This document shows positions 1-64,000 of a DNA stretch of 64,000 nucleotides, piece by piece. Under the pieces are notes generated by a model. That model was not told the origin of the DNA. It did no database searches and was given only the letters and a program-made list of their open reading frames with translations. Position 1 is the stretch's first letter. Every line of letters starts with the position of its first letter. The stretch covers positions 124,001 through 188,000 of the forward strand of contig NZ_PVNB01000001.1 of NCBI RefSeq assembly GCF_003001995.1, written 5' to 3'. This DNA is from Orenia metallireducens. Its GTDB lineage: Bacteria; Bacillota; Halanaerobiia; Halobacteroidales; Halobacteroidaceae. Made by a program: the position numbers and the translations under genes.

Positions 1-1503
1 TCTATGAGGTAACTCTCTTTGTCTTTGGGCAGGTAATTTAGCTGAACCTATCTGAGTCATATTACGATTCATATCCCATTTTACATAAGTAATTGGGGCA
101 CTATCCAATATATCAGAAACCATTTCAATTACCTTATCACATACCTCTTCTCTAGATAAATCCAAGACCAACTGGCTTCTTGCTTGCCCTCTAGTTCTAT
201 TAGGTACATGGATACACCAATCAGGATGAGCACGATATAACTCACTTTCTGGCGAAATCATTTCTGGCTCAAACCATAAACCAAACTCCATCCCTAAATC
301 ATTGATCTTCTTACCTAAGCTTCCTAAACCATTTGGTAGCTTTCTTTCATCAACAAACCAATCTCCTAAAGATGTACTATCATCATCACGCTTTCCAAAC
401 CAGCCATCATCTAAAACAAATAACTCTAGCCCTAATTCCTTACCATCCTTGGCAATATCTAAGATCTTATCTTCATCAAAATCAAAATAGGTCGCTTCCC
501 AGTTATTGATCAAAATCGGTCTCACCTTATCTCTAAATTTACCACGAGCTAATCTAGTTCTATATAGTTTATGATAAGTCTGAGACATCTTATTTAACCC
601 TTGATCAGAGTAAACCATTACTGCTTCTGGAGTTTGGAAAGTCTCATTAGGCTCTAATAACCAATTAAAATCAAAAGGATTAATTCCCATAGTAACTCTT
701 GTTTGCTTATAGGAGTTAACCTGTACCTGTGCTAAAAAGTTACCACTATAAACAAAGCTGAATCCATAAACTTCACCATGATGTTCATCAGCATCCTTTC
801 TAGTTAAAGCAATAAAAGGGTTCTGTTGAAGACTACTTGCCCCTCTTGTACTTTCAATAGCTTGCAGCCCTTGCTCTAACGGACGCTTCTTAACATGACG
901 CTCTCTAGACCAAGCTCCCGATAAATGTAAAAAGTCAAAATCGGCATCTCTAAAATCTACACTAGTACTCAATGCTCGTTCTAAATTAATATTCTCTTCT
1001 CCTTCATTGATAAAACGAGCTGACCTAGCAATTACATCAAAATCTTGATAAACAGTATAAGATAAGACCACTTTTAAATTAGCTACTTCATCAAATAAAG
1101 TAACCTTTAACGTCTCTGCTTCTGAACTATCCTCTACATAAGTTGCTGGTAATCCTTCTAATCTTTCTTTTCCTGCTATAATTTCATGGGATAAATATTT
1201 CAGATTAGAGATATTAGATCCATTTTCCAATTTAACTTGATAAGCAGGCTGACGAAAATCAGTATAACCATAAGTAGGATACTCTTGAGGAATCAGATCT
1301 AAAGATAACTCCTTTTGTTCAGAAGCTAAAAAAGCTTTTCTACTCTGTTCTCTAATCAAATGGGTTAAATCAAGATCAGCTTTGACCTTCTTCCCCCAAT
1401 AAAGATGGCCTAAATGACCAGTATTTAATATTTCAAATACATAACTTGTATCCTTTGCTTGTAAATGAAATACCTTCTTTTCTGCATTATAAATAATTGC
1501 CAC
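1..1503 (-). CDS. alpha-galactosidase, GH36 family (3' part outside window)
   Basis: About 501 codons are visible, open from a GTG at 1503..1501 to the window edge, so the C-terminus is missing. A GGAGGG ribosome site lies just upstream of the GTG. The translation has the GH36 layout: an N-terminal beta-sandwich, then a TIM barrel with LFVLDDGWFG and EFGLWFEPEM, and the nucleophile motif KWDMNR at 64..81. Family knowledge: GH36 enzymes of this type release alpha-1,6-galactose from galactomannan side chains or raffinose-type sugars. No signal peptide is visible, so it probably acts in the cytoplasm on imported oligosaccharides. It lies downstream of the GH26 mannanase, with a possible weak terminator between them. 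Confidence 0.93.
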   Translation of the reverse strand, partial: MAIIYNAEKKVFHLQAKDTSYVFEILNTGHLGHLYWGKKVKADLDLTHLIREQSRKAFLASEQKELSLDLIPQEYPTYGYTDFRQPAYQVKLENGSNISNLKYLSHEIIAGKERLEGLPATYVEDSSEAETLKVTLFDEVANLKVVLSYTVYQDFDVIARSARFINEGEENINLERALSTSVDFRDADFDFLHLSGAWSRERHVKKRPLEQGLQAIESTRGASSLQQNPFIALTRKDADEHHGEVYGFSFVYSGNFLAQVQVNSYKQTRVTMGINPFDFNWLLEPNETFQTPEAVMVYSDQGLNKMSQTYHKLYRTRLARGKFRDKVRPILINNWEATYFDFDEDKILDIAKDGKELGLELFVLDDGWFGKRDDDSTSLGDWFVDERKLPNGLGSLGKKINDLGMEFGLWFEPEMISPESELYRAHPDWCIHVPNRTRGQARSQLVLDLSREEVCDKVIEMVSDILDSAPITYVKWDMNRNMTQIGSAKLPAQRQRELPHR

Positions 1504-1546
1504 TTCAATCCCTCCAAAATATATATTATGATGCTAGTATAAAATC

Positions 1547-1594
1547 ATGGACACACTTAATTTATCAGAGATTTAACTAAACAAGTGTATCCAT
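1547..1594 (-). terminator. possible stem-loop behind the mannanase gene
   Basis: Arms ATGGACACACTT (1547..1558) and AAGTGTATCCAT (1583..1594) pair over 12 positions with one mismatch; the T-run on the minus strand is short. It could partly separate mannanase from alpha-galactosidase transcription. Confidence 0.4.
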
Positions 1595-1661
1595 ATAAAT
1601 TAATTGTTAAATAATATTAAAATATAACTTAAATTTGTAAAAAAATGAATTAGCTAAATTT

Positions 1662-3317
1662 CTAAAAAGGATAGTTCTCCATGTTTTTAAGCTCATCTAA
1701 AGTAATTACATAGTCATCATTGTATACTTTTTCAATATGTTCTAGAGTATTATCCCTTAATAATAGATCTACAGACCATGAAGAGAACCAAGACCACCTT
1801 GCTGCTTCCTTTTGAAGAAGCTCTGGATCAGGGATTGTACCATCTTCTGTCATAGCAACCAATTTACCTGGATACATGTCAACTAAATTATAGAACTTTG
1901 CTGTACTTGGACTATAGTTATGAGAGTCTAGGTAGATATCAGCACCTATAATATCCACATATTGGTCACCAGGATACCATTCCGGAGATTCCTGACCATC
2001 ATCTGCAGTCCAAACCCAGATAAGATTGTTTAAATCATGGTAATTAGTAAAACGATCATACATTAACTTCCATAATTTCTTTAACGGCTCTGGACCTTTA
2101 GCTCCCCACCAGAACCAACCACCTTCAGCTTCATGTAATGGTCTCCATAAAACAGGGACACCTGCATCTTGAAGTCTTTTAAGTTGTTTTGCTATTGCAT
2201 CAAGGTCACGAATGATTAATTGATAATCTTCTGATTCAGGATGGTTCATAGCATACTCAACATCAAAAGTAGTTGCTTTAGTATAGAAACCACTCCACCA
2301 TAGTTTATCAGGTTCTTCATTTATAAGATCTTTAGGAGCATTCCAATGCCAGCATAGACTCACAATTCCACCTTTTTGGAACCAATCTATAGCTTCTTCA
2401 ACATCATTTGTGCTTGCTCCAAACTCAACTCTAGATGGAGAATAATCCATCAGATCCAAACTCAAAACAGCTGGCTCTTTACCAATATTTTCATTTAACC
2501 AAGTTGCTGATTCTGAATTTTGAGCACCTGCAATTATTTTCTGACCATAAGTATCTACAAGAAAACTCATCAAAGCCTTAGTATCGTTACTAGCATTAGG
2601 ATTTACTAATTCTTTAGTTGGGTTTAGCTCATTTCGAGAGCTTTCTTCTTTCTTAACTTTGAAATAGTCTATATCAATCCATCCCCAGCTTTTGCCAATT
2701 CCTATACTGTTTTCTCCAGCATCCAACCAGACCTTACCAGCTAATATTTCTGTAAACCCTGTAGTCTTAGGTGTCTTTACTTCTCCCTTTGTAACACCAT
2801 TAATAAGTAAATTATTTGTTTTCTCTCCATTAGGACCATTATAGCCCATGATAATATCATACATTCCTTCATCTTCAATATTAACCTTAACAGTTACAGC
2901 ATCCCCTTCATTATCCAAAGAAGTTACATAACCATCCCCAGAATATCCATAATTATCCGATGATACCTCTGTACCATTTAATATACCTAATTCCGCTTCA
3001 TATTTAATAGTACTTTCTTCACCTGTTTTGGTAAACACTGCTGCAATATCCATGTTATCAGCAACTACTACTTGAACTGGATTTTCAGTTCCTTCTAAAT
3101 TGCCAGTCCACTCTTTAAACTCCCAACCTTTTGCTGGAATAGCCTTTAAAGTTACTACTCCATTGTCCTTATCTATATCTCCTTCAGTTACAACCTCTCC
3201 TTGACCAATCTTGTTAATAGAAAGATTTATATCTTTTACATCTTCTGATTTACAGCCTACTAAAGTAAAAATTAAAGCTAATGTAAGCAATATTAATAAT
3301 ACCTTTTTAGTTTTCAA
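1662..3317 (-). CDS. secreted beta-mannanase lipoprotein, GH26 with CBM35-like module
   Basis: I choose the TTG at 3317..3315, 6 nt behind a G7 ribosome site; the ATG at 3332 lacks one. The product starts MKTKKVLLILL and has lipobox LVGC, so it is an exported lipoprotein. Order of parts: an InlB-B-repeat-like domain (about 35-100, with GWEFKEWTG), a CBM35/6-like beta-sandwich (about 105-225, YEAELG to WIDIDYFKV), and a GH26 catalytic domain (about 240-545). Catalytic glutamates are expected in WRPLHEAEGG (near residue 395, acid/base) and AMTEDG (near 490, nucleophile). Known role: endo-cleavage of beta-1,4-mannan. With GH36 and GH130 nearby it is likely the extracellular enzyme of a galactomannan pathway. 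Confidence 0.93.
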   Translation of the reverse strand: MKTKKVLLILLTLALIFTLVGCKSEDVKDINLSINKIGQGEVVTEGDIDKDNGVVTLKAIPAKGWEFKEWTGNLEGTENPVQVVVADNMDIAAVFTKTGEESTIKYEAELGILNGTEVSSDNYGYSGDGYVTSLDNEGDAVTVKVNIEDEGMYDIIMGYNGPNGEKTNNLLINGVTKGEVKTPKTTGFTEILAGKVWLDAGENSIGIGKSWGWIDIDYFKVKKEESSRNELNPTKELVNPNASNDTKALMSFLVDTYGQKIIAGAQNSESATWLNENIGKEPAVLSLDLMDYSPSRVEFGASTNDVEEAIDWFQKGGIVSLCWHWNAPKDLINEEPDKLWWSGFYTKATTFDVEYAMNHPESEDYQLIIRDLDAIAKQLKRLQDAGVPVLWRPLHEAEGGWFWWGAKGPEPLKKLWKLMYDRFTNYHDLNNLIWVWTADDGQESPEWYPGDQYVDIIGADIYLDSHNYSPSTAKFYNLVDMYPGKLVAMTEDGTIPDPELLQKEAARWSWFSSWSVDLLLRDNTLEHIEKVYNDDYVITLDELKNMENYPF

Positions 3318-3472
3318 AATAATCCCCCCCATTTTAAATAATTTCTTATCTTTTATTAAATTTTATATGAGCAAATAATAATAACCAATCTTAATATATT
3401 TTAGCTTTTGTTATTTTATAAAGACTTAACTAATTTTAGCCAAACTTTATGAATTTTGCGCAAATAAACCAT

Positions 3473-3577
3473 TTAATCATATCCATAGACTAAAGAGTCA
3501 TACTCTTCTCTATTGATACCTACATCAGTAACACTATCCCCCTGAAATAAAGCCATTATGTTATATAAATTTTTCAT
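3473..3577 (-). pseudogene. N-terminal stub of an SGNH/GDSL hydrolase
   Basis: A 34-codon frame with a good GGGGGTG ribosome site reads MALFQGDSVTDVGINREEY near its start, which matches block I of SGNH hydrolases (FQGDSITD). The frame stops after 34 codons where a complete family member would have about 200. No continuation is visible downstream in any frame. It sits between the solute-binding protein and the mannanase, where a carbohydrate esterase would fit. I read it as a gene reduced to its first block; a functional micropeptide cannot be excluded. Confidence 0.65.
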
Positions 3578-3753
3578 TATCAAAAACACCCCCTATTTAT
3601 ATTGATTAATAATATCGACAGAATATTTTGATATTAAAGCTCAAAATAATTTTAAATGTAATAGCAAGTAATAAATAATTCATATGACTATGTTAACATA
3701 ATTAAAAAAGTTCAGATAATAACAAAATTACTGTAGATAATATCTCTTATATC

Positions 3754-3789
3754 AGGATATCTAAAGAAGCTAATTCCTTTAGATATCCT
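3754..3789 (-). terminator. 13-bp perfect stem-loop behind the solute-binding protein gene
   Basis: AGGATATCTAAAG (3754..3766) and CTTTAGATATCCT (3777..3789) pair perfectly around a 10-nt loop, 12 bp after the gene's stop codon. The T-run is poor, so it may work mainly as a 3' stabilising hairpin. Confidence 0.6.
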
Positions 3790-3801
3790 ATAATTAATTA
3801 C

Positions 3802-5424
3802 TTATCGTAAATTTTCATTTAATTCATCGACAACTTTCTGTACCTTAGGTCTCATACTCTTAACAAAATCATTCCAATCTTTTTCAATATCATCAGCCGA
3901 TGATGAAACAATAAGTTCAGTAATCTTGTCATTTACCTTGTGAGAGAAAGCACCATATCTGTTTTTCATTGGTCCACTAAAGAAATTAACCTTGTACTGT
4001 TCCTTTCCAGTTGGTTTTAAATAAACATCCTCTTGTGATAATCTATCATATACATCAGCTATAATCTTTCTTGTATAATCACCATATCCAGGATTGCTAA
4101 ATTCCCATTCTGGACTATCATTAACAACTCCTACCCAATCTGCTCTAATATCACTAGGAGCTTGCAGGGTACCATCTTCTTTCTCCGGCCATAGGGGTAT
4201 AACATTTCCATTTTCATCATACTTCCAATCCTCCCCCTTGATTCCGTAATGAGTGTAATTTCTACCTTCTTCACTAGCCAGCCAGTCCCAAACTTCTAGC
4301 CATCTCTTTAATTTCTCATCACTCATATCTGCTCTAAACATAGTAGCAGACCAATAATCTGTACCCTGAATTGCCATAATCTTTCTTTCCTGTGGCGTTC
4401 CCTGTGGACCTTTCACAAACATAGGTGCAATAGCATCCTCAGCTTTTAAACCTGGATTGGCAGCCTCAAAAGGCTTAACAGTCTCCTCAAATAAACTATA
4501 TGAGGTCCAATTATTAAAATAAATTCCCAATTGTCCACTGATAAATTTGTTTGCAGCATCATTATTTTGAGCAATAGGCTGATCCTTCCATAGGATTCCA
4601 CTATCATACCATTCTTTGATTTCCTTTATACTTTTAACCATGTCTGGCTCTCCTGGTCCCCAGACATACTTACCATCTTTAAGGGTATAATCCTCCCAAC
4701 TTGGGTTGGTCTGGTAAATTCCTGCAAACCAAGGAAAGGCCCAACCAATACCACCAATACCACTAGTCTTACCTGTTCCACTTACATCTTCTTCTACAAA
4801 GGCTTTAGCCATTGCCTTTAGCTCTTCAAAGGTATACTCATTATTTTCATGATAGATACCAACTTTTTTAGCCCAGTCTTTTCTATAATAGAATTTCATT
4901 GTAGAAACATTATTATAATCCGCCTTTTGAATAGAAGCTAACCATGCATAACGTTTGTCATTGACCTTTACATACTCATCACTAACTAATTGCTCATTTA
5001 ATCTCTTTAAATTCGGATAATTACTAAGTAGCTCATCCGGTAATTCTTTAAATACACCTTGCTCCGCCCAGCTTGCAAATTCTGGATAATTATAACCTTG
5101 TAGATCCATTCTTAATACTTCGGGCATATCTCCAGATGCAACCCAGATTCTTACCTTTTCATTCCAATCCCCCCAGTTAACAGGTCGAATTTCAAGCTCA
5201 ATATTGAACTTCTTAGAGATAAAGTCATAAAAACGGTTCTTATCCTTTTGCTGTCCTGCATACATACTATTAATAGTATAAGTATACTTTTTAGCGTATT
5301 TACCGCTTCCTTCTTGATTAGTTGCTGCTTTATTATCTTCTTGCTTAGAACATCCAGTAAATAAGATTCCTAAGGATGACATAGATAGAATTAGAACTAT
5401 TACTAATAATCTCTTTTTTGACAC
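3802..5424 (-). CDS. extracellular sugar-binding lipoprotein of an ABC transporter
   Basis: 540 aa from a GTG start at 5424 preceded by GGGGGAG. The N-terminus MSKKRLLVIVLILSM with lipobox LFTGC marks an exported lipoprotein. The rest has family 1 solute-binding character, for example KWGDWNEK-like and GQLGIYFNNW segments and many aromatic residues. At 540 aa it is longer than maltose-type binders (about 400) and closer to the LplA-like oligosaccharide binders. No permease or ATPase gene lies in the window, so its partners are elsewhere, perhaps beyond the left edge. Position just upstream of the mannanase suggests it captures manno-oligosaccharides; the substrate is inference. Confidence 0.85.
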   Translation of the reverse strand: MSKKRLLVIVLILSMSSLGILFTGCSKQEDNKAATNQEGSGKYAKKYTYTINSMYAGQQKDKNRFYDFISKKFNIELEIRPVNWGDWNEKVRIWVASGDMPEVLRMDLQGYNYPEFASWAEQGVFKELPDELLSNYPNLKRLNEQLVSDEYVKVNDKRYAWLASIQKADYNNVSTMKFYYRKDWAKKVGIYHENNEYTFEELKAMAKAFVEEDVSGTGKTSGIGGIGWAFPWFAGIYQTNPSWEDYTLKDGKYVWGPGEPDMVKSIKEIKEWYDSGILWKDQPIAQNNDAANKFISGQLGIYFNNWTSYSLFEETVKPFEAANPGLKAEDAIAPMFVKGPQGTPQERKIMAIQGTDYWSATMFRADMSDEKLKRWLEVWDWLASEEGRNYTHYGIKGEDWKYDENGNVIPLWPEKEDGTLQAPSDIRADWVGVVNDSPEWEFSNPGYGDYTRKIIADVYDRLSQEDVYLKPTGKEQYKVNFFSGPMKNRYGAFSHKVNDKITELIVSSSADDIEKDWNDFVKSMRPKVQKVVDELNENLR

Positions 5425-5560
5425 AAAAATACTCCCCCTTATCTTATTAAATTACTGAACAATTAAAGTTTTATAAATCGATAAGACTATAGTAAATAAA
5501 ATACCCATATTAATTATTCAGCTATAGAACAATGGAATTAATTGCGAATAATTTTAAAAA

Positions 5561-5880
5561 TCCCATATCATACCCTTATCTAAAACAGATAAGGGTATAA
5601 TCTGGGATCTTATGATGTTAGTCACTTATATACTTATACCCAAATTAATATCTAAAAGTCAAAAATACTAAAAAACAATAAATTCTATCTACTTTTCAAT
5701 CTTTTTAAGCTAAAATACTTCCTTCTTCTAAAACTTATAATATCTTATAAAATTATATCCTTATATTATTAATAATATCTTCTTGTATACCTAATTATAT
5801 AATCTCAATAAATATAAATAAATAGAATAAACTTAGCTTTCTTTGTAATATACTTAGAATAATTAGCAATATCTTTACGA
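5561..5880. repeat. ~320-bp intergenic element, copy 1 (second copy at 13006..13330)
   Basis: Both ends align colinearly with 13006..13330: the left part shares TCCCATAT, GGATCTTATGAT and ACTTATACC in register; the right part shares AATAGAATAAACTTAGCT and TTTGTAATATNCTTAGAA. Copy 1 has a perfect 11-bp hairpin, TACCCTTATCT (5571..5581) with AGATAAGGGTA (5587..5597). It occupies most of the 513-bp spacer upstream of the solute-binding protein gene. Only short, poor frames are present, so I see it as noncoding. Confidence 0.75.
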
Positions 5881-5937
5881 TTGATCATATAAACTCCCAA
5901 TAATTAGATGAGCTGTAATATAAATTTATTAAGAAGA

Positions 5938-7305
5938 TTATACTTCTACTTTCATCCATCTCTCAGATTTAAAATAGAGATAAGTTATAAAAGTAATTAA
6001 TATCATACATATATCAGCTATTATATAATGACCAACTAAGCCATAGGGTGTATAATTGATAATTAAATAGGTTAAAGGAATTAATAATATCCACAAACGT
6101 ACTATATTAATCACCATAATAGATAAAGTATCTCCTGCCCCTCGAATAGCCCCCGAATAAATAATAAAAAAAGAATTAGCTATCTGTTGAATTGCTGTTA
6201 ATCTTAATGGTAATGTTGCTGTCTTAATAACTGACTGCTCTTCAATAAAAATACTAATATACTTTTCGGGAAATATAATAAAACTAATCCCAACTATAAA
6301 TGCTAAAACCCCACCACAAATTGTAGCTGTATTGACACTTTTGATAGCATTTTTCTTACCTTTTGCTCCTAAATATTGACCAACTAAGGTTGTTGTCGCT
6401 ATTGAAAAGCCAAAGATCGGCATAAAGAGTATTGATTCTATTCTAACTATAATATTGAAGGCTGAATAAGTAATGGTACCTAGACCAATAATCAAATAGT
6501 TAAAAACAACATAGGAGCTTTGCATAAATAATTGTTCTAAAGCAGCCGACCAACTGATTCTCCATAATTTCTTAAATATAGTCAGCTTTAATTTAAACCA
6601 TCTTAAAACCAACTTAATCTTCATCTTACCACTAAAACCAATAATCAGAAATACAATAGCACCAATTGCTCTAGATAATGTAGTCGAAATTGCTGCCCCT
6701 ACAATTCCAAGCTCGGGAAAGATTCCAATTCCAAAGATAAGTAACCAGTTACCAATAATATTTAAGATATTAATAGCCCCATTAATCGCCATAGGAGTCA
6801 CAGTATCCCCAGCTCCACGAAATGAACTACTTAAGGAAAAGCTAATGAACATAAAAAATTGGCTATAAATTACTACTTTTAAATAATCAATAGCTATTGC
6901 TGTTACTTCAGGCTCTGCATTAAATAGAGCCATTAGTGGTTGATGATAAAGATACATTAAAGCAGTTAAAATCAAACCAATTACCAGATTGATGATACAG
7001 GATTGACTGGCTATCTTATTTGCTCTACTCTTAGCTTTAGCCCCAATATATCTTGAGACTATAGCTGTCGTTCCAACATTAAAGGCAGAAAAGATAAAGA
7101 CTATCGGAAATACAATTTGATTAGCTAAATTGATTGCAGCTAGACCTTCTGCTCCAATCCCCCGCCCTACCATAATAGTATCAACTACTCCTACTAAAGT
7201 ATTTAATAACATTTCTACAATTGCTGGAGAAGCCAAAATCAGTACTTTCTTCAACATTGCACTAGTTGATAATTCTACCTGTTGTAAAGATAAATCTTGA
7301 TTCAT
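5938..7305 (-). CDS. MATE family multidrug/sodium efflux protein
   Basis: 455 aa with about 12 hydrophobic segments in two homologous halves, the standard length for MATE exporters. Typical features are PAIVEMLLNTLVGVVDTIMVG at the start of the first half and SFRGAGDT in the middle, mirrored by GAIRGAGDT in the second half. AGGAGGT precedes the ATG. Family members export cationic drugs or metabolites in exchange for Na+ or H+; the substrate cannot be read from sequence. It interrupts the mannan locus but has long spacers on both sides, so it is probably a separate transcription unit. Confidence 0.92.
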   Translation of the reverse strand: MNQDLSLQQVELSTSAMLKKVLILASPAIVEMLLNTLVGVVDTIMVGRGIGAEGLAAINLANQIVFPIVFIFSAFNVGTTAIVSRYIGAKAKSRANKIASQSCIINLVIGLILTALMYLYHQPLMALFNAEPEVTAIAIDYLKVVIYSQFFMFISFSLSSSFRGAGDTVTPMAINGAINILNIIGNWLLIFGIGIFPELGIVGAAISTTLSRAIGAIVFLIIGFSGKMKIKLVLRWFKLKLTIFKKLWRISWSAALEQLFMQSSYVVFNYLIIGLGTITYSAFNIIVRIESILFMPIFGFSIATTTLVGQYLGAKGKKNAIKSVNTATICGGVLAFIVGISFIIFPEKYISIFIEEQSVIKTATLPLRLTAIQQIANSFFIIYSGAIRGAGDTLSIMVINIVRLWILLIPLTYLIINYTPYGLVGHYIIADICMILITFITYLYFKSERWMKVEV

Positions 7306-7574
7306 GTATCTACCTCCTAATCAAAATAAGTAATAAATTTTCCTATAATTTAGTTACTTTATAAGTTTGCTTTGTACTTATCTAATTACTTACTTTACTT
7401 ACATTGTAATGATCTCTACTCTGATTTTAAATGGGATTATGTTAGTTAGATATGGTGTCATGTTAGTTAATAATTATAAATTTTATTAGTGATGTTAGTA
7501 TCTCCTACTATTAGAAAGTATTAAAAACTAATCCTTAGAACTTAACTGATTTGGATGTTTCTCAGGCAGATACT

Positions 7575-7632
7575 AAAAAACCTATACAGAACTCTACTAT
7601 AATAATAGAAATTCTGTATAGGGGGTTTTTAA
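7575..7632 (-). terminator. Rho-independent terminator behind the CBM lipoprotein gene
   Basis: On the minus strand CCTATACAGAA pairs with TTCTGTATAGG and is followed by TTTTTT. The rest of the 345-bp spacer (7306..7574) shows no gene. Confidence 0.85.
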
Positions 7633-7650
7633 ATCTTTTAAAAATTAAAT

Positions 7651-8445
7651 TTATTCACCAATAATATTATCAATGTATAGCGTTCCAGTAGAATTATCTT
7701 CAGGTAAGGACATGAATTCTATACCGATCTCCCTAATATTATCACTGTAATCATAATCTGATAAGTCTATAGTAAAAGTAGTTTCCTCATCACTTACAGC
7801 TCCTTCAGCATTTACTGAATAGTACTCCCAATTAGTTCCATCTTTTACATATAATTTACTATATGCACCACTAACAGTGCTTTTAACAGTTACTGATAAA
7901 GTAGAATAACTACTTAAATCTAAAGCAGGATATGGATATATAATCAATTGATATTGACTTCCATCAAAAGTAACGTTAGCAGCAAGAGATTGGCTTCCCT
8001 CAGCAGACCAGTCTGTTGATACTTGTGGAGTCACTTCAGAGTCAGCCCAATCAGCCTTTACATTCCAACCATCAACACCATCTTCAAAATCATATAATGT
8101 CTTAGGTTCTATACTTCCTCCTGTATTTCCACCAACAACCTCTTCAAATACTGCTGTAAGAGTAACATCAGAATCCATGATTACAGTAATTGTAGGATTA
8201 GTATTACCATCATAACCTGCACCTTGCCATCCTTTGAATGTTGACCCATCAGCTGCCTCAGCTGTTACTTTTACCTTTTCACCATATTCATAAGTTCCAC
8301 CATTTGGAGTAACTGTACCTGTTCCACTCCCATTAATACCAATTGTTAATTTATATTTTTCTAAAGTTGTATCACTACTACACCCTTGTAATAAAAGAGC
8401 CATAGCCAACACTGCCAATACAATAATCGATTTGATATTTTTCAA
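7651..8445 (-). CDS. carbohydrate-binding lipoprotein with InlB-B-like repeat
   Basis: 264 aa from a TTG at 8445, chosen because GAGGAGG lies 6-7 nt upstream. A lipobox (LLLQGC) follows a short hydrophobic stretch. Residues about 30-105 are an InlB-B-repeat-like domain (GTVTPNGGTYEYGEKV, GWQG), the same type as in the GH26 enzyme. Residues about 115-264 form a galactose-binding-like beta-sandwich starting LYDFEDGVDGWNV and ending YIDNIIGE, similar in style to mannan-binding CBM27/CBM11 modules. No catalytic domain is present, so it probably tethers or captures polysaccharide at the cell surface. It ends 95 bp downstream of the barrel gene at 8540..11134 and may share its transcript. Confidence 0.75.
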   Translation of the reverse strand: MKNIKSIIVLAVLAMALLLQGCSSDTTLEKYKLTIGINGSGTGTVTPNGGTYEYGEKVKVTAEAADGSTFKGWQGAGYDGNTNPTITVIMDSDVTLTAVFEEVVGGNTGGSIEPKTLYDFEDGVDGWNVKADWADSEVTPQVSTDWSAEGSQSLAANVTFDGSQYQLIIYPYPALDLSSYSTLSVTVKSTVSGAYSKLYVKDGTNWEYYSVNAEGAVSDEETTFTIDLSDYDYSDNIREIGIEFMSLPEDNSTGTLYIDNIIGE

Positions 8446-8539
8446 TCTAGATTCCTCCTCGAGTTTTAGATATCCTTCATCACACCAAATAAATTTAGGA
8501 GAGCCCCAAAAACCAATCGGGACTCTGTTGAGCAGTAAT

Positions 8540-11134
8540 TTAGAAACTAACTGTATATTTAACTTGATATTTATCTAAGGTTTTACGATTTGATAACTCA
8601 TTATCATCATCAAGAACTTCTTTACCATAAATAAATTCTAAGTTTCCTGCACTAAGCTCTTTATTAATATTAGCATAGAAGTTTTGCTTAAAGTCAGCAT
8701 CTTTATCCTCTCTACTTACTGTATATTCTCCAGTAATATCAAATCCATCTACTACCTGATAATTTGCTCTAGTTCTAAGAGCTGGCTTATCAAAAGTATT
8801 TTCATTACTACTACTTTCCAACCATAAATTAATATCTGTTTTTAAATCTTCAGATATTTGATAACCTAAATTAAATTTGAAGTTGGGTTTCTGGAAGTGT
8901 TCTTTGATTTCATCCTCAGAACCTTCTACAGGGTCTTTATCACTTTCTAACCAAAACTCTATATTTCCAGTTAAATTCTCAATATCTAAAGAAGGGGTCG
9001 CTTTAATATAAGCCTTTTCATAATCTAGATAATAATCCTCTATACCCCAATAAGACTTATTAGCCCATTTACCTTCTAAAGAAGCATATATACCTAACTT
9101 AGGTAACAATTTACCGTCAAAATATAACTTTGGACTAAGCTCATTCCAGTCATTTAAATACTCTTCCTTTTCAGCTTTATACAAACCATTAAATGAATTA
9201 TTAAACTCTAAACCTGTTTTAGCATTTTCAGAGAAAGTATACTCTGCTTTAGCATAATTTTTACCTTCATATTCTAATTTATTTTTGTGGTCTATATCTG
9301 CGTAATTTTTGAATAGATTACCACCATATCTTTTACTTTCTAGTTGCCAATATAAAGAACCTAAGCTCTGTTCTGCTTTAACATACCAACCCATAGATTC
9401 AAACTTAGAATCACTTTTTTCTTTTTCTTTTTCAAATATTCCATCACTAACTGCTACTTCCCCAGTTAAACTCAAACCACTAACAAAACTATGCTCTACA
9501 TTAACAAAAGCTGTAGCATCCTCATTATTATCTGTATCAGATTGTAAAATTCCACCTGCCTTTATTGTAGAATAATCTCCAACTGGCATACTGACTTCAC
9601 TAAGAATCAATGGCATATCAAACTCAATCTCATTCATTGACCATGGAATATCTCCATCTTCATTTACCTTAATTGGTGCTATTACTGCTGTATGAATTGA
9701 ATTCAGACCAACTAAAGTATTTACCTCAATACCTGCAGCATCATCATATTCACTACCAGCAAATAACTTCATAGTCTCTCCTGTATCTTCTGCAGTATCT
9801 TTGTAGAAGGTTCTAATTTTTGTCCCATCAATATTACCAATTACTTCTGTTTCTCCTAAATCAATAATGGGATCATTAAGACCTTTATCAGAAATATTAA
9901 TGGTTGAATTTACCTCCCAATTTTGATTATGTTTGTAAGCAATATTCAACTCTATTTCACGTTCTACAGTAGTTTCAGTTCCTCCATAGGAGTCTTCTTC
10001 AATTGCTAAAACATCGGCAATATATAATCCACTACCATCATAATCACTACCGATTTCGAAACCAAATTGTTTAATATTGTTCCAATCAACATCATCATAA
10101 TCAGACTTATTAATCCTAATAATCTGCCAAGAACCTGCTTCTACATCTATATCTCCAACATCTGACCATTTCCAATCTGAACCATGTTGAACATATGGTT
10201 TAATTGTAATATCTTTACCAACTGGCTTATAAACTTTCAATCTAAAGCCTGAATACTTATCAAAATCAATAGTATCTGTAGCCAAATTAATATTGAATTT
10301 ACCATCAGTATTATTTTTTACATGAATATATTCACTAACAGAAGAAAATTCACCAGTATCTACTGCTAATTTATCTATTTCCCCATTAGTTGAAGTCCAA
10401 TCAATTATACCATTGATAAGTTTCTTTCCAGCAGGAACATTTTCAGAAGTAGTAATTACCTCTACATTACCACTAACATTAAATTTAGAAAGAAAAGAAG
10501 ACTTTGGAGTTGTTTTTTCTTTTTTGAAATGATCTTTAACGCTCTCTAATTCAACAACTTTTTCTTCAGCATCTTCTTTTACTAGTCTAATATTATCAAC
10601 ATAGATAGCATTAGAAGGTAGAGCCATACCTGCAGGATATATCAGTAACCCATATCCCTTAACATTACTTAGATCTACTTCAGCCCCCATTTGCCACCCA
10701 CTACCATTATTCTTCCAATTTTCAGGAGTTAATGGAAGGGTGATTGTATTAGTTCCACGCTTTACAGAAATAGTCTTTGATTCATTCCAATTCCAATTAT
10801 CACCTGTACTTATAGACATAGCAAAGTTGAAGGCATTATCACTATCATTATAAATATCTAACTTAATTGCTGTTGCTCCTGCCCACCCCTTTGTTTTTGT
10901 ATTTTGAGAAAATGCTTTTCCAGATGTAGAAATATCACCATAAATAATTTTCAATGAATTGTTACCTTGTGTAGCATGGTCAGTACTTAAATTAGCAGCA
11001 AGAATATTTTCTGACTTTTCAAAGTAACTACCTGTTTCAAATCCATCTAAAACCACCTCTGCAGCAAATGCTACATTTGTTACTATCATAAGTAACAATA
11101 TTATCAATCCCAATAATAATAACTTCTTATCCAT
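8540..11134 (-). CDS. outer-membrane beta-barrel fused to two carbohydrate-binding modules
   Basis: 864 aa with a Sec signal peptide (hydrophobic stretch ending NVAFAAEVV). Two CBM-like beta-sandwiches follow at about 25-190 (VLDGFETGSYF to YVDNIRLV) and about 220-385 (to GLYIADVLAI). From about residue 395 to the end the sequence alternates polar and hydrophobic residues, is rich in Tyr/Trp and Gly, and ends KYQVKYTVSF. A terminal Phe on an amphipathic strand is the usual signature of Bam-inserted outer-membrane barrels. I infer a porin that gathers mannan fragments and lets them cross the outer membrane. It follows the GH130 gene and precedes a CBM lipoprotein. I know no named family with this architecture. 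Confidence 0.75.
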   Translation of the reverse strand: MDKKLLLLGLIILLLMIVTNVAFAAEVVLDGFETGSYFEKSENILAANLSTDHATQGNNSLKIIYGDISTSGKAFSQNTKTKGWAGATAIKLDIYNDSDNAFNFAMSISTGDNWNWNESKTISVKRGTNTITLPLTPENWKNNGSGWQMGAEVDLSNVKGYGLLIYPAGMALPSNAIYVDNIRLVKEDAEEKVVELESVKDHFKKEKTTPKSSFLSKFNVSGNVEVITTSENVPAGKKLINGIIDWTSTNGEIDKLAVDTGEFSSVSEYIHVKNNTDGKFNINLATDTIDFDKYSGFRLKVYKPVGKDITIKPYVQHGSDWKWSDVGDIDVEAGSWQIIRINKSDYDDVDWNNIKQFGFEIGSDYDGSGLYIADVLAIEEDSYGGTETTVEREIELNIAYKHNQNWEVNSTINISDKGLNDPIIDLGETEVIGNIDGTKIRTFYKDTAEDTGETMKLFAGSEYDDAAGIEVNTLVGLNSIHTAVIAPIKVNEDGDIPWSMNEIEFDMPLILSEVSMPVGDYSTIKAGGILQSDTDNNEDATAFVNVEHSFVSGLSLTGEVAVSDGIFEKEKEKSDSKFESMGWYVKAEQSLGSLYWQLESKRYGGNLFKNYADIDHKNKLEYEGKNYAKAEYTFSENAKTGLEFNNSFNGLYKAEKEEYLNDWNELSPKLYFDGKLLPKLGIYASLEGKWANKSYWGIEDYYLDYEKAYIKATPSLDIENLTGNIEFWLESDKDPVEGSEDEIKEHFQKPNFKFNLGYQISEDLKTDINLWLESSSNENTFDKPALRTRANYQVVDGFDITGEYTVSREDKDADFKQNFYANINKELSAGNLEFIYGKEVLDDDNELSNRKTLDKYQVKYTVSF

Positions 11135-11255
11135 AAATTTTCCCCCTTATAATCAGATATTTTAATGAATTATACAACTAGAGTAGAGTATAAACTCCTA
11201 TTTACTTATCATCTTATCTGCACTTACACTCTAAGAAGAAAGACTTTATATTTAA

Positions 11256-11410
11256 ATAGGGCATTGAGATTTATTCACTTATTTATCTCTTAACTTATTT
11301 TGAATAGTGCCCTATAACACCCATTCAATAACATGCATAAGCATTGAATTTATCAATCGATTTATTCAAAATATTCAATTAATTTTTAAAATAAAAAATT
11401 AATTGAATAT
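11256..11410. repeat. two inverted repeats in the 661-bp spacer before the barrel gene
   Basis: ATAGGGCA (11256..11263) pairs with TGCCCTAT (11308..11315), enclosing a GAGAT/ATCTC stem. A perfect 17-bp inverted repeat has arms 11371..11387 and 11394..11410 with a 6-nt loop. Either could be a leader structure of the barrel gene or an operator. Besides the gene tail at 11670..11795, I see nothing else in this spacer. Confidence 0.6.
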
Positions 11411-11669
11411 TAATTCGATAAAGATATGAAAACTTACCATCTTCTGTATAATAACCTACTATCACTACTCTAAAGTGAATTAAGGCTATACATAAATTGA
11501 TAAAGATTTGATCTTATAAATGAACTAATCAATCTATTATCCTAAAAGTCACAATATAAAAAATATTCTGTGAAATTTTATCTATTTTCTTAAAATTCTC
11601 GCCACAGACAAATACAAGATCTAAGTTTAATTTACCTAAGAAAGTACTTATCTTTTTTAGTTTTTATCC

Positions 11670-11795
11670 TTATTTATAGTCCAAGGCTATTTCTTCATAG
11701 TAGCTGTATTCATCTGTGGCTAATACATCTTCATATTTGGTCATTCTATATAAGTGATCGCTAAGATCTAAAAATATAATTTTCTTAATAATCGA
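11670..11795 (-). pseudogene. C-terminal gene tail in frame behind GH130
   Basis: Directly after the GH130 stop codon the same frame stays open for 41 codons and reads protein-like: FLDLSDHLYRMTKYEDVLA followed by TDEYSYYEEIALDYK and a TAA at 11672..11670. The composition is that of a real protein end rather than AT-rich spacer. It may be the last part of a deleted gene, or an ancestral C-terminal extension cut off by a stop mutation. I do not recognise the family. Confidence 0.45.
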
Positions 11796-12788
11796 TTAAA
11801 CTTCAGAATTAGCTTTAATATATTCAACCAACTCATTTACTTCACAATAAGCTACAGCAGTATAAGTATCAGCAGCACCATAATAGATAGCGATTCTTCC
11901 TGTATCAGCATCATGCAAGGTTGCACATGGGAAGGCTACATTAGGTACAAAGCCTGTAGTTTCATATTCTTTTTCAGGAGTTAGTAAGTAATCACGAGTT
12001 CTATAAAGCACCTTACTTGGATCATCGATATCCAAAATAGCTGCCCCCATACTATAGACATAGCCATTACAAGTTCCAGAAACACCATGATAGAACATTA
12101 GCCAACCCTCTGTTGTTTCAATTGGAGCAGGTCCACCACCAATCTTAGTACCTTGCCACCAGCCAGATCCACCATTAGACATGACGTGACGATGTTTACC
12201 CCAATAAGTCATATCCTTACTTTGGCTTAAGAAAATATCTCCAAAAGGAGTATGCCCTGTATCACTTGGACGATTTAACATTACAAAATGATCATTGATC
12301 TTTCTTGAAAATAAAACTCCATTTCTGTTAAATGGAACAAAAGCATCCTCTAATCTTGTAAAGGTCTTGAAATCTTTAGTCATTCCTACACCAATTGTTG
12401 GTCCATGAAATTCACTACACCATAAGATATAATAAGTATCTTCAATCTTTACTACCCGCGGGTCATAAGCATAACCAGGTTCAGCCTCATTGCCATCTGC
12501 ATCTACCCAATTAATAGTTTCATCTTCAAACTCCCAGTTTAATGCATCCTTGCTTCTTCCAAAATGTAAGTGTGCTCTTCCATTCTTATGATCCATTCTA
12601 AAGACACCTACAAACTCTCCTTCAAAAGGAACTACTGCACTATTATAAACTCTTGCAGCAGATGGAGTTGGATTCCAATCAGTAATTGGATTAGCTAAAT
12701 GGCGCCAAACAACTTGCTCATAACCTTCTGGCTTTTCCTCCCATGGCATATTTGCTAAACTTTCTCCAATAATTTTTACTTTACTCAT
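11796..12788 (-). CDS. GH130 beta-1,4-mannoside phosphorylase
   Basis: 330 aa, a typical family length, starting at ATG behind AGGAGGT. It shows a five-bladed-propeller GH130 pattern: NPITDWNPTPSAARVYNSAV near the start, the conserved acid in AYDPRVV, then GGGPAPIET, MFYHGVS and YYGAADT. Family enzymes use phosphate to split mannosyl-glucose or manno-oligosaccharides, giving mannose 1-phosphate. No signal peptide, so it is cytoplasmic. With the secreted GH26 and the GH36 enzyme it completes an energy-saving galactomannan route. Whether it prefers Man-Glc or manno-oligosaccharides cannot be decided here. Confidence 0.93.
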   Translation of the reverse strand: MSKVKIIGESLANMPWEEKPEGYEQVVWRHLANPITDWNPTPSAARVYNSAVVPFEGEFVGVFRMDHKNGRAHLHFGRSKDALNWEFEDETINWVDADGNEAEPGYAYDPRVVKIEDTYYILWCSEFHGPTIGVGMTKDFKTFTRLEDAFVPFNRNGVLFSRKINDHFVMLNRPSDTGHTPFGDIFLSQSKDMTYWGKHRHVMSNGGSGWWQGTKIGGGPAPIETTEGWLMFYHGVSGTCNGYVYSMGAAILDIDDPSKVLYRTRDYLLTPEKEYETTGFVPNVAFPCATLHDADTGRIAIYYGAADTYTAVAYCEVNELVEYIKANSEV

Positions 12789-12934
12789 TTAATCTACCTC
12801 CTAAAATTAATCTTTTTATTTTGATTGTATTTATATCTTAAATTCAAACATCCATAAGTAATTATCAAGCCTTATAAGAGATGTTTAAATTATGACTACT
12901 CAGTAATTTAATCCCCTGAAAATCAAGGTTATAT

Positions 12935-12966
12935 ATCTTATTATCTATATATATAGATAATAAGAT
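12935..12966. promoter_or_regulatory. perfect 32-bp palindrome upstream of GH130
   Basis: ATCTTATTATCTATAT (12935..12950) is followed directly by its exact reverse complement, with no spacer. It lies about 150 bp upstream of the GH130 start, so it could be an operator or a cruciform-prone repeat. Confidence 0.5.
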
Positions 12967-13005
12967 TAACTATAGAGATTAAAATCACATCAATAAATTA
13001 TAAGA

Positions 13006-13330
13006 TCCCATATTGTAGCCTTATTTAAAAATAGGTGTACAATATAGGATCTTATGATTTAACAACTTATAGACTTATACCTATATAGCATTATAAAAGC
13101 AAATATAACTGTAGATAGTAATAACTCTATCCACTATTTTTAAGATTCTTTCTAAAAGGGGAAGATTGAATCAACTTATAGAAATTATTCTCTTATAGTA
13201 ACTTATAATTTTCTAATATACTTATTACCCTTATATATTACATCTTAATTATATAATTTCAACACAGATAGATAAATAGAATAAACTTAGCTCTTTTTGT
13301 AATATGCTTAGAAAAAGATTAGTAATAATT
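13006..13330. repeat. ~320-bp intergenic element, copy 2
   Basis: Colinear with 5561..5880 and in the same orientation, with an overall offset of only a few bases. Its hairpin near the left end has decayed compared with copy 1. It fills much of the 743-bp spacer upstream of GH130; that spacer otherwise holds the 32-bp palindrome and the thi terminator. Confidence 0.75.
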
Positions 13331-13362
13331 TGGCTTAATTATAAAAACAAATTGGATTAGGT

Positions 13363-13424
13363 AGAATAAAAAATCAGCCACCCATCTAGATAAATAAAAA
13401 CTAAATCTAGAAGGATGGCTGATT
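13363..13424 (-). terminator. Rho-independent terminator of the thi operon
   Basis: Arms 13372..13391 and 13405..13424 pair over 20 positions with two mismatches (core AATCAGCCA with TGGCTGATT). The minus strand then runs TTTTTT. It lies about 110 nt behind thiE. Confidence 0.85.
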
Positions 13425-13531
13425 ATAATTAATATCATAATCATTAAATCAAGCAAATATAAATAGGATTTACGCTGGTATAAATTTATAAATTCTTTAT
13501 GCAGTTGCTTATCTATATTAATTTCTATGTA

Positions 13532-14161
13532 CTACAATCTACTTCTGATACTAGCTATCTTAGCTCTAATATCTTCTGCTCCCACTATCTCTGTTACCAT
13601 ACAGACACATCTTGCACCTAAATCCCAAACTTGTTCTACATTATGCTCTTTAATCCCACCGATAGCTACAAAAGGAATCTCAATATTCTGAGCAACATAC
13701 TCTAAATACTCTAAACCTACTGGGTCACAAACATCCTCTTTAGTATAGGTTTTAAAGATAGGTCCTACTCCAATATAGTCTGCCCCCCTTTTCACAGCAT
13801 ATTCAGCCTCTTGAGGTGAATGGGTTGACAGACCTATTATCTTATCTTCACCAAGCAGTTTTCGTACCTCTTCTAGAGGTAAATCCTCTTGACCGATATG
13901 TACACCATCTGCATCTATTACCAAAGCCAAATGGATATCATCATTAATAATGAAGGTTACCCCTGCTTCTTTTGTCAACTCTCTTAACCTCTGACATTCC
14001 TCATATTTATAGAGCATCTTTTTTTCCTTTTCCCGATACTGAATAATCTTAACTCCAGCAGCAATCATCTCCTCTACTACCTCAATATTGCTTCTTCCCA
14101 AAGAAAACTTTTCAGCAGTAATACCATATAAATCTGTAGTCAACTTATCTATCTTATTCAT
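13532..14161 (-). CDS. thiE: thiamine phosphate synthase
   Basis: 209 aa, the usual length. Visible motifs are IQYREKEK near the start, INDDIHLAL, DGVHIGQEDLP, GVGPIFKT and AIGGI, the pyrophosphate- and phosphate-binding loops of the ThiE TIM barrel. It joins the thiazole phosphate to HMP pyrophosphate to give thiamine phosphate. The gene overlaps thiF by 4 bp and is last in the riboswitch-controlled operon. HMP must come from elsewhere, since thiC and thiD are not in the window. Confidence 0.96.
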   Translation of the reverse strand: MNKIDKLTTDLYGITAEKFSLGRSNIEVVEEMIAAGVKIIQYREKEKKMLYKYEECQRLRELTKEAGVTFIINDDIHLALVIDADGVHIGQEDLPLEEVRKLLGEDKIIGLSTHSPQEAEYAVKRGADYIGVGPIFKTYTKEDVCDPVGLEYLEYVAQNIEIPFVAIGGIKEHNVEQVWDLGARCVCMVTEIVGAEDIRAKIASIRSRL

Positions 14162-14772
14162 ATTCTTCCCTCCAATACAGCCTCTAAAATTAAATCTGCC
14201 TGTTTAGCTGCCACTATATTAACTCGTGGAGATAACGGTGGATTATCATCATTTATCTCTGTGATAAAATCACCTACTATATAAAAATTATCATTGAATC
14301 TCTTAGTCTGAATTTGATCAGTATTTCCCCAACCAGCCAAACCTGAAGCAGAGACTAGAAATTTATCTGAATTGATATATTGCTCTACTATCAGCTTCTT
14401 ACTCTTGATCTCATCAAAGGCCTCTACTACAATATCAGAGTCATCAAAGAATCGACTAATATTATCACTACTTACTCGTTCTACTATAGCTTCAACCTCT
14501 AAATCAGGATTGATTTTTAAAAGATTCTCCTTTAAAGCCAATACCTTCGCCCGACCTACTTGTTCACTGAAATAGAATTGGCGATTCAAATTAGAATACT
14601 CGATCTTATCAAAATCTACAATAACAAAGTGCTTAAAACCACTTCTTACTAAATTAAAGGCACAGTTAGAACCAAGTCCTCCTGCACCACCAATTCCTAT
14701 TTTAACACCTTGTATCCTCTCTAAATTTTCTGCTCCGATATAACCTGCTAACGACTTCTCAAAATCATTCAT
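14158..14772 (-). CDS. thiF: short-form ThiS adenylyltransferase
   Basis: 204 aa, shorter than MoeB/ThiF proteins (about 240 or more). The nucleotide loop GIGGAGGLGSN and the NLNRQFYF motif of E1-like adenylyltransferases are clear. There is only one cysteine (C37), so the CxxC zinc sites of longer ThiF proteins are absent, as in the short clostridial form. It activates the C-terminal Gly of ThiS before sulfur loading. The start follows AGAGGAG. It is separated from thiH by 113 bp and overlaps thiE. Confidence 0.93.
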   Translation of the reverse strand: MNDFEKSLAGYIGAENLERIQGVKIGIGGAGGLGSNCAFNLVRSGFKHFVIVDFDKIEYSNLNRQFYFSEQVGRAKVLALKENLLKINPDLEVEAIVERVSSDNISRFFDDSDIVVEAFDEIKSKKLIVEQYINSDKFLVSASGLAGWGNTDQIQTKRFNDNFYIVGDFITEINDDNPPLSPRVNIVAAKQADLILEAVLEGRI

Positions 14773-14885
14773 TTAAATTCTCCTCTTATACTATAGATAT
14801 CCAAGTCTAAAGTATAATTTATAATATTTTTATGTTTTGACTTTAACCCATCCACCCGTTACTCGTCACTGATTACTGCTATGCC

Positions 14886-15986
14886 TTATATCTGTTGCCA
14901 ATCTTTAAAAACAGGCTGATAGCCTCTATTTAGAAGCAAATCTTTTACCTCTGCAACTGTTCTATCATCAGAGATATCAAATTGATTTACCCCTCTATTC
15001 TCGGCATAACCCCCAACTGCTGTTGATGACTCTGCTGACATCTTAGTGATACCCAAAGGTAGTAGATTATCCCTTAATTTATCACTCTCTCTAGTAGATA
15101 AACTGATTCCTAAACGAGGTAAAAAAAGCCTATAAGCTAAGATAATCTGTACCAGTGCAGGGTCATCTACAATTGAGTTTGGTTCAAAAAAACCCATATG
15201 AGGTCTAAGCCTTGGTAAAGAAAGACTAATCTCAGTATCCAAATATTTATTCTGTAGATAATTAGCATGTAAGCCAGCGAAAAAAGCCTCTTTTCTCCAG
15301 TCATCAAGACCCAATAAAGGACCGATATTGACTCGTCTCATACCTGCTTGACAGCCCCGTTCTGGAGCATCTAACCTAAATCGATAGTCCTTCTTAGGAC
15401 CTGTAATATGTACCTGATCATAGATTTGTTCATTATAAGTTTCCTGATAGATAGTTAACCCATCAACTCCTGCGTCCACTAACTCTCTATACTCCTCAGT
15501 CCCCATTGGATAGACCTCAATAGCAATAGAGGAGAAATATTCTGTTAAAATCTCTATAGAATCTTTGATATATGAAACAGGACTATGCTTTCTTGATTCA
15601 CCTGTTAGCACTACTAAATCTTTAATCCCTTTATTCACAATAGCTTTAGCCTCTTCCTTAACCTGCTCTAACGTCAACTTATCCCTTTTAAATCCATTCT
15701 TTACATTAAAACCACAATAGGCACATTGATTAACACAGTAATTGGCTAGATAAAGAGGAGCATATAAGAAGATCACCTTACCAAAGTTCTGAACCGTTAG
15801 TTGATGAGCCTTCTGAGCCATCTCCTCTAAATAATCATTGGCTGCTGGCGATAATAATACCAAAAAGTCCTCCTCTTTCAACCTATCCTTAGCTAAAACC
15901 CTCTCTACATCATATCTATTGACTTTAGCAAAAAAATTATCCAAATCAATATTCTTTGCCCTTCTATACTCTTCATAAAAACTCAT
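14886..15986 (-). CDS. thiH: 2-iminoacetate synthase, radical SAM
   Basis: 366 aa with the radical SAM cluster motif [10 protein letters not shown] (CxxxCxxC) near residue 85-95, followed by conserved GLTIYQETY and [11 protein letters not shown] segments. ThiH splits tyrosine anaerobically to make dehydroglycine for the thiazole ring, in place of the oxygen-dependent ThiO. This fits an anaerobe. Its ribosome site lies inside the end of thiG, with only 2 bp between the genes, so they are co-translated. Confidence 0.96.
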
Positions 15987-15988
15987 AA

Positions 15989-16765
15989 CTACTCTCCTTT
16001 TAAAAACCCTGTTAATGGTGATGAAGCTGAAGCATAATCTTTGACTGCACCTGGTCCAGCCAGATAAGCTATTCTTCCTGCTTGCACAGCATAATCAAAG
16101 GCTTGTGCCATCTTAACTGGATCATTTGCTGTAGCAATAGCTGTATTAACCAAAACTGCATCTGCTCCCATCTCCATTGCTTCTGCTGCATGAGAAGGCT
16201 TACCTATTCCAGCATCCACAATGATTGGCAACTCAATCTCATCAATTAAGATTCTAATCAACTCTTTAGTCTTTAAACCACGATTAGAGCCAATTGGAGC
16301 CCCTAAAGGCATTACTGCTGCTGCACCTACCTCTTCTAACCTCTTAGCTACCATTAAATCTGGACTAACATAAGGAAGTACAACAAAACCCTCTTTAGCA
16401 AGAATCTCTGTTGCTTTAATCGTCTCTTGGTTATCTGGCATTAGATATTTGTTATCAGAGATAACCTCAATCTTAATCCAATTGCCACAGCCTGCCGCCT
16501 TAGCAATTCTAGCTATTCTGACTGCTTCCTCTGCTGTTCTAGCTCCTGAAGTATTAGCTAATAAAGTAAAATCTTCAGGAATATAATTAATCACATTCTC
16601 TTCTGGATTATCAAAATCTACTCTGCGTAAAGCCATTGTTACTACTTGAGAGTTAGATGCTTCTAAGGTCTCTCTAATAACCTCTTTACTAGGAAATTTA
16701 CCTGTCCCTGTAAATAATCTACTCTCTAACTCCACTCCACCAATTACCAATTTATCTTCTACCAT
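15989..16765 (-). CDS. thiG: thiazole synthase
   Basis: I start it at the ATG at 16765, which follows thiS by 1 nt and has GGAGGTGGG at proper distance; the GTG three codons earlier sits on the ribosome site itself. This gives 258 aa, normal for ThiG. Motifs: RLFTGTGKF, the Schiff-base lysine region [21 protein letters not shown], and [16 protein letters not shown]. It condenses deoxyxylulose phosphate, dehydroglycine and ThiS thiocarboxylate into the thiazole. Confidence 0.96.
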
Positions 16766-16766
16766 T

Positions 16767-16967
16767 TTACCCACCTCCTACAAATCTAAGAACCTCTAAG
16801 CTATCTTGATCCTTCAAAAGAATCTCTTCCCACTCTTCTTTATTCACAACTCTTTTATTGTACTCAATTACTAAGCGGTCCAATTCTAGACCTTTTGACT
16901 TTAGAAACTCTGTCAGTCTTATCTCTTGCTCTAAACTCTCTTCTTGACCATTTACCTTTATTCTCAT
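16767..16967 (-). CDS. thiS: sulfur carrier protein ThiS
   Basis: 66 aa from the ATG at 16967 ([10 protein letters not shown]), chosen because GGAGGG is 6 nt upstream; a start five codons earlier overlaps that site. Ubiquitin-like size, ending RFVGGG, the Gly-Gly tail that receives adenylate and then sulfur. First gene of the operon behind the TPP riboswitch. Confidence 0.95.
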
Positions 16968-16987
16968 TTTTCCCTCCTTCATAAAAT

Positions 16988-17017
16988 AAAAATGCTCCCT
17001 ACGCAGGGAGCATTTTT
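16988..17017 (-). terminator. riboswitch-controlled terminator before thiS
   Basis: Thirteen perfect base pairs (arms 16988..17000 and 17005..17017) with a 4-nt loop and a U-tract on the minus strand. It lies between the TPP aptamer and thiS, so it is the likely off-switch of the operon. Confidence 0.93.
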
Positions 17018-17061
17018 AAGTAAGAAGCCCAATCTATTATCAAGCTTATCTATCTAAAATC

Positions 17062-17155
17062 GCTTCCCTACGCTGGTATTAACCAGATCAGGTTGAAGAG
17101 TTGGAGATAATCGGATAAATCCCCTCTCAGCCTATAAAATTAGGCACCCCTAGCT
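17062..17155 (-). promoter_or_regulatory. TPP riboswitch (THI element)
   Basis: On the minus strand the aptamer shows GGGGTGCC, then GGCTGAGAGG, then AACCTGATCTGGTTAATACC and finally CAGCGTAGGGAA, the conserved THI-box order. Its last segment CGTAGGGAAGC can pair with GCTCCCTGCG in the 5' half of the terminator (one bulge), a plausible antiterminator used when TPP is absent. Confidence 0.96.
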
Positions 17156-17235
17156 TTATATTCTATTGTAACCTTATTATAAATTATATCTACTTTAAAT
17201 CTTTATTTCAATACCTTAGCCTAAAATATTATAGA

Positions 17236-18894
17236 TTATTTTTTCAATCTTTTATTTGCTTCTACTACCTGATTGATAGCCTCCAATTGTTCTTGGGAGA
17301 CCTCTGAACCTTCTTTAATCTTAAAATATAAGTTGGTAATTGCATGAGTTACTTCAGTCATTAAATCCTTTATCTTTTCAGCTGAATTCAAGGTCTCTTC
17401 AGTCTGAGCAGATACCTCTTCACTGGAAGCAGAAATCTCTTCAACTACTGTGTTGAGCTGTTCACTAGAGATAACCTGGGTCTCAGAGGAGGACATTACT
17501 GCTTTCATCTTATCTTCAACTTGCTTTGATAAATTATTAATCTCATCAAAGATATCAATAATACTCTCTTGAGAGCTATCCTTAGACTTACTCATTACAG
17601 CAACAGCAGTCTCTACCACCCCTTCAATCTCTTTAGTAATCCCTTTAACCTCTTTAGTAGCCTCTATACTTTCAGTTGCCAACTCTTTAATCTCTTCTGC
17701 AACCACAGCAAATCCTCTACCATGCTCACCAGCCCTTGCAGCCTCAATAGCGGCATTTAATGCCAATAAATTGGTCTGATCTGTAATTTGCATAATCTTA
17801 TCAGAGATCTTTCCTATCTTATCAGCACTCTTTCTTAGCTCTTGCATTGTATCAGCAGTTTCATGAATGATTTTAGTTCCTGACTCTATCTTCTGACTTG
17901 TATTCTCTATACTCTGATAAGTATCCTTACCAGCATTTGAGATCAGCTTAGCCTGTTGAGATAATTGCTTAACCCCTTCTTGAACCTCCTGTAAAGATAC
18001 TGATACTTCATCTACAGCAGCAGCCACCTCTACATTTCCAGAAATTAAATCCTTAATCACTGAAAAGGCTTGGGTAATCTCCTTATCAACCTCATCAGCA
18101 ATTCCTTCCATCTCTTGAGATGTCTCGGTCACAGTCTTTACTTTACTAACAGCCTCATTTGTTCTTTCCTTAATTATAGTAGTCAACTTAGCAACTCCAT
18201 AAGAAATAATAACTCCTAATACAGTTCCAATTAAAAGACTCAATAATACTATTACAGTTACTCTTCCCTTAATGATGTCAGTATAGTTAATTACCTGCTT
18301 AATATCTTGATCTAATTGCTCCCAACTATCTTTATTTAAATCAAGGTTGGCTAAATTAATACTGAGGACAAGATCATCAAGCTTTTTCAATCTCATCTTC
18401 TTTCGAATACCATTTCCTTCAAATTCTAATAATTCTTGAACATCATCTTTAAACTCATTATTTAATTCACTAACTTCATTTATTTTACTGAGCATTTTCT
18501 CATCATTAATATGTTCTCTCAAGCTATCAAGATGGTTCTTTAAAGAGTCATCTTTATTTAAAATTTCAAAGGCCTCTCGACTCATTAAATCAGTATATAT
18601 CCGATAAATATTAAGCTGATTTAAAAATGAATCCCTAGATATCGCTGAATTTAACTTAACAGTTGGTATTACTCTTTTATTTAATTCATTAATTCTCTCA
18701 CTAATTTGATTGGTGTTCTGCCAAATTATTCCTCCAGTTAATAGACTTACCACTATCAATAGCAAAAATCCTACTTGTACCTGTCTAACAATCGTTGTAC
18801 TAGATAGTACCTTGGTCAAAGTTTTTAATAATCCATTAATCACTTTATTATCTCTTATCTTCAACTTTTTTATAAATTTTTTAAATTTGTTCAT
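17236..18894 (-). CDS. methyl-accepting chemotaxis protein
   Basis: 552 aa. A membrane segment at about 38-62 ([16 protein letters not shown]), a helical periplasmic part to about 210, and a second membrane segment at about 211-235 frame a four-helix-bundle type sensor. The cytoplasmic end contains the conserved signalling hairpin [20 protein letters not shown]. No canonical HAMP is obvious. A C-terminal heptapeptide tether is not seen. It likely feeds a CheA/CheW array encoded elsewhere; a lone CheW is at 28085..28549. The ligand is unknown. Confidence 0.93.
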
Positions 18895-19345
18895 AATTTG
18901 CCCCCTCCTCTATAGCAAGTCTGTAAATTTGTTGGTCTAGTCCAATAAGGGCTTAGTAAAACTTATTATTTCTTATAAGTCCTTGCTTTTTCTATGCTCA
19001 AGCCTTAAAGATTAATATTAAAGCTAACAAAGTTATCATAAATCGCCATAAATAAAAAATTGCCTTACATCTAAACAAGTAGATCTATTATTACAAAAAA
19101 GTATATCGCCTTAAATCTTAGAACTGTTATAAGCAGAATTAAATCTTACCACTTCTTAATCAATTATAAGACTATATACTAAATAAAATTTAACTCTTAC
19201 TACTAATTTTAGAATTTAACTTCTACTTATATAATTCTATTATTAATCTATAAATCCTCTAAGATACAGATATTTATTGAGAATTATATAAAAACATATA
19301 ATAATCTATTAAGTTAACACCTTATGCTGATAGAATAAATAAATA
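18895..19345. other. 451-bp AT-rich spacer without recognised feature
   Basis: No protein-like frame and no convincing strong hairpin seen; it presumably holds the chemotaxis receptor's promoter and the 3' end of the radical SAM gene's transcript. Confidence 0.6.
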
Positions 19346-21100
19346 TTAAAGATCAATCTCCTTAAATAGAGCTTTATTCAAAAGGTTTTCCTTATTATAA
19401 TAATTAAAGAGAATAACTGTATAATCTTCTCTTATATCTTTAGTGAAGTCATTAATAATATCGAAAATATTATATTTAAAGGTCTCAACTTGAATCTGCC
19501 GTTGTATCTGTCTCGAACTTAAGTCAGTTAATTCAGGTAGATATTGTTTCACCATCTCTTCATCATTGATAAAGTCCTTAAATCTAGACTTATAATCCTC
19601 AACTTCATATTTATTTAAGAAATCTGCTAAATCTACTTTTCTCCTTCCTAACAATAGATCAAACTTTAATATTTCATTGAAGATCTCCTCTTTATCTTGA
19701 CAGTATTCTTGATAAAATTCCTGTAAGTACTCATATAAACTCTCTAACTTATGGGAATATCGATAATACCCCTTCTGCTCCCAAAACTCAGCCAAAGACT
19801 CATACATATCAAAGGGACTCTCATAGAAGTTCTTCTCAATAAACTCGACACTATAATCAAAATGATGGGAATTGCCAAAGGTCTCTAAGACCTCTTCTAT
19901 CATCTTTAATTTTAACATCTGACTATAACTTATCTTCTTATTTGCTAAAACTTCATAAGGTGGCATTGGAGTATAGATATATTCATACTCTTTTTCTCTT
20001 ATACGCAAGCCAGAACCCTTGATTAACTTTAAAAACCCTAACTGCAGCCTTCCTGCTCTAAGCTGATAGACATCATTGAAGGATTTTCTAAAGCTCTGAT
20101 AATCCTCTTGTGGTAGTCCAGCAATCAAATCCAAGTGTAAATGTATATTCTTAGGCTTAGATAACTTTCTAACCACTTCACTCAATCGTTCAAAGTTCAT
20201 CTTCCGATCGATTAATTTTAAGGTCTCTGAATTGGTAGACTGTACCCCAATCTCAAACTGGAAATATCCTTGAGGTACTTTAGCTAAAAATTCAATTATC
20301 TCATCACTCAATAAATCGGCTGTTATCTCAAAATGAAAGTTCATCTCATGGTCACTTGGCTTATTCTCTAATAAAAACTTAAATATCTCTAAAGCCCTCC
20401 TTGGATTACAGTTAAAGGTTCTATCTACAAACTTAACCTGTCTGACCTTAGCCTTAATAAATTTTAATAGCTCCTCTTTTACCCTCTCTAAAGAGAAATA
20501 TCTCACTGAAGATAAGGTAGATGACAAGCAATATTGGCAGTTAAAAGGGCAACCCCGATTAGATTCAAAGTAAATTATCTTATTCTCTAAGCCCTCCATA
20601 CTCTGATAAGGAGATGGTATCTCATCTAAATTATCGATAACTGGTCGAGGAGGGTTTTTGATAATCTTATCATCCTCCCGATAGACCAAACCCTTTACTA
20701 TAGATAAATCTCCAGTTGTAGTTAACTTGTTCAAAAACTCCTTAAAGGTAATCTCACCTTCACCACAAATAATATAATCCACACTAGGATTCTCTTCCAT
20801 TGTTTTGATTGGGTCAAAGGATACCTCTGGTCCTCCTAATAAAACCTTTACATCTGGTTGTACCTTCTTTAAAAGACTGATAATCTCTAAAGTCTGCTCT
20901 ATATTCCAGATATAACAGGAAAAGGCGATAATATCAGCCTGCTGACGATAAAGCTCAGCTACAACATCATCACTATGCTGATTGATTGTATACTCCTCCA
21001 AATTAATATCAAACTCATCTTCACAGTAGCTCTTGATATACCGTAAAGCTAAGGATGAATGTATGTATTTAGAATTTAATGTAGTTAATAAGGTTTTCAT
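19346..21100 (-). CDS. B12-binding-type radical SAM protein with DUF4080-like tail
   Basis: 584 aa. The N-terminal ~140 residues are a cobalamin-binding-like Rossmann domain (ADIIAFSCYIWN, LLGGPEVSFDP, CGEGE). The radical SAM motif CPFNCQYC lies near residue 185, followed by the barrel (FVDRTFNCNPRRALEIF, GVQSTN, HLDLIAGLP). The last ~200 residues match the C-terminal extension of the clostridial DUF4080 type. No histidine ligand typical of base-off B12 is obvious in the first domain. The substrate is unknown. It is monocistronic, with a good AAGGAG site before the ATG. Confidence 0.88.
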   Translation of the reverse strand: MKTLLTTLNSKYIHSSLALRYIKSYCEDEFDINLEEYTINQHSDDVVAELYRQQADIIAFSCYIWNIEQTLEIISLLKKVQPDVKVLLGGPEVSFDPIKTMEENPSVDYIICGEGEITFKEFLNKLTTTGDLSIVKGLVYREDDKIIKNPPRPVIDNLDEIPSPYQSMEGLENKIIYFESNRGCPFNCQYCLSSTLSSVRYFSLERVKEELLKFIKAKVRQVKFVDRTFNCNPRRALEIFKFLLENKPSDHEMNFHFEITADLLSDEIIEFLAKVPQGYFQFEIGVQSTNSETLKLIDRKMNFERLSEVVRKLSKPKNIHLHLDLIAGLPQEDYQSFRKSFNDVYQLRAGRLQLGFLKLIKGSGLRIREKEYEYIYTPMPPYEVLANKKISYSQMLKLKMIEEVLETFGNSHHFDYSVEFIEKNFYESPFDMYESLAEFWEQKGYYRYSHKLESLYEYLQEFYQEYCQDKEEIFNEILKFDLLLGRRKVDLADFLNKYEVEDYKSRFKDFINDEEMVKQYLPELTDLSSRQIQRQIQVETFKYNIFDIINDFTKDIREDYTVILFNYYNKENLLNKALFKEIDL

Positions 21101-21442
21101 GTTGATAACTCCTTTATTATAAATAATTTAATTAATAATTTTATATTGATACAATTTAGAAATATTGCTTCACTTTAAAAATTTAGACTTAAGAACTTTT
21201 TTAAGAAACATAAGCGGTATTTAAGTTATAGTCTAATGCTATTCTAAAATCAAAAATTCCAAATAAATTTAATATCTCTTATATAAGTATAGCGTGTTTC
21301 GTTGGGAAAGTAAGCGGTCTATTAAAAAGGAAATAGTTCATCATAGAACTACTTTAATTAATTTAATTACTCAAGTTTTAGTTATAGGTGTTAGCGTTTT
21401 CCCTGTTTTTAAATGATTTTTTGCCTACTTTTTTATCTATGG

Positions 21443-21472
21443 ACGCCCCGTAGGAAGTAGTCTTGGGCTGAA
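21443..21472. repeat. half of a hairpin element (arm shared with 31474..31686)
   Basis: Contains GGAAGTAGTCTTGGGCTGAA, nearly identical to 31503..31522, preceded by ACGCCCC like the outer arm there. It lies in the 525-bp spacer 21101..21625, which also has short stems GGTCGCC/GGCGAAACC near 21480-21500 and a GAAATAGTTC/GAACTACTTT pair near 21340, but no gene. Confidence 0.55.
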
Positions 21473-21583
21473 AAAGGTAGGTCGCCTTTTAGGCGAAACC
21501 TAAGATAATAAATTACTTTAAACTTTAGATTATAAGAATTAAAGGGATTTGTCAATTAATTCTTCAATTAGAACTGAAAAAGG

Positions 21584-21612
21584 AAAAATCCCTACTCCTG
21601 GGAGTAGGGACT
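21584..21612 (-). terminator. Rho-independent terminator of the CBS gene
   Basis: TCCCTACTC pairs with GAGTAGGGA around CTGG, and the minus strand continues with TTTTT. It lies 14 bp behind the stop codon. Confidence 0.92.
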
Positions 21613-21625
21613 AGAGCTAAATAGA

Positions 21626-22051
21626 TCATTTCTGAGGTTTACTTGGAACAGAAATACTTGATAATGCATTACCTGCTTCCATATCACTCTTATCTTGGAC
21701 AGCTAAATCTCCTAAGGCAACAATACCAACTAAATTTCCATTCTCCACAATTGGTAATCGTCTGATTTGGTTCTCTGCCATCAACTGAGCAGCCTCTTCT
21801 ACGCTCATTTCAGGATTACCATAGACCAAGTTTCCAGACATACAATTCTGTACTTGATCATTAGCATTTCCATTTGCAGCAGTATTACGTATAGCAATGT
21901 CACGGTCTGTGATAATACCAACAGGTTGAGCTCCATTAGTAACTGGAACAGCACCTACATTAAGATTTTTCATAATCTGTGCTGCTTCATTGACAGTAGA
22001 GTTAGGAGCAACAGTGGACACGTTACTGGTCATAATATCTCTAATTTGCAT
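21626..22051 (-). CDS. tandem CBS-domain protein
   Basis: 141 aa from the ATG at 22051 (MQIRDIMTSNV), picked because GGAGGAGG is 7-8 nt upstream; the longer TTG frame would start on top of that site. Two CBS motifs are visible: VPVTNGAQPVGIITDRDIAI and RRLPIVENGNLVGIVALGDLA. Stand-alone CBS pairs bind adenine nucleotides and sense energy or salt state; the partner is unknown. The C-terminus is a short low-complexity tail. Single-gene transcript with its own terminator. Confidence 0.93.
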   Translation of the reverse strand: MQIRDIMTSNVSTVAPNSTVNEAAQIMKNLNVGAVPVTNGAQPVGIITDRDIAIRNTAANGNANDQVQNCMSGNLVYGNPEMSVEEAAQLMAENQIRRLPIVENGNLVGIVALGDLAVQDKSDMEAGNALSSISVPSKPQK

Positions 22052-22196
22052 GTTGATTATCCTCCTCCTTTTCAAGATTAGGATGTGTAATTAGAGTTTT
22101 TTAATTCTAAATAAGCTAATCATTTTTAATCAAATATGATAAATTTTAACAATATGCTATTCATTAGGATATCTAGTCTTCAAATAATAAAATAAA

Positions 22197-23048
22197 CTAT
22201 TCTCCAATCACCAAGTAACTACTAATTAGAATAAGTACTCCTCCAATAAAAGTTGAGATAGTAGGTATCTCCCCTAAAAAGACCCTTGCAAATAAGATTG
22301 CACTTAAAGGATCAAGATAACTTAATATTCCTACATCGCGTTGAACCTTGCTCAACCTCAATCCCTTTAGATATAAGATTAAAGCTAGTGCTGTATGGAT
22401 AATTCCGATAATAGCTAATAAGAAAAGTGAAGAGAGCTTTGGTAACTCTCCCTGCCAAGCAAAGGGAAATAATATAAGCATAGAGATACCTGTCTGCACT
22501 AAAGTTAAGTGTCGAACAGAGATTCCATCGATCTTCTTAGAAAGAAGGGTGAATAAAGCATAACAAAAAGCAGCTATTAAACCATAACCTATTCCTGTTA
22601 TACCTTCTAAAGTTATATTCTTGTTAGGGATCAAAATCATAATAAATATACCTAAGAACCCTAAAGCTAAGGATATCACTCCTCTCCCAGTTAACCTCTC
22701 TTTTAAAAATAAAATTGATAGTAACACAAGCAAGGCTGGAGAAGTATAATAACTTAAAGTAGCACTAGCGACACTTGTATTCTTAATTGCTTGAAAGAAG
22801 AATACCCAGTTTAAAGAGAGTACTATTCCAGAAACTATCAGTAAATATTTATTATTTTTCTCTAAAGATATTTGCATATCATTTTTGTAAACTGACATAA
22901 GTAATAAAAATAAAAAAGCAAAAAATACTCTATAGAAGACAATTAGCTCTGACGGATAAGGAAGCCAACGGACAAATAGCCCAATACTACCCCAAATTAG
23001 CATAGCAACTATAATAAATAAGTAGCCCAATTTATCTTTACTTAACAA
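22197..23048 (-). CDS. EamA/DMT-family transporter
   Basis: 283 aa with ten hydrophobic segments in two EamA repeats, the standard length of drug/metabolite transporters (start GYLFIIVAMLIWGSIGLFVR; second half starts GYGLIAAFCYALFTLLSKK). It uses a TTG start with GGGAGG 8 nt upstream; the nearby ATG is out of frame. Such proteins export amino acids or metabolites. It lies 22 bp behind the AEC transporter gene, so the two are probably co-transcribed. Confidence 0.9.
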   Translation of the reverse strand: MLSKDKLGYLFIIVAMLIWGSIGLFVRWLPYPSELIVFYRVFFAFLFLLLMSVYKNDMQISLEKNNKYLLIVSGIVLSLNWVFFFQAIKNTSVASATLSYYTSPALLVLLSILFLKERLTGRGVISLALGFLGIFIMILIPNKNITLEGITGIGYGLIAAFCYALFTLLSKKIDGISVRHLTLVQTGISMLILFPFAWQGELPKLSSLFLLAIIGIIHTALALILYLKGLRLSKVQRDVGILSYLDPLSAILFARVFLGEIPTISTFIGGVLILISSYLVIGE

Positions 23049-23070
23049 AGCATAATCCTCCCTTTCTAAA

Positions 23071-23997
23071 CTACAATAGATATACTATCAACGGAATTGT
23101 TAACACTGATAATAATGTACTTAAAAATACCCCTTCAGAAGCTAAAGCCGCATCGCCACCAAACTCTTGGGCAAAGATAGCTGTATTAGCAGCAGCAGGC
23201 ATTCCTGTTAAGATTACCGATACACCTAAAACTAATGGATTTAATTCTATTGGTAAGGCTTTTAAGATAAGCAGTACACCAATAGGTAGGATAAGTAATC
23301 TAATGGCACTAACAGCCCATAGTTTCCAATTATAAAAGATCTCTGTCAACTTAACCTGTGCCAATATAGAACCTACTACCAACATAGATAAAGGGGTAGT
23401 TGAATGACCTAATATCTCCAAAGTCTCTGCAATGGCTATAGGTAACTTAATGGAGAATACAAATAAAAGAAAGCCAATTCCTACCGATATAATCCCAGGA
23501 TTAAGTAGCTCACTAAAATTAATCCCTTTATCTTCCTGATGGCTACGGCTCATAATCATTACTCCCAAAGTCCAAATTATCACATTAAAGAGTAGATTAT
23601 AAATCGCTGCTAAAAACAATCCTTCAGAACCAAAGATAACAGCAACTACAGGATAACCCATAAATCCTGCATTAGAGAAGATTAAGATAAATTGAAAGAT
23701 ATCACGCTCTTTATCTGTAGTCGGCAATAGCCTGATTACTAAATAAGAGAATAAAATCATAATTATGTAGATACCCAAAGTTATCAAAAATATATTTTTT
23801 AAGTTACTTAAGCGCTCTAAAGTGAAGTCATAATTCATAGAATCAATAATTAAAGCTGGTAAAGTCAGATAGATAATAACATTGGTTAAGTTCTTACTAA
23901 GATGCTCATCAACAACCTTTAATCTTTTAATAATAAATCCTGATAAAAGAAGAAAAAATAAGATTAATGTCTGATTAAATACAGTAGAAAAATTCAT
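23071..23997 (-). CDS. AEC-family (auxin efflux carrier-like) transporter
   Basis: 308 aa from the ATG at 23997 with GGGTG upstream; a GTG three codons earlier abuts the AAAGG site and is less likely. Ten membrane segments in two halves, with LLLSGFIIKRLKV near the N-terminus and a conserved GMPAAANTAIFAQEFGGD segment near the C-terminus, as in Mem_trans/AEC carriers of malate or other organic anions. It is the first gene of a two-gene unit with the EamA transporter and is divergent from the plus-strand gene at 24149. Confidence 0.9.
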   Translation of the reverse strand: MNFSTVFNQTLILFFLLLSGFIIKRLKVVDEHLSKNLTNVIIYLTLPALIIDSMNYDFTLERLSNLKNIFLITLGIYIIMILFSYLVIRLLPTTDKERDIFQFILIFSNAGFMGYPVVAVIFGSEGLFLAAIYNLLFNVIIWTLGVMIMSRSHQEDKGINFSELLNPGIISVGIGFLLFVFSIKLPIAIAETLEILGHSTTPLSMLVVGSILAQVKLTEIFYNWKLWAVSAIRLLILPIGVLLILKALPIELNPLVLGVSVILTGMPAAANTAIFAQEFGGDAALASEGVFLSTLLSVLTIPLIVYLL

Positions 23998-24068
23998 TTT
24001 TATCACCCTTTCTAAACTTTAATTGATATAATAGTCTCATAATAAAATCAGCAACTACATATATTATA

Positions 24069-24096
24069 TTGTTTTTCTAAAAAACTGTAATATAAT
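24069..24096 (+). promoter_or_regulatory. candidate sigma-A promoter of the plus-strand gene
   Basis: TTGTTT (24069..24074) and TATAAT (24091..24096) with a 16-nt spacer, about 50 bp upstream of the ATG at 24149. Confidence 0.4.
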
Positions 24097-24148
24097 TAAA
24101 TTATAAGTCTCCTGTCAAAAGCAATCTAATATAAAGGAGGAGTTAACT

Positions 24149-25087
24149 ATGACTTGTTATTATAGACTCAAGGATTTAAGTGAAGACTTTGAGTTAAATC
24201 CAAAATTCTTACAAGACTATCTCAAAGGATTGACCATCAATAATAACTCAAAATCTGTAAATGAAAATAATAGTAACTACTATTTAAATAGTGATAATCT
24301 GATTAAGCTACTGGATTTGGTTAAAGCAGATTATCTTTCCTTTGATATACCACTACTAAACTTTATTATCTGCCATAGATTCAAAGATTTAATTAAAGAT
24401 AATAATATAATCCTACAATTTACTAATCGTAGTAAGCTAATACAACAAAGGGACTTAAGTAAATTTGAAAAGCTGCCAGAATCTCTAAAAGAGGATTATT
24501 ATCACTTTGCTGATAAAGTCTTGGCTTGGATTAAAACCAAATTATTCTCTGACAATTTGACCAAAATTATTATAGACAGAATAACTAACTGTAATAAGCA
24601 GAATAATGCAGATATAAGAATTACCTTTTATGAAGGTAGTCAAGTTGATGATCTATATCTAATTGTCCAAAAGGAAATAGATAATCTCAAAGAGTTAAAG
24701 CTCAATCAATCTAACAAGGAAATCAAGAATAATAATCACCTACTTGCCCAGCTTAAAAACATACTGAATAATTCAGAAGATATTCTATTAGATATGAGCA
24801 AATTATTAGAAAAAATTAATGATGAACAGCATATCCGCCAGATATTTAAACTAATTATCGGTGTTGAATCCTCTTATAGAGTAGTCACTTCACCAGATCT
24901 GATGATAATTGGCTTTAATAAATTAAACCTACCAAGCAAATTGGAAGTCAACTATAATAATAACCTCGAACTAAACTTTAATAATGGTTGTAGCTTTATC
25001 TGCCAAATAGAAGAGAATAATGATTCTAAAAAACTAGTCATAAATCTAGCTGATTTGCCCAAAGACTTAGAATTAATCTCATTATAA
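24149..25087 (+). CDS. hypothetical protein, the only plus-strand gene
   Basis: 312 aa, ATG behind AAAGGAGGAG. I do not recognise the family. The start (YYRLKDLSEDFELNPKFLQD, then LKGL) looks like a small helix-turn-helix or MerR-like reading head; the middle is Lys/Asn/Leu-rich and helical (about 200-235 could be coiled coil), and the C-terminal 60 residues look like short beta strands. No signal peptide or membrane segment. It is divergent from the AEC transporter gene, the position of a local regulator, but DNA binding is only a guess. Confidence 0.75.
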   Translation: MTCYYRLKDLSEDFELNPKFLQDYLKGLTINNNSKSVNENNSNYYLNSDNLIKLLDLVKADYLSFDIPLLNFIICHRFKDLIKDNNIILQFTNRSKLIQQRDLSKFEKLPESLKEDYYHFADKVLAWIKTKLFSDNLTKIIIDRITNCNKQNNADIRITFYEGSQVDDLYLIVQKEIDNLKELKLNQSNKEIKNNNHLLAQLKNILNNSEDILLDMSKLLEKINDEQHIRQIFKLIIGVESSYRVVTSPDLMIIGFNKLNLPSKLEVNYNNNLELNFNNGCSFICQIEENNDSKKLVINLADLPKDLELISL

Positions 25088-25102
25088 ATTATAAGATTAA
25101 AC

Positions 25103-25143
25103 CTAAGTTTAAGTTTAAGAATTATACTTGAACTTAAACTTAG
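25103..25143. repeat. TTAAGTTTAAG-type hairpin between hypothetical gene and SDR stub
   Basis: CTAAGTTTAAGTT (25103..25115) pairs perfectly with AACTTAAACTTAG (25131..25143), extendable by four pairs with a wobble. Similar units occur at 39526..39573 and around 53280 and 53757. It supplies the stop codon of the SDR stub. A possible spacer hairpin-type start (TATAGGGATATTACACTAC) follows near 25300. Confidence 0.6.
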
Positions 25144-25193
25144 CCTAAACCGCTTCCTGCTCCAGTAATGACTATGACCTTCTCTTCTAACAT
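25140..25193 (-). pseudogene. N-terminal stub of a short-chain dehydrogenase
   Basis: Behind AAAGGAG, an ATG opens a 17-codon frame reading MLEEKVIVITGAGSGLG, exactly the Rossmann start of short-chain dehydrogenases (TGxxxGxG). The frame then meets a stop inside the hairpin repeat at 25103..25143. The remaining ~230 residues of the family are absent. This looks like a gene cut at the repeat, either by insertion or by deletion up to it. Confidence 0.7.
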
Positions 25194-25374
25194 CCCTACA
25201 CTCCTTTTGTATTATTTTAAACTATAATCTTCAAGCTGTCCATTGCTATTAATTCTGCCCTATAATTATAATTATTATATTTTAATAGATAAGAGGACTA
25301 TAGGGATATTACACTACTTTTACTTTAAAAAGTGAGCAAACTTTTTTATTAATCCCAAAATATCTACATAAGTC

Positions 25375-25405
25375 AAAGCCCCCCTTGCTAAACAAGAGGG
25401 GCTTT
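25375..25405 (-). terminator. terminator of aconitase gene
   Basis: AAAGCCCC..CTTG pairs with CAAG..GGGGCTTT around a 5-nt loop, 37 bp behind the stop. Confidence 0.8.
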
Positions 25406-25442
25406 AATCTATTAATACTTAATCTTAGAGTCAAAATCAGTC

Positions 25443-27953
25443 TTACTTAAACATATCAAAGTACTCTTCTACTGTAGGGAATTTACCTAAAATAGCTGCT
25501 ATAGCTGCTACATGGGCACTACCTAAGTAAGTTTGAGAGTCAGCTGGTCCAATTCTAGATTGATAATTTCTAGTTGTAGTAGTTAATGCTGTAGAACCAG
25601 CACCAATTCTACGCTTATTACCCATACATAATCCACAGCCAGGCATAGTAATAGTAGCTCCAGCTGCTGTTAATTTAGCAAGACTACCATCACTAGCTAG
25701 TTCATTATAGATATCTCTAGAAGCAGGACAGACTACAAAGTTAACTTCATGAGGGATCTTATGCCCTTCTACTATTCTAGCCGCTGCTCTAATGCTCTCT
25801 AAATCCCCACCGACACAGCTACCGATAAATACTTCGTCTAATTCTACTCCTGCTATCTCTGATAAAGGTGCTACATTATCAGGATGATGTGGTTTAGCTA
25901 CTAATGGCTCAGTAACCTCTCCTAAAGGAATTTCGATAGTAGCTGCATAATCAGCATCGTCATCACCTTTAAGTAGAACTGGATTAGCTAGATACTCTTC
26001 CATAGCTTTGATTGTATCCTTTACTGATGGTGACTTTTGAGCATCAGGTCTAGATTTCAAGTACTCTAAATTACTCTTAATTGCTTCAGTTGTCACTTCA
26101 TCAGCTGGAACAGTACCAGCAGAAGCACTTCTCTCTGCTACTGCATTTGTCAAGATATATCTCTCATCAGCATCTAAGAACTCTACACCCTCCATCTCGA
26201 TAATTCTACCAGTATAAATATCTTTACCAACAGTCTTATCAGCATAAACTACCAATGTAGAGACTAAATCTCTAGCAGTAATTCCTTCTTTAGGCTGCCC
26301 CTTGAAGATAACTCTAACAGACTCGTCCATAGTCATAGTCTGCTTACCATACTTCATTGCTCCAGCAATAATATCAGAAGCAGCTGGGAAAGATACTCCA
26401 GTTGGGGTTCTAGTATGAGAATCTCCTCCTACAATTACATCTGTCGGTAATACAAACCGGTTACCAATAGTATGAATGATACCTTCTCCAGTCTCTAGAC
26501 AGACTCCACCACGCTTTGTCACAAATTCATCAATGAACTTATGTCTGTTTCTATCTTCACTAGATGGACATTCTCCAGTATGGCATAAACTCTGTACTAC
26601 AAATTCAGCTCCAAAGTCTCCACCTGCCATCAATTGATACTCCTCTAAGGTCATTGGACCAGTAGTATCTTGGGAGAATACACCTCTGATTTTTACTTCA
26701 GCAGTCTCTCCTGCTAAGATGGTATCCTTTCCATCTAATCTATTCATCGCTACAATCTTTTGAGCAAGAGTCTGTGGTACTCTCTCTTCCTCTTTTTCTA
26801 CTGGTGCAGGAACTTTACTCTGGTCAAAATCAATATCATGATCTAAACAATATTGAACGGCCCACTTCTGTAACTCATTACCTGCATCAAAGTAAGTCAT
26901 TCCTCCAGCAGCTATCTTATCTAATTGGAAAGGAATCGGTAACTTAACATCTATCTCATCTTCTCCATTAATTATCAATTTTTTATTCTCTATATCTACT
27001 TCTAAGTTATCTCCTTCATTAATACTATCTGTATCACAGATAACTGGTAAGATAGCAGATGCCATTAAAGAGATTTTAAAGATTGGAGCCATACTCTTAG
27101 CAACAACTACTCCTCCAGCCTTCTTCTCTGGTTCACCATCAACTGGCTTACCTAAGACCTGTAACATAGTATAAGTAGCAGATTTTCTAGAAGAACCTTC
27201 CCCTAGTGCCGAACCTGCTACAAAGAAGATATTCTCATTCTTCTCTTTTAATGCTTTCAACCTGTCCATAAAGTCTGCTTCATCTTCTCTACCATCCATA
27301 ATAAACTGTGCATGTAGTGGATGGTCAGTTCTACTATCAGCATTCTTAGATGGACTTAAATGTCCTGTAGTAATATTGTTTCCTACCTTAATCGATAGCC
27401 CTTGATATTTGTCAGCTAGCTTCCAGCCTTGAGCAAACTTTCTTTCTGCCCAACTCTTAATTACATCTTTAACTGTACTATTATCCTCAGCTAAAGCTAC
27501 TAATCTATTAAACTCAGAAGGGTTAACCAATACTGTATCTTTAAGTATATCTAGTATCTCTTCAGTATAGTAACCTTCTTCTAATAAAGTAACTAGCTCT
27601 ACAGCAGCAGCTCCCCCTTGCATCTTATCTAATAATTCTAAAGCATCATTTTTAGATAAGTAATCACTGCTTAATTGACCTCTAACAAACTTAGCTAATC
27701 CCTCAGCCTTTGCATAAGAAGATGGGAATGTTCCCCTTCTTACCTCTTGAGAGATCAATCTCAAAAGTAACTTATCTAAACTCTCTTCTTCAAATATAAC
27801 AAAATTCTCTTCCGCTAAATTATCTAAAGTTAGACCTTCAATAACAGCCTCAACCTCTTCTTTACTTAAAGGTCTTGGATCTAAACTATAAGTTTTCTTC
27901 CGCTCTATAGCTTTTTCTTTATAAGCCTCTAACACTGCTAATAACTTCTCCAT
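25443..27953 (-). CDS. acnB: aconitate hydratase B
   Basis: 836 aa, standard for AcnB and ordered as in that type: N-terminal HEAT-like domain (about 1-160), swivel domain 4 (about 165-390), then the catalytic domains 1-3. Iron-sulfur cysteines are expected in SCVGGDLES and MPGCGLCMGN; GGDSHTRTPTGVSFPA is also visible. It interconverts citrate and isocitrate and may also handle 2-methylisocitrate. No citrate synthase or isocitrate dehydrogenase gene is nearby, so it is a single-gene unit with its own terminator. AGGAGG precedes the ATG. Confidence 0.97.
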   Translation of the reverse strand: MEKLLAVLEAYKEKAIERKKTYSLDPRPLSKEEVEAVIEGLTLDNLAEENFVIFEEESLDKLLLRLISQEVRRGTFPSSYAKAEGLAKFVRGQLSSDYLSKNDALELLDKMQGGAAAVELVTLLEEGYYTEEILDILKDTVLVNPSEFNRLVALAEDNSTVKDVIKSWAERKFAQGWKLADKYQGLSIKVGNNITTGHLSPSKNADSRTDHPLHAQFIMDGREDEADFMDRLKALKEKNENIFFVAGSALGEGSSRKSATYTMLQVLGKPVDGEPEKKAGGVVVAKSMAPIFKISLMASAILPVICDTDSINEGDNLEVDIENKKLIINGEDEIDVKLPIPFQLDKIAAGGMTYFDAGNELQKWAVQYCLDHDIDFDQSKVPAPVEKEEERVPQTLAQKIVAMNRLDGKDTILAGETAEVKIRGVFSQDTTGPMTLEEYQLMAGGDFGAEFVVQSLCHTGECPSSEDRNRHKFIDEFVTKRGGVCLETGEGIIHTIGNRFVLPTDVIVGGDSHTRTPTGVSFPAASDIIAGAMKYGKQTMTMDESVRVIFKGQPKEGITARDLVSTLVVYADKTVGKDIYTGRIIEMEGVEFLDADERYILTNAVAERSASAGTVPADEVTTEAIKSNLEYLKSRPDAQKSPSVKDTIKAMEEYLANPVLLKGDDDADYAATIEIPLGEVTEPLVAKPHHPDNVAPLSEIAGVELDEVFIGSCVGGDLESIRAAARIVEGHKIPHEVNFVVCPASRDIYNELASDGSLAKLTAAGATITMPGCGLCMGNKRRIGAGSTALTTTTRNYQSRIGPADSQTYLGSAHVAAIAAILGKFPTVEEYFDMFK

Positions 27954-28051
27954 GCTCTCCTCCTATGATAAATATTTTTAATTAATTATACAATAAAATT
28001 TATAAATTTACAAATTGGCTGATTTACTTTATTTAGGATTAAATCCATATA

Positions 28052-28091
28052 TCAATAATAAAAGCTCCCAGTTGGGAGCTTTTATTATTGA
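28052..28091 (-). terminator. perfect 18-bp terminator hairpin of cheW
   Basis: Arms 28052..28069 and 28074..28091 match exactly with a 4-nt loop and contain GAGCTTTTATTATT. The stop codon of cheW lies inside the hairpin. Confidence 0.92.
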
Positions 28092-28549
28092 TGGTTTTCT
28101 GCTATTTCTTCTATCTTAATCTGATCTTCAGTACTTAAAATCTTATCAAGGTCTAAAATAATAATTAACCTTTCTTTTAACTTAGCAATTCCTTCTAAGT
28201 ATTCAGTCTTAATTCCTGCTATTCCTTTCTTAGGAGCAGCAATCTGCTCTTCTTCAATTCGAATTACCTCAGAAGCATCATCTACAACAAAGCCAACGTC
28301 TATATCATTAATCTTAACAACTAAAATCCTATCCTCCCCTTGATCATTAAGGGGAAAGTCCAATCTTTTTCTTAAATCGATAATAGTGATAATATCTCCT
28401 CTAAGATTGGTAATTCCTTCAATAAAACCTGCTGCTTGGGGCAATTTAGTGACTGGCTGTGGTTTAAGAATCTCCTGCACCTTATTAATCTCTACTCCAA
28501 ACTCTTCAGAAGCTAACTTAAAGACAATAAATTGATTCATAGTTCCCAT
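28085..28549 (-). CDS. CheW-type chemotaxis coupling protein
   Basis: 154 aa, one CheW domain. Conserved parts: FKLASEEFGVEINKVQEI, GITNLRGDIITIIDLR, and VGFVVDDASEVIRI. It links receptors to CheA or acts as a CheV-like scaffold without receiver domain. GGAGGAG lies 6 nt before the first ATG. It lies 18 bp behind pulA, so it may be co-transcribed with an alpha-glucan enzyme, which is odd; no other che gene is near apart from the receptor at 17236..18894. Confidence 0.92.
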   Translation of the reverse strand: MGTMNQFIVFKLASEEFGVEINKVQEILKPQPVTKLPQAAGFIEGITNLRGDIITIIDLRKRLDFPLNDQGEDRILVVKINDIDVGFVVDDASEVIRIEEEQIAAPKKGIAGIKTEYLEGIAKLKERLIIILDLDKILSTEDQIKIEEIAENHQ

Positions 28550-28567
28550 ATTTAACTCCTCCTATAA

Positions 28568-30463
28568 TTATTTATATAATACCATTGTACTGATCTTAGG
28601 TACCATTACTCTCTGATTATCAATGACCTCTAATACTTCAGTCCCAGCTCTCTCCTCTTTAACGACTACATTCCATTTATCATCTTCAGGCAGTATTACC
28701 TCTTTACTTTCATGATTTGGATTAAAGATAACAACTATCTGCTTCCAGCTATCATTATTAGCATTATCCTTTAATTGATAGATAATTATGCCATCAGCAG
28801 CCTCTAAAAATTCTAACTTCTCCCTAATTTCTTCAGAATCTCTCATCCTAAAAGCAGGATGCTCCCTTCTTAATTCAATTAAACCTTTATTGTAAGCAAA
28901 GGATTCAAAGTTCTTAGTCTTCCTTTCCCACTCAATCTGATTAATATCATCAGGTGAATTATAACTATTAGCAACTCCATACTTTGTTCTTAAAAGCTCA
29001 ACCCCCCCATGTAAGAAGGGAATACCTTGAGAGGTCAAGACTATAGCATTACATAAATTATTCATCCTAACCTTATTTGCTCGGCTATCTACAGGATTAC
29101 TCTTCTCAATCTTATCCCATAATGATAAGTCATCATGTGCTGAAACATAATTAACAACTTCATTGGGATTAGCAGCAAAAGAGTTTATAGCTGCCACAAT
29201 ACCCTCTTTTACATGGTTTATATTGCTAATCTTTCCAGTCGCATAGCCTCTATCCTCTCCTCTAGTACTTCCTTTTACTGCATCTCTTAAATTATCATTA
29301 AAAACTCCAATACCCAAATTTCTCTGTTCCCCTTTGCGCATTTGAAGCTCCCCAGGTAATGGAGAATAGTCAGCCATCCAAGGCTCTCCATAAATTAGAA
29401 TATTAGAATCAATTTCCCTAAGAGTCTTCTCAATTAATTTCATCGTCTCTTTATCATGTAAAGCCATCAAATCGAATCTAAATCCATCAATATGATACTC
29501 TTCAGCCCAATACTTAACAGACTCTACGATAAATTTACGTACCATAGGAATCTCTGAGGCAACTTCATTACCACAACCTGAACCATTAGAGAATTCTCCA
29601 TTATCCTTAAAACGATAATAATACTCAGGAGCCAACTTACCAAAACTTGAAGTCAAGGTAGCATAAGTATGGTTATAGACAACATCCATTACAACTCTAA
29701 TTCCATTCTTATGTAAAGATAAGACCATCTCTTTCAACTCTTTGATTCTAGCTAAAGGATCTGTTGAATCCGTCGAATATGAACCCTCTGGTACATTATA
29801 ATTCATTGGATCATAGCCCCAATTATACTCTTCATCTTTACTCTCATCTACACTTCCATAATCAAATATGGGTAATAAGTGAATATGAGTAATTCCTAAC
29901 TCCTTTAAATGATCAATTCCAGTTTTAATATCTGTACCTGCTAATGTAGCTCCTTCTTCAGTAAATGCTAAATACTTTCCTTTATATTTCATTCCAGAAT
30001 TTTCAGAGATAGAGAAATCTCTTACATGCATTTCATAAAGAACTGCATCCTCAATTTCTTCAAAAATCGGTCTTTTATCTCCTGCCCACCCACTTGGGTC
30101 TGTCTCTTTTAAATCAACTACTGCTCCTTTAACTCCATTTTGAGAAACAGCTCTAGCATAAGGATCTACAGCATAATTAACCTCTTCATCACACTCAACT
30201 TTATATTGGTAAAATTTATTCTTATGATTCCCAGAAACATTTACTGTCCAAACGCCATTCTCCTTCTTTTCCATCTCATATACTTTGTCAGCCTCTTCTT
30301 CATCAAAGTTCTCACCATATAATACCAAACTTACTTTATCAGAGTTGGGTGACCAGACAGCAAACATTGTTTTCTCAGGTGTATATTGACAACCTAGCTG
30401 TTCATCGCTATATTCCAAATAGACTCTTTCAGATTCAGAAAATCTATCCAAGTAGTTATTCAC
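28568..30463 (-). CDS. pulA: type I pullulanase, GH13
   Basis: 631 aa from a GTG behind GAGGTGG. N-terminal CBM48-like domain (about 10-125), then a GH13 barrel. The pullulanase signature YNWGYDP is present. Catalytic positions are readable: nucleophile Asp in DGFRFDLMALHD, acid Glu in IYGEPW, third Asp in VSAHDDLSLWD. No signal peptide, so it debranches internal glycogen or imported branched dextrins. Together with the glucan phosphorylase 1.4 kb upstream it forms a storage-glucan breakdown pair. Confidence 0.95.
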   Translation of the reverse strand: MNNYLDRFSESERVYLEYSDEQLGCQYTPEKTMFAVWSPNSDKVSLVLYGENFDEEEADKVYEMEKKENGVWTVNVSGNHKNKFYQYKVECDEEVNYAVDPYARAVSQNGVKGAVVDLKETDPSGWAGDKRPIFEEIEDAVLYEMHVRDFSISENSGMKYKGKYLAFTEEGATLAGTDIKTGIDHLKELGITHIHLLPIFDYGSVDESKDEEYNWGYDPMNYNVPEGSYSTDSTDPLARIKELKEMVLSLHKNGIRVVMDVVYNHTYATLTSSFGKLAPEYYYRFKDNGEFSNGSGCGNEVASEIPMVRKFIVESVKYWAEEYHIDGFRFDLMALHDKETMKLIEKTLREIDSNILIYGEPWMADYSPLPGELQMRKGEQRNLGIGVFNDNLRDAVKGSTRGEDRGYATGKISNINHVKEGIVAAINSFAANPNEVVNYVSAHDDLSLWDKIEKSNPVDSRANKVRMNNLCNAIVLTSQGIPFLHGGVELLRTKYGVANSYNSPDDINQIEWERKTKNFESFAYNKGLIELRREHPAFRMRDSEEIREKLEFLEAADGIIIYQLKDNANNDSWKQIVVIFNPNHESKEVILPEDDKWNVVVKEERAGTEVLEVIDNQRVMVPKISTMVLYK

Positions 30464-30930
30464 TTTACCACCTCTATTTTAAATAATTATATAAATCTAA
30501 TAAATTATTAAGAATAAGCGACTATTACTTATACTTAAGATTAGACATTATTACAAAAAACTCCTTTATAATTCACTTAAAACTTAGGTTACAGGATACA
30601 ATAAAAATTCTAATAAATAGATTATCTACCTGTTAAGATCGATAAAATCTAAATATCAATTTTTGAGTAAAAAATAATACATTATACCTTAGTATTACCA
30701 GAATATAATATTATATCTAGAATATATTGAAAGTTAGCAACTAATATTCTAAATAGAAAGTGAAATCAAATAAAATAGATATCTTAGTAGTTAAAATTAA
30801 TTTATACTATAAGAATATTTTTATGTATAACCTATTAATATATGCTTAAAACATAATTATTAAATATATCAAAAGCTAAATAAAGATATAATTCTATAAT
30901 CATCCAATTTTTAAATAAAGTCTAACTATG
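30464..30930. other. 467-bp AT-rich spacer without recognised feature
   Basis: No credible frame on either strand and no strong hairpin. One CTTATACTTAAGATTAG match (near 30520) resembles the TTAAG repeat units found elsewhere in the window. Confidence 0.5.
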
Positions 30931-30935
30931 CCATT

Positions 30936-31098
30936 ATAGAATGATAATGTGACACTTTATGTTTTGGTGGTTGGATAGTTAGGGGTGGTTTACACGAAGA
31001 GTCATCTTTTTAGACTCGTAGGAGGTAGTTAGGTTTAACCTAATCATCCAACCACCTATCTATCGAACACCTAAAAATGTTTTAATATCCCCATTGCC
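30936..31098. repeat. TIR-bounded intergenic element with GGTGG hairpin core
   Basis: Left end TATAGAATGATAATGTGACACTTT and right end AAATGTTTTAATATCCCCAT are inverted relatives of the ends seen at 36752, 39974, 41514 and 50638. The core pairs GGTGGTTGGATAGTT with ACCTATCTATC-type sequence as a long imperfect hairpin. No coding frame. Confidence 0.65.
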
Positions 31099-31129
31099 TT
31101 CACTTTAGGATTAGACACCTATAATAAAT

Positions 31130-31159
31130 AGGAGTCAGCTTGTATACAAGCTGACTCCT
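31130..31159 (-). terminator. 30-bp perfect palindrome behind the zinc-ribbon micro-gene
   Basis: AGGAGTCAGCTTGTA (31130..31144) is followed directly by its exact reverse complement; the minus strand continues TATTTATTAT. Likely terminator. Confidence 0.75.
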
Positions 31160-31173
31160 GATCTAAAATAAAC

Positions 31174-31335
31174 TCAAACTATAAATGGAAAATTTAAAGA
31201 TAAAAGAATTGAACTGATTAAACGCCTAGATTTTAATCCACCTTTTTGTTTCAAATCCCCACTACAATTTGAACAATGTTCAACAATAGTATAGTTCACA
31301 CTACCACAATCTTGACACTTTACTTTACTTCTCAT
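31174..31335 (-). CDS. 53-aa zinc-ribbon protein with hydrophobic tail
   Basis: A short gene with a strong AAGGAGG site 9-10 nt before its ATG. It reads MRSKVKCQDCGSVNYTIVEH, then CSNCSGDLKQ, so four cysteines form two CxxC knuckles (residues 7/10 and 21/24). The C-terminal ~14 residues (LISSILLSLNFPFIV) are hydrophobic and could insert into a membrane. A palindrome terminator follows its stop. I know no named function; membrane-tethered zinc ribbons sometimes precede larger envelope domains, so it could also be a truncated remnant of such a protein. Confidence 0.75.
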   Translation of the reverse strand: MRSKVKCQDCGSVNYTIVEHCSNCSGDLKQKGGLKSRRLISSILLSLNFPFIV

Positions 31336-31473
31336 GATTTTCGACCTCCTTATTCTCTTATAGTCTTATAGTAGAAAATCACTTATAAAATTATATGCTT
31401 TCTATATCTTTATTATAACATAATAGATACAATTTTACAAAATGCTTAATTCTAAAAATCTAAAATTATTTTT

Positions 31474-31686
31474 GCAACGCGCCCTGAAGGTGCTCTTCCT
31501 GAAGAAGTAGTCCTGGGCTGAATCTCGCGAATAGACGCGAATTTAAACCAAAAGATTTTAAATCTTTAATTTAGTCTTTTAATATCTAATTCACCCCAAG
31601 AGTACTTCTTCGGATAAATCTCTACGGGTTTGAGTAGCTAACCCTTCGCGGGATTTTAATTTTTATGGTCCTTCTCAGGGCGTTGC
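31474..31686. repeat. 213-bp nested hairpin element
   Basis: Outer arms GCAACGCGCCCTGAAGG (31474..31490) and CCTTCTCAGGGCGTTGC (31670..31686) enclose a second pair, 31501..31523 and 31589..31611, which match in 20 of 23 positions. Inside is a CGCGAATAGACGCGAATT unit like the GCAACGAAT family at 54852 and 58561. Halves of this element occur at 21443 and 58415. No frame; remaining spacer to 31840 holds only the glgP terminator. Confidence 0.8.
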
Positions 31687-31755
31687 TGAATTAATTTGTT
31701 TTTCGTGTCATATATAGAAGAATATAGTTTTCAATATTTTTCCATATGAGCACCA

Positions 31756-31791
31756 GAAAAACACCTATCCTGAATAAATTCAAAATAGGCA
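31756..31791 (-). terminator. probable terminator of glgP
   Basis: On the minus strand GCCTAT..TGAAT pairs with ATTCA..ATAGG, followed by TGTTTTT. Confidence 0.6.
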
Positions 31792-31840
31792 TCCTTCTAA
31801 GCTTAAATTTATTATAATAGTCTAATGATATTAAACATTA

Positions 31841-33511
31841 TTAGTTGTTTTCTGGAGCGTAAACTAATCTGTAGTAATCGTTTAACATTCTATCTGCAGA
31901 GAATTTAACATAAGTATCTTTATGACTTTCTTTCATCATTCCTACCCACTTCTCTTTGTCAGCGTAAGTAGGTAATACTTGATTTAATAATATATCATAA
32001 AGATTGTTTACATCATATTCGTCTAATTGAGCAATCTTTTCGTCATAAGAACCTTCGAAGTCCTCAGCAGTTTTAGCTTCTACACCGTCTGGAGAGATAG
32101 CCCAACCATTTACACCATGGTTACAAGCTTCTGGCCACCATCCATCAAGGATACTTAAGTTTAATACTCCATTCATAGCAGCTTTCATACCAGAAGTACC
32201 ACTTGCTTCTTTAGGTCTACGTGGGTTGTTTAACCAGATGTCACAACCTCTAGTTAATGCAGCACCAATAACCATATCATAGTCTTCTAAGAATACTACG
32301 CTATTAGAATACTTGTCTGCCATTTCAATAAGTCTAGCAACAATCTCTCTACCTTTATTATCTAATGGATGTGCTTTACCAGCAAATACGATTTGAACTT
32401 CACCAGACTTTAAGTACTCTTCAATAACTTCTGGCTTACTGAAGATAAAGTCACTTCTCTTATAAGGAGCAGCACGACGAGCAAATCCAATTAATAATTT
32501 ATTTGGATCTAACTTAACTCCATTTCTCTCTTCAATTAAGTCTAATAAGTCTTGTTTAGCTGCTTGGTGAGCATCCCAAATCTTATTAGTATCTCCACCT
32601 TCAAATGCACTAACTACTCTCTCATCTGTCCAAGTACCTCTATGAACACCATTAGTGATACCTACGATTGGAGCAGCACCATCTACATGGCTCCACATCT
32701 CGTTAGCAGTTTGCTCATGTAAGCTAGCAACAGAGTTAGCATTTCTAGATAATCTTAGTCCTGCTGCAGTCATACTGAATGGAGCATCACCAATAGCTAC
32801 CATCTGTTCTGTATTTAAGTGTAAATAAGCACCCATATACTTTAATAATTTATGTGGATGAACTTCGTTTCCAGCTGCAACTGGAGTATGTGTAGTAAAT
32901 ACTACATTCTTTCTAACCTCTCTTAATGCATCATCAAACCACATACCTTCATCTTCCATCTTCTCTCTTAATAACTCAATTCCTGCAAATACAGGATGGC
33001 TATCATTGAAATGGTAAACATCAGGCTCAATACCTAAAGCTCTAAGAGCTCTTACTCCACCAATACTTAATACCATCTCTTGAGCAATTCTGTGCTCATT
33101 AAATCCACCATAAAGTCTATCTGTAATCCACTCATCACCAGCATAGTTTTCTGGTAAGTCAGTATCTAATAAATACAAATCAGCATTGTTAAAGCAATCT
33201 ACTTTCCATACCTTACACCAAACATCTCTTTCTCTAATTTCTACTTTTACCTTTACACCAGTATCTTGTAAGAAATCATACTTTTCTGTCTCAACTGGAT
33301 AAGCTTTGTAAGGTCTTCCTTCTTTAATAATCTGTTCATTATAACCTTGTTTCCATAACATACCAATTCCTATTAGGTCACGATTTTGATCATAAGCAGC
33401 TTTCATGTGATCCCCTGCTAAGATTCCTAATCCTCCAGAATAAATTTTAAAGTCACTAGTAATACCATACTCCATACAAAAATATGCTACTTTTGGTTCT
33501 TGATTAGCCAT
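31841..33511 (-). CDS. glgP: alpha-glucan phosphorylase, short form (GT35)
   Basis: 556 aa, well below the 750-850 aa of classical glycogen phosphorylases and like the short alpha-glucan phosphorylase group of anaerobes and thermophiles. Motifs: AYFCMEYGI near the start, YSGGLGILAGDHMKAA, FTTHTPVAAGNE, FARRAAPYKRS, and the pyridoxal-phosphate site EASGTSGMKAAMNG. It releases glucose 1-phosphate from glycogen or maltodextrin in the cytoplasm. GGGGGAG precedes the ATG. A stem GTGTTTAC/GTAAACAC lies in its leader around 33570-33620. Confidence 0.95.
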   Translation of the reverse strand: MANQEPKVAYFCMEYGITSDFKIYSGGLGILAGDHMKAAYDQNRDLIGIGMLWKQGYNEQIIKEGRPYKAYPVETEKYDFLQDTGVKVKVEIRERDVWCKVWKVDCFNNADLYLLDTDLPENYAGDEWITDRLYGGFNEHRIAQEMVLSIGGVRALRALGIEPDVYHFNDSHPVFAGIELLREKMEDEGMWFDDALREVRKNVVFTTHTPVAAGNEVHPHKLLKYMGAYLHLNTEQMVAIGDAPFSMTAAGLRLSRNANSVASLHEQTANEMWSHVDGAAPIVGITNGVHRGTWTDERVVSAFEGGDTNKIWDAHQAAKQDLLDLIEERNGVKLDPNKLLIGFARRAAPYKRSDFIFSKPEVIEEYLKSGEVQIVFAGKAHPLDNKGREIVARLIEMADKYSNSVVFLEDYDMVIGAALTRGCDIWLNNPRRPKEASGTSGMKAAMNGVLNLSILDGWWPEACNHGVNGWAISPDGVEAKTAEDFEGSYDEKIAQLDEYDVNNLYDILLNQVLPTYADKEKWVGMMKESHKDTYVKFSADRMLNDYYRLVYAPENN

Positions 33512-33755
33512 AATTCTCCCCCTCTTATAAAGTTATCTTTTTAATATATAATATGCTTCTTAAAAAAGAAGCGGTGTTTACATTATTTCCAAAAAGACAG
33601 TTCTGTAAACACTATAATACTCATTGACTGTAATTAGAGCAACTTCTTTACTGAAAAAATTACCTAAATATTCCAATTATTCTGAAAAATAGAATATTAT
33701 AAAATCACAATTCTTTAGCCATTAATTAGAATATGATTATGAAGCCATTACAATA

Positions 33756-33802
33756 CAAAAAGACCCCCAATTAACATAAATAACATGTTAACCGGGGATC
33801 TC
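33756..33802 (-). terminator. terminator between dinB and glgP
   Basis: On the minus strand GATCCCCGGTTAACAT pairs imperfectly with ATGTTAATTGGGGGTC and is followed by TTTTT. It is 236 bp behind dinB; the rest of the 526-bp spacer has no gene. Confidence 0.75.
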
Positions 33803-34037
33803 ACAAAGTGTAACCTTGCCCTCAAATTTTTAATAAATCTATAATAATGGACGCAATTAATTTTTAATTTATAAGACTTCATAATTTCTAATTTTTATGT
33901 AAGAGTAACAAATGCCTCTCTTAACAATTTTTATTATATCATATTCTTGAAAAATGTCAAATAAAAAATTAATCTGTTCTAAAAATAGTAATAAATCTCT
34001 AATCTTTTTATCATTAGTATTCAGTAAATAACCAAAG

Positions 34038-35081
34038 CTATAATAACTTCAATTGCTCAACTCCATCTTCTGTTATATTCGACAAAGTTATACCAATCAG
34101 CCTTATCTTCTTATCTAAAACAACCTCTTCAAGCAATATTTCTGCCAATCGATAAATGTCTTCCTGTTTAGAAATGTTCCCTTCAATAGTTCTGCTTTTT
34201 GATAACTCTTCAAAATTTTCATATTTTACTTTTAAAGTAATCGTCTTACCCTTAACATTTTTATTACTTGCTCTGTTAGCTACCTCTTTGCTCAAATCCT
34301 TTAGATAACCTCTTAGCACCCCTTTATCTCTTGTATCATACCTAAAAGTAGTCTCTTTGCCTAAAGATTTTGGTAAACCAGGTGGAGTAACCTTTCTATA
34401 ATCCTCACCTTGAGCTAGTTTATATAACTGATAACCTCTCTTCCCAAATTCTCTTATCAGTAAACTTCTATCTCCTTTAGCTATATCAGAAATCTTATAA
34501 AAGCCAAGCTCCTTTAATCTTTGAGCAGTTTTAGGACCAACCCCCCATAAATTATTTACATCTAAAGGAAAGATGACCTCTTTAGCCTCAAAAGGGGAAA
34601 TTATCTTAAAGCCACTTGGTTTGTTAAAGTCAGAAGCTAATTTTGCTAAATATTTATTATAACTAACTCCAATAGAAGCTGTTAACTTAAGCTCCTTCTT
34701 TATCTTTCTTTTGATCTCTTTGGCAATTCTAATACTATTTTTATGATTTCCCTTTACATCAAGATAAGCCTCATCTAAAGCCAGAGGCTCTACCAACTCT
34801 GTATATCTATAAAAAATCTCTCTAATTTGACCAGAAACCTCTCTATATTTCAAATGATCACCCTGTAAGTAAATACCCTGAGGGCATAACTGTCGTGCCT
34901 TGACAATAGGCATTGCTGAATACACACCATACTCTCTTGCTTCATAAGATGCTGTACTGACAACACCCCGCTTGCCTCTTCCTCCTATAATCACAGGTTT
35001 ACCTTTTAACTTAGGGTTATCCCTCTGCTCAATGGAAGCATAGAAGGCATCCATATCTACATGTATAATATTAAGCTCCAT
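34038..35081 (-). CDS. dinB: DNA polymerase IV (Y-family)
   Basis: 347 aa from the ATG at 35081 (MELNIIHVDMDAF), since CTGGAG is 8-9 nt upstream; the GTG three codons earlier overlaps that site. Catalytic acidic motifs are HVDMDAFYAS and ALDEAYLD, followed by two helix-hairpin-helix stretches (VGPKTAQRLKELG) and the little-finger domain. No C-terminal clamp motif is certain. Performs translesion synthesis. No LexA-like operator was found upstream on reading. Confidence 0.95.
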   Translation of the reverse strand: MELNIIHVDMDAFYASIEQRDNPKLKGKPVIIGGRGKRGVVSTASYEAREYGVYSAMPIVKARQLCPQGIYLQGDHLKYREVSGQIREIFYRYTELVEPLALDEAYLDVKGNHKNSIRIAKEIKRKIKKELKLTASIGVSYNKYLAKLASDFNKPSGFKIISPFEAKEVIFPLDVNNLWGVGPKTAQRLKELGFYKISDIAKGDRSLLIREFGKRGYQLYKLAQGEDYRKVTPPGLPKSLGKETTFRYDTRDKGVLRGYLKDLSKEVANRASNKNVKGKTITLKVKYENFEELSKSRTIEGNISKQEDIYRLAEILLEEVVLDKKIRLIGITLSNITEDGVEQLKLL

Positions 35082-35164
35082 AGCTAACACTCCAGATATT
35101 CAGTGTACAGTTGATAGTTTACAGCTAGTTTCTTTTATTGATAATAAAACTCAGTAGATAATAG

Positions 35165-35235
35165 CTATAAGGTTACTGGGTGGATAGGTTAACCCCTAAA
35201 TATCTACCCACCTCTATACCTAACTACCTAATAAA
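35165..35235. repeat. imperfect GGTGG/CCACC hairpin
   Basis: TAAGGTTACTGGGTGGATAG pairs with CTACCCACCTCTATACCTAA; the same GGTGG/TAGTTAGG composition forms the cores at 30936, 39974 and 41514. TIR-like ends are not evident here. Adjacent GTACAGTTGATAGTTTACAG near 35103 is a separate quasi-periodic stretch. Confidence 0.5.
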
Positions 35236-35274
35236 AAATTGTACCATTATCTATAAAGTCATATTAATTATTAA

Positions 35275-35985
35275 TTATAAATTATCTTTTATCTTCTCTC
35301 TTACAATCAAGGTCAAATCATCTTTCTCTTCCTTACTTAGCTTATCGACATATATAGTCTCTCCAATTATCAGCTCTACCCGATCACCTTTTATCAATCC
35401 ACCATTTGCTTCCCTTAATTTATAAGACCCTTTAATTGTAATCGGCACTACGGGAATATTCTCCCTTAAAGCTATCTTTAGACTTCCCCTTTTAAAATCC
35501 CCCAATTTATTGGAGCAACTCCTTGTTCCTTCTGGAAAGATAACTAAAGACTGCCCTGCTTCAAATACTCTCCCTGCATCTTTAAAGGCCCTTAAAGTCT
35601 GACGAAAATCATTCCTCTTAATAAAAATACACTCCATATTCTTCATCCAACTACTGATAAAAGGCATATATCTAAGCTCCCACTTGGCGATAAAAGCTAT
35701 CGGCTTATTAATATAACCTAATAATAAAGGTATATCAAAGGAACCTTGGTGGTTAGCTACAAACAATACTGGCTCATCAGGTAACCTCTCTTTCCCTTTG
35801 ACTATTACCTCGCTGCCTGTAAAATCCACTAGGCTCTTAGCCCAAGCCTTCGCTACTTTATTAGTATAATTTCTTACTAACTCATTTCTTCCCTTCAACT
35901 CCAGTAACTTCATCTTTAATAGTGAACCTAATAATGCAATTTGATATAACCAAAAGTAGGCAAACCAGCTAACTGTTTTAATCAT
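35275..35985 (-). CDS. plsC: 1-acyl-sn-glycerol-3-phosphate acyltransferase
   Basis: 236 aa from the ATG at 35985 (MIKTVSWFAYF), which has GGGAGAG 5 nt upstream; the longer frame lacks a ribosome site. An N-terminal hydrophobic segment anchors it in the membrane. Acyltransferase blocks: NHQGSFDIP (HX4D), FIKRNDFRQT, IFPEGTRS and VPITIKGSY. It acylates lysophosphatidate to phosphatidate in phospholipid synthesis. It lies alone between dinB and glutaredoxin. Confidence 0.94.
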   Translation of the reverse strand: MIKTVSWFAYFWLYQIALLGSLLKMKLLELKGRNELVRNYTNKVAKAWAKSLVDFTGSEVIVKGKERLPDEPVLFVANHQGSFDIPLLLGYINKPIAFIAKWELRYMPFISSWMKNMECIFIKRNDFRQTLRAFKDAGRVFEAGQSLVIFPEGTRSCSNKLGDFKRGSLKIALRENIPVVPITIKGSYKLREANGGLIKGDRVELIIGETIYVDKLSKEEKDDLTLIVREKIKDNL

Positions 35986-36065
35986 AGCGTCTCTCCCTTT
36001 CATTAGATATATAATCATAACTATATAAATAATTATAAATTAGATTCTACCTTAAATCAAAAATA

Positions 36066-36089
36066 AGTTGCCTCAATTGAGGCAACTTA
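36066..36089 (-). terminator. 24-bp palindromic terminator of the glutaredoxin gene
   Basis: AAGTTGCCTCAA is followed directly by its reverse complement, then TATTTTT on the minus strand, 6 bp behind the stop codon. Confidence 0.92.
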
Positions 36090-36095
36090 AAGATA

Positions 36096-36329
36096 CTAAC
36101 TATACTTTTCTTCCAAATATTCGATAATTTTTGCTGAATCATTTACTACAGTTCCATCACTATCTTCTATTACTGGCACCTTAATTTGACCTGATAACTC
36201 TTTGATTTTAGTTCTTTTTTCCCTATCTTTAGGAACTTCAATCTTTTCATATTCTAATCCCATCTCATCTAACTTATTGCGTACCTTTGCACAGAAAGGG
36301 CAAGTTTCAAATTGATATAACTTAATCAT
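36096..36329 (-). CDS. glutaredoxin-like protein
   Basis: 77 aa. The thioredoxin-fold start KLYQFETCPFCAKVR holds the CPFC dithiol; KVPVIEDSDGTVVNDSAKII has the cis-proline and GSH-binding-type loop. A small glutaredoxin/NrdH-like electron donor for reductases or for protein thiol repair. AAGGAGGT precedes the ATG. Single gene with a strong terminator. Confidence 0.93.
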   Translation of the reverse strand: MIKLYQFETCPFCAKVRNKLDEMGLEYEKIEVPKDREKRTKIKELSGQIKVPVIEDSDGTVVNDSAKIIEYLEEKYS

Positions 36330-36472
36330 CCAATCTACCTCCTTATCAGATAATTAGTAACTATTACTATTATTCTCAATAACAATAATAACTCCTGCTA
36401 AAAATTTAAATTAATACTTAATTTATTATACTTTAATACCGCTAAGGTTATTCTACTAAAAAAATCAGCTGA

Positions 36473-36685
36473 CTATCCTGTAAAGAAGTCAAATAGATTG
36501 CCTAGCATACTTGCATCAGCTTTAAATAATTCTGTATACTTACATCTAGCACAGGTCACCGTTGTGAATTTCTTGTTCTGTACATCAAACATCTTAGATA
36601 ATCCTCCACCAGTAGCTGCAAACTGGTCAGTTTCATAGCTTCCATTACCACATTTAGGACATTCATAATTATCTATTCTTGACAA
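36473..36685 (-). CDS. DUF2082-like zinc-ribbon protein
   Basis: 70 aa from a TTG at 36685 behind GAGGAGGG. Two CxxC pairs (YECPKCGNG and TCARCKYTELF) form one zinc ribbon separated by a Gly-rich loop (FAATGGGLSKMFD), the pattern of the small nucleic-acid-binding zinc ribbons grouped as DUF2082. Function unknown. It stands alone; no link to the neighbouring sulfur gene is visible beyond distance. Confidence 0.85.
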   Translation of the reverse strand: MSRIDNYECPKCGNGSYETDQFAATGGGLSKMFDVQNKKFTTVTCARCKYTELFKADASMLGNLFDFFTG

Positions 36686-36751
36686 TATAATCCCTCCTCT
36701 TATCTATATTATACTCCTTATCTTGATTATTTAATAGATTTAATAGTTATA

Positions 36752-36917
36752 CTCTAGAGAGATATTAAAACACTTTTTTATTAGCTACTCCTTCAGGGCT
36801 AAAAACCAGCCCTTTGTGATAAATCCGCTGCTGGCTTCTAGCCTTTAGCTTTTAAGGTCTTAGCTAATGACCAGTAGCTATAAGCTAGTAACAAAACTGT
36901 CGCAATATACCCATATA
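36752..36917. repeat. TIR-bounded intergenic element
   Basis: Starts GAGAGATATTAAAACACTTT and ends AAACTGTCGCAATATACCCA, inverted partners. Internal stems: CAGGGCT/AGCCCTTTG and AGCTTTTAAGGTC with GACC..GCTATAAGCT. The core is unrelated to that of 30936..31098, so only the ends are shared. Confidence 0.65.
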
Positions 36918-36944
36918 ATCTAATTAAAAACTCAACTACAAAGA

Positions 36945-36970
36945 AAAAAGGTGCCAACAGGCACCTTTTC
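36945..36970 (-). terminator. terminator of the CoA-disulfide reductase gene
   Basis: AAAAGGTGCC and GGCACCTTTT pair perfectly around AACA, 2 bp behind the stop codon. Confidence 0.93.
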
Positions 36971-36971
36971 T

Positions 36972-39458
36972 CTATATAAATAAACTCATATTTGATTCTT
37001 CAGCATCACTTAAGAAGCTGGCTACTCCTCCAATCTCTACACCATCAATCAACTCTTCCTTCTTGATTCCCATTACATCCATAGACATTTGGCAAGCTAC
37101 CAATCTAACACCATTTAACTTTGCTTGCCCGATTAATGCCTCTAAGGAATCAACCCCTTTATCCTTCATTACCTTTCTAATCATCTTAGGTCCCATCCCA
37201 AACATATTCATGTTGGATAATGGTAGCTTCTCACTTCCTTGGGGCATCATCTTGCCAAACATCTTATCCATCATAGATTTCTCAACTTTGATATTCTCCT
37301 TCTTCCTTAAAATATTTAATCCCCAGAAAGTAAAGAATAATGTAACTTCACTGCCCATCGCTGCTGCACCATTAGCAATGATAAAGGAAGCAATTGCTCT
37401 ATCTAGCTCTCCACTGAAGACAACCATAGTCTTCTTATTCTTAGTATTCTCAGTAGCAATTACTGTTCTACCTTGCCCTTTTTGAATAGTAGCACTAAAA
37501 TTATGACCACCTTGACCAGTGTCTAATAATTTATTTCCTGTACTCTTACACCATGCTCCAATGTCTGCTGTAAATCCTGGATCTGTAGCAATAACTTCCA
37601 ATATATCACCTTCATCTAATTCTTTCATCTTATTTGCTACCTGCATAATTGGACCAGGACATTGTAGTCCACAAGCATCAAGTTTGATCCTCTTGCCACC
37701 TTGCTTATCTGCTAGCTGCTTTCCCACTAGCTGACCTTCTTCAGGATTAGAAGCTGTGTTTAACTTATCACAATCAGGAGTATTGCAGTCATTTAATACT
37801 TTTTTTTTATCATTCATTATCTCTTTATATAACTTATATCCCCCAGATAAATTCTTAACTTTTTTAAATCCATGCTGCATTAAGATTCGAGCTCCAATAT
37901 AGCCTCGCAATCCTACTGCACAATAAACTACAATCTCTTTACCTTTATCTAATTCATCTAGTCTATTTCTTAAACTGTTAAGGGGAATATTGATTGAATC
38001 ATCAATCTTTCCTAATTGAACCTCTACTTCTTCTCTTACATCTAATACAATAGTATCTTTACTTAAATCTTCAAGCTCATGCCAATGAATTATATCAACC
38101 ATCCCATTTAAGATATTTCCTGCAACAAAACCAGCCATATTTACTGGGTCTTTAGCAGAACCAAAAGGTGGAGCATAGGCTAGCTCCAGTTCTTGCAAAT
38201 CAAAGACAGTCTTTTCAAATCTAATTGTAGTAGCTAAGATATCTATTCTTTTATCTACTCCCTCATAACCAACTATTTGGGCACCTAATAACTTACCTTC
38301 GTCAGGAGTAAAGATAATCTTAATAGTCATTGGGATAGCACCTGGATAATATCCTGCATGGTTCTTAGAATTTGTATAAGAAACCTGGTAATCAATCCCA
38401 GCTTTTTTCAACTGCTTTTCATTATTTCCAGTTGCAGCTACAGTTAAATCAAAGACCTTAGCAATAGCTGTACCTTGAGTCCCAATAAATTTTTCCTTCT
38501 TCCCAGATAAGTTATTAGCTACAATTCTTCCCTGCTTATTAGCAGGGCCAGCTAAAGGAATATGGGCAGGCTCCTTAGTTACAAAGTCAACTACTTCAAT
38601 AGCATCTCCAATAGCATAGATGCTCTCATCAGAGGTCTGTAAATATTCATTGACCTTAATAGCACCAGTCTCTCCAAGCTCTAATCCTGCGTCTTTAGCC
38701 AATTTAGTACTTGGTTTAACCCCTATAGACATCACTACTAAATCAGCTTCAATCTCAACTCCACTCTCTAGCTCTACAATAGTCTTATTATTTTCTTCTC
38801 TAAAGGCTTTAACTCCATCAGATAAATATAGATTTATTCCTTTACTACGCATATGATTATGGACTATAGCTGCCATATCTTCATCAATTGGTCCTAAAAC
38901 CTGTGGAGCTAACTCTACTACTGATACCTCTACACCACGATGATATAAGTTCTCAGCCATCTCTACTCCAATATACCCAGCTCCAACTACTACGGCATGC
39001 TCAGGTTTATTATTATCAACAAACTCTTTAATCTGATCAGTATCAGGAATATTTCTTAAAGTAAAGATATTCTTATTATCAATACCTGCTAATGGTGGCT
39101 TAATTGGGTCAGCACCAGGAGATAAGACTAAAGCATCATAACTTTCTGTATAAACCTCACCTTTAGCCCAATCCTTCACCTTAACCTCTTTCTTTTCTTT
39201 ATCAATACTCAATACTTCATTCATTACCCGTACATCAATATTAAATCTAGCTTCCATAGCTTTTGGAGTCTGCACCAACAACTTATCACGTTCCTTAATT
39301 ACTTCACCAATATGATAAGGCAAACCACAATTAGCAAAAGAGATATGCTCACCCTTTTCAAAAATGATGATCTCAGCCTCTTCATCAACCCTTCTCAATC
39401 TAGCAGCTGTACTTGCTCCACCAGCAACACCACCAACAATCAACACTTTCTTGCCCAT
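36972..39458 (-). CDS. CoA-disulfide reductase/rhodanese/TusA/DsrE four-domain fusion
   Basis: 828 aa. Residues 1-445 are an FAD/NAD(P)H disulfide reductase of CoADR type: FAD loop VGGVAGGASTAARLRR, redox Cys44 in SFANCGLPYH, TSDESIYAIGDA. About 460-555 is rhodanese with the active Cys near 512 (VVYCAVGLRG). About 590-660 is TusA/SirA with LDACGLQCPGP. About 668-828 is a DsrE/DsrF-like domain with a Met-rich stretch. Such fusions reduce CoA persulfide or disulfide and pass sulfane sulfur through the carrier domains; the exact substrate is inference. An ArsR-type regulator gene precedes it by 117 bp. The start follows GAAGGAGG. Confidence 0.95.
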   Translation of the reverse strand: MGKKVLIVGGVAGGASTAARLRRVDEEAEIIIFEKGEHISFANCGLPYHIGEVIKERDKLLVQTPKAMEARFNIDVRVMNEVLSIDKEKKEVKVKDWAKGEVYTESYDALVLSPGADPIKPPLAGIDNKNIFTLRNIPDTDQIKEFVDNNKPEHAVVVGAGYIGVEMAENLYHRGVEVSVVELAPQVLGPIDEDMAAIVHNHMRSKGINLYLSDGVKAFREENNKTIVELESGVEIEADLVVMSIGVKPSTKLAKDAGLELGETGAIKVNEYLQTSDESIYAIGDAIEVVDFVTKEPAHIPLAGPANKQGRIVANNLSGKKEKFIGTQGTAIAKVFDLTVAATGNNEKQLKKAGIDYQVSYTNSKNHAGYYPGAIPMTIKIIFTPDEGKLLGAQIVGYEGVDKRIDILATTIRFEKTVFDLQELELAYAPPFGSAKDPVNMAGFVAGNILNGMVDIIHWHELEDLSKDTIVLDVREEVEVQLGKIDDSINIPLNSLRNRLDELDKGKEIVVYCAVGLRGYIGARILMQHGFKKVKNLSGGYKLYKEIMNDKKKVLNDCNTPDCDKLNTASNPEEGQLVGKQLADKQGGKRIKLDACGLQCPGPIMQVANKMKELDEGDILEVIATDPGFTADIGAWCKSTGNKLLDTGQGGHNFSATIQKGQGRTVIATENTKNKKTMVVFSGELDRAIASFIIANGAAAMGSEVTLFFTFWGLNILRKKENIKVEKSMMDKMFGKMMPQGSEKLPLSNMNMFGMGPKMIRKVMKDKGVDSLEALIGQAKLNGVRLVACQMSMDVMGIKKEELIDGVEIGGVASFLSDAEESNMSLFI

Positions 39459-39525
39459 TATTAAAAACCTCCTTCAATGAATTTATATATCAATATATAT
39501 TAATTTTAGAATATAACCTATAAAA

Positions 39526-39573
39526 TTTAAGTTTAAGCCTAAATCTTAGTCTAAAAAGATAATTAAACTTAAA
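39526..39573. repeat. TTTAAGTTTAA hairpin between arsR and the fusion gene
   Basis: TTTAAGTTTAA (39526..39536) pairs with TTAAACTTAAA (39563..39573). Same unit type as 25103..25143. It directly follows the regulator's stop codon and may reduce read-through. Confidence 0.55.
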
Positions 39574-39574
39574 C

Positions 39575-39859
39575 TTAAAACAATGTCTTTACTATCTTCT
39601 TAGCATCTTCATCAATTACATAGTAATTAATCTCTACTCCATTTCTTTCTCCTTCTAAAATTCCTAAATTTCTCAATTTAGCAAGGTGTTGAGATAGAGT
39701 AGATTGAGGAATCTCTAAACAGCTCTGCATCTTAGACACATTACATCCCTCTTCTTCCATCAAACCTCTAACTATACATAACCTAATGGGATGGGACAAA
39801 GCCTTTAAGACTTTAGCTTTAGCCTCTAATATTTCCATCTCCTTTGTGATATTTTCCAC
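39575..39859 (-). CDS. ArsR-family transcriptional regulator, likely sulfur-responsive
   Basis: 94 aa from a GTG behind TAGGAGGT. Winged helix core ALSHPIRLCIVRGLMEEEG, recognition region IPQSTLSQHLAKLRNLGIL, and wing GERNGVEINYYV. Cysteines are at 28, 39 and 47. C39 and C47 flank the second helix, so they could sense persulfide or metal; the classical ELCVC metal motif is absent. It is followed by the CoADR-TusA-DsrE gene, so regulation by reactive sulfur species is the natural guess, by analogy with BigR/SqrR proteins. Confidence 0.9.
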   Translation of the reverse strand: MENITKEMEILEAKAKVLKALSHPIRLCIVRGLMEEEGCNVSKMQSCLEIPQSTLSQHLAKLRNLGILEGERNGVEINYYVIDEDAKKIVKTLF

Positions 39860-39973
39860 TTGTGTACCTCCTAATAACTACATTACTATATTTATATATT
39901 ACGATATTCAGAGAGAATTGTCAAATCAATATTGATTATTAACTTGAAAACCTACTATCAATATAATGAAAAT

Positions 39974-40121
39974 TAATAGGGATAATGCAACCTTTTAGGA
40001 ATACTTTACACGTAGAGTTATCTTTTCCAACTCATAAGAGGTGGGTGGTGGGTTAAACCTAACAACCTCCCCCCTAACTACCTAAATACCAAAAAAATAA
40101 AGTATTGAAATATATATCTAT
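39974..40121. repeat. TIR-bounded intergenic element with GGTGG core
   Basis: Starts TAATAGGGATAATGCAACCTTT and ends near AAAGTATTGAAATATATATC. The core GAGGTGGGTGGTGGG pairs with CCTCCCCCCTAACTACC. It shares TTTACACGNAGAGTNATCTTTT with 30936..31098, so both cores have common descent. It fills most of the 391-bp spacer 39860..40250. Confidence 0.65.
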
Positions 40122-40222
40122 AAAAACAGATTTAAATTAAAATATAGATTCATATACTTATACTAATATATCCTAGTTATCATTATTTATTATGATATAT
40201 CCAAAAATATAAAAGTTAATCA

Positions 40223-40252
40223 AAAAAGAAGTGCATAACTGCACTTCTTTTT
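40223..40252 (-). terminator. terminator ending the envelope cluster
   Basis: AAAAAGAAGTGCA (40223..40235) and TGCACTTCTTTTT (40240..40252) pair perfectly; the last gene's stop overlaps the stem. Confidence 0.93.
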
Positions 40253-41297
40253 ATAGTTCATACTTCTCATATATATCTTGAGCAAATTCATCTACAGCAT
40301 TGGTCAATACTCTATCGATCATCTCTTCATCAGAAGGAATAATTATAGATTCATCTCTATAGTAATATTCACTATAATTGGATTTTTTAGTAACTGTCTT
40401 ACTTAAGACAATAGAAGCATCACTTACATCCAATAATTTAAATATAATCTTAGTATATGCCTGTTTCTGTACATGATATCTTTTTTTCTTCTCACCATCC
40501 CAAGTTTCAACATACTCAGAACTCTCATCCTTATTTACATTTCCACTTAGGACCTTACCTACTACTAAGTAATCAACACCCAAAATGTTTCCTATCTCTT
40601 TGGCAGTAGCTGAATCAATCAGTCCAGTTGCCCCCAATTGTTGCTCCTCTAAAATAGCCTTAAGTTGTTTTCTTTCTATTATCTCAATAAATTTTGGATC
40701 TCTATTTAATAATTGAGCAGAAAATAGGCTAGTTGCTCTACTTCCTAAGTTATATCTATAGGTTGTATCCTCAAAATCAATTACCCCTATTCTCTTTAGC
40801 TTTAACTCTCTAAGCTTTTGATATGCTAAGTTGTATTTTTCATTGGTATCAAAATAATTATTATCATAAATCTTAACCTTCTTAAACTCATTATAAGCAA
40901 GCTCCCAATTTCCCTCTGCTAAATAGTCACTTCCTAATTGATAATGGCACTTTTTATACTCTTCTTTAGCATTATACAATAATTTATTAACCTCTGCACT
41001 GTCTTTAATATCTTTAGCTTGAGACAAGTCTTTAATAGCTAAGCCATACTCCTCTTTTTCTAAGAACATTTCTCCTTTACTTAGGTGGTTTTGATATTGC
41101 TCTTCACGATGATTTTTAATTACCTTATAAATCCCAAACACTCCTAAGATAACCAAAGCTCCAATTATTCCTTTTTCCGTTCCATCTGAACCACTTGAAC
41201 TAGCAGAGATACTCTGAGCACGAGCATAATCAGTTCCTACAAAAGAAACCAACATAAATATCATTAAAATTACCGAAATAATTCTCATGACTTTCAA
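40251..41297 (-). CDS. TPR/CsgG-like envelope protein
   Basis: 348 aa from a TTG about 9 nt behind AAAGGGGA. A signal peptide (cleavage near YARAQS) is followed by a second hydrophobic helix (about 43-60), so it may stay membrane-bound. About 65-160 are two or three TPR-like helices (LEKEEYGLAIKDLSQAKD). About 168-340 is CsgG-like: IGVIDFEDTT, IIERKQLKAILEEQQLGATG, IGNILGVDYLVVGKV. CsgG proteins form outer-membrane export pores for curli; this variant lacks a lipobox. It lies 510 bp behind the PD40 gene, so it may be a separate unit of the same system. Confidence 0.8.
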   Translation of the reverse strand: MKVMRIISVILMIFMLVSFVGTDYARAQSISASSSGSDGTEKGIIGALVILGVFGIYKVIKNHREEQYQNHLSKGEMFLEKEEYGLAIKDLSQAKDIKDSAEVNKLLYNAKEEYKKCHYQLGSDYLAEGNWELAYNEFKKVKIYDNNYFDTNEKYNLAYQKLRELKLKRIGVIDFEDTTYRYNLGSRATSLFSAQLLNRDPKFIEIIERKQLKAILEEQQLGATGLIDSATAKEIGNILGVDYLVVGKVLSGNVNKDESSEYVETWDGEKKKRYHVQKQAYTKIIFKLLDVSDASIVLSKTVTKKSNYSEYYYRDESIIIPSDEEMIDRVLTNAVDEFAQDIYEKYEL

Positions 41298-41513
41298 TTT
41301 TAAATTTCCCCTTTCTCTATTCAGCAGTTTATTATACTGAGTTAATTATTTTTGAATATGATTATTTATTGCATATTCTACACAAAGAACAGTAAATCCT
41401 CCATTATTATAAAATTTAATTAATCCAACAACTATTATCCAATAATTCTAAATTCAATAATATAATAATTTAATACACTATTATGTATAGGTATGTGAAT
41501 TCAAAATGAAACT

Positions 41514-41637
41514 TAATGGAGATAGTGCGACAGTTTTTTATTAGATAGTTAGAGGTTGGATGGTTAGGTAGTTGGATTTTCCTAACCACTACCCACCCAC
41601 CTCCTAAATATCACCTTTTCTCTCGATAACATCATGG
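41514..41637. repeat. TIR-type intergenic element with GGTGG core
   Basis: Starts TAATGGAGATAGTGCGACAG like its relatives; the right end is degenerate. The core TAGTTAGAGGTTGGATGG pairs with CCACTACCCACCCACC. The spacer 41298..41808 also contains a CTAGGTTC/GAACCTAG stem at 41650..41667 and no gene. Confidence 0.6.
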
Positions 41638-41808
41638 TTAAATTTTATTCTAGGTTCACGAACCTAGAAGCAGATATAACAACAGGCAGTAACAAGTAAT
41701 AGTATAAAGTAACGACAAATGATATACTTAATCATCACTTAACACTATTGACCTATCACTAGCCTGTAATGTGATTCTATTATGTTAATAAAAGAACTTA
41801 TAATAAAC

Positions 41809-43194
41809 TTAATCTTGCCACTCTGGATCACTATAATTTACTTTTGGTGCAAACATGACCTTTCTATTCTTTTCTTGTTTGGTAAATAAATTAATCTCCT
41901 TACCCTCTGTGCCATCACTTACATATAGGATTAATTGTTCATCTCTATCCCAAAAAGCATAACTATAGATCCTTCTATTAACTTTCATTATCTTCTTTAA
42001 GGAACTCCCATTAGGAGCAATTTGATATAATATCGATTTGCCAGAACTATAATTATTGAATATAATCTCTTCTTCATCCCCTGACCAAGCTGGAGCAGAA
42101 TCTGTACCAAATCCATTATTCAATAAGATTTTAGAAGCTCCATCCTCTTGCATCACATGCAACTTCTTCTCCCCAGTCGTTGCTGATATATATGCAATCG
42201 AATGATATTTAGGAGAATAAGCAAGCTGACTATCATAATAATTATTATCAGTTAACCTCTTTAAATAACTACCTGTTAAATCACTCTTATAAATATCAAA
42301 GTCACCATCTCGATTAGAGGCAAATAAAATAGTATTCTTATCTAACCATACTGGACTCTCTTTATCTGTTGCGGTAAAGGTAATCTGCCGTAGATTAGAG
42401 CCATCTATATCCATTACATAAATATTTGTATCTCTATCTCTATTAGATAGGAACAGAAGCTCTTCCCCATCAGCAGACCAATTAGGAGCCCAATCATCAC
42501 CCTTATCATCGGTTAATCTTACTACATTTTTACCATAGATATCTGTCATATAAATGCTCTTACTCTTTCCTTTATCACTGACAAAAAAGAATTTAGCCTC
42601 TCTCTTATTCTCAAGAGCAAGCTTCTCATTAAATATTTTATCCCTTCCTTCTAGTGTAATCACCTTAGTACAGACCCTATAACCTGGCGAACTGACCTTT
42701 ACCAATCTATCTTCAATAGAAGGATTATCTATTACAGGAATTCTTTCAATTCTAAAATAACCATTGGCATCAGTCTCAACCATCTGATTGCCTAGCTCAA
42801 CAGTAACACCTGCTAAAGCCTCTCCTTTAAATCTATCAATCACCTGACCACTTAAATTCATATAACTTCGTTCTAATTTAATAGAAATTGATTTATCTCC
42901 CTCTTCTAAGAGAAGCTGCTTAGTTTTACTAAGATAATCTTTACCACTCAAGCTGATTACACTATCTTTTTTATCTAGATTATCAATTACAGGAATACTA
43001 TTAAAGATAAAATATCCCTTATCATTCGTCTTGACAACTTTATTTCCAAGCTCTACAGTAATTCCAGCTAAAGGCTCTCCTGTGAACTTATCAGTTACAT
43101 TACCCCTTAAATTCATAAATTTATCATTCTGACAACCTATTACAGCTATAGAGACCACAAGTAATAACATAAGTACTTTTAATCTTTTCAACAT
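41809..43194 (-). CDS. lipoprotein with two carboxypeptidase-regulatory-like domains and PD40 propeller
   Basis: 461 aa from the ATG at 43194 (MLKRLKVLM) behind GGGAGG; the upstream TTG overlaps that site. Lipobox VIGC. Two tandem CarboxypepD_reg-like domains follow (GNVTDKFTGEPLAGITVELG and GQVIDRFKGEALAGVTVELG), evidently duplicated. From about 200 a TolB-type propeller shows repeated blades (IYMTDIYGKNVVRLTDDKGD, IYVMDIDGSNLRQITF, IYKSDLTGSYLKRLTD). TolB-type propellers work in the periplasm near the outer membrane. Part of a co-directional run of exported proteins, 101 bp behind the CsgG gene. Confidence 0.85.
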   Translation of the reverse strand: MLKRLKVLMLLLVVSIAVIGCQNDKFMNLRGNVTDKFTGEPLAGITVELGNKVVKTNDKGYFIFNSIPVIDNLDKKDSVISLSGKDYLSKTKQLLLEEGDKSISIKLERSYMNLSGQVIDRFKGEALAGVTVELGNQMVETDANGYFRIERIPVIDNPSIEDRLVKVSSPGYRVCTKVITLEGRDKIFNEKLALENKREAKFFFVSDKGKSKSIYMTDIYGKNVVRLTDDKGDDWAPNWSADGEELLFLSNRDRDTNIYVMDIDGSNLRQITFTATDKESPVWLDKNTILFASNRDGDFDIYKSDLTGSYLKRLTDNNYYDSQLAYSPKYHSIAYISATTGEKKLHVMQEDGASKILLNNGFGTDSAPAWSGDEEEIIFNNYSSGKSILYQIAPNGSSLKKIMKVNRRIYSYAFWDRDEQLILYVSDGTEGKEINLFTKQEKNRKVMFAPKVNYSDPEWQD

Positions 43195-43295
43195 AAATCC
43201 TCCCTTCAATTTATTAAATCATGCTACATCATAATGACTAATAAAAAGTATATTGTACCAACTTTATGTTAGAAAATATTAATCCAAAGATTCCA

Positions 43296-44174
43296 TTACT
43301 CAAACTCAACAATATCACCCTTCAACGGTAGATCTTCAGATTCTATAACTTCCGCAATAACTGCTCCTTTGCTGATACTAATAATCTTAACTCTACCAAG
43401 GGGCATACTTACTGCTTCTTCCAACTCTTCAACTTCTATCATCCTGATTAATTTTCCATAATTACCCTCTATTAAATTATCGGTATTATCAACTTTGATA
43501 ATCAGCTTACTTCCTATTATTTTAATAATTCTGCCCCTCAGCAAAGCAATTGAAGAGATCTTTTTAGCAATATTATTTACAAAATCATCAGTAGCCTCTT
43601 CAATGCTCTTGCCTAGAGCTGATTTTTTAAAGGCTTCACTACCAAAGCTTAGACCATTAAAACTAGAAATCTTAAAAGAACGGTCCGCTCTCTGGCCAAC
43701 ACCATTAAAAGAAGTAATAATCTCTGAAGTATTAGCATCGACTAATCTTCCTGTCAACACTACTTTGGCTTCAACCCCTGAAGTCTTAAAGGGACCAAAA
43801 GCAATCTCTGCTTTCTCTTTAATCTCCATCTGAGTCAATGTACCTATCACTATAGCATCTACCCCTAATATTCTCCCTAATTCAGCAGCATTAGTAGAAT
43901 CGATTAATCCACTACTTCCTAACTCTTGTTCTGAAAGTATCTTTTCAAGGTCACTTCTTTCTATAACCTTAACCCCTTCAGCTTGAACCAATTTATCTGT
44001 TACTAATTGTGTAACCCCTTCCAAAATATTATCTTTATCTAAACCATTCCACCCTAAATCAGAATTATTAAAAGGAATCAACGCGACTAAAGTCTGTTTA
44101 GCATCAATAGGGGTTGATATAACTAGTACCAATAAAATTATAAATAAGAGCAAAATATTCAATTTAATCTCCAT
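43296..44174 (-). CDS. CsgG-family outer-membrane-type protein
   Basis: 292 aa. Signal peptide (LLLFIILLVLVISTPIDA). The CsgG domain covers about 28-210: VALIPFNNSDLGWNG, VIERSDLEKILSEQELGSSG, LGRILGVDAIVIGTLTQ, and a beta-hairpin region with GVEAKVVLTGRLVDANTSE that corresponds to the pore strands of CsgG. The C-terminal ~80 residues form an extra small domain (KIIGSKLIIKVDNTDNLIEG) resembling FlgT C-terminal folds. No lipidated cysteine, unlike E. coli CsgG. Starts 58 bp after the LPP20 gene. Confidence 0.85.
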   Translation of the reverse strand: MEIKLNILLLFIILLVLVISTPIDAKQTLVALIPFNNSDLGWNGLDKDNILEGVTQLVTDKLVQAEGVKVIERSDLEKILSEQELGSSGLIDSTNAAELGRILGVDAIVIGTLTQMEIKEKAEIAFGPFKTSGVEAKVVLTGRLVDANTSEIITSFNGVGQRADRSFKISSFNGLSFGSEAFKKSALGKSIEEATDDFVNNIAKKISSIALLRGRIIKIIGSKLIIKVDNTDNLIEGNYGKLIRMIEVEELEEAVSMPLGRVKIISISKGAVIAEVIESEDLPLKGDIVEFE

Positions 44175-44232
44175 TGACTAACCCCCTAATAATAATTTAA
44201 GTCAACTAAAAATAAAACACTCAAAATTAAAC

Positions 44233-45126
44233 TTAATTTAAAACTATAACTACTTTACAGTTATTAAAAACTCCATTACTTCTTCCTACTTGATCTAATG
44301 TTCTAGCATCTTTTTGTGATAAGACTAAATCAGTCCCATATCTTCCCTTAGCTTCTATAGCATTAATAATCAATGGATTCTTACCCACTCTTGGATTGGC
44401 CTTAGCATCTGCCAAACTTCTATTATAGCCTACAATCCCCTGAGTAATAACACCATCACTTTGAATCTTACTTATACCATAAACTAAACTTCCACTCTCA
44501 TCATAAACCTTTGGGGCTAAAGCTGGTTTGGCATCTATATTCAGTGTATTAATAATCACTCCTGTATAATCACTCTGCACCAAAGTATCAACTTCTTCTG
44601 AATTGTTATAATCATGACTGTCATTATTAAAATCTAGATCAGAACTATCATTATTATCAGAGGTTTCAGTACTCTCTTCACTTATACTAGGAAAGATAGC
44701 TTTCATAATGCCGTCTTTTCCATAGAATTTAACCTGAACTATAACCTGGTATACATTATCGGCTACCTTCTTCTCTTCAATAATCTGAGCACCCTTTACC
44801 ATACCACTTACCCTCTTATTGATGATATCAGACTGAACTTGAGCATTCTTAACTGTCTGTTCAGAATCTATTTGAACCCCCTTAATCGTCTCTAACAACC
44901 TCCTTTGCGCCATTGTAATAGCAGCCTCTCTAGCCATAATCTTTGCTTGAGCCTCATTTGTAATATAATCAGGAGCAACGCCATACCCAGTTGCCTTTAC
45001 TACTGACTTTTCCCAATCAGTAACTGTATTATCATCTTCATCAAATAACCCCTCTGCAAAGGAGAATTGAGTCATCATCAACAGTATCATCACAGTAATT
45101 AACAAGATATTAATTCTCTTACTCAT
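44233..45126 (-). CDS. LPP20-family exported protein
   Basis: 297 aa, signal peptide ending QFSFAEG. About 40-150 is an LPP20/FlgP-like domain: VVKATGYGVAPDYIT, AKIMAREAAITMAQRRLLETI, VSGMVKGAQIIEEKKV, VYQVIVQVKFYGKDG. The middle is Asn/Ser/Asp-rich linker. About 180-297 is a second beta-rich domain (YTGVIINTLNIDAKPAL, GRYGTDLVLSQKDARTL) typical of proteins that follow LPP20 domains. LPP20 proteins associate with the outer membrane or flagellar basal structures. Gap to the preceding gene is only 24 bp. Confidence 0.85.
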   Translation of the reverse strand: MSKRINILLITVMILLMMTQFSFAEGLFDEDDNTVTDWEKSVVKATGYGVAPDYITNEAQAKIMAREAAITMAQRRLLETIKGVQIDSEQTVKNAQVQSDIINKRVSGMVKGAQIIEEKKVADNVYQVIVQVKFYGKDGIMKAIFPSISEESTETSDNNDSSDLDFNNDSHDYNNSEEVDTLVQSDYTGVIINTLNIDAKPALAPKVYDESGSLVYGISKIQSDGVITQGIVGYNRSLADAKANPRVGKNPLIINAIEAKGRYGTDLVLSQKDARTLDQVGRSNGVFNNCKVVIVLN

Positions 45127-45150
45127 TTCTATACAACCCCCTTAACTTAA

Positions 45151-46308
45151 TTATCTAATCTCTAAAACTAGCTTTGCTTCTGACATACTTTTAACCTCAA
45201 AACTAAAGGGAAGCTTTTCTTCCAACTCTATTGCTATATCTAAAACCTCTACACTAGGCTCTAAATCTATATCAAAGGTGAGCAACTCATTAGCAAATTC
45301 TCTAAAATACACATTAATTACTCCAGATAATGTAGGTAGAGAATTCTTTAATTGACTTAATTGTTTTAAAGAGCTAACACTATTAACCTGTAATTGAATC
45401 GTCTTCTCTTGTTTAATTAAATCATTACTTATCCTATCAATCAATTCTTCTGTAATATTCTCTGTAGCTTCTATAATTGATTTTTTAGCAGCCATCTCCT
45501 TATTAACACCTACACCCTTACCATCACCAGTTACAGCCGCAATCACCTGTGCTGTAGATGCATTAATGACACGGGCTTCTACTTGAGAATTATATGACTT
45601 CAAGCTACCAGCAATACCATCTAGGGTCTTTCTTAAGTCAATATAGTTTGACCTAAGATTAGCTATCACAACAAAATCAGCCTTTAATTGTGAACCTAAT
45701 TTAACAGCCAAATCATAATCTCCAGCGATAATTGTCCTTCGCTCTTCTCTATTGATTAATGAGTCAACCTTATAACGGTCTATTACTTGAAATCCCGATT
45801 CTATGAACTGCTTCATCATCTCGGTTTCAGCTAAACCATCTGGTAAGTCAACATAATAATCCTCTACTTTTTGGGAGAGTAAAACCATAATTCTTGGATT
45901 GCCAATCCTTTTTATATTCAACTTCAAAGCATCTAGGTCACCAGCTAAAGTTTTTCTGCCAACTTCAACTTTAACCTTTACTATATAGATATGATCTTCA
46001 ATTGATTTATTGATTACCTGATACCCTTTTATATATCCTTGACTACTCTTTAAAATCTTATCTTCAATTAACTGGGCATTCTTTACCATAGTTGAAGAAC
46101 TAATAAAAGTTCCTACAGCTTGCTCTACTGCCCTTCTTAATCCATCATTAATGGCTTTTTTTTCAGCATTAACTAGACCATCATCACCTAAATATGCTTT
46201 TCCTTCAGTCTCAACGACAACACTATCTGTAGCTAAGACTGATAGTGTAAAGTTAAAAATCATTATTATAGCTACGAATAATACTATATATAGTCTTTTT
46301 TGCAACAT
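45151..46308 (-). CDS. FlgT/LPP20-like exported protein
   Basis: 385 aa from the ATG at 46308 (MLQKRLYIV), with GGGAGTGG 5 nt upstream. Signal peptide to about VLATDS. The first ~110 residues match the FlgT N-terminal/LPP20 theme: VVVETEGKAYLGDDGLVNAE, GLRRAVEQAVGTFISSSTMV, SQGYIKGYQVINKS. The following part (about 140-260) resembles the CsgG-like middle of FlgT (MVLLSQKVEDYYVDLPDG, VKLGSQLKADFVVIANL). The C-terminus carries a beta-rich domain. FlgT belongs to the flagellar H-ring of diderms, but no flagellar genes are near. Confidence 0.82.
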   Translation of the reverse strand: MLQKRLYIVLFVAIIMIFNFTLSVLATDSVVVETEGKAYLGDDGLVNAEKKAINDGLRRAVEQAVGTFISSSTMVKNAQLIEDKILKSSQGYIKGYQVINKSIEDHIYIVKVKVEVGRKTLAGDLDALKLNIKRIGNPRIMVLLSQKVEDYYVDLPDGLAETEMMKQFIESGFQVIDRYKVDSLINREERRTIIAGDYDLAVKLGSQLKADFVVIANLRSNYIDLRKTLDGIAGSLKSYNSQVEARVINASTAQVIAAVTGDGKGVGVNKEMAAKKSIIEATENITEELIDRISNDLIKQEKTIQLQVNSVSSLKQLSQLKNSLPTLSGVINVYFREFANELLTFDIDLEPSVEVLDIAIELEEKLPFSFEVKSMSEAKLVLEIR

Positions 46309-46548
46309 AATAGCCACTCCCATCTTCTAATCTCACGATTACCTATATTAATTCTATGTAATTACATTAATTCCCTTGTTAAAAATATATTAATTTATTA
46401 TAATTTTTCTTTAAAACACTTTATTAACTTCTTTTATTTAATCTTTAATATAACTAAAACCACTAATAACTGATAATCAATAGCAAAGCTTTTATCGTTA
46501 CTATTTAGCTCTTGCCTTTTAGGTTTATAGTTATTGATTAATAAAGAT

Positions 46549-46586
46549 AAAGAAGAGGCAGATTGCTAGCAATCTGCCTCTTCTTT
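46549..46586 (-). terminator. 38-bp perfect palindrome behind the barrel gene
   Basis: AAAGAAGAGGCAGATTGCT (46549..46567) is followed directly by its exact reverse complement. It divides the envelope cluster into an upstream pair (lipoprotein, barrel) and a downstream set. Confidence 0.92.
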
Positions 46587-46589
46587 ATT

Positions 46590-47813
46590 TTAAAACTCTA
46601 TTTTAAGATTTAAAGCACCTTCAACCTCTTTGGAATCATTGAATAATCCCATTAAATCAGAAACTCCTAAATCAGCTTCAAAGACCCATAAATCTAAACC
46701 TATTCCGGCTGACCAGTCAAAGTCCTTTTCAAGGGTAGAATAACTTATTCCAGTTCTTAAAGGTAAGGATTTTAACCATGTCATCTCCGTTGCAGTAGCA
46801 AATTTATGGTCTTTTTGACCATCATTATAGCTTGTATATGAATAATCTGCAAATAAATCAATGTCTTCAGTCCAGTTCATCTTGCCACCTAAGCGAATAA
46901 TAGCTGGTAATTTATACTTTAGTTCTTCATCCTTAACGACTTCACTATCTCCAACCTCTTCAAACTCCTCTGTAACTTCATTATACTCATATCTAACCTC
47001 ATGAATCCCGTCTACTGTTAAAGCTCCTAGATTCATCACACTAAACCCAAGACTATACTTATCATTTAAGTTAGCATAGACCCCAAAATCAAAGGCTGAA
47101 CCTGTTGCTGTACTATCATTGATACCATCTGGTTCATTATACTTTGCTACAAAGTATCCATCACCCCTAACTACAGGATCCCCCTCTTCATCATAAGTAA
47201 TTATAGTAGTTCCATCACCTTCTAAAGAGAAGATTGCTCCAGTTAAGTGATGATAGGTAAGTCCTATTCTTAAATCCTTTAAATCCAACTTCTCTTTTAA
47301 GCTTTCAGGGCTGATAGAGAAGTTAATCCCAAGATCACCATAAGCTGCTCCAGAACCTATACTACCATTAAGATCATAGGGTTTATCAATTTCATTTCCC
47401 TTTAATAATAGCTCAGCTACATCATAGGATAGATCAAATAAACCAACACCTCTACCCTCTGAACTGATAGCTACTGGTCCTAGGATTACTTTTAATCCAG
47501 TATTAGACTCTCCTCCGCCTAAAAATCCATCTTCAACATCAGCTAACAGCTCATCCTTCATCTCTTCATCAATATATTCATTGACCAACAAGTTATTCCA
47601 CAGGCTACCTGCTAGTCCAAATTCAAAGGTAAATCGATCTGAAGTAGCATTGACTGCTCCAGGATTTCCATAAAGAGCATCAGCTCCTACCAACGTAGCA
47701 AACTCATCACCAAGACCAATTGTTTTAGCTGAAGAAGCAGCTTCTATATCATTATCAAATGTTAGCACCAGTACCAATAAAAAGCATGACATTATTAAGA
47801 TCGTTTTAAGCAT
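46590..47813 (-). CDS. outer-membrane beta-barrel protein
   Basis: 407 aa. Signal peptide to about DIEAASS, then KTIGLGDEFATLVGADALYGNPG, the start pattern of PorV/FadL-like barrels with an N-terminal hatch. The rest alternates strands and turns (FDFGVYANLNDKYSLGFSVM, LFADYSYTSYND, LRTGISYSTL, WSAGIGLDLWVF) and ends GALNLKIEF with terminal Phe. I expect about 14 strands. It lies 20 bp behind the large lipoprotein gene, so the two are co-transcribed and may form a complex. Confidence 0.85.
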   Translation of the reverse strand: MLKTILIMSCFLLVLVLTFDNDIEAASSAKTIGLGDEFATLVGADALYGNPGAVNATSDRFTFEFGLAGSLWNNLLVNEYIDEEMKDELLADVEDGFLGGGESNTGLKVILGPVAISSEGRGVGLFDLSYDVAELLLKGNEIDKPYDLNGSIGSGAAYGDLGINFSISPESLKEKLDLKDLRIGLTYHHLTGAIFSLEGDGTTIITYDEEGDPVVRGDGYFVAKYNEPDGINDSTATGSAFDFGVYANLNDKYSLGFSVMNLGALTVDGIHEVRYEYNEVTEEFEEVGDSEVVKDEELKYKLPAIIRLGGKMNWTEDIDLFADYSYTSYNDGQKDHKFATATEMTWLKSLPLRTGISYSTLEKDFDWSAGIGLDLWVFEADLGVSDLMGLFNDSKEVEGALNLKIEF

Positions 47814-47832
47814 TTATTCTTCACCCCCTACT

Positions 47833-49863
47833 TTATTCTTTATTTTGATTGACTTTGACTACTAATTTAGCATAAAGATTATTGATAGTTACCTCATCGG
47901 TACTCTTTAATACAATGTTGTCACCTGTTACCTTATATTTAACACCTACATATAAATTATCATCAGTTAACCAATCGGCATCACTAGCAGTTAAATCTAC
48001 AACCTTTTTCTCTCCACTATCCTGTTTAGTTAAAGTAAAGGTTTTAAATTTGTTAGCAGATTTATATAACTTATCTAATTGGCTCTCTTTTTCTTCCTCA
48101 CTTAAACTGTCAAGATACTCATCTAAATCTTTGCCTTCCCACTCATCAACTTTTCCTAAATAAACAATTACTTCTACGTCAACAGGCAAATCATTTTTAA
48201 AATCTTCAATGATCAATTGTCCCTCTTTAAAGTAATTATCAATCTGCTCTACATCATCATCACTAAGTGAATCATCGACAGTTTCGGGGATAGCTCTATC
48301 CTCTATATCCTTATTAAGAGTAATATCAAAAGGAACCTCTATCTCTACTTTAGGATTCAGCTGATCAGCTGAATCGATAGTAACTGAACCAGTAGCTTCA
48401 ACTCTAGCATCTCCTAGAAGTCTTATAGATGTTATATCTTCTTTATGATTTAAGCCTTGTAACCAATCTAAAAAGTCATTCCCACTATCATTCAATAGTG
48501 ATAGCTCCTTATCAGTACTATCAATCACTGCACTCCCTCCACTAATAGAGGATAGAGTTATAGTAGCTTCACTACCATCTTCATAGATAGCTCTAAACTC
48601 AGCATTATCTAAATTGATAAGCAGATTCTCAATATCATATCCGTCAATTACAAATCTAGCAATGGCACCATTTAAAGAGATACTATCAATATCCTCAGGC
48701 ACCTCTGTTAAAAGCTCTTCATCTAAAGCCTGATTTGCATCAGTGAAATCGAATAAATTGTTATCAACTGTAACACTAGCTATTTCTGTATCAGAACTGA
48801 ATCCACCAGTTACTGAAATACTTTGAGTAGTATCATAAGTGACATTTGTTCCCGAAACAATCAGATTAAAATCAATCTCCATTCCATTTATTAAATCGAT
48901 GCTTTGACCAGTTAAATCTAAACTAATCTCATTATCAGCTGAACCATCGGATACTGTGCCTATGCTTAACTGTTCTATTGCAAAATTTAAGCCACTAGTT
49001 TCAGTTTCAGGCGGAAGAATAGTTAAATCAAGATTTCCACTATTAAAAGCTACTGCTTCCAAACCAGCCTCTACAGATGCTACATTTGTAGATTGGGTGA
49101 CCTCAGTAGCAGCTAAATTAGTATAGTTTACTACCTTACTAATCTCTGCGTTATCGATACTATAAGCTAAATTCATGGCACCATCATTATTTAAGACACC
49201 AGAAGTACTAAGATTACTAAGCTCTACTGTTAAATCACCAGTTATACTACTATTAGTTAGATCAATAAATTTTTGAACACTGCTTGTTCCTTGAGTAATA
49301 TTAGTAAAGCTTACATCTCCTAAGAGAGTTGAACCATCTTTAAAGGTTAAAGTTACTGAATCAATATCAAAACCATTTGGAGCAGTAATCATAATCCCCA
49401 TCCGATTTATTGGATTATTACTCTCATCTTCACTATTACTTGAGAAGTCAATACTATCAAATTCATCAATAATGATAGTACTTGTTATCCCACTATCAGA
49501 ACTTACTCCAGCAGGTATAGTGATATCCTGATTATTATTAATTACATTATCTAATTGAATTAAAGGCAAAGCTACTGTCTTATTAACGCTAGGCAAAGCA
49601 ACCTCAGTCAGCTTCCCTCCCACATCAATAATATCCATCTCTTCTGTCTTTGAGTATTGTATTAATCCATTATTATTAACAATATCCTCATTATCTTCTA
49701 CTAGCTCTTTTGCTGTCTTACCCTCATTGTTAGTTATCGGTACTTTATAAGCAACATCCCAAGCTGGACCAAAAGTACCACGACTGTTTTCAGAACAGCC
49801 TGATAAAACTAAAGAAGAGAGTATAATAACCATCATTAAAGTTAATATCTGCTTCTTTTCCAT
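47833..49863 (-). CDS. large beta-rich lipoprotein of unknown function
   Basis: 676 aa from the ATG at 49863 (MEKKQILTLMM) behind AAGGGGTG; the longer frame has no ribosome site. Lipobox LVLSGC. The remainder is acidic, Ser/Thr/Asn/Asp-rich and almost free of cysteine, with repeated strands such as GLNFAIEQLSIGTVSD, IDLINGMEIDFNLIVSG and VSITGGF-like stretches, suggesting stacked immunoglobulin-like or porin-partner domains. I do not recognise a family. It is the first gene of the envelope run and directly precedes the barrel, so a surface or periplasmic partner of that barrel is likely. Confidence 0.8.
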   Translation of the reverse strand: MEKKQILTLMMVIILSSLVLSGCSENSRGTFGPAWDVAYKVPITNNEGKTAKELVEDNEDIVNNNGLIQYSKTEEMDIIDVGGKLTEVALPSVNKTVALPLIQLDNVINNNQDITIPAGVSSDSGITSTIIIDEFDSIDFSSNSEDESNNPINRMGIMITAPNGFDIDSVTLTFKDGSTLLGDVSFTNITQGTSSVQKFIDLTNSSITGDLTVELSNLSTSGVLNNDGAMNLAYSIDNAEISKVVNYTNLAATEVTQSTNVASVEAGLEAVAFNSGNLDLTILPPETETSGLNFAIEQLSIGTVSDGSADNEISLDLTGQSIDLINGMEIDFNLIVSGTNVTYDTTQSISVTGGFSSDTEIASVTVDNNLFDFTDANQALDEELLTEVPEDIDSISLNGAIARFVIDGYDIENLLINLDNAEFRAIYEDGSEATITLSSISGGSAVIDSTDKELSLLNDSGNDFLDWLQGLNHKEDITSIRLLGDARVEATGSVTIDSADQLNPKVEIEVPFDITLNKDIEDRAIPETVDDSLSDDDVEQIDNYFKEGQLIIEDFKNDLPVDVEVIVYLGKVDEWEGKDLDEYLDSLSEEEKESQLDKLYKSANKFKTFTLTKQDSGEKKVVDLTASDADWLTDDNLYVGVKYKVTGDNIVLKSTDEVTINNLYAKLVVKVNQNKE

Positions 49864-49940
49864 AATTTCACCCCTTTTTAAAGTATTACTTAATATTATT
49901 CGACACAAGCCTTAGATCTTTCCTCTTAAATTATATTAAA

Positions 49941-50471
49941 TCAATGTAAATTACCTTCTCTATGGACAACATCATAAGCAAAAAGAGCATAGCCAATCTC
50001 AGCAGTCGTCATCCCTTCTTCTTGAGCTAATTCTCTGACTATCTTCATAATAGCTAAATAATCATCAGGGTTAAATTGTTCCTTCTCTTTATCAAAATAT
50101 CCCATTCGATAGAGGGTTGCCCATACTCTAGTATCGATGACACAATGCTCTTTATCATTTAAACTGGTCAAAATAGCAGAAGCAGTTGGTGTACCAACCC
50201 CCTTCAAACTATTAAATAGTATAACTTGGGCAAATTCATCATCAATCTTATAAGCAATCTCTGTAATCTTCTCCACTCGCCCTACTGGATTCCTATGTAC
50301 ATGATAGGAGCTTCTTGTAGAGTTGAGATGGGCCAATTGATATAGTTCATCTTTACTTAAGTAGCCTTTCTGGTGATACCTCTTGCCAATATCCTTTAAC
50401 TTTTCAGGATACAAGCCCGATGTCTCTGGATAAATTTTTAGATATTTCTGAAAATTAATCTTAGGGGTCAT
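49941..50471 (-). CDS. HhH-GPD-like DNA repair protein
   Basis: 176 aa. The helix-hairpin-helix SLKGVGTPTASAILTSLN is followed by HCVIDTRVWATLYRMG, where the Asp takes the place of the catalytic Asp of HhH-GPD base-excision glycosylases. There is no C-terminal FeS Cys cluster, and the protein is shorter than EndoIII or AlkA (about 210-290). It may be a compact glycosylase or a nucleic-acid-binding relative. GGAG precedes the ATG. It lies upstream of the envelope run without obvious link. Confidence 0.75.
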   Translation of the reverse strand: MTPKINFQKYLKIYPETSGLYPEKLKDIGKRYHQKGYLSKDELYQLAHLNSTRSSYHVHRNPVGRVEKITEIAYKIDDEFAQVILFNSLKGVGTPTASAILTSLNDKEHCVIDTRVWATLYRMGYFDKEKEQFNPDDYLAIMKIVRELAQEEGMTTAEIGYALFAYDVVHREGNLH

Positions 50472-50637
50472 CCTATAAACTCCTCTCTGTCAATAAAATT
50501 TTCCCTTAAAAAAAGAAACTCTTTAATTATAATTTATAAATTCTATAAAAATCTAATAATTCCTCTATATTTTTCTTAGATATAGAAAATCAGAGAACAT
50601 AGTCATCTGACCTTATAGTGATATTTAAGTATGACGC

Positions 50638-50977
50638 TATATAGAGATATTACGACACTTTTAAATTTACAATTAACAATGTACAATTGACAATTAAACG
50701 GATTTTAAGGTTTTTAATCCGAAAAAATTTCTGTTTGAACGAAGCAAAAATTGAGCTAGGATCTAGAGTATTATGAAATTTTAATTTAGAGAGTCTAATA
50801 AGTGATAATGTTCATTATTTTGATTGCTGAGTGAGTTGAATTTTTTTCTAGACCTTTTGGTGACTTTTGCGTCAATGGTAAAAGTCACTCGGGAAAAAAG
50901 CTGATAAGCTTTCCCGAAAAATATTTTAATGATTTTACTAACTTTTTAAAGTGAAAAGTATCACAATATACCCATTA
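50638..50977. repeat. longest TIR-bounded intergenic element
   Basis: Begins TATATAGAGATATTACGACACTTTT and ends AAAAGTATCACAATATACCCA. Inside: quasi-periodic ACAATTAACAATGTACAATT, and two good hairpins, GTGACTTTT/AAAAGTCAC (50860..50894) and TCGGGAAA/TTTCCCGA (50889..50919) with inner AAGCT/AGCTT. It makes up most of the 614-bp spacer and has no frame. Confidence 0.65.
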
Positions 50978-51047
50978 AATTTCACTTAATGGTTGCATAT
51001 CTATAGTTAATAAACTTTATTGATATACTTATTTACCCATAAATAGC

Positions 51048-51077
51048 AAAAAGACTACTTAAAAAAGTAGTCTTTTT
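51048..51077 (-). terminator. terminator of the SpoIID-like gene
   Basis: AAAAAGACTACTT and AAGTAGTCTTTTT pair perfectly around AAAA, 9 bp behind the stop codon. Confidence 0.94.
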
Positions 51078-51085
51078 GGCTCTCT

Positions 51086-53173
51086 CTAATATCTATCTTC
51101 AATTGTAATATCAGTATAGAAATGCTTTAATATATCTAAATATTGATAGTTATCATCTGCCATTGCTGCTACTGCAACTTGGTCCATACCAACACTGTGT
51201 CCCCAACCACCACCGTAAAATAGGAAGCTAACTAGCTTACCATCACGATATTGTGGTTGAATCCAGAAACGATTGCTCCGTAAACCACCAAATTTAGAAC
51301 GTAAGTTATAGGTGAACTCCTTCTCTTCCTCTGCACCCACTACTAATAGAGATTTAACACTCCCTGCTTTCCCTCTATAGGTAGGCACAATCTTCTTAAT
51401 CTCTTTAATATCTAAGCTATTTTCTAGATACTCTATTGATAGATTACGTTGCCAGCGGTAATGGCTCTCCTTAGTATATTGGAATGCTTTAGAATAGGAA
51501 TCTGGTGACTCTCTTAACCATTCCTTTAATTCTACAGGGCTTAAAGGAAATCTAGAATCTTCTTTTTCAGTAGATACTGCTCTTAAATAACCTATTTCAA
51601 ATCTCCAGACATCTTCACTATTCTCAGTATATCCTCCAGAGTTGGCACTATAAACTGCATTAACTGCCTTGCCATTATAAGTCATCACTTCACCTGCTGT
51701 CTCTAATACAGCTTGGTTAGAGTTAGGATGTTCACGGGCAATTCCTCGATAGGCAGCACAGTGAACGTCAGAACATAAGTCATATCCATCATCAGAGTGC
51801 TTACCTAAATTAGCTAGTGTATAACTTCTAGCAGCTACCGATTGGGTCTTTAGAGCCTCTCTAGGCCATAAAGCCGACATCTCAGAAGGGATAACCCCCA
51901 TGAGATATTCCTCCATGTGAACTAAGTTAACTACAGTAATCCCATTCTCTTGAGGAATTAACTCTAATGATCCACGATATTGACGGTCTTCAATCCCTCC
52001 CCAATAATAACCTCTACCATAAATTATATTATGGACTAGTACTGGAGCATACTCCTTAGGTCTTACTTGAATAGAATTACTAAATTCTATTTCTTTTTCA
52101 CCTGCTACTAGATAGTACTTGCCATCCCTTATAGTAGCTTTGATAAGCTCTGATTTTTTACCCTCTAAAATAATCTTTTCTCCTTCTTTAATAACAAAGT
52201 CACTACCTACTCTAAAATAAACCTCTTCTTCATCTTCAGTAATTCCTATTTTCAACTCTCTTCCTGGGCTTTCAATAGGTTCTATCTCCTTAAAAGTGAC
52301 TTCTTTTGGAATCTCTCTCTTCCGCTCTTCTGGTAATGTTAAATCTTTATCATCAAAATATTCAGGATGAGCTTCTTTTATTCGCTCTAAATTCTCTTGA
52401 ATTACTTTATCACTGGAATTCTCTTTATTTGCTCTTTTTAAATACATAACTGCATCTCTATCCTGACCTAAATTCAAATAAGATAATGCAATCATTCTAT
52501 TTACACCCTTGAGACTTCCGTCAGTTATTAGTGCTTTCCTGTAATTATCTATAGCAATACTATAGCTTTCTTGAACAAAATTTATCTCTCCTAGTTGATA
52601 GTATCCTAACGCAAACTTATCATATTCTAAAGCAACTTTAACATATTCTTCTGCTTGCTGATAATCTTTTTCTTTAAAGGACATTAGGCTCAAATAATAG
52701 TTAGTATCTCTTAAAATAAATTCATCTTCTGATTCTGAATTCAATATCTTCTCCAACTCAATTTTAGACTTACCAATTTTATCTAAATTATAATAAGCAA
52801 TAGCCAAATCCAATCTACTCTCAACATCTTCTTCTTTCTCTAATAGTGCCTCATATTCTTCAACAGCTAAATTATATTCACCTAAAGTTTCATAAACTGA
52901 TGCTAAATTTTTTCTTGCAATCTTATTATCTTCATAGTCTAAAATTTGCTTATACTTATCTATACTCGCCTTATACTCTCCCTGGTAGTATAAGGCTTTT
53001 GCTTCATCCAACAATTTCTCTAAATCATAGTCAGCTTGAGCATCCTGAGTTTTTTTAGTCTCTTGCTGACTTGGATGATTATAATAAGCAAATATTCCAG
53101 AACTTATTAGTGATAATAAGATTATCCCTATTGCTATGACTTTAAAATGCTTTTCTTCTAATTTAATCCACAT
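51086..53173 (-). CDS. TPR-containing SpoIID/LytB-domain protein
   Basis: 695 aa. One membrane anchor (about 10-30), then seven or so TPR repeats (about 48-275; YKASIDKYKQILDYEDNKIA, YNLAVEEYEALLEK). An SpoIID/LytB domain covers about 375-690: YLMGVIPSEMSALWPREALK, TQSVAARSYTLANL, VNAVYSANSGGYT, and the end GGWGHSVGMDQ. SpoIID is a peptidoglycan lytic transglycosylase in engulfment; this TPR-fused form is a cell-wall enzyme whose use outside sporulation is also possible. Own terminator, no spo neighbours. Confidence 0.93.
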   Translation of the reverse strand: MWIKLEEKHFKVIAIGIILLSLISSGIFAYYNHPSQQETKKTQDAQADYDLEKLLDEAKALYYQGEYKASIDKYKQILDYEDNKIARKNLASVYETLGEYNLAVEEYEALLEKEEDVESRLDLAIAYYNLDKIGKSKIELEKILNSESEDEFILRDTNYYLSLMSFKEKDYQQAEEYVKVALEYDKFALGYYQLGEINFVQESYSIAIDNYRKALITDGSLKGVNRMIALSYLNLGQDRDAVMYLKRANKENSSDKVIQENLERIKEAHPEYFDDKDLTLPEERKREIPKEVTFKEIEPIESPGRELKIGITEDEEEVYFRVGSDFVIKEGEKIILEGKKSELIKATIRDGKYYLVAGEKEIEFSNSIQVRPKEYAPVLVHNIIYGRGYYWGGIEDRQYRGSLELIPQENGITVVNLVHMEEYLMGVIPSEMSALWPREALKTQSVAARSYTLANLGKHSDDGYDLCSDVHCAAYRGIAREHPNSNQAVLETAGEVMTYNGKAVNAVYSANSGGYTENSEDVWRFEIGYLRAVSTEKEDSRFPLSPVELKEWLRESPDSYSKAFQYTKESHYRWQRNLSIEYLENSLDIKEIKKIVPTYRGKAGSVKSLLVVGAEEEKEFTYNLRSKFGGLRSNRFWIQPQYRDGKLVSFLFYGGGWGHSVGMDQVAVAAMADDNYQYLDILKHFYTDITIEDRY

Positions 53174-53285
53174 ACTACCACACCTTTCATTTCCAGTTCT
53201 TTTTAGGTGTTTGTACTCTTATTATAACGTGCTCAGCCTAGTAAAACAATGAATAATTATTGGTAACAGGAGGCAGAGTATAAGT

Positions 53286-53657
53286 TTAAGATTTAGATTT
53301 CCAACTTTCAACTGTTTTTATAACCTTGTTAATTTCATAAATTAGTTCCTCTAACTTTCTAATTAAATTCTTTACCTTCTGTTCTTCAAAATATCCTACC
53401 TTAGAACCATATATTAAATGATGAATAGTTTCATAAGCGGAACCTCTTGAATAGATATAAAAATTCATCTTATCCTTTTTATGCTTTCTTCCAAATCCTT
53501 CAGCAATATTAGCTCCTATAGAGTTACTAGATCTTCTGATTTGTGAGGTTAAACCATAGTCTTCTTGCGTTGGTAAAAGAGAGGATATCTTAAACACTTC
53601 TACTGAAATATCATTTGCTACCTTCCAAACTGGTAAATCAGTAAAAAATTGATACAT
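53286..53657 (-). CDS. four-helix-bundle protein of the 23S-rRNA IVS (S23) family
   Basis: 123 aa, the standard size. Typical family landmarks: FTDLPVWKVANDISVEV near the start, DYGLTSQIRRSSNSIGANIA followed by EGFGRK, and SRGSAYETIHHL. Homologues are encoded inside 23S rRNA intervening sequences and at many chromosomal sites next to hairpin repeats; their role is unknown, and some bind nucleic acid as pentamers. Here the last codons (SWKSKS) and stop lie within a TTAAGATTTAG unit that recurs at 53770 behind its upstream side, so repeats flank the gene on both sides. Confidence 0.93.
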   Translation of the reverse strand: MYQFFTDLPVWKVANDISVEVFKISSLLPTQEDYGLTSQIRRSSNSIGANIAEGFGRKHKKDKMNFYIYSRGSAYETIHHLIYGSKVGYFEEQKVKNLIRKLEELIYEINKVIKTVESWKSKS

Positions 53658-53802
53658 TTTTAATTCTCCTTTGATTTCTAATATAAATAATTAGAATATC
53701 CTTCCCAAACATATCAATTTAATACTCATACCTATTCCTATACTTTTGCTTGTTCTTAATACTTATACTTAAGATTTAGGCTCAGGCTTATACTTAAACT
53801 AA

Positions 53803-53831
53803 AAAGAAATCAGCTAAAAGCTGATTTCTTT
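53803..53831 (-). terminator. terminator of galU
   Basis: AAAGAAATCAGCT and AGCTGATTTCTTT pair perfectly around AAA, 9 bp behind the stop codon. Confidence 0.93.
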
Positions 53832-53839
53832 GATTAACC

Positions 53840-54724
53840 TTACCCTGATATATCTTTATTCTCTTGGATGAACCGATTCAAATACTCTTTAAACTCATCC
53901 TTAATGTCATCACGCCCCATAGCAAATTCAATAGTAGCCTCTAAAAATCCTAATTTATTTCCTATATCATATCTCTTTCCACTAAAGACCTTTGCATAAA
54001 CCTCTTCTTTATTCATCAGACTCTGTAAGGCATCGGTTAATTGAATCTCATTACCTTTACCTGGTGGAGTATTCTCTAATATGTTGAATATTTCTGGTGT
54101 AATGATATATCTTCCTAAAATTGCAATATTAGAAGGTGCATCCTCTAAATTAGGCTTCTCCACTAATGCTCTAACTTTATAGAGATCATCATATTGTTCT
54201 GAGTAATCTACAATTCCATACTTATGTACCAAATTATTAGGTACTTCCTGTACTCCAATAATAGTAGACTCTTTCTCTTCAAACTCTTCAATCAATTGTT
54301 TGGTTACAGGCTTATCAGCATTGACAATATCATCACCTAATAAAACTGCAAAAGGTTCATTACCTATAAAGGTTTTAGCACATAAAATAGCATGTCCTAA
54401 TCCTTTAGTCTCTTTTTGTCTTACATAATGAACATTAATCAAATCTGAGATATCCCTAACAGTCTCTAATAACTCCTTCTTTCCCTTAGCCTCTAAAGCC
54501 ATCTCTAACTCTAGATTTCTATCAAAATGGTCTTCGATAGCACGCTTATGCTTTCCAGTTATAATTATCAAGTCCTCAATTCCAGATTCCACTGCTTCTT
54601 CGACAATATACTGAATAGTAGGTTTATCTACTATCGGTAGCATCTCCTTAGGCTGTGCCTTGGTAGCTGGTAAAAATCTAGTTCCTAAACCTGCTGCTGG
54701 AATTACTGCTTTTCTTACTTTCAT
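53840..54724 (-). CDS. galU: UTP-glucose-1-phosphate uridylyltransferase
   Basis: 294 aa from the ATG at 54724 with AAGGAGTG upstream. The nucleotide-binding start [20 protein letters not shown], then [35 protein letters not shown] and [10 protein letters not shown] are standard for GalU. It makes UDP-glucose, which the Ugd encoded 5 kb upstream can oxidise to UDP-glucuronate. Single gene with terminator, in the surface-polysaccharide precursor region. Confidence 0.96.
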
Positions 54725-54851
54725 CAACTCACTCCTTATTTTTAGTTTATAGTTAACAGTTAATATAGATAAACAATTCTAGAATAGAATTTAAATATTC
54801 TACTAATTTAATACATTTAACTTCTTAACCAAAAATTTAAACAATAACTTT

Positions 54852-54954
54852 CAGCAACGAATCTCACGAATCTACGCAAATGAGACCAATTGATTTAAAA
54901 TATTAATTAATCCTTTACTCTTTAATTTGTAAGATTCGTGTTAATTCGTTGCTA
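54852..54954. repeat. GCAACGAAT-family hairpin
   Basis: AGCAACGAATCTCACGAATC near the left end is answered by GATTCGTGTTAATTCGTTGCT near the right end, an imperfect hairpin of about 100 bp. It fills part of the 371-bp spacer 54725..55095; nothing else was recognised there. Confidence 0.8.
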
Positions 54955-55095
54955 ATCTTTAGCTTTTGAACTTTAGTCTTAGATTCTACTTTAAACTGTC
55001 ATTATCTATATCTTCATACTTACAATAGTCAGTATCATAATTTTAATTTAATTAATCATAACTAATTACCAATTTTCAACTACTCACTATATTAA

Positions 55096-56277
55096 TTAAA
55101 GATTCATCTCCAAAATCCTCTCTTCTTCACCAATAAATTCTTCTATTTTTTCATTGCTATAGCCAAAGTAATACAGAATCATCTCCATAATTCTTCTACT
55201 AGCCAACCCATCTCCATAAGGATTAATGGCACTAGCCATTTGGCTATACTTTTCTTCATTATTAATTAAGCTATTGACTACATAGTTAATCGTATCCTTT
55301 TCTGTCCCAATTAGCTTAACGGTACCTGCTGCTATTGCTTCTGGTCTTTCGGTAGTATCCCGTAATACCAAGACTGGTTTCCCCAAACTTGGTGCCTCTT
55401 CTTGGATGCCTCCAGAGTCAGTCATAATTAGATAGACCTTTGCCATCAAATTAGCAAATTCTTTATAGGACAAGGGTTCTATCAAATGTACCCTTTCTAA
55501 ACCACCCAAAATATCATTAGCTACCTCTCTCACTCTAGGATTAAGGTGCATAGGAAAGATAAACTCTAATTCAGGATTAGCTAAAGTTAAATCATAAACT
55601 GCATTAAAGATATTTCTAAGCCCACCAGTTAAATTCTCTCTGCGGTGAGTCGTTAAAAGAATCACCTTCTTATTGTTAAAATCAATCTGATTCAATTGCT
55701 TATTATCAAAGCTATAGCCTTCATCCACAACACTCAGTAAAGAATCAATCACGGTATTGCCACTAATATATATATTCTCTTCACTAATATTCTCTCTTAG
55801 TAGATTCTCCTTAGCACCATAAGTAGGGGCAAAATGAAAATTAGCCAATCCCCCTATCAAATGGCGATTAACTTCCTCAGGGTAAGGAGAATATCTATCA
55901 TAACTCCGTAAGCCTGCTTCTATATGTGCAATTGATACTTGCTGATAAAAGCTTGCTAAAGCTGCCACAAAGCTAGTAGTAGTATCACCATGGACTAAGA
56001 CTAAATCAGGTTTCTCTTTGATAATAATCTCCTCTAAGCCCTTTAATATTCTAGCAGTAATCTCAGATAAACTCTGACCTGCCTTCATAATATCTAAATC
56101 ATAATCCGCTCTAATATTAAATAAAGTCAACACTTGATCTAACATCTCTCGGTGCTGAGCCGTTACTGTCACAACCGATTCTATCTCTTCTCTCTTCTCT
56201 AGCTCTTTGATCACAGGCGCCATTTTAATTGCTTCTGGGCGAGTACCAAAGATAGACATAACCTTAAGCTTGTTCAT
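55096..56277 (-). CDS. wecB: UDP-N-acetylglucosamine 2-epimerase (non-hydrolysing)
   Basis: 393 aa from the ATG at 56277 (MNKLKVMSIFG) behind GGAGGT. Family motifs: FGTRPEAIKMAPVI, AHIEAGLRSYDRYSPYPEE, VHGDTTTS, TTHRRENLTGG, and TDSGGIQEEAPSLGKP. It converts UDP-GlcNAc to UDP-ManNAc, used in teichoic, enterobacterial-common-antigen-like or capsular sugars. No UDP-ManNAc dehydrogenase (wecC) is adjacent; the Ugd at 59092 is of glucose type. Confidence 0.96.
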   Translation of the reverse strand: MNKLKVMSIFGTRPEAIKMAPVIKELEKREEIESVVTVTAQHREMLDQVLTLFNIRADYDLDIMKAGQSLSEITARILKGLEEIIIKEKPDLVLVHGDTTTSFVAALASFYQQVSIAHIEAGLRSYDRYSPYPEEVNRHLIGGLANFHFAPTYGAKENLLRENISEENIYISGNTVIDSLLSVVDEGYSFDNKQLNQIDFNNKKVILLTTHRRENLTGGLRNIFNAVYDLTLANPELEFIFPMHLNPRVREVANDILGGLERVHLIEPLSYKEFANLMAKVYLIMTDSGGIQEEAPSLGKPVLVLRDTTERPEAIAAGTVKLIGTEKDTINYVVNSLINNEEKYSQMASAINPYGDGLASRRIMEMILYYFGYSNEKIEEFIGEEERILEMNL

Positions 56278-56405
56278 AAATACCTCCATAATACTGTAAT
56301 TTTAGCTTTAGTATATGGAGAAAGATGATAAAATATTAAGGGATTATTCAAGTGCAGATACTCACAAATTTAAGAAGCAATTATTAAGAACTAATAAAAT
56401 TTTTT

Positions 56406-56501
56406 CAGCCACTAATCTTCACAAATCAATTTAAAACCATTTCAAACAAAAAACTAGGTTCTGCTTTCTATTTGTGTTTAATTCGTACAATTCGTAGCTA
56501 A
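56406..56501. repeat. degenerate GCAACGAAT-family hairpin
   Basis: CAGCCACTAATCTTCACAAATC on the left versus TTAATTCGTACAATTCGTAGCTA on the right; pairing is patchy. The spacer 56278..56666 also has the terminator at 56533 and a quasi-periodic ACTGTAAACC..CTGTAAGCTG stretch near 56625. Confidence 0.6.
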
Positions 56502-56532
56502 ACTATTCTTTTATCTTTTTAATCTTTCTTCT

Positions 56533-56573
56533 CTAATAAAAATAAGAGCTACAAGTAAAAACCTGTAACTCTC
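56533..56573 (-). terminator. terminator of the AAA-ATPase gene
   Basis: On the minus strand AGAGTTACA pairs with TGTAGCTCT, followed by TATTTTTATT. A near-identical unit is at 58982..59023, with the differing positions still able to pair. Confidence 0.75.
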
Positions 56574-56666
56574 GCATCGCTTGTCTGTGTAAGCCTGTGC
56601 CTAATATTTTCTTTTGATTTTCAAGTTCTTAACTGTAAACCATACACTGTAAGCTGTAAATTTAAT

Positions 56667-58214
56667 TTATACCCAGATAGCAAATATCTCTTTACCATTC
56701 TTTTTAACCATTTCTTCTTTATATTCTTTATTTTTGTTAAAATTAAAGCTTATTAGATATCCCTTTTCTACACTCTGTTTATCCAGATAATCTACTAATT
56801 GAATTAATCCTTCTTGATGATATTTCTCTCCTCGCCAAATCTTTAACTCTACTATATATTTTTTATCAAGATAAGTAATTACTACATCTAATCTCTTCTC
56901 TTGGGAGGTCTGAACTTCTTTAAAGTCAAAGCCTTTACCATTAATAATCGGCTTAATAAAAGCAAGAAAGATTAATCGTCCATTTCTTTCTAAAAATTCT
57001 TGATCTTTATCACTATACTGCTCTTTGATGAAGAGTTGAAATTTCTTTAATATTTTCTTGAAATATAAATAGCCATCTGCTCTAATAAAATTTTCTCTAA
57101 AATTATAACTTATCTTATTGAGGTTAGTTTCTATTTTTGAACTCATATAGTTATATATTCTCTGTTCGTAAATTCTATTGTGAACTTTCACTATTCCATT
57201 ATTGTTTTTTAGAATACCATATAATTCCCCTAATTGAATGATAGGATTATCTAAATTATAAGTTATTCTTTCACCATCCATAATTATTTTATAAATAAGT
57301 TGATATAAATCGTTATCATTTTCTATATTCTTAATCAGACTTTTAAAATTTGTATTTTGCTCATTCAATAGTATTTTAATTGCTTTTATTAGATTAGCTT
57401 CCATCCAATTTTGTTCTTTTAGTGATTCATCAACTGTTTTTGCTAGTTTACTGACTAAGTAAGGATGTCCTGAAGTATAATAATATATCTTTTGAGCAAT
57501 TTCTTCTACATTTAGCTTAATATTCTGATCTTCTTGATACTCTTCTAACATTGTAGCTATCTCTACTGAGTTAAAGCTCATCTCTACATCAAATTCTACT
57601 GCTATATTCCAAGGGCTATTATACTTCTGTTCATCATCTGGCCTTAATTTAAGTTTTAGATTCTTAACATCATAAACTCCTGCTAAAATAATACTATGAA
57701 ATGTATAATCCTCTCCTCTTTGTGCCATTAAAAATTTATTTCTCAGCATACCTAAAAAATCTAAAAATAACTGATTATTACTACTTTTATCTACTTCATC
57801 TATCATTAATACTATTTTTTTATTACTCTCTAATATTAAATCAGTTAGCAAATAGCTAAGTTCACCTATGTTCTCTATCTCATCATTATCCAATACCTTT
57901 AGTAAATCAATTTCTTTTTTAAACTTCAAGTTTCTTTTAATTTCCCTCAAAAAACTCTTTATAAAGCTCTCTTCGGAGTTAAAAACTTTACTACTCATCC
58001 CTTCAAAACTGATACTGATTACTAAATAGCCCCTTTTAGTCAATCTTCTCCCAAGTAAATAGATAGTTGTAGTCTTTCCATACTGTCTAGGTCTATTAAT
58101 TGTAAAGTATCTTCCCTTTTCTACCAGTTTCTCTATCTGAGCTAGTTTATTCGATATATCTACCATATAATGTTTATCTGGAATGCAGGTTCCTGTTACA
58201 TTGAATTCTTTCAT
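56667..58214 (-). CDS. AAA-ATPase-like protein with PD-(D/E)XK nuclease domain
   Basis: 515 aa from the ATG at 58214 (MKEFNVTGTCIPDKHYM) behind GGAGG; the longer frame lacks a site. Walker A RPRQYGKTTTIY and Walker B IVLMIDEVDKSS mark an AAA-ATPase_like (PF09820-type) domain over about 1-290. The C-terminal ~110 residues hold a PD-(D/E)XK-type core, RLDVVITYLDKKYIVELKIW, then YHQEGLIQLVDYL (DUF1703 type). The family is expanded in anaerobes; its function is unknown. It interrupts a polysaccharide gene region and is bordered by repeats, suggesting it is mobile cargo. Confidence 0.9.
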   Translation of the reverse strand: MKEFNVTGTCIPDKHYMVDISNKLAQIEKLVEKGRYFTINRPRQYGKTTTIYLLGRRLTKRGYLVISISFEGMSSKVFNSEESFIKSFLREIKRNLKFKKEIDLLKVLDNDEIENIGELSYLLTDLILESNKKIVLMIDEVDKSSNNQLFLDFLGMLRNKFLMAQRGEDYTFHSIILAGVYDVKNLKLKLRPDDEQKYNSPWNIAVEFDVEMSFNSVEIATMLEEYQEDQNIKLNVEEIAQKIYYYTSGHPYLVSKLAKTVDESLKEQNWMEANLIKAIKILLNEQNTNFKSLIKNIENDNDLYQLIYKIIMDGERITYNLDNPIIQLGELYGILKNNNGIVKVHNRIYEQRIYNYMSSKIETNLNKISYNFRENFIRADGYLYFKKILKKFQLFIKEQYSDKDQEFLERNGRLIFLAFIKPIINGKGFDFKEVQTSQEKRLDVVITYLDKKYIVELKIWRGEKYHQEGLIQLVDYLDKQSVEKGYLISFNFNKNKEYKEEMVKKNGKEIFAIWV

Positions 58215-58414
58215 AATTTCAACCTCCATATTCTTCCTTATGTTAGTCTTATTATAACCCACTGCTTTTCTTTTATCAATAAGTTACTTAACACAGTTTA
58301 TATATATAACACGAAAAAGAATTTGAATTCTTAAAATGCTTTTTTTGACACTGATTAAAATCTGATTAAGTTCTGATTTAAAATCTTAATAATCTTTTAT
58401 CTCAATCCGTTTTT

Positions 58415-58475
58415 ATCACCCCAAGAGTACTTCCTCAGTCAACAGAGGTCGTTTCCTTCAGGGGGCTGTGTTAAT
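58415..58475. repeat. right half of a nested hairpin element
   Basis: ATCACCCCAAGAGTACTTC followed by CTTCAGGGGGCTGTG matches the right arms of the element at 31474..31686. The left half is missing. Confidence 0.55.
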
Positions 58476-58560
58476 CTGCGTCTAATATTCTTTTGACTTT
58501 AAGTTGTTTATAATATGAAATCTTTATCGATTTCTATATAGTATAAGGCAAAAAATAATT

Positions 58561-58594
58561 TTAGCAACGAATTACGCCAATAAACGCGAATTAA
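58561..58594. repeat. GCAACGAAT-family left arm
   Basis: TTAGCAACGAATTACGCCAA then TAAACGCGAATTAA. Its best complementary partner is the far right arm at about 58922..58957, so the two could be the ends of one element enclosing the GxxExxY remnant. Confidence 0.6.
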
Positions 58595-58664
58595 GAACAA
58601 AAAATTTATATAAGAATATTAAAACTTACTAACTAATTCATCATATTAACTAATCTTTCATACT

Positions 58665-58763
58665 CTAACTTTTTTCTAGGAATCCATAACCTAACTCGTT
58701 ATAGACTTCCATTGCTAAGCCAACTATTCTATAGGATAAATCTTTATGTATTATCTTACTCAC
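58665..58763 (-). pseudogene. N-terminal remnant of a GxxExxY-family gene
   Basis: Behind GGGAGG, a GTG opens a 32-codon frame: SKIIHKDLSYRIVGLAMEVY then NELGYGFLEKS. This is the conserved start of GxxExxY proteins (PDDEXK_3; normal text GFLEKVYENAL) and stops just before the Tyr of the motif. The ~90 C-terminal residues are not present. It lies between two repeat arms of the GCAACGAAT family. Confidence 0.75.
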
Positions 58764-58849
58764 AGTACATTCCTCCCATCATCTATATTTTACCAATAAA
58801 TCATACTTTTATGAGGGAAGATTTTCAAATAAAAATCTTAAAGATATCT

Positions 58850-58957
58850 TTTGCAACAAATTACACGAATAGATGTGAATTTAGGTCAAAACCTTTTAAA
58901 ATCTTACTTTAGTCTTTTAATCTTTAATTCGTGTGATTCATTTTAATTCGCTGCTAA
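58850..58957. repeat. GCAACGAAT-family hairpin
   Basis: GCAACAAATTACACGAATAG on the left is answered by TAATTCGTGTGATTCATTTT and AATTCGCTGCTAA on the right. Confidence 0.8.
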
Positions 58958-58981
58958 TTTTTTATTTTCTTCTTTTAGTTT

Positions 58982-59023
58982 AATAATAAAAATAAGAGCT
59001 ACAAGTAAAAACTCGCAACTCTC
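58982..59023 (-). terminator. terminator of ugd
   Basis: On the minus strand AGAGTTGCG pairs with TGTAGCTCT using wobbles, followed by TATTTTTATTA. Same unit as 56533..56573. Confidence 0.7.
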
Positions 59024-59091
59024 ATCTCAACTCACTCTTCTATTTCTTGATTTTAACTGTCCACTATCAACTATACATTATCAACTACTCT

Positions 59092-60258
59092 TTAGTCTCT
59101 CCGATATAAATCCCTTGTATATACCTTCTCCTCTACATCTTCTAGCTCTTGATTCATTCGATTAGCAACTATCACATCTGATATCTCTTTAAACTCTTCT
59201 AAATCTCTAACTACTTTTGAATGGAAGAACTCCTCCTCTTCTAAAGTCGGCTCATAGATAACTACTTCTATCCCCTTAGCCTTAATTCGCTCCATAACCC
59301 CTTGTATAGCTGAAGCTCTAAAATTATCAGAACCTGATTTCATTATTAGCCTATAAACTCCCACTACCTCAGGATCTTTCTTCAGTATCATCTCCGCAAT
59401 GTGATCTTTTCTAGTACTATTTGCATCAACTATAGCATGAATGATATTATTCGGTACATCAGCATAGTTTGCTCTAAGCTGCTTCGTATCCTTAGGTAAG
59501 CAATATCCCCCATAGCCAAAGGAAGGATTATTGTAATGTCCACCAATTCGAGGATCAAGGCAAACACCTTCAATAATCTGTTTAGTATCTAACCCCTTTG
59601 ATTCTGCATAGGTATCTAACTCATTAAAGTATGAGACTCTCAATGCCAAATAGGTATTAGCAAACAACTTAATCGCTTCTGCTTCTGTAGAATCTGTAAA
59701 TAAAACTGGAATCTCCTCTTTAATAGCACCTTCAGCCAATAACTCTGCAAAGCGTTCTGCTCGCTGAGACTGTTCTCCTACTACTATACGAGACGGATAT
59801 AAGTTATCATATAAGGCTTTTCCTTCTCTTAAAAACTCCGGTGAAAAGATAATATTTTCAGTGTCATATTTTTCTTTAATAGACTTAGTATAACCTACTG
59901 GGATTGTAGATTTAATGACCATTGTAGCCTCAGGATTTATCTCTAGGACATCTTCGATAACCCCTTCTACGGTCTTAGTATTAAAGTAATTTGTTTCTGT
60001 ATCATAATCGGTTGGGGTAGCAATTATAATAAATTCTGCATCTTTATAAGCTTTTTCCTTATCTAAAGTTGCTATTAAGTTTAACTCTTTAGTAGCCAGA
60101 TATTCTTCTATCTCTTGGTCTGCTATTGGTGATTTTTTATTGTTGATTAAATCTACCTTTTCTTGTATGATATCTAAGGCTACTACCTCATTATGCTGAG
60201 CTAAAAGAACTGCATTGGATAGCCCTACATAGCCTGTTCCTGCTACTGCTATTTTCAT
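59092..60258 (-). CDS. ugd: UDP-glucose 6-dehydrogenase
   Basis: 388 aa, the size of the E. coli-type enzyme. N-terminal Rossmann motif [13 protein letters not shown], then [25 protein letters not shown], and the catalytic Cys in [11 protein letters not shown]. The C-terminal domain follows the conserved [18 protein letters not shown]. It oxidises UDP-glucose (from GalU) to UDP-glucuronate for surface polysaccharide. AAGGAGTG precedes the ATG. 75 bp separate it from rfbB, with GTAAGAAGTAAGTAG-type quasi-repeats in the gap. Confidence 0.95.
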
Positions 60259-60333
60259 GTATGTTCACTCCTTTAAATAATCAAAAGTAAGAAGTAAGTA
60301 GTGAATAGAATCACTTCTCACCTCTTACTGCTT

Positions 60334-61530
60334 TTAGTTTTCGTACATTTGTTTATAATACTTTTGATAATCTCCACTCGCTACTTCTTCTACCCATTCT
60401 TGATTATCTAGATACCATCTAATAGTCTTTTCTATACCATCTTCAAAATTAGTTTCTGGATACCAACCAAGTTCTGTCGCTATCTTTGTAGGATCAATAG
60501 CATATCTCATATCATGCCCAAGACGATCCTTAACAAAAATAATTAAATCATAATTAATATTTTCTAAATCTGTCTTTAATACTTTTGAGTATTCTGGCTC
60601 TTCTTTCATAATCTTAGCAATTGTATCTATAGTAAGTTTTACGATATTAATATTTTGCTCTTCATTGAAACCACCTACATTATATACTTCACCTAATCTA
60701 CCATTGTTTACAACCATATCAATAGCCTTAGCATGGTCTTCTACATATAACCAATCCCTTACATTTTTCCCATCACCATAAACAGGCAATTTCTTACCTG
60801 AAAGAATATTTTTAATAATTAGAGGGATTAATTTTTCAGGGAAATGATATGGTCCATAGTTATTACTACAACGAGTAATATTAACTGGCATTTTATATGT
60901 TTCTGCATATGCCATCACAATCATATCAGCACTTGCCTTTGAAGATGAATATGGACTTCTTGGGTCAATTGGAGTTTCTTCTGTAAAGAAGTTATCACCA
61001 TAAGTCTTTAAATTAACTCTATCTTTAACTACCTGCTTAACCTCTTCATCTTCTAAAAGAAGGTCTATCGCTTCTTCATAATCTTTTGATAATGAACCAT
61101 AAACTTCATCTGTGGAAACTTGTAAATATTTTACTCCATCTTTATAAATCGGATATCCACCTTCATCTTTTCCTAGCATCCAATGTGCTTTAGCTACATC
61201 TAATAAATTCTGTGTTCCAAGAATATTAGTTTCTAGAAAGATTTGAGGATTTTCAATCGATCTATCTACATGAGATTCAGCTGCAAAGTTAACAACATAA
61301 TCTATATTGTTTCTATAAAAGATGTTATCAACTAATTCTCTATTTTTAATATCACCTTTTACAAACTCAACTCTATCATCTTTAATTTCGTCCTTAATCG
61401 TACCTAAATTCCCAGCATAAGTCAGCTTATCTAGAATAACAATCTTAATATCCTCATACTTCTTTAACATGTATTTTGTAAAGTTGGCACCGATAAATCC
61501 AGCAGCACCAGTTACTAAATATGTTTTCAT
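60334..61530 (-). CDS. rfbB: dTDP-glucose 4,6-dehydratase (long form)
   Basis: 398 aa, longer than the usual 330-360. NAD-binding GAAGFIGANFTKYML, STDEVYG with the active Asp-Glu, and the catalytic YSSSKAS are clear. The extra length is an acidic insertion of about 40 residues just after DEVYG (YEEAIDLLLEDEEVKQVVKD). It converts dTDP-glucose to the 4-keto-6-deoxy sugar in dTDP-rhamnose synthesis. AGGAGGT precedes the ATG. The rfbA gene is not in the window and may lie past the right edge. Confidence 0.95.
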   Translation of the reverse strand: MKTYLVTGAAGFIGANFTKYMLKKYEDIKIVILDKLTYAGNLGTIKDEIKDDRVEFVKGDIKNRELVDNIFYRNNIDYVVNFAAESHVDRSIENPQIFLETNILGTQNLLDVAKAHWMLGKDEGGYPIYKDGVKYLQVSTDEVYGSLSKDYEEAIDLLLEDEEVKQVVKDRVNLKTYGDNFFTEETPIDPRSPYSSSKASADMIVMAYAETYKMPVNITRCSNNYGPYHFPEKLIPLIIKNILSGKKLPVYGDGKNVRDWLYVEDHAKAIDMVVNNGRLGEVYNVGGFNEEQNINIVKLTIDTIAKIMKEEPEYSKVLKTDLENINYDLIIFVKDRLGHDMRYAIDPTKIATELGWYPETNFEDGIEKTIRWYLDNQEWVEEVASGDYQKYYKQMYEN

Positions 61531-61556
61531 ATAAACCTCCTGATTTCTTTAAATTT

Positions 61557-61659
61557 TACCACAGAGTCACAGAGTAAACTGAGATTACACAGAGATTTAT
61601 TATTAATTTTAAATATTTTCCCTGTGTTAACTCCATTATTATGTGCCTCTATGGTTAAT
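61557..61659. repeat. ACAGAG-family hairpin, copy 1
   Basis: ACCACAGAGTCACAGAGTAA on the left, then CTGTGTTAACTCC and CTCTATGGTTAAT on the right, pairing as a ~100-bp imperfect hairpin with an AT-rich loop. Lies between rfbD and rfbB. Confidence 0.85.
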
Positions 61660-61693
61660 CTTTAATTTTTATAATTTAACAATACGTAAAATC

Positions 61694-61795
61694 TACCACT
61701 GAGACACAGAGTACACTGAGTAGTCACTGAGTTTTTATTTTTAATTTTATTTATTTCTCTGTGTTAACTCCTTCTCTCTGTGACTCTGTGGTTAT
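61694..61795. repeat. ACAGAG-family hairpin, copy 2
   Basis: CCACTGAGACACAGAGTACA on the left; CTCTGTGTTAACTCC and CTGTGACTCTGTGGTTA on the right. Tandem with copy 1, and ends just behind rfbD's stop codon. Confidence 0.85.
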
Positions 61796-61802
61796 CTTTT
61801 TA

Positions 61803-62675
61803 TTATAATTCTCCATTATCAGTCAATTCTTTCAGAAATCTATCAATCCCATCTTTCCAATCAGGCATCTTTCTTCCAATAACCTCTTCCGCTTTTGAAC
61901 TATCTAGCTTACTATATTCAGCCCTTTTAGCAGGAAGATTAAAGTCGACTGTTTTAGCCCTACCTAACTTTCCTTTCCAAGCTATACTTTCTAAAACATA
62001 CTTAGCTTGCTCATACTTACTCGCCTCTCCACTATTTGAGAGATGGTATAATCCATACTTACCTGTTTGAATTAAATCCCAAGAATAAACCGCTAAATCC
62101 CATGAATAAGTTGGAACAGAAACCTGATCATCTACTATATTAAGTTCATCTCTACTTTTAGACCAATTTATAATAGATTTATTAAAATTATTATTACCTA
62201 TACCAAATACCCAAGAGGTTCTGATCACAAATGATTTATCATAGGCACCTAACACTGCTTGCTCTCCTTGAGCCTTTGACTTACCATATATAGAAAGGGG
62301 ATTTATCTTATCTTCTTCTTTATAAGGACAATTTTTTGTTCCGTCAAATACAAAATCTGTAGAATAAGTTACAAAAGTTGCTCCCTTCTCCTTAGCAATC
62401 TCCGCTAGCTTCTTAGGAGCATCACAGTTCAATGCAAAAGCCTTATCCTCTTCTTCCTCAGCCTTATCTACATTATTATAGGCAGCACAGTTGATAATGA
62501 TATCAATCTCTTTACCTGCTACAAATTTCTTCACTACCTGATAGTCAGTAATATCCAATGATATACAACCATTGTCTGCAATATAATCTGTAGCTATATA
62601 TTCTTCTCCCAGCTGATTAAAAAGTTTCTGAAAATCTTGGCCTAACTGACCATTGGCACCAGTTAAAAATATCAT
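61803..62675 (-). CDS. rfbD: dTDP-4-dehydrorhamnose reductase
   Basis: 290 aa from the ATG at 62675 (MIFLTGANGQLGQDF) behind AAGGAGG; the longer frame begins inside a repeat and has no site. NADP-binding GANGQLGQ, YSTDFVFDG, and the catalytic YGKSKAQGE are standard. Last step of dTDP-L-rhamnose synthesis. It is separated from rfbC by one ACAGAG-type hairpin and from rfbB by two. Confidence 0.95.
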   Translation of the reverse strand: MIFLTGANGQLGQDFQKLFNQLGEEYIATDYIADNGCISLDITDYQVVKKFVAGKEIDIIINCAAYNNVDKAEEEEDKAFALNCDAPKKLAEIAKEKGATFVTYSTDFVFDGTKNCPYKEEDKINPLSIYGKSKAQGEQAVLGAYDKSFVIRTSWVFGIGNNNFNKSIINWSKSRDELNIVDDQVSVPTYSWDLAVYSWDLIQTGKYGLYHLSNSGEASKYEQAKYVLESIAWKGKLGRAKTVDFNLPAKRAEYSKLDSSKAEEVIGRKMPDWKDGIDRFLKELTDNGEL

Positions 62676-62700
62676 AACAGCCTCCTTATACATAAAAAAT

Positions 62701-62792
62701 TTAACCACTGAGGCACTAAGAACACTGAGAATTCACAGAGTTTTATTTCTTTTCTCTGTGCTAACTCCTTTACTCTGTGACTCTGTGGTTAA
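62701..62792. repeat. ACAGAG-family hairpin, copy 3
   Basis: CCACTGAGGCACTAAGAACA on the left; CTCTGTGCTAACTCC and CTGTGACTCTGTGGTTAA on the right. It fills the whole rfbC-rfbD gap, and its last TTA is the rfbC stop codon. Confidence 0.87.
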
Positions 62793-63352
62793 TTCTCTAT
62801 ATCTCTTAATTTCGGTAATTTCTTATCTTTATCAGATAACAATAAATCTTCTTCTTTAATATTATACTCCTCCAAAGGCCAATCTATCGCTATATCTTTA
62901 TCATTCCAAATAATCCCCGCATCATATTCTGGATGATAATAGTTAGTAGTCTTATACATAAACTCTGCTTCATCTGTTACAGCTACAAATCCATGGGCAA
63001 ACCCTTCTGGAATATAAAACATCTTCTTATTCTCTTCCGAAAGAATAATTCCAAAATACTCTCCATAAGTCTCTGACCCTTCTCTTAAATCGACAGCCAC
63101 ATCATAGACAGTCCCTTTGATAGCTCTAACAAGTTTTCCTTGGGAATACTTAGTTTGAAAATGCAACCCACGCAATGTACCTTTCTTAGACTTAGAATGA
63201 TTATCTTGAACAAAATCCATCTCAAGACCTATCTCAACAAACTCTTTCTTGTTGTAACTTTCCATAAAAAATCCACGGTGATCACCAAAGACAGTTGGTT
63301 CAATTATGTATAAATCTTTAATTGGAGTTTCTATCTTTTTAAACTTCCCCAT
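62789..63352 (-). CDS. rfbC: dTDP-4-dehydrorhamnose 3,5-epimerase
   Basis: 187 aa, normal length. Family text: IEPTVFGDHRGFFMESYNKK, HSKSKKGTLRGLHFQ (catalytic His), GTVYDVAVDLREGS, and PEGFAHGFV. It epimerises the 4-keto sugar between RfbB and RfbD. GGAGGT precedes the ATG. First gene of the visible rfb set; two ACAGAG hairpins and a GxxExxY pseudogene lie upstream. Confidence 0.96.
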   Translation of the reverse strand: MGKFKKIETPIKDLYIIEPTVFGDHRGFFMESYNKKEFVEIGLEMDFVQDNHSKSKKGTLRGLHFQTKYSQGKLVRAIKGTVYDVAVDLREGSETYGEYFGIILSEENKKMFYIPEGFAHGFVAVTDEAEFMYKTTNYYHPEYDAGIIWNDKDIAIDWPLEEYNIKEEDLLLSDKDKKLPKLRDIEN

Positions 63353-63407
63353 TTTAAACCTCCATTAAAATATTATTATACTAATTTCAGTAATATCTGA
63401 ACTACTT

Positions 63408-63498
63408 TACCACTGAGACACAGAGAACACTGAGTTTTCACAGAGTTTTACTAACAATTTTTATTTTTTTCTGTATTAACCCGTTACTCTGTGGTTAG
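63408..63498. repeat. ACAGAG-family hairpin, copy 4
   Basis: CCACTGAGACACAGAGAACA on the left; TGTATTAACCCGTTACTCTG then TGGTTA on the right. Confidence 0.83.
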
Positions 63499-63523
63499 CT
63501 TTGCTTTTCAATAATAAAATATC

Positions 63524-63624
63524 CTACCACCGAAAAACATACTACACTGAGTATCCATAACGTTTTTAATTATTAATTTTTCTTTCTCTGTGTTGATTCC
63601 TTACCTCTGTGACTCTGTAGTTAA
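63524..63624. repeat. ACAGAG-family hairpin, copy 5 (degenerate left arm)
   Basis: Left arm CCACCGAAAAACATACTACA has decayed; right arm CTCTGTGTTGATTCC with CTGTGACTCTGTAGTTAA is intact. It ends 17 bp behind the stop codon of the GxxExxY pseudogene. Confidence 0.75.
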
Positions 63625-63641
63625 TGTTCCCATTCTTTTAA

Positions 63642-64000
63642 TTATAAAATTAATCTCTTGATTCCATTTCTTAATAAATCAACATTAAAATTTATTAATA
63701 ATCCCAAACTTTTATTTGATAACTTCATATATGTTAATAATTGAGCTTTATGAATATTTGCCAGCGTTTCTACAGCTTTTAATTCAACAATAACCTGCTT
63801 TTAGATCTATTCTATAAGCATCTCTTAATTCTTTATCTCTATATCTAATAGGTAATAATAATTGCTTTTCATAGTCTAATCCGCTCTCTTCTAACTCTAT
63901 ACATAAACATTCTTCATATGTTTTCTCTAATAAACCTGGTCCTAAGCTTTTATGCACTTCAATAGCAGCTCCTATTATTTTAGAAGTTATCTCATTTTGA
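63642..64000 (-). pseudogene. GxxExxY-family protein, frameshifted, 5' end outside window
   Basis: The first visible frame reads SKIIGAAIEVHKSLGPGLLE then KTYEECLCIELEESG, containing the full GxxExxY motif, and stops right after [10 protein letters not shown] second frame takes over at about 63794..63806 with [20 protein letters not shown] and runs to a TAA at 63644..63642. Both halves belong to one PDDEXK_3-type protein; the Asp..Glu-x-Lys core is split by the shift, which also removes a few codons. The start codon lies just past the right edge. Function of the family is unknown. Confidence 0.85.

Follow-up and report, generated by a model that had tools for sequence, protein, structure and literature searches.

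FlgP/FlgT-like genes and a barrel-lipoprotein pair in an envelope gene cluster of Orenia metallireducens and its relatives

FlgP and FlgT have been described as accessory proteins of flagella. Relatives of both are encoded in the Orenia metallireducens genome (4.1 Mb) within a group of seven genes that also specifies CsgG-family proteins, an outer-membrane barrel and two lipoproteins. A reading made from the sequence alone proposed that this group is an undescribed outer-envelope system of diderm Firmicutes, built from parts that are known separately, and, with an emphasis on CsgG, that it is a machine for the assembly or export of surface material. The cluster raises two questions: do these genes form one conserved system, and if so, is it a secretion machine, a flagellar structure, an envelope tether or something else? 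The window analyzed here is the whole stretch of DNA containing the cluster, 64,000 nucleotides in length.

Organization and conservation of the cluster

All seven ORFs are present, consecutively, on the minus strand, and the domain assignments of the sequence-only reading largely hold in Pfam and NCBIfam-type family searches. The genes are numbered such that gene 7 is transcribed first and gene 1 last. The features of the region, in the direction of transcription, are as follows.

51086 to 53173, minus strand: SpoIID-TPR gene, a conserved neighbour, encoding a membrane-anchored TPR protein with a SpoIID domain (PF08486; E-value: 8e-29)
49941 to 50471, minus strand: endonuclease-III/OGG-like gene between the SpoIID-TPR gene and gene 7, conserved in position
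47833 to 49863, minus strand: gene 7, large lipoprotein of 676 aa with the lipobox LSGC and no Pfam family
46590 to 47813, minus strand: gene 6, outer-membrane barrel, DUF5723 / PorV-FadL-like, with a C-terminal Phe
46547 to 46588, minus strand: strong terminator-like hairpin of 19 pairs, between the 7-6 unit and the 5-4-3-2 unit
45151 to 46323, minus strand: gene 5, FlgT-like N domain (SHS2/FlgP type), TolB-N/CsgG-like middle domain and an extra C-terminal domain
44233 to 45126, minus strand: gene 4, FlgP-type ring domain (profile positions approximately 46-137) and a C-terminal half resembling Tp0624 domain 2 (approximately 180-292)
43296 to 44174, minus strand: gene 3, CsgG-family protein whose model matches the FlgT middle and C domains; dispensable
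41809 to 43194, minus strand: gene 2, lipoprotein with two CarboxypepD_reg domains and a TolB-like PD40 propeller
40251 to 41297, minus strand: gene 1, two hydrophobic N-terminal segments, TPR and a CsgG/LpoB-like domain

The genes had been described as a single run with mostly short gaps (20-101 bp). This description does not hold: from gene 7 to gene 1 the intergenic gaps are 19, 266, 24, 58, 101 and 511 bp, and the cluster falls into two or three modules. The 266-bp gap 3' of gene 6 begins with the 19-pair terminator-like hairpin, which indicates separate transcription units; there are probably three of these (7-6, 5-4-3-2 and 1). Gene 1 starts with TTG, the other six genes can be read as starting with ATG, and a G-rich stretch lies upstream of most. 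Signal peptides or lipoboxes had been read in all seven proteins, but lipoboxes are confined to genes 2 and 7, and a second hydrophobic stretch in gene 1 (residues 42-60) leaves the periplasmic location of its TPR-CsgG part uncertain. With dN/dS values of 0.12-0.17 against the sister species (locus L020), genes 1, 2, 4, 5 and 6 are under purifying selection. The endonuclease-III/OGG-like gene is probably a bystander.

The Halobacteroidaceae (Halanaerobiales) are diderm Firmicutes (PMC5007114). The gene set is conserved across this family; carriers known by name are Halanaerobacter jeridensis, Halonatronum saccharophilum, two Natroniella species and Fuchsiella alkaliacetigena. Conservation of gene order, which had been put forward as a check on the proposal, is indeed found: the full order is retained in genome G011, and all of it except gene 3 in the sister species (G012). 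Genomes G007 and G006 also lack gene 3 but have the rest of the set; gene 1 is relocated in G007, and gene 7 lies on a different contig in G006. In both Natroniella species and Halonatronum, the set is split over two places. The first contains the SpoIID-TPR gene, (the endonuclease gene), gene 7 and gene 6, plus gene 1 in Natroniella, while the second contains genes 5 and 4 with CsgG-family partners. Two fusions are found in Halonatronum, one joining gene 4 to a CarboxypepD_reg domain resembling that of gene 2 and the other joining the N-terminal TPR part of gene 1 to gene 5. The conserved neighbourhood reaches upstream to the endonuclease-III-like and TPR-SpoIID genes.

Of 13 genomes of the order, the same nine carry genes 4, 5, 6 and 7; Fuchsiella is counted among them, although just the second half of its gene 4 could be recovered in full. 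Common descent accounts for some of this co-occurrence, but genes 6-7 lie apart from genes 4-5 in four of the nine genomes carrying both. Outside of the order, the two pairs often occur without each other. The link between the two modules thus consists of co-occurrence and partial synteny within one order, which counts against the explanation favoured below.

The FlgP/FlgT-like proteins and their partners

Gene 4 had been identified as LPP20. Its Pfam LPP20 score (12.3 bits) is below the cut-off (25.9 bits), but its relationship to FlgP is upheld. The gene 4 family profile matches chain 9hmf_C (E-value: 2.3e-20), which we take to be Campylobacter jejuni FlgP from the entry title and the chain length, as well as the Vibrio FlgP of 8z5n (E-value: 8e-5). 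The alignment with 9hmf_C is gapless across the segment that forms the FlgP ring hairpin, and by this alignment gene 4 has an SHS2 domain with the ring-forming hairpin insert. In the FlgP family, ring formation accompanies this insert (PMC12222027). The second half of gene 4 is similar to the second domain of Treponema Tp0624 (5jir_B, residues 139-261; E-value: 3.9e-11). The cluster version of this domain differs from Tp0624 in that it is joined to a FlgP-like domain and has no OmpA domain. One study reported no instance of domain 2 in the absence of domains 1 and 3 (PMC5104382), while locus L115 contains it nearly alone. Aside from this attached domain, gene 4 differs from FlgP, a lipoprotein, in having no lipobox, and this difference also counts against the favoured explanation.

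Gene 5 shows similarity to the FlgT N domain (PF16548; E-value: 2e-5), with a score of 25.4 bits that is just below the 28.8 cut-off, and to FlgP by sequence (E-value: 2.2e-9). The AlphaFold2 model of this protein (pLDDT 76.5, pTM 0.46; low confidence in the hairpin at residues 73-92) has FlgT structures 8z5n and 3w1e as its best Foldseek matches (E-value: ~2e-9), and this fold match includes the N domain. The middle domain resembles TolB-N, PelC and CsgG (Z ~12). The domains fit one by one, but their relative placement is unreliable (rmsd is high across both). Gene 5 also matches the family model of Leptospira LipL46 over most of its length (E-value: 3e-12, with a score far below the cut-off), although it differs from LipL46 in having no lipobox.

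Gene 3 was read as CsgG, and its membership in the Pfam family is confirmed (PF03783; E-value: 3e-21). The predicted fold, however, matches FlgT better than CsgG: the gene 3 model (pLDDT 69.2; C-terminal 65 residues of low confidence) aligns with the M and C domains of FlgT 3w1e with a Z-score of 16.1 (rmsd 3.1 over 171 residues), as compared to at most 12.2 for the listed CsgG structures. Chlamydia CT253 matches the model equally well (Z 16.4). CsgG pores are 9-mers with two membrane hairpins; the monomer model of gene 3, the one protein of the cluster with a CsgG-pore-like hairpin, has a single long one (residues 107-146). Based on the two models, the best fit of gene 5 is to the N and M domains of FlgT and that of gene 3 to the M and C domains. 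FlgT N, M and C are not found in one protein in the cluster; gene 5 has the N-M pair and gene 3 the M-C pair.

Gene 3 is also dispensable. It is absent from G006, G007 and G008 and missing in most relatives, and in the sister species (L020, G012) it has recently been deleted, leaving a 42-codon remnant with 81% identity. A search for similar remnants in L021, L023 and L024 found just other CsgG-family or FlgT-like proteins. Genes 1 and 3 are both in the Pfam CsgG family and both lack the lipobox by which CsgG is lipid-anchored. Gene 1 is the CsgG-family member that is retained throughout the family; in the alignment its hairpin region is charge-rich, unlike membrane strands.

The propeller of gene 2 is TolB-like, and gene 5 has a middle domain similar to the N domain of TolB. 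In the cluster these parts are on separate proteins, CarboxypepD_reg domains are added, and the gene 2 TolB score (144.6 bits) is below the 343.15 cut-off, such that membership in the TolB family is rejected. Searches of PDB sequences with genes 1, 3 and 6 gave no useful match.

The barrel-lipoprotein pair

Gene 6 passes the Pfam cut-off for DUF5723 (37.1 versus 26.8 bits). This protein resembles the PorV/PorQ-FadL barrels, but its PorV match is partial and scores 30.2 bits, far below the cut-off of 90, so it is not assigned to PorV; its partner, the gene 7 lipoprotein, is a further difference. Gene 7 has constant ends (the lipobox, a start of the form C-x-x-N...GPxWD and a C-terminal VNQ) and a variable middle. 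No convincing family for it was found among Pfam, NCBIfam and PDB sequences.

In eight of the nine genomes of the order that have them, genes 6 and 7 are neighbours; in Halanaerobacter, the ninth, they fall on two contigs. Wherever one contig in these genomes holds both, they adjoin, even at a distance from genes 4-5, and they constitute a second unit, a module separate from genes 4-5. Among distant genomes, G160 and G065 (loci L127 and L128) encode a related large lipoprotein directly upstream of a gene-6-like barrel (hhalign E-value: 8e-11; BLAST E-value: 6e-12). In G236 and G284, the neighbour of the barrel is not gene-7-like (GMP synthase; 5'-nucleotidase/SLH protein), so the pair is not universal.

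Two types of gene 7 are found at one locus: a long type (656-700 aa) and a short type (476-494 aa). The short type is encoded by L020, Natroniella sulfidigena and Fuchsiella, whose proteins have 32-39% identity to each other and 20-27% identity to the long forms. In the gene 7 tree the short forms are a single group (support 100/100), and a tree in which congeners are forced together is rejected. On the gene 6 tree, the gene 7 type requires at least three changes. Within the two genera in which the type changes, gene 6 has 77% and 74% identity. On this phylogenetic evidence, the types of gene 7 appear to have been exchanged within two genera. This pattern would follow either if one type had replaced the other at a fixed locus or if an ancient duplication had been sorted differently.

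Distribution and possible function

A sample of 299 genomes from the phylum was searched, with a strong match to gene 5 defined by an E-value below 1e-10. Such matches are present in 21 genomes, and Omp85 is encoded by 21 of these 21 as compared to 77 of the 299 overall (hypergeometric P 4e-14, a value that carries no phylogenetic correction). The FlgP/FlgT-like pair is thus restricted to genomes that have genes for outer-membrane assembly. Gene 5, gene 4 and a CsgG-family gene are found together in several other families, and a Candidatus Coatesbacteria contig (L065) carries the same three. Relatives of the SpoIID-TPR gene, which adjoins genes 7-6 within the family, adjoin FlgP/FlgT-like genes in distant Bacillota (L063, L064, L073, L079 and L080). 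Given the retained gene order, the co-occurrence of the parts and the restriction of gene 5 to genomes with Omp85, the proposal of an undescribed envelope system made from separately known parts is sustained. Literature searches for CsgG with LPP20 and FlgT, or for CsgG with diderm Firmicutes, found no such cluster (most subscription journals were outside the search). In the literature covered, the FlgP/FlgT fold family is called broad and a second use of its ring-forming members is not described.

What kind of system is this? One candidate is an envelope maintenance or anchoring complex (either Tol-Pal-like or a tether between the outer membrane and the peptidoglycan) with no role in export or display. 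In its favour are the TolB-like propeller and TolB-N-like domains, the SpoIID-TPR neighbour and the Tp0624 domain, whose parent protein has been proposed as an envelope stabiliser. A barrel that is constantly paired with a large variable lipoprotein is unexpected for a pure tether, however, and Pfam searches found no OmpA peptidoglycan-binding domain in the cluster; we regard this explanation as rather unlikely, although it is the likeliest of the rivals.

Less probable still is that these swimming bacteria encode an accessory ring of the flagellum (a true H-ring or a basal disk) at a distance from their flagellar genes. FlgP and FlgT are flagellar in every case with a solved structure, FlgH is present in 13 of 13 genomes of the order and a FlgP of a diderm Firmicute, Acetonema longum, has been used in one study (PMC5758724), but the distribution of the pair does not follow that of flagella. 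FlhA is encoded by 17 of the 21 genomes with gene 5, the same rate as in the remaining sample (P 0.77). The four without an FlhA match include G154, G233 and the one-contig genome G257, all three nearly complete. Conversely, FlgH is present while genes 4 and 5 are both missing in G001, G002, G003 and G005, and the cluster is approximately 100 kb from FlgH. The FlgP/FlgT-like pair thus does not track flagella, and the place of FlgT within a flagellar gene set has no counterpart here.

The CsgG-led export of surface material through a gene 3 or gene 1 pore is very improbable: the Pfam matches of both genes and the long hairpin of gene 3 speak for it, but a CsgG pore as the core of the system is rejected on account of the loss of gene 3 in relatives (including its deletion in the sister species) and its better fit to FlgT, gene 3 has no lipobox, the gene 1 hairpin does not resemble membrane strands and the genome yielded no further CsgG gene.

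The explanation that we tentatively favour, at a little less than an even chance, is that the cluster is a flagellum-independent relative of the H-ring (FlgO/FlgP/FlgT) that works with a barrel-lipoprotein surface pair. It has in common with the H-ring and the FlgP basal disk of Vibrio and Campylobacter the SHS2 domain with its ring-forming insert, the N-M and M-C domain pairs of FlgT and, in distant versions of the module (L063, L064 and L079), FlgO domains; none of the window proteins matches the FlgO domain PF17680 at an E-value of 1. It differs from these structures in that it has no flagellar neighbours, occurs without FlhA and has FlgT spread over two proteins. Further points against this explanation are the uncertain orientation of gene 1, the low confidence of the gene 5 model at the hairpin itself and the common descent of the genomes, which lowers the weight of the co-occurrence statistics.

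The proposed model for the working of the cluster is as follows. The proteins encoded by genes 4 and 5, with their SHS2 domains and hairpin inserts, would build a ring or lattice beneath the outer membrane. The CsgG/TolB-N-like proteins of genes 3 and 1 and the propeller lipoprotein of gene 2 may serve as spacers or adaptors, and the neighbouring SpoIID-TPR enzyme may open up space in the peptidoglycan. The barrel of gene 6 would carry or anchor the gene 7 lipoprotein, gripping it by its constant ends and leaving the variable middle to point outward. That gene 7 is exposed at the surface is suggested by the exchange of its types and by its barrel partner, and contact between the modules by their co-occurrence, by synteny in three genera and by their merged arrangement in the window.

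This combination of known parts, an H-ring-family module without a flagellum and a barrel-lipoprotein pair, is conserved and so far undescribed. Through it, Tp0624, whose role in Treponema is unsolved, becomes linked to the FlgP ring family, and the diderm Firmicutes, a group with little-known outer envelopes, gain a lipoprotein of two forms that has a constant barrel as its partner. It is conceivable, although we consider it doubtful, that FlgP/FlgT-type rings are an older outer-membrane device, which diderm Firmicutes would still use without flagella as a support for a barrel-lipoprotein surface complex and which flagella recruited elsewhere. With a cluster that retains the ring-forming domains in genomes lacking FlhA, and solely in those that have outer-membrane assembly genes, the origin of the flagellar outer rings becomes a testable question.

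Gene 7 types and gene 4 halves

Gene 7, which encodes the large lipoprotein, is dimorphic. Long and short types swap at one locus inside two genera, and the adjacent gene 6 (DUF5723 barrel) remains orthologous. The copies behind this dimorphism are as follows.

Window 47833-49863, minus strand: gene 7
L020 (sister species locus) 12007-13491: gene 7 copy
L112 (locus in a relative) 7344-8774: gene 7 copy
L113 (locus in a relative) 6536-8017: gene 7 copy

In Fuchsiella, the Tp0624-domain-2-like half of gene 4 is a small, almost separate gene (L115:2347-2805; 152 aa).

CsgG-family genes and the downstream flank

Gene 3 (CsgG-family) was deleted recently in the sister species, as indicated by a remnant of 42 codons at L020:8305-8430. 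At two other loci (L060:8442-9776 and L062:87-1391), CsgG-family proteins adjoining FlgT-like gene 5 are each extended at the C terminus by what resembles a small barrel with a terminal Phe. Downstream of gene 1 lie two genes (window 36972-39859) that are conserved at this flank in genomes G006, G007, G011 and G012 (the sister species) and are probably bystanders marking the locus.

Propeller fusion

At another locus, L083:9662-11065, a PQQ/BamB-like propeller and a FlgT N domain are joined in one fusion adjoining a gene-4-like gene. Propellers have joined the FlgP/FlgT-like module in more than one instance.
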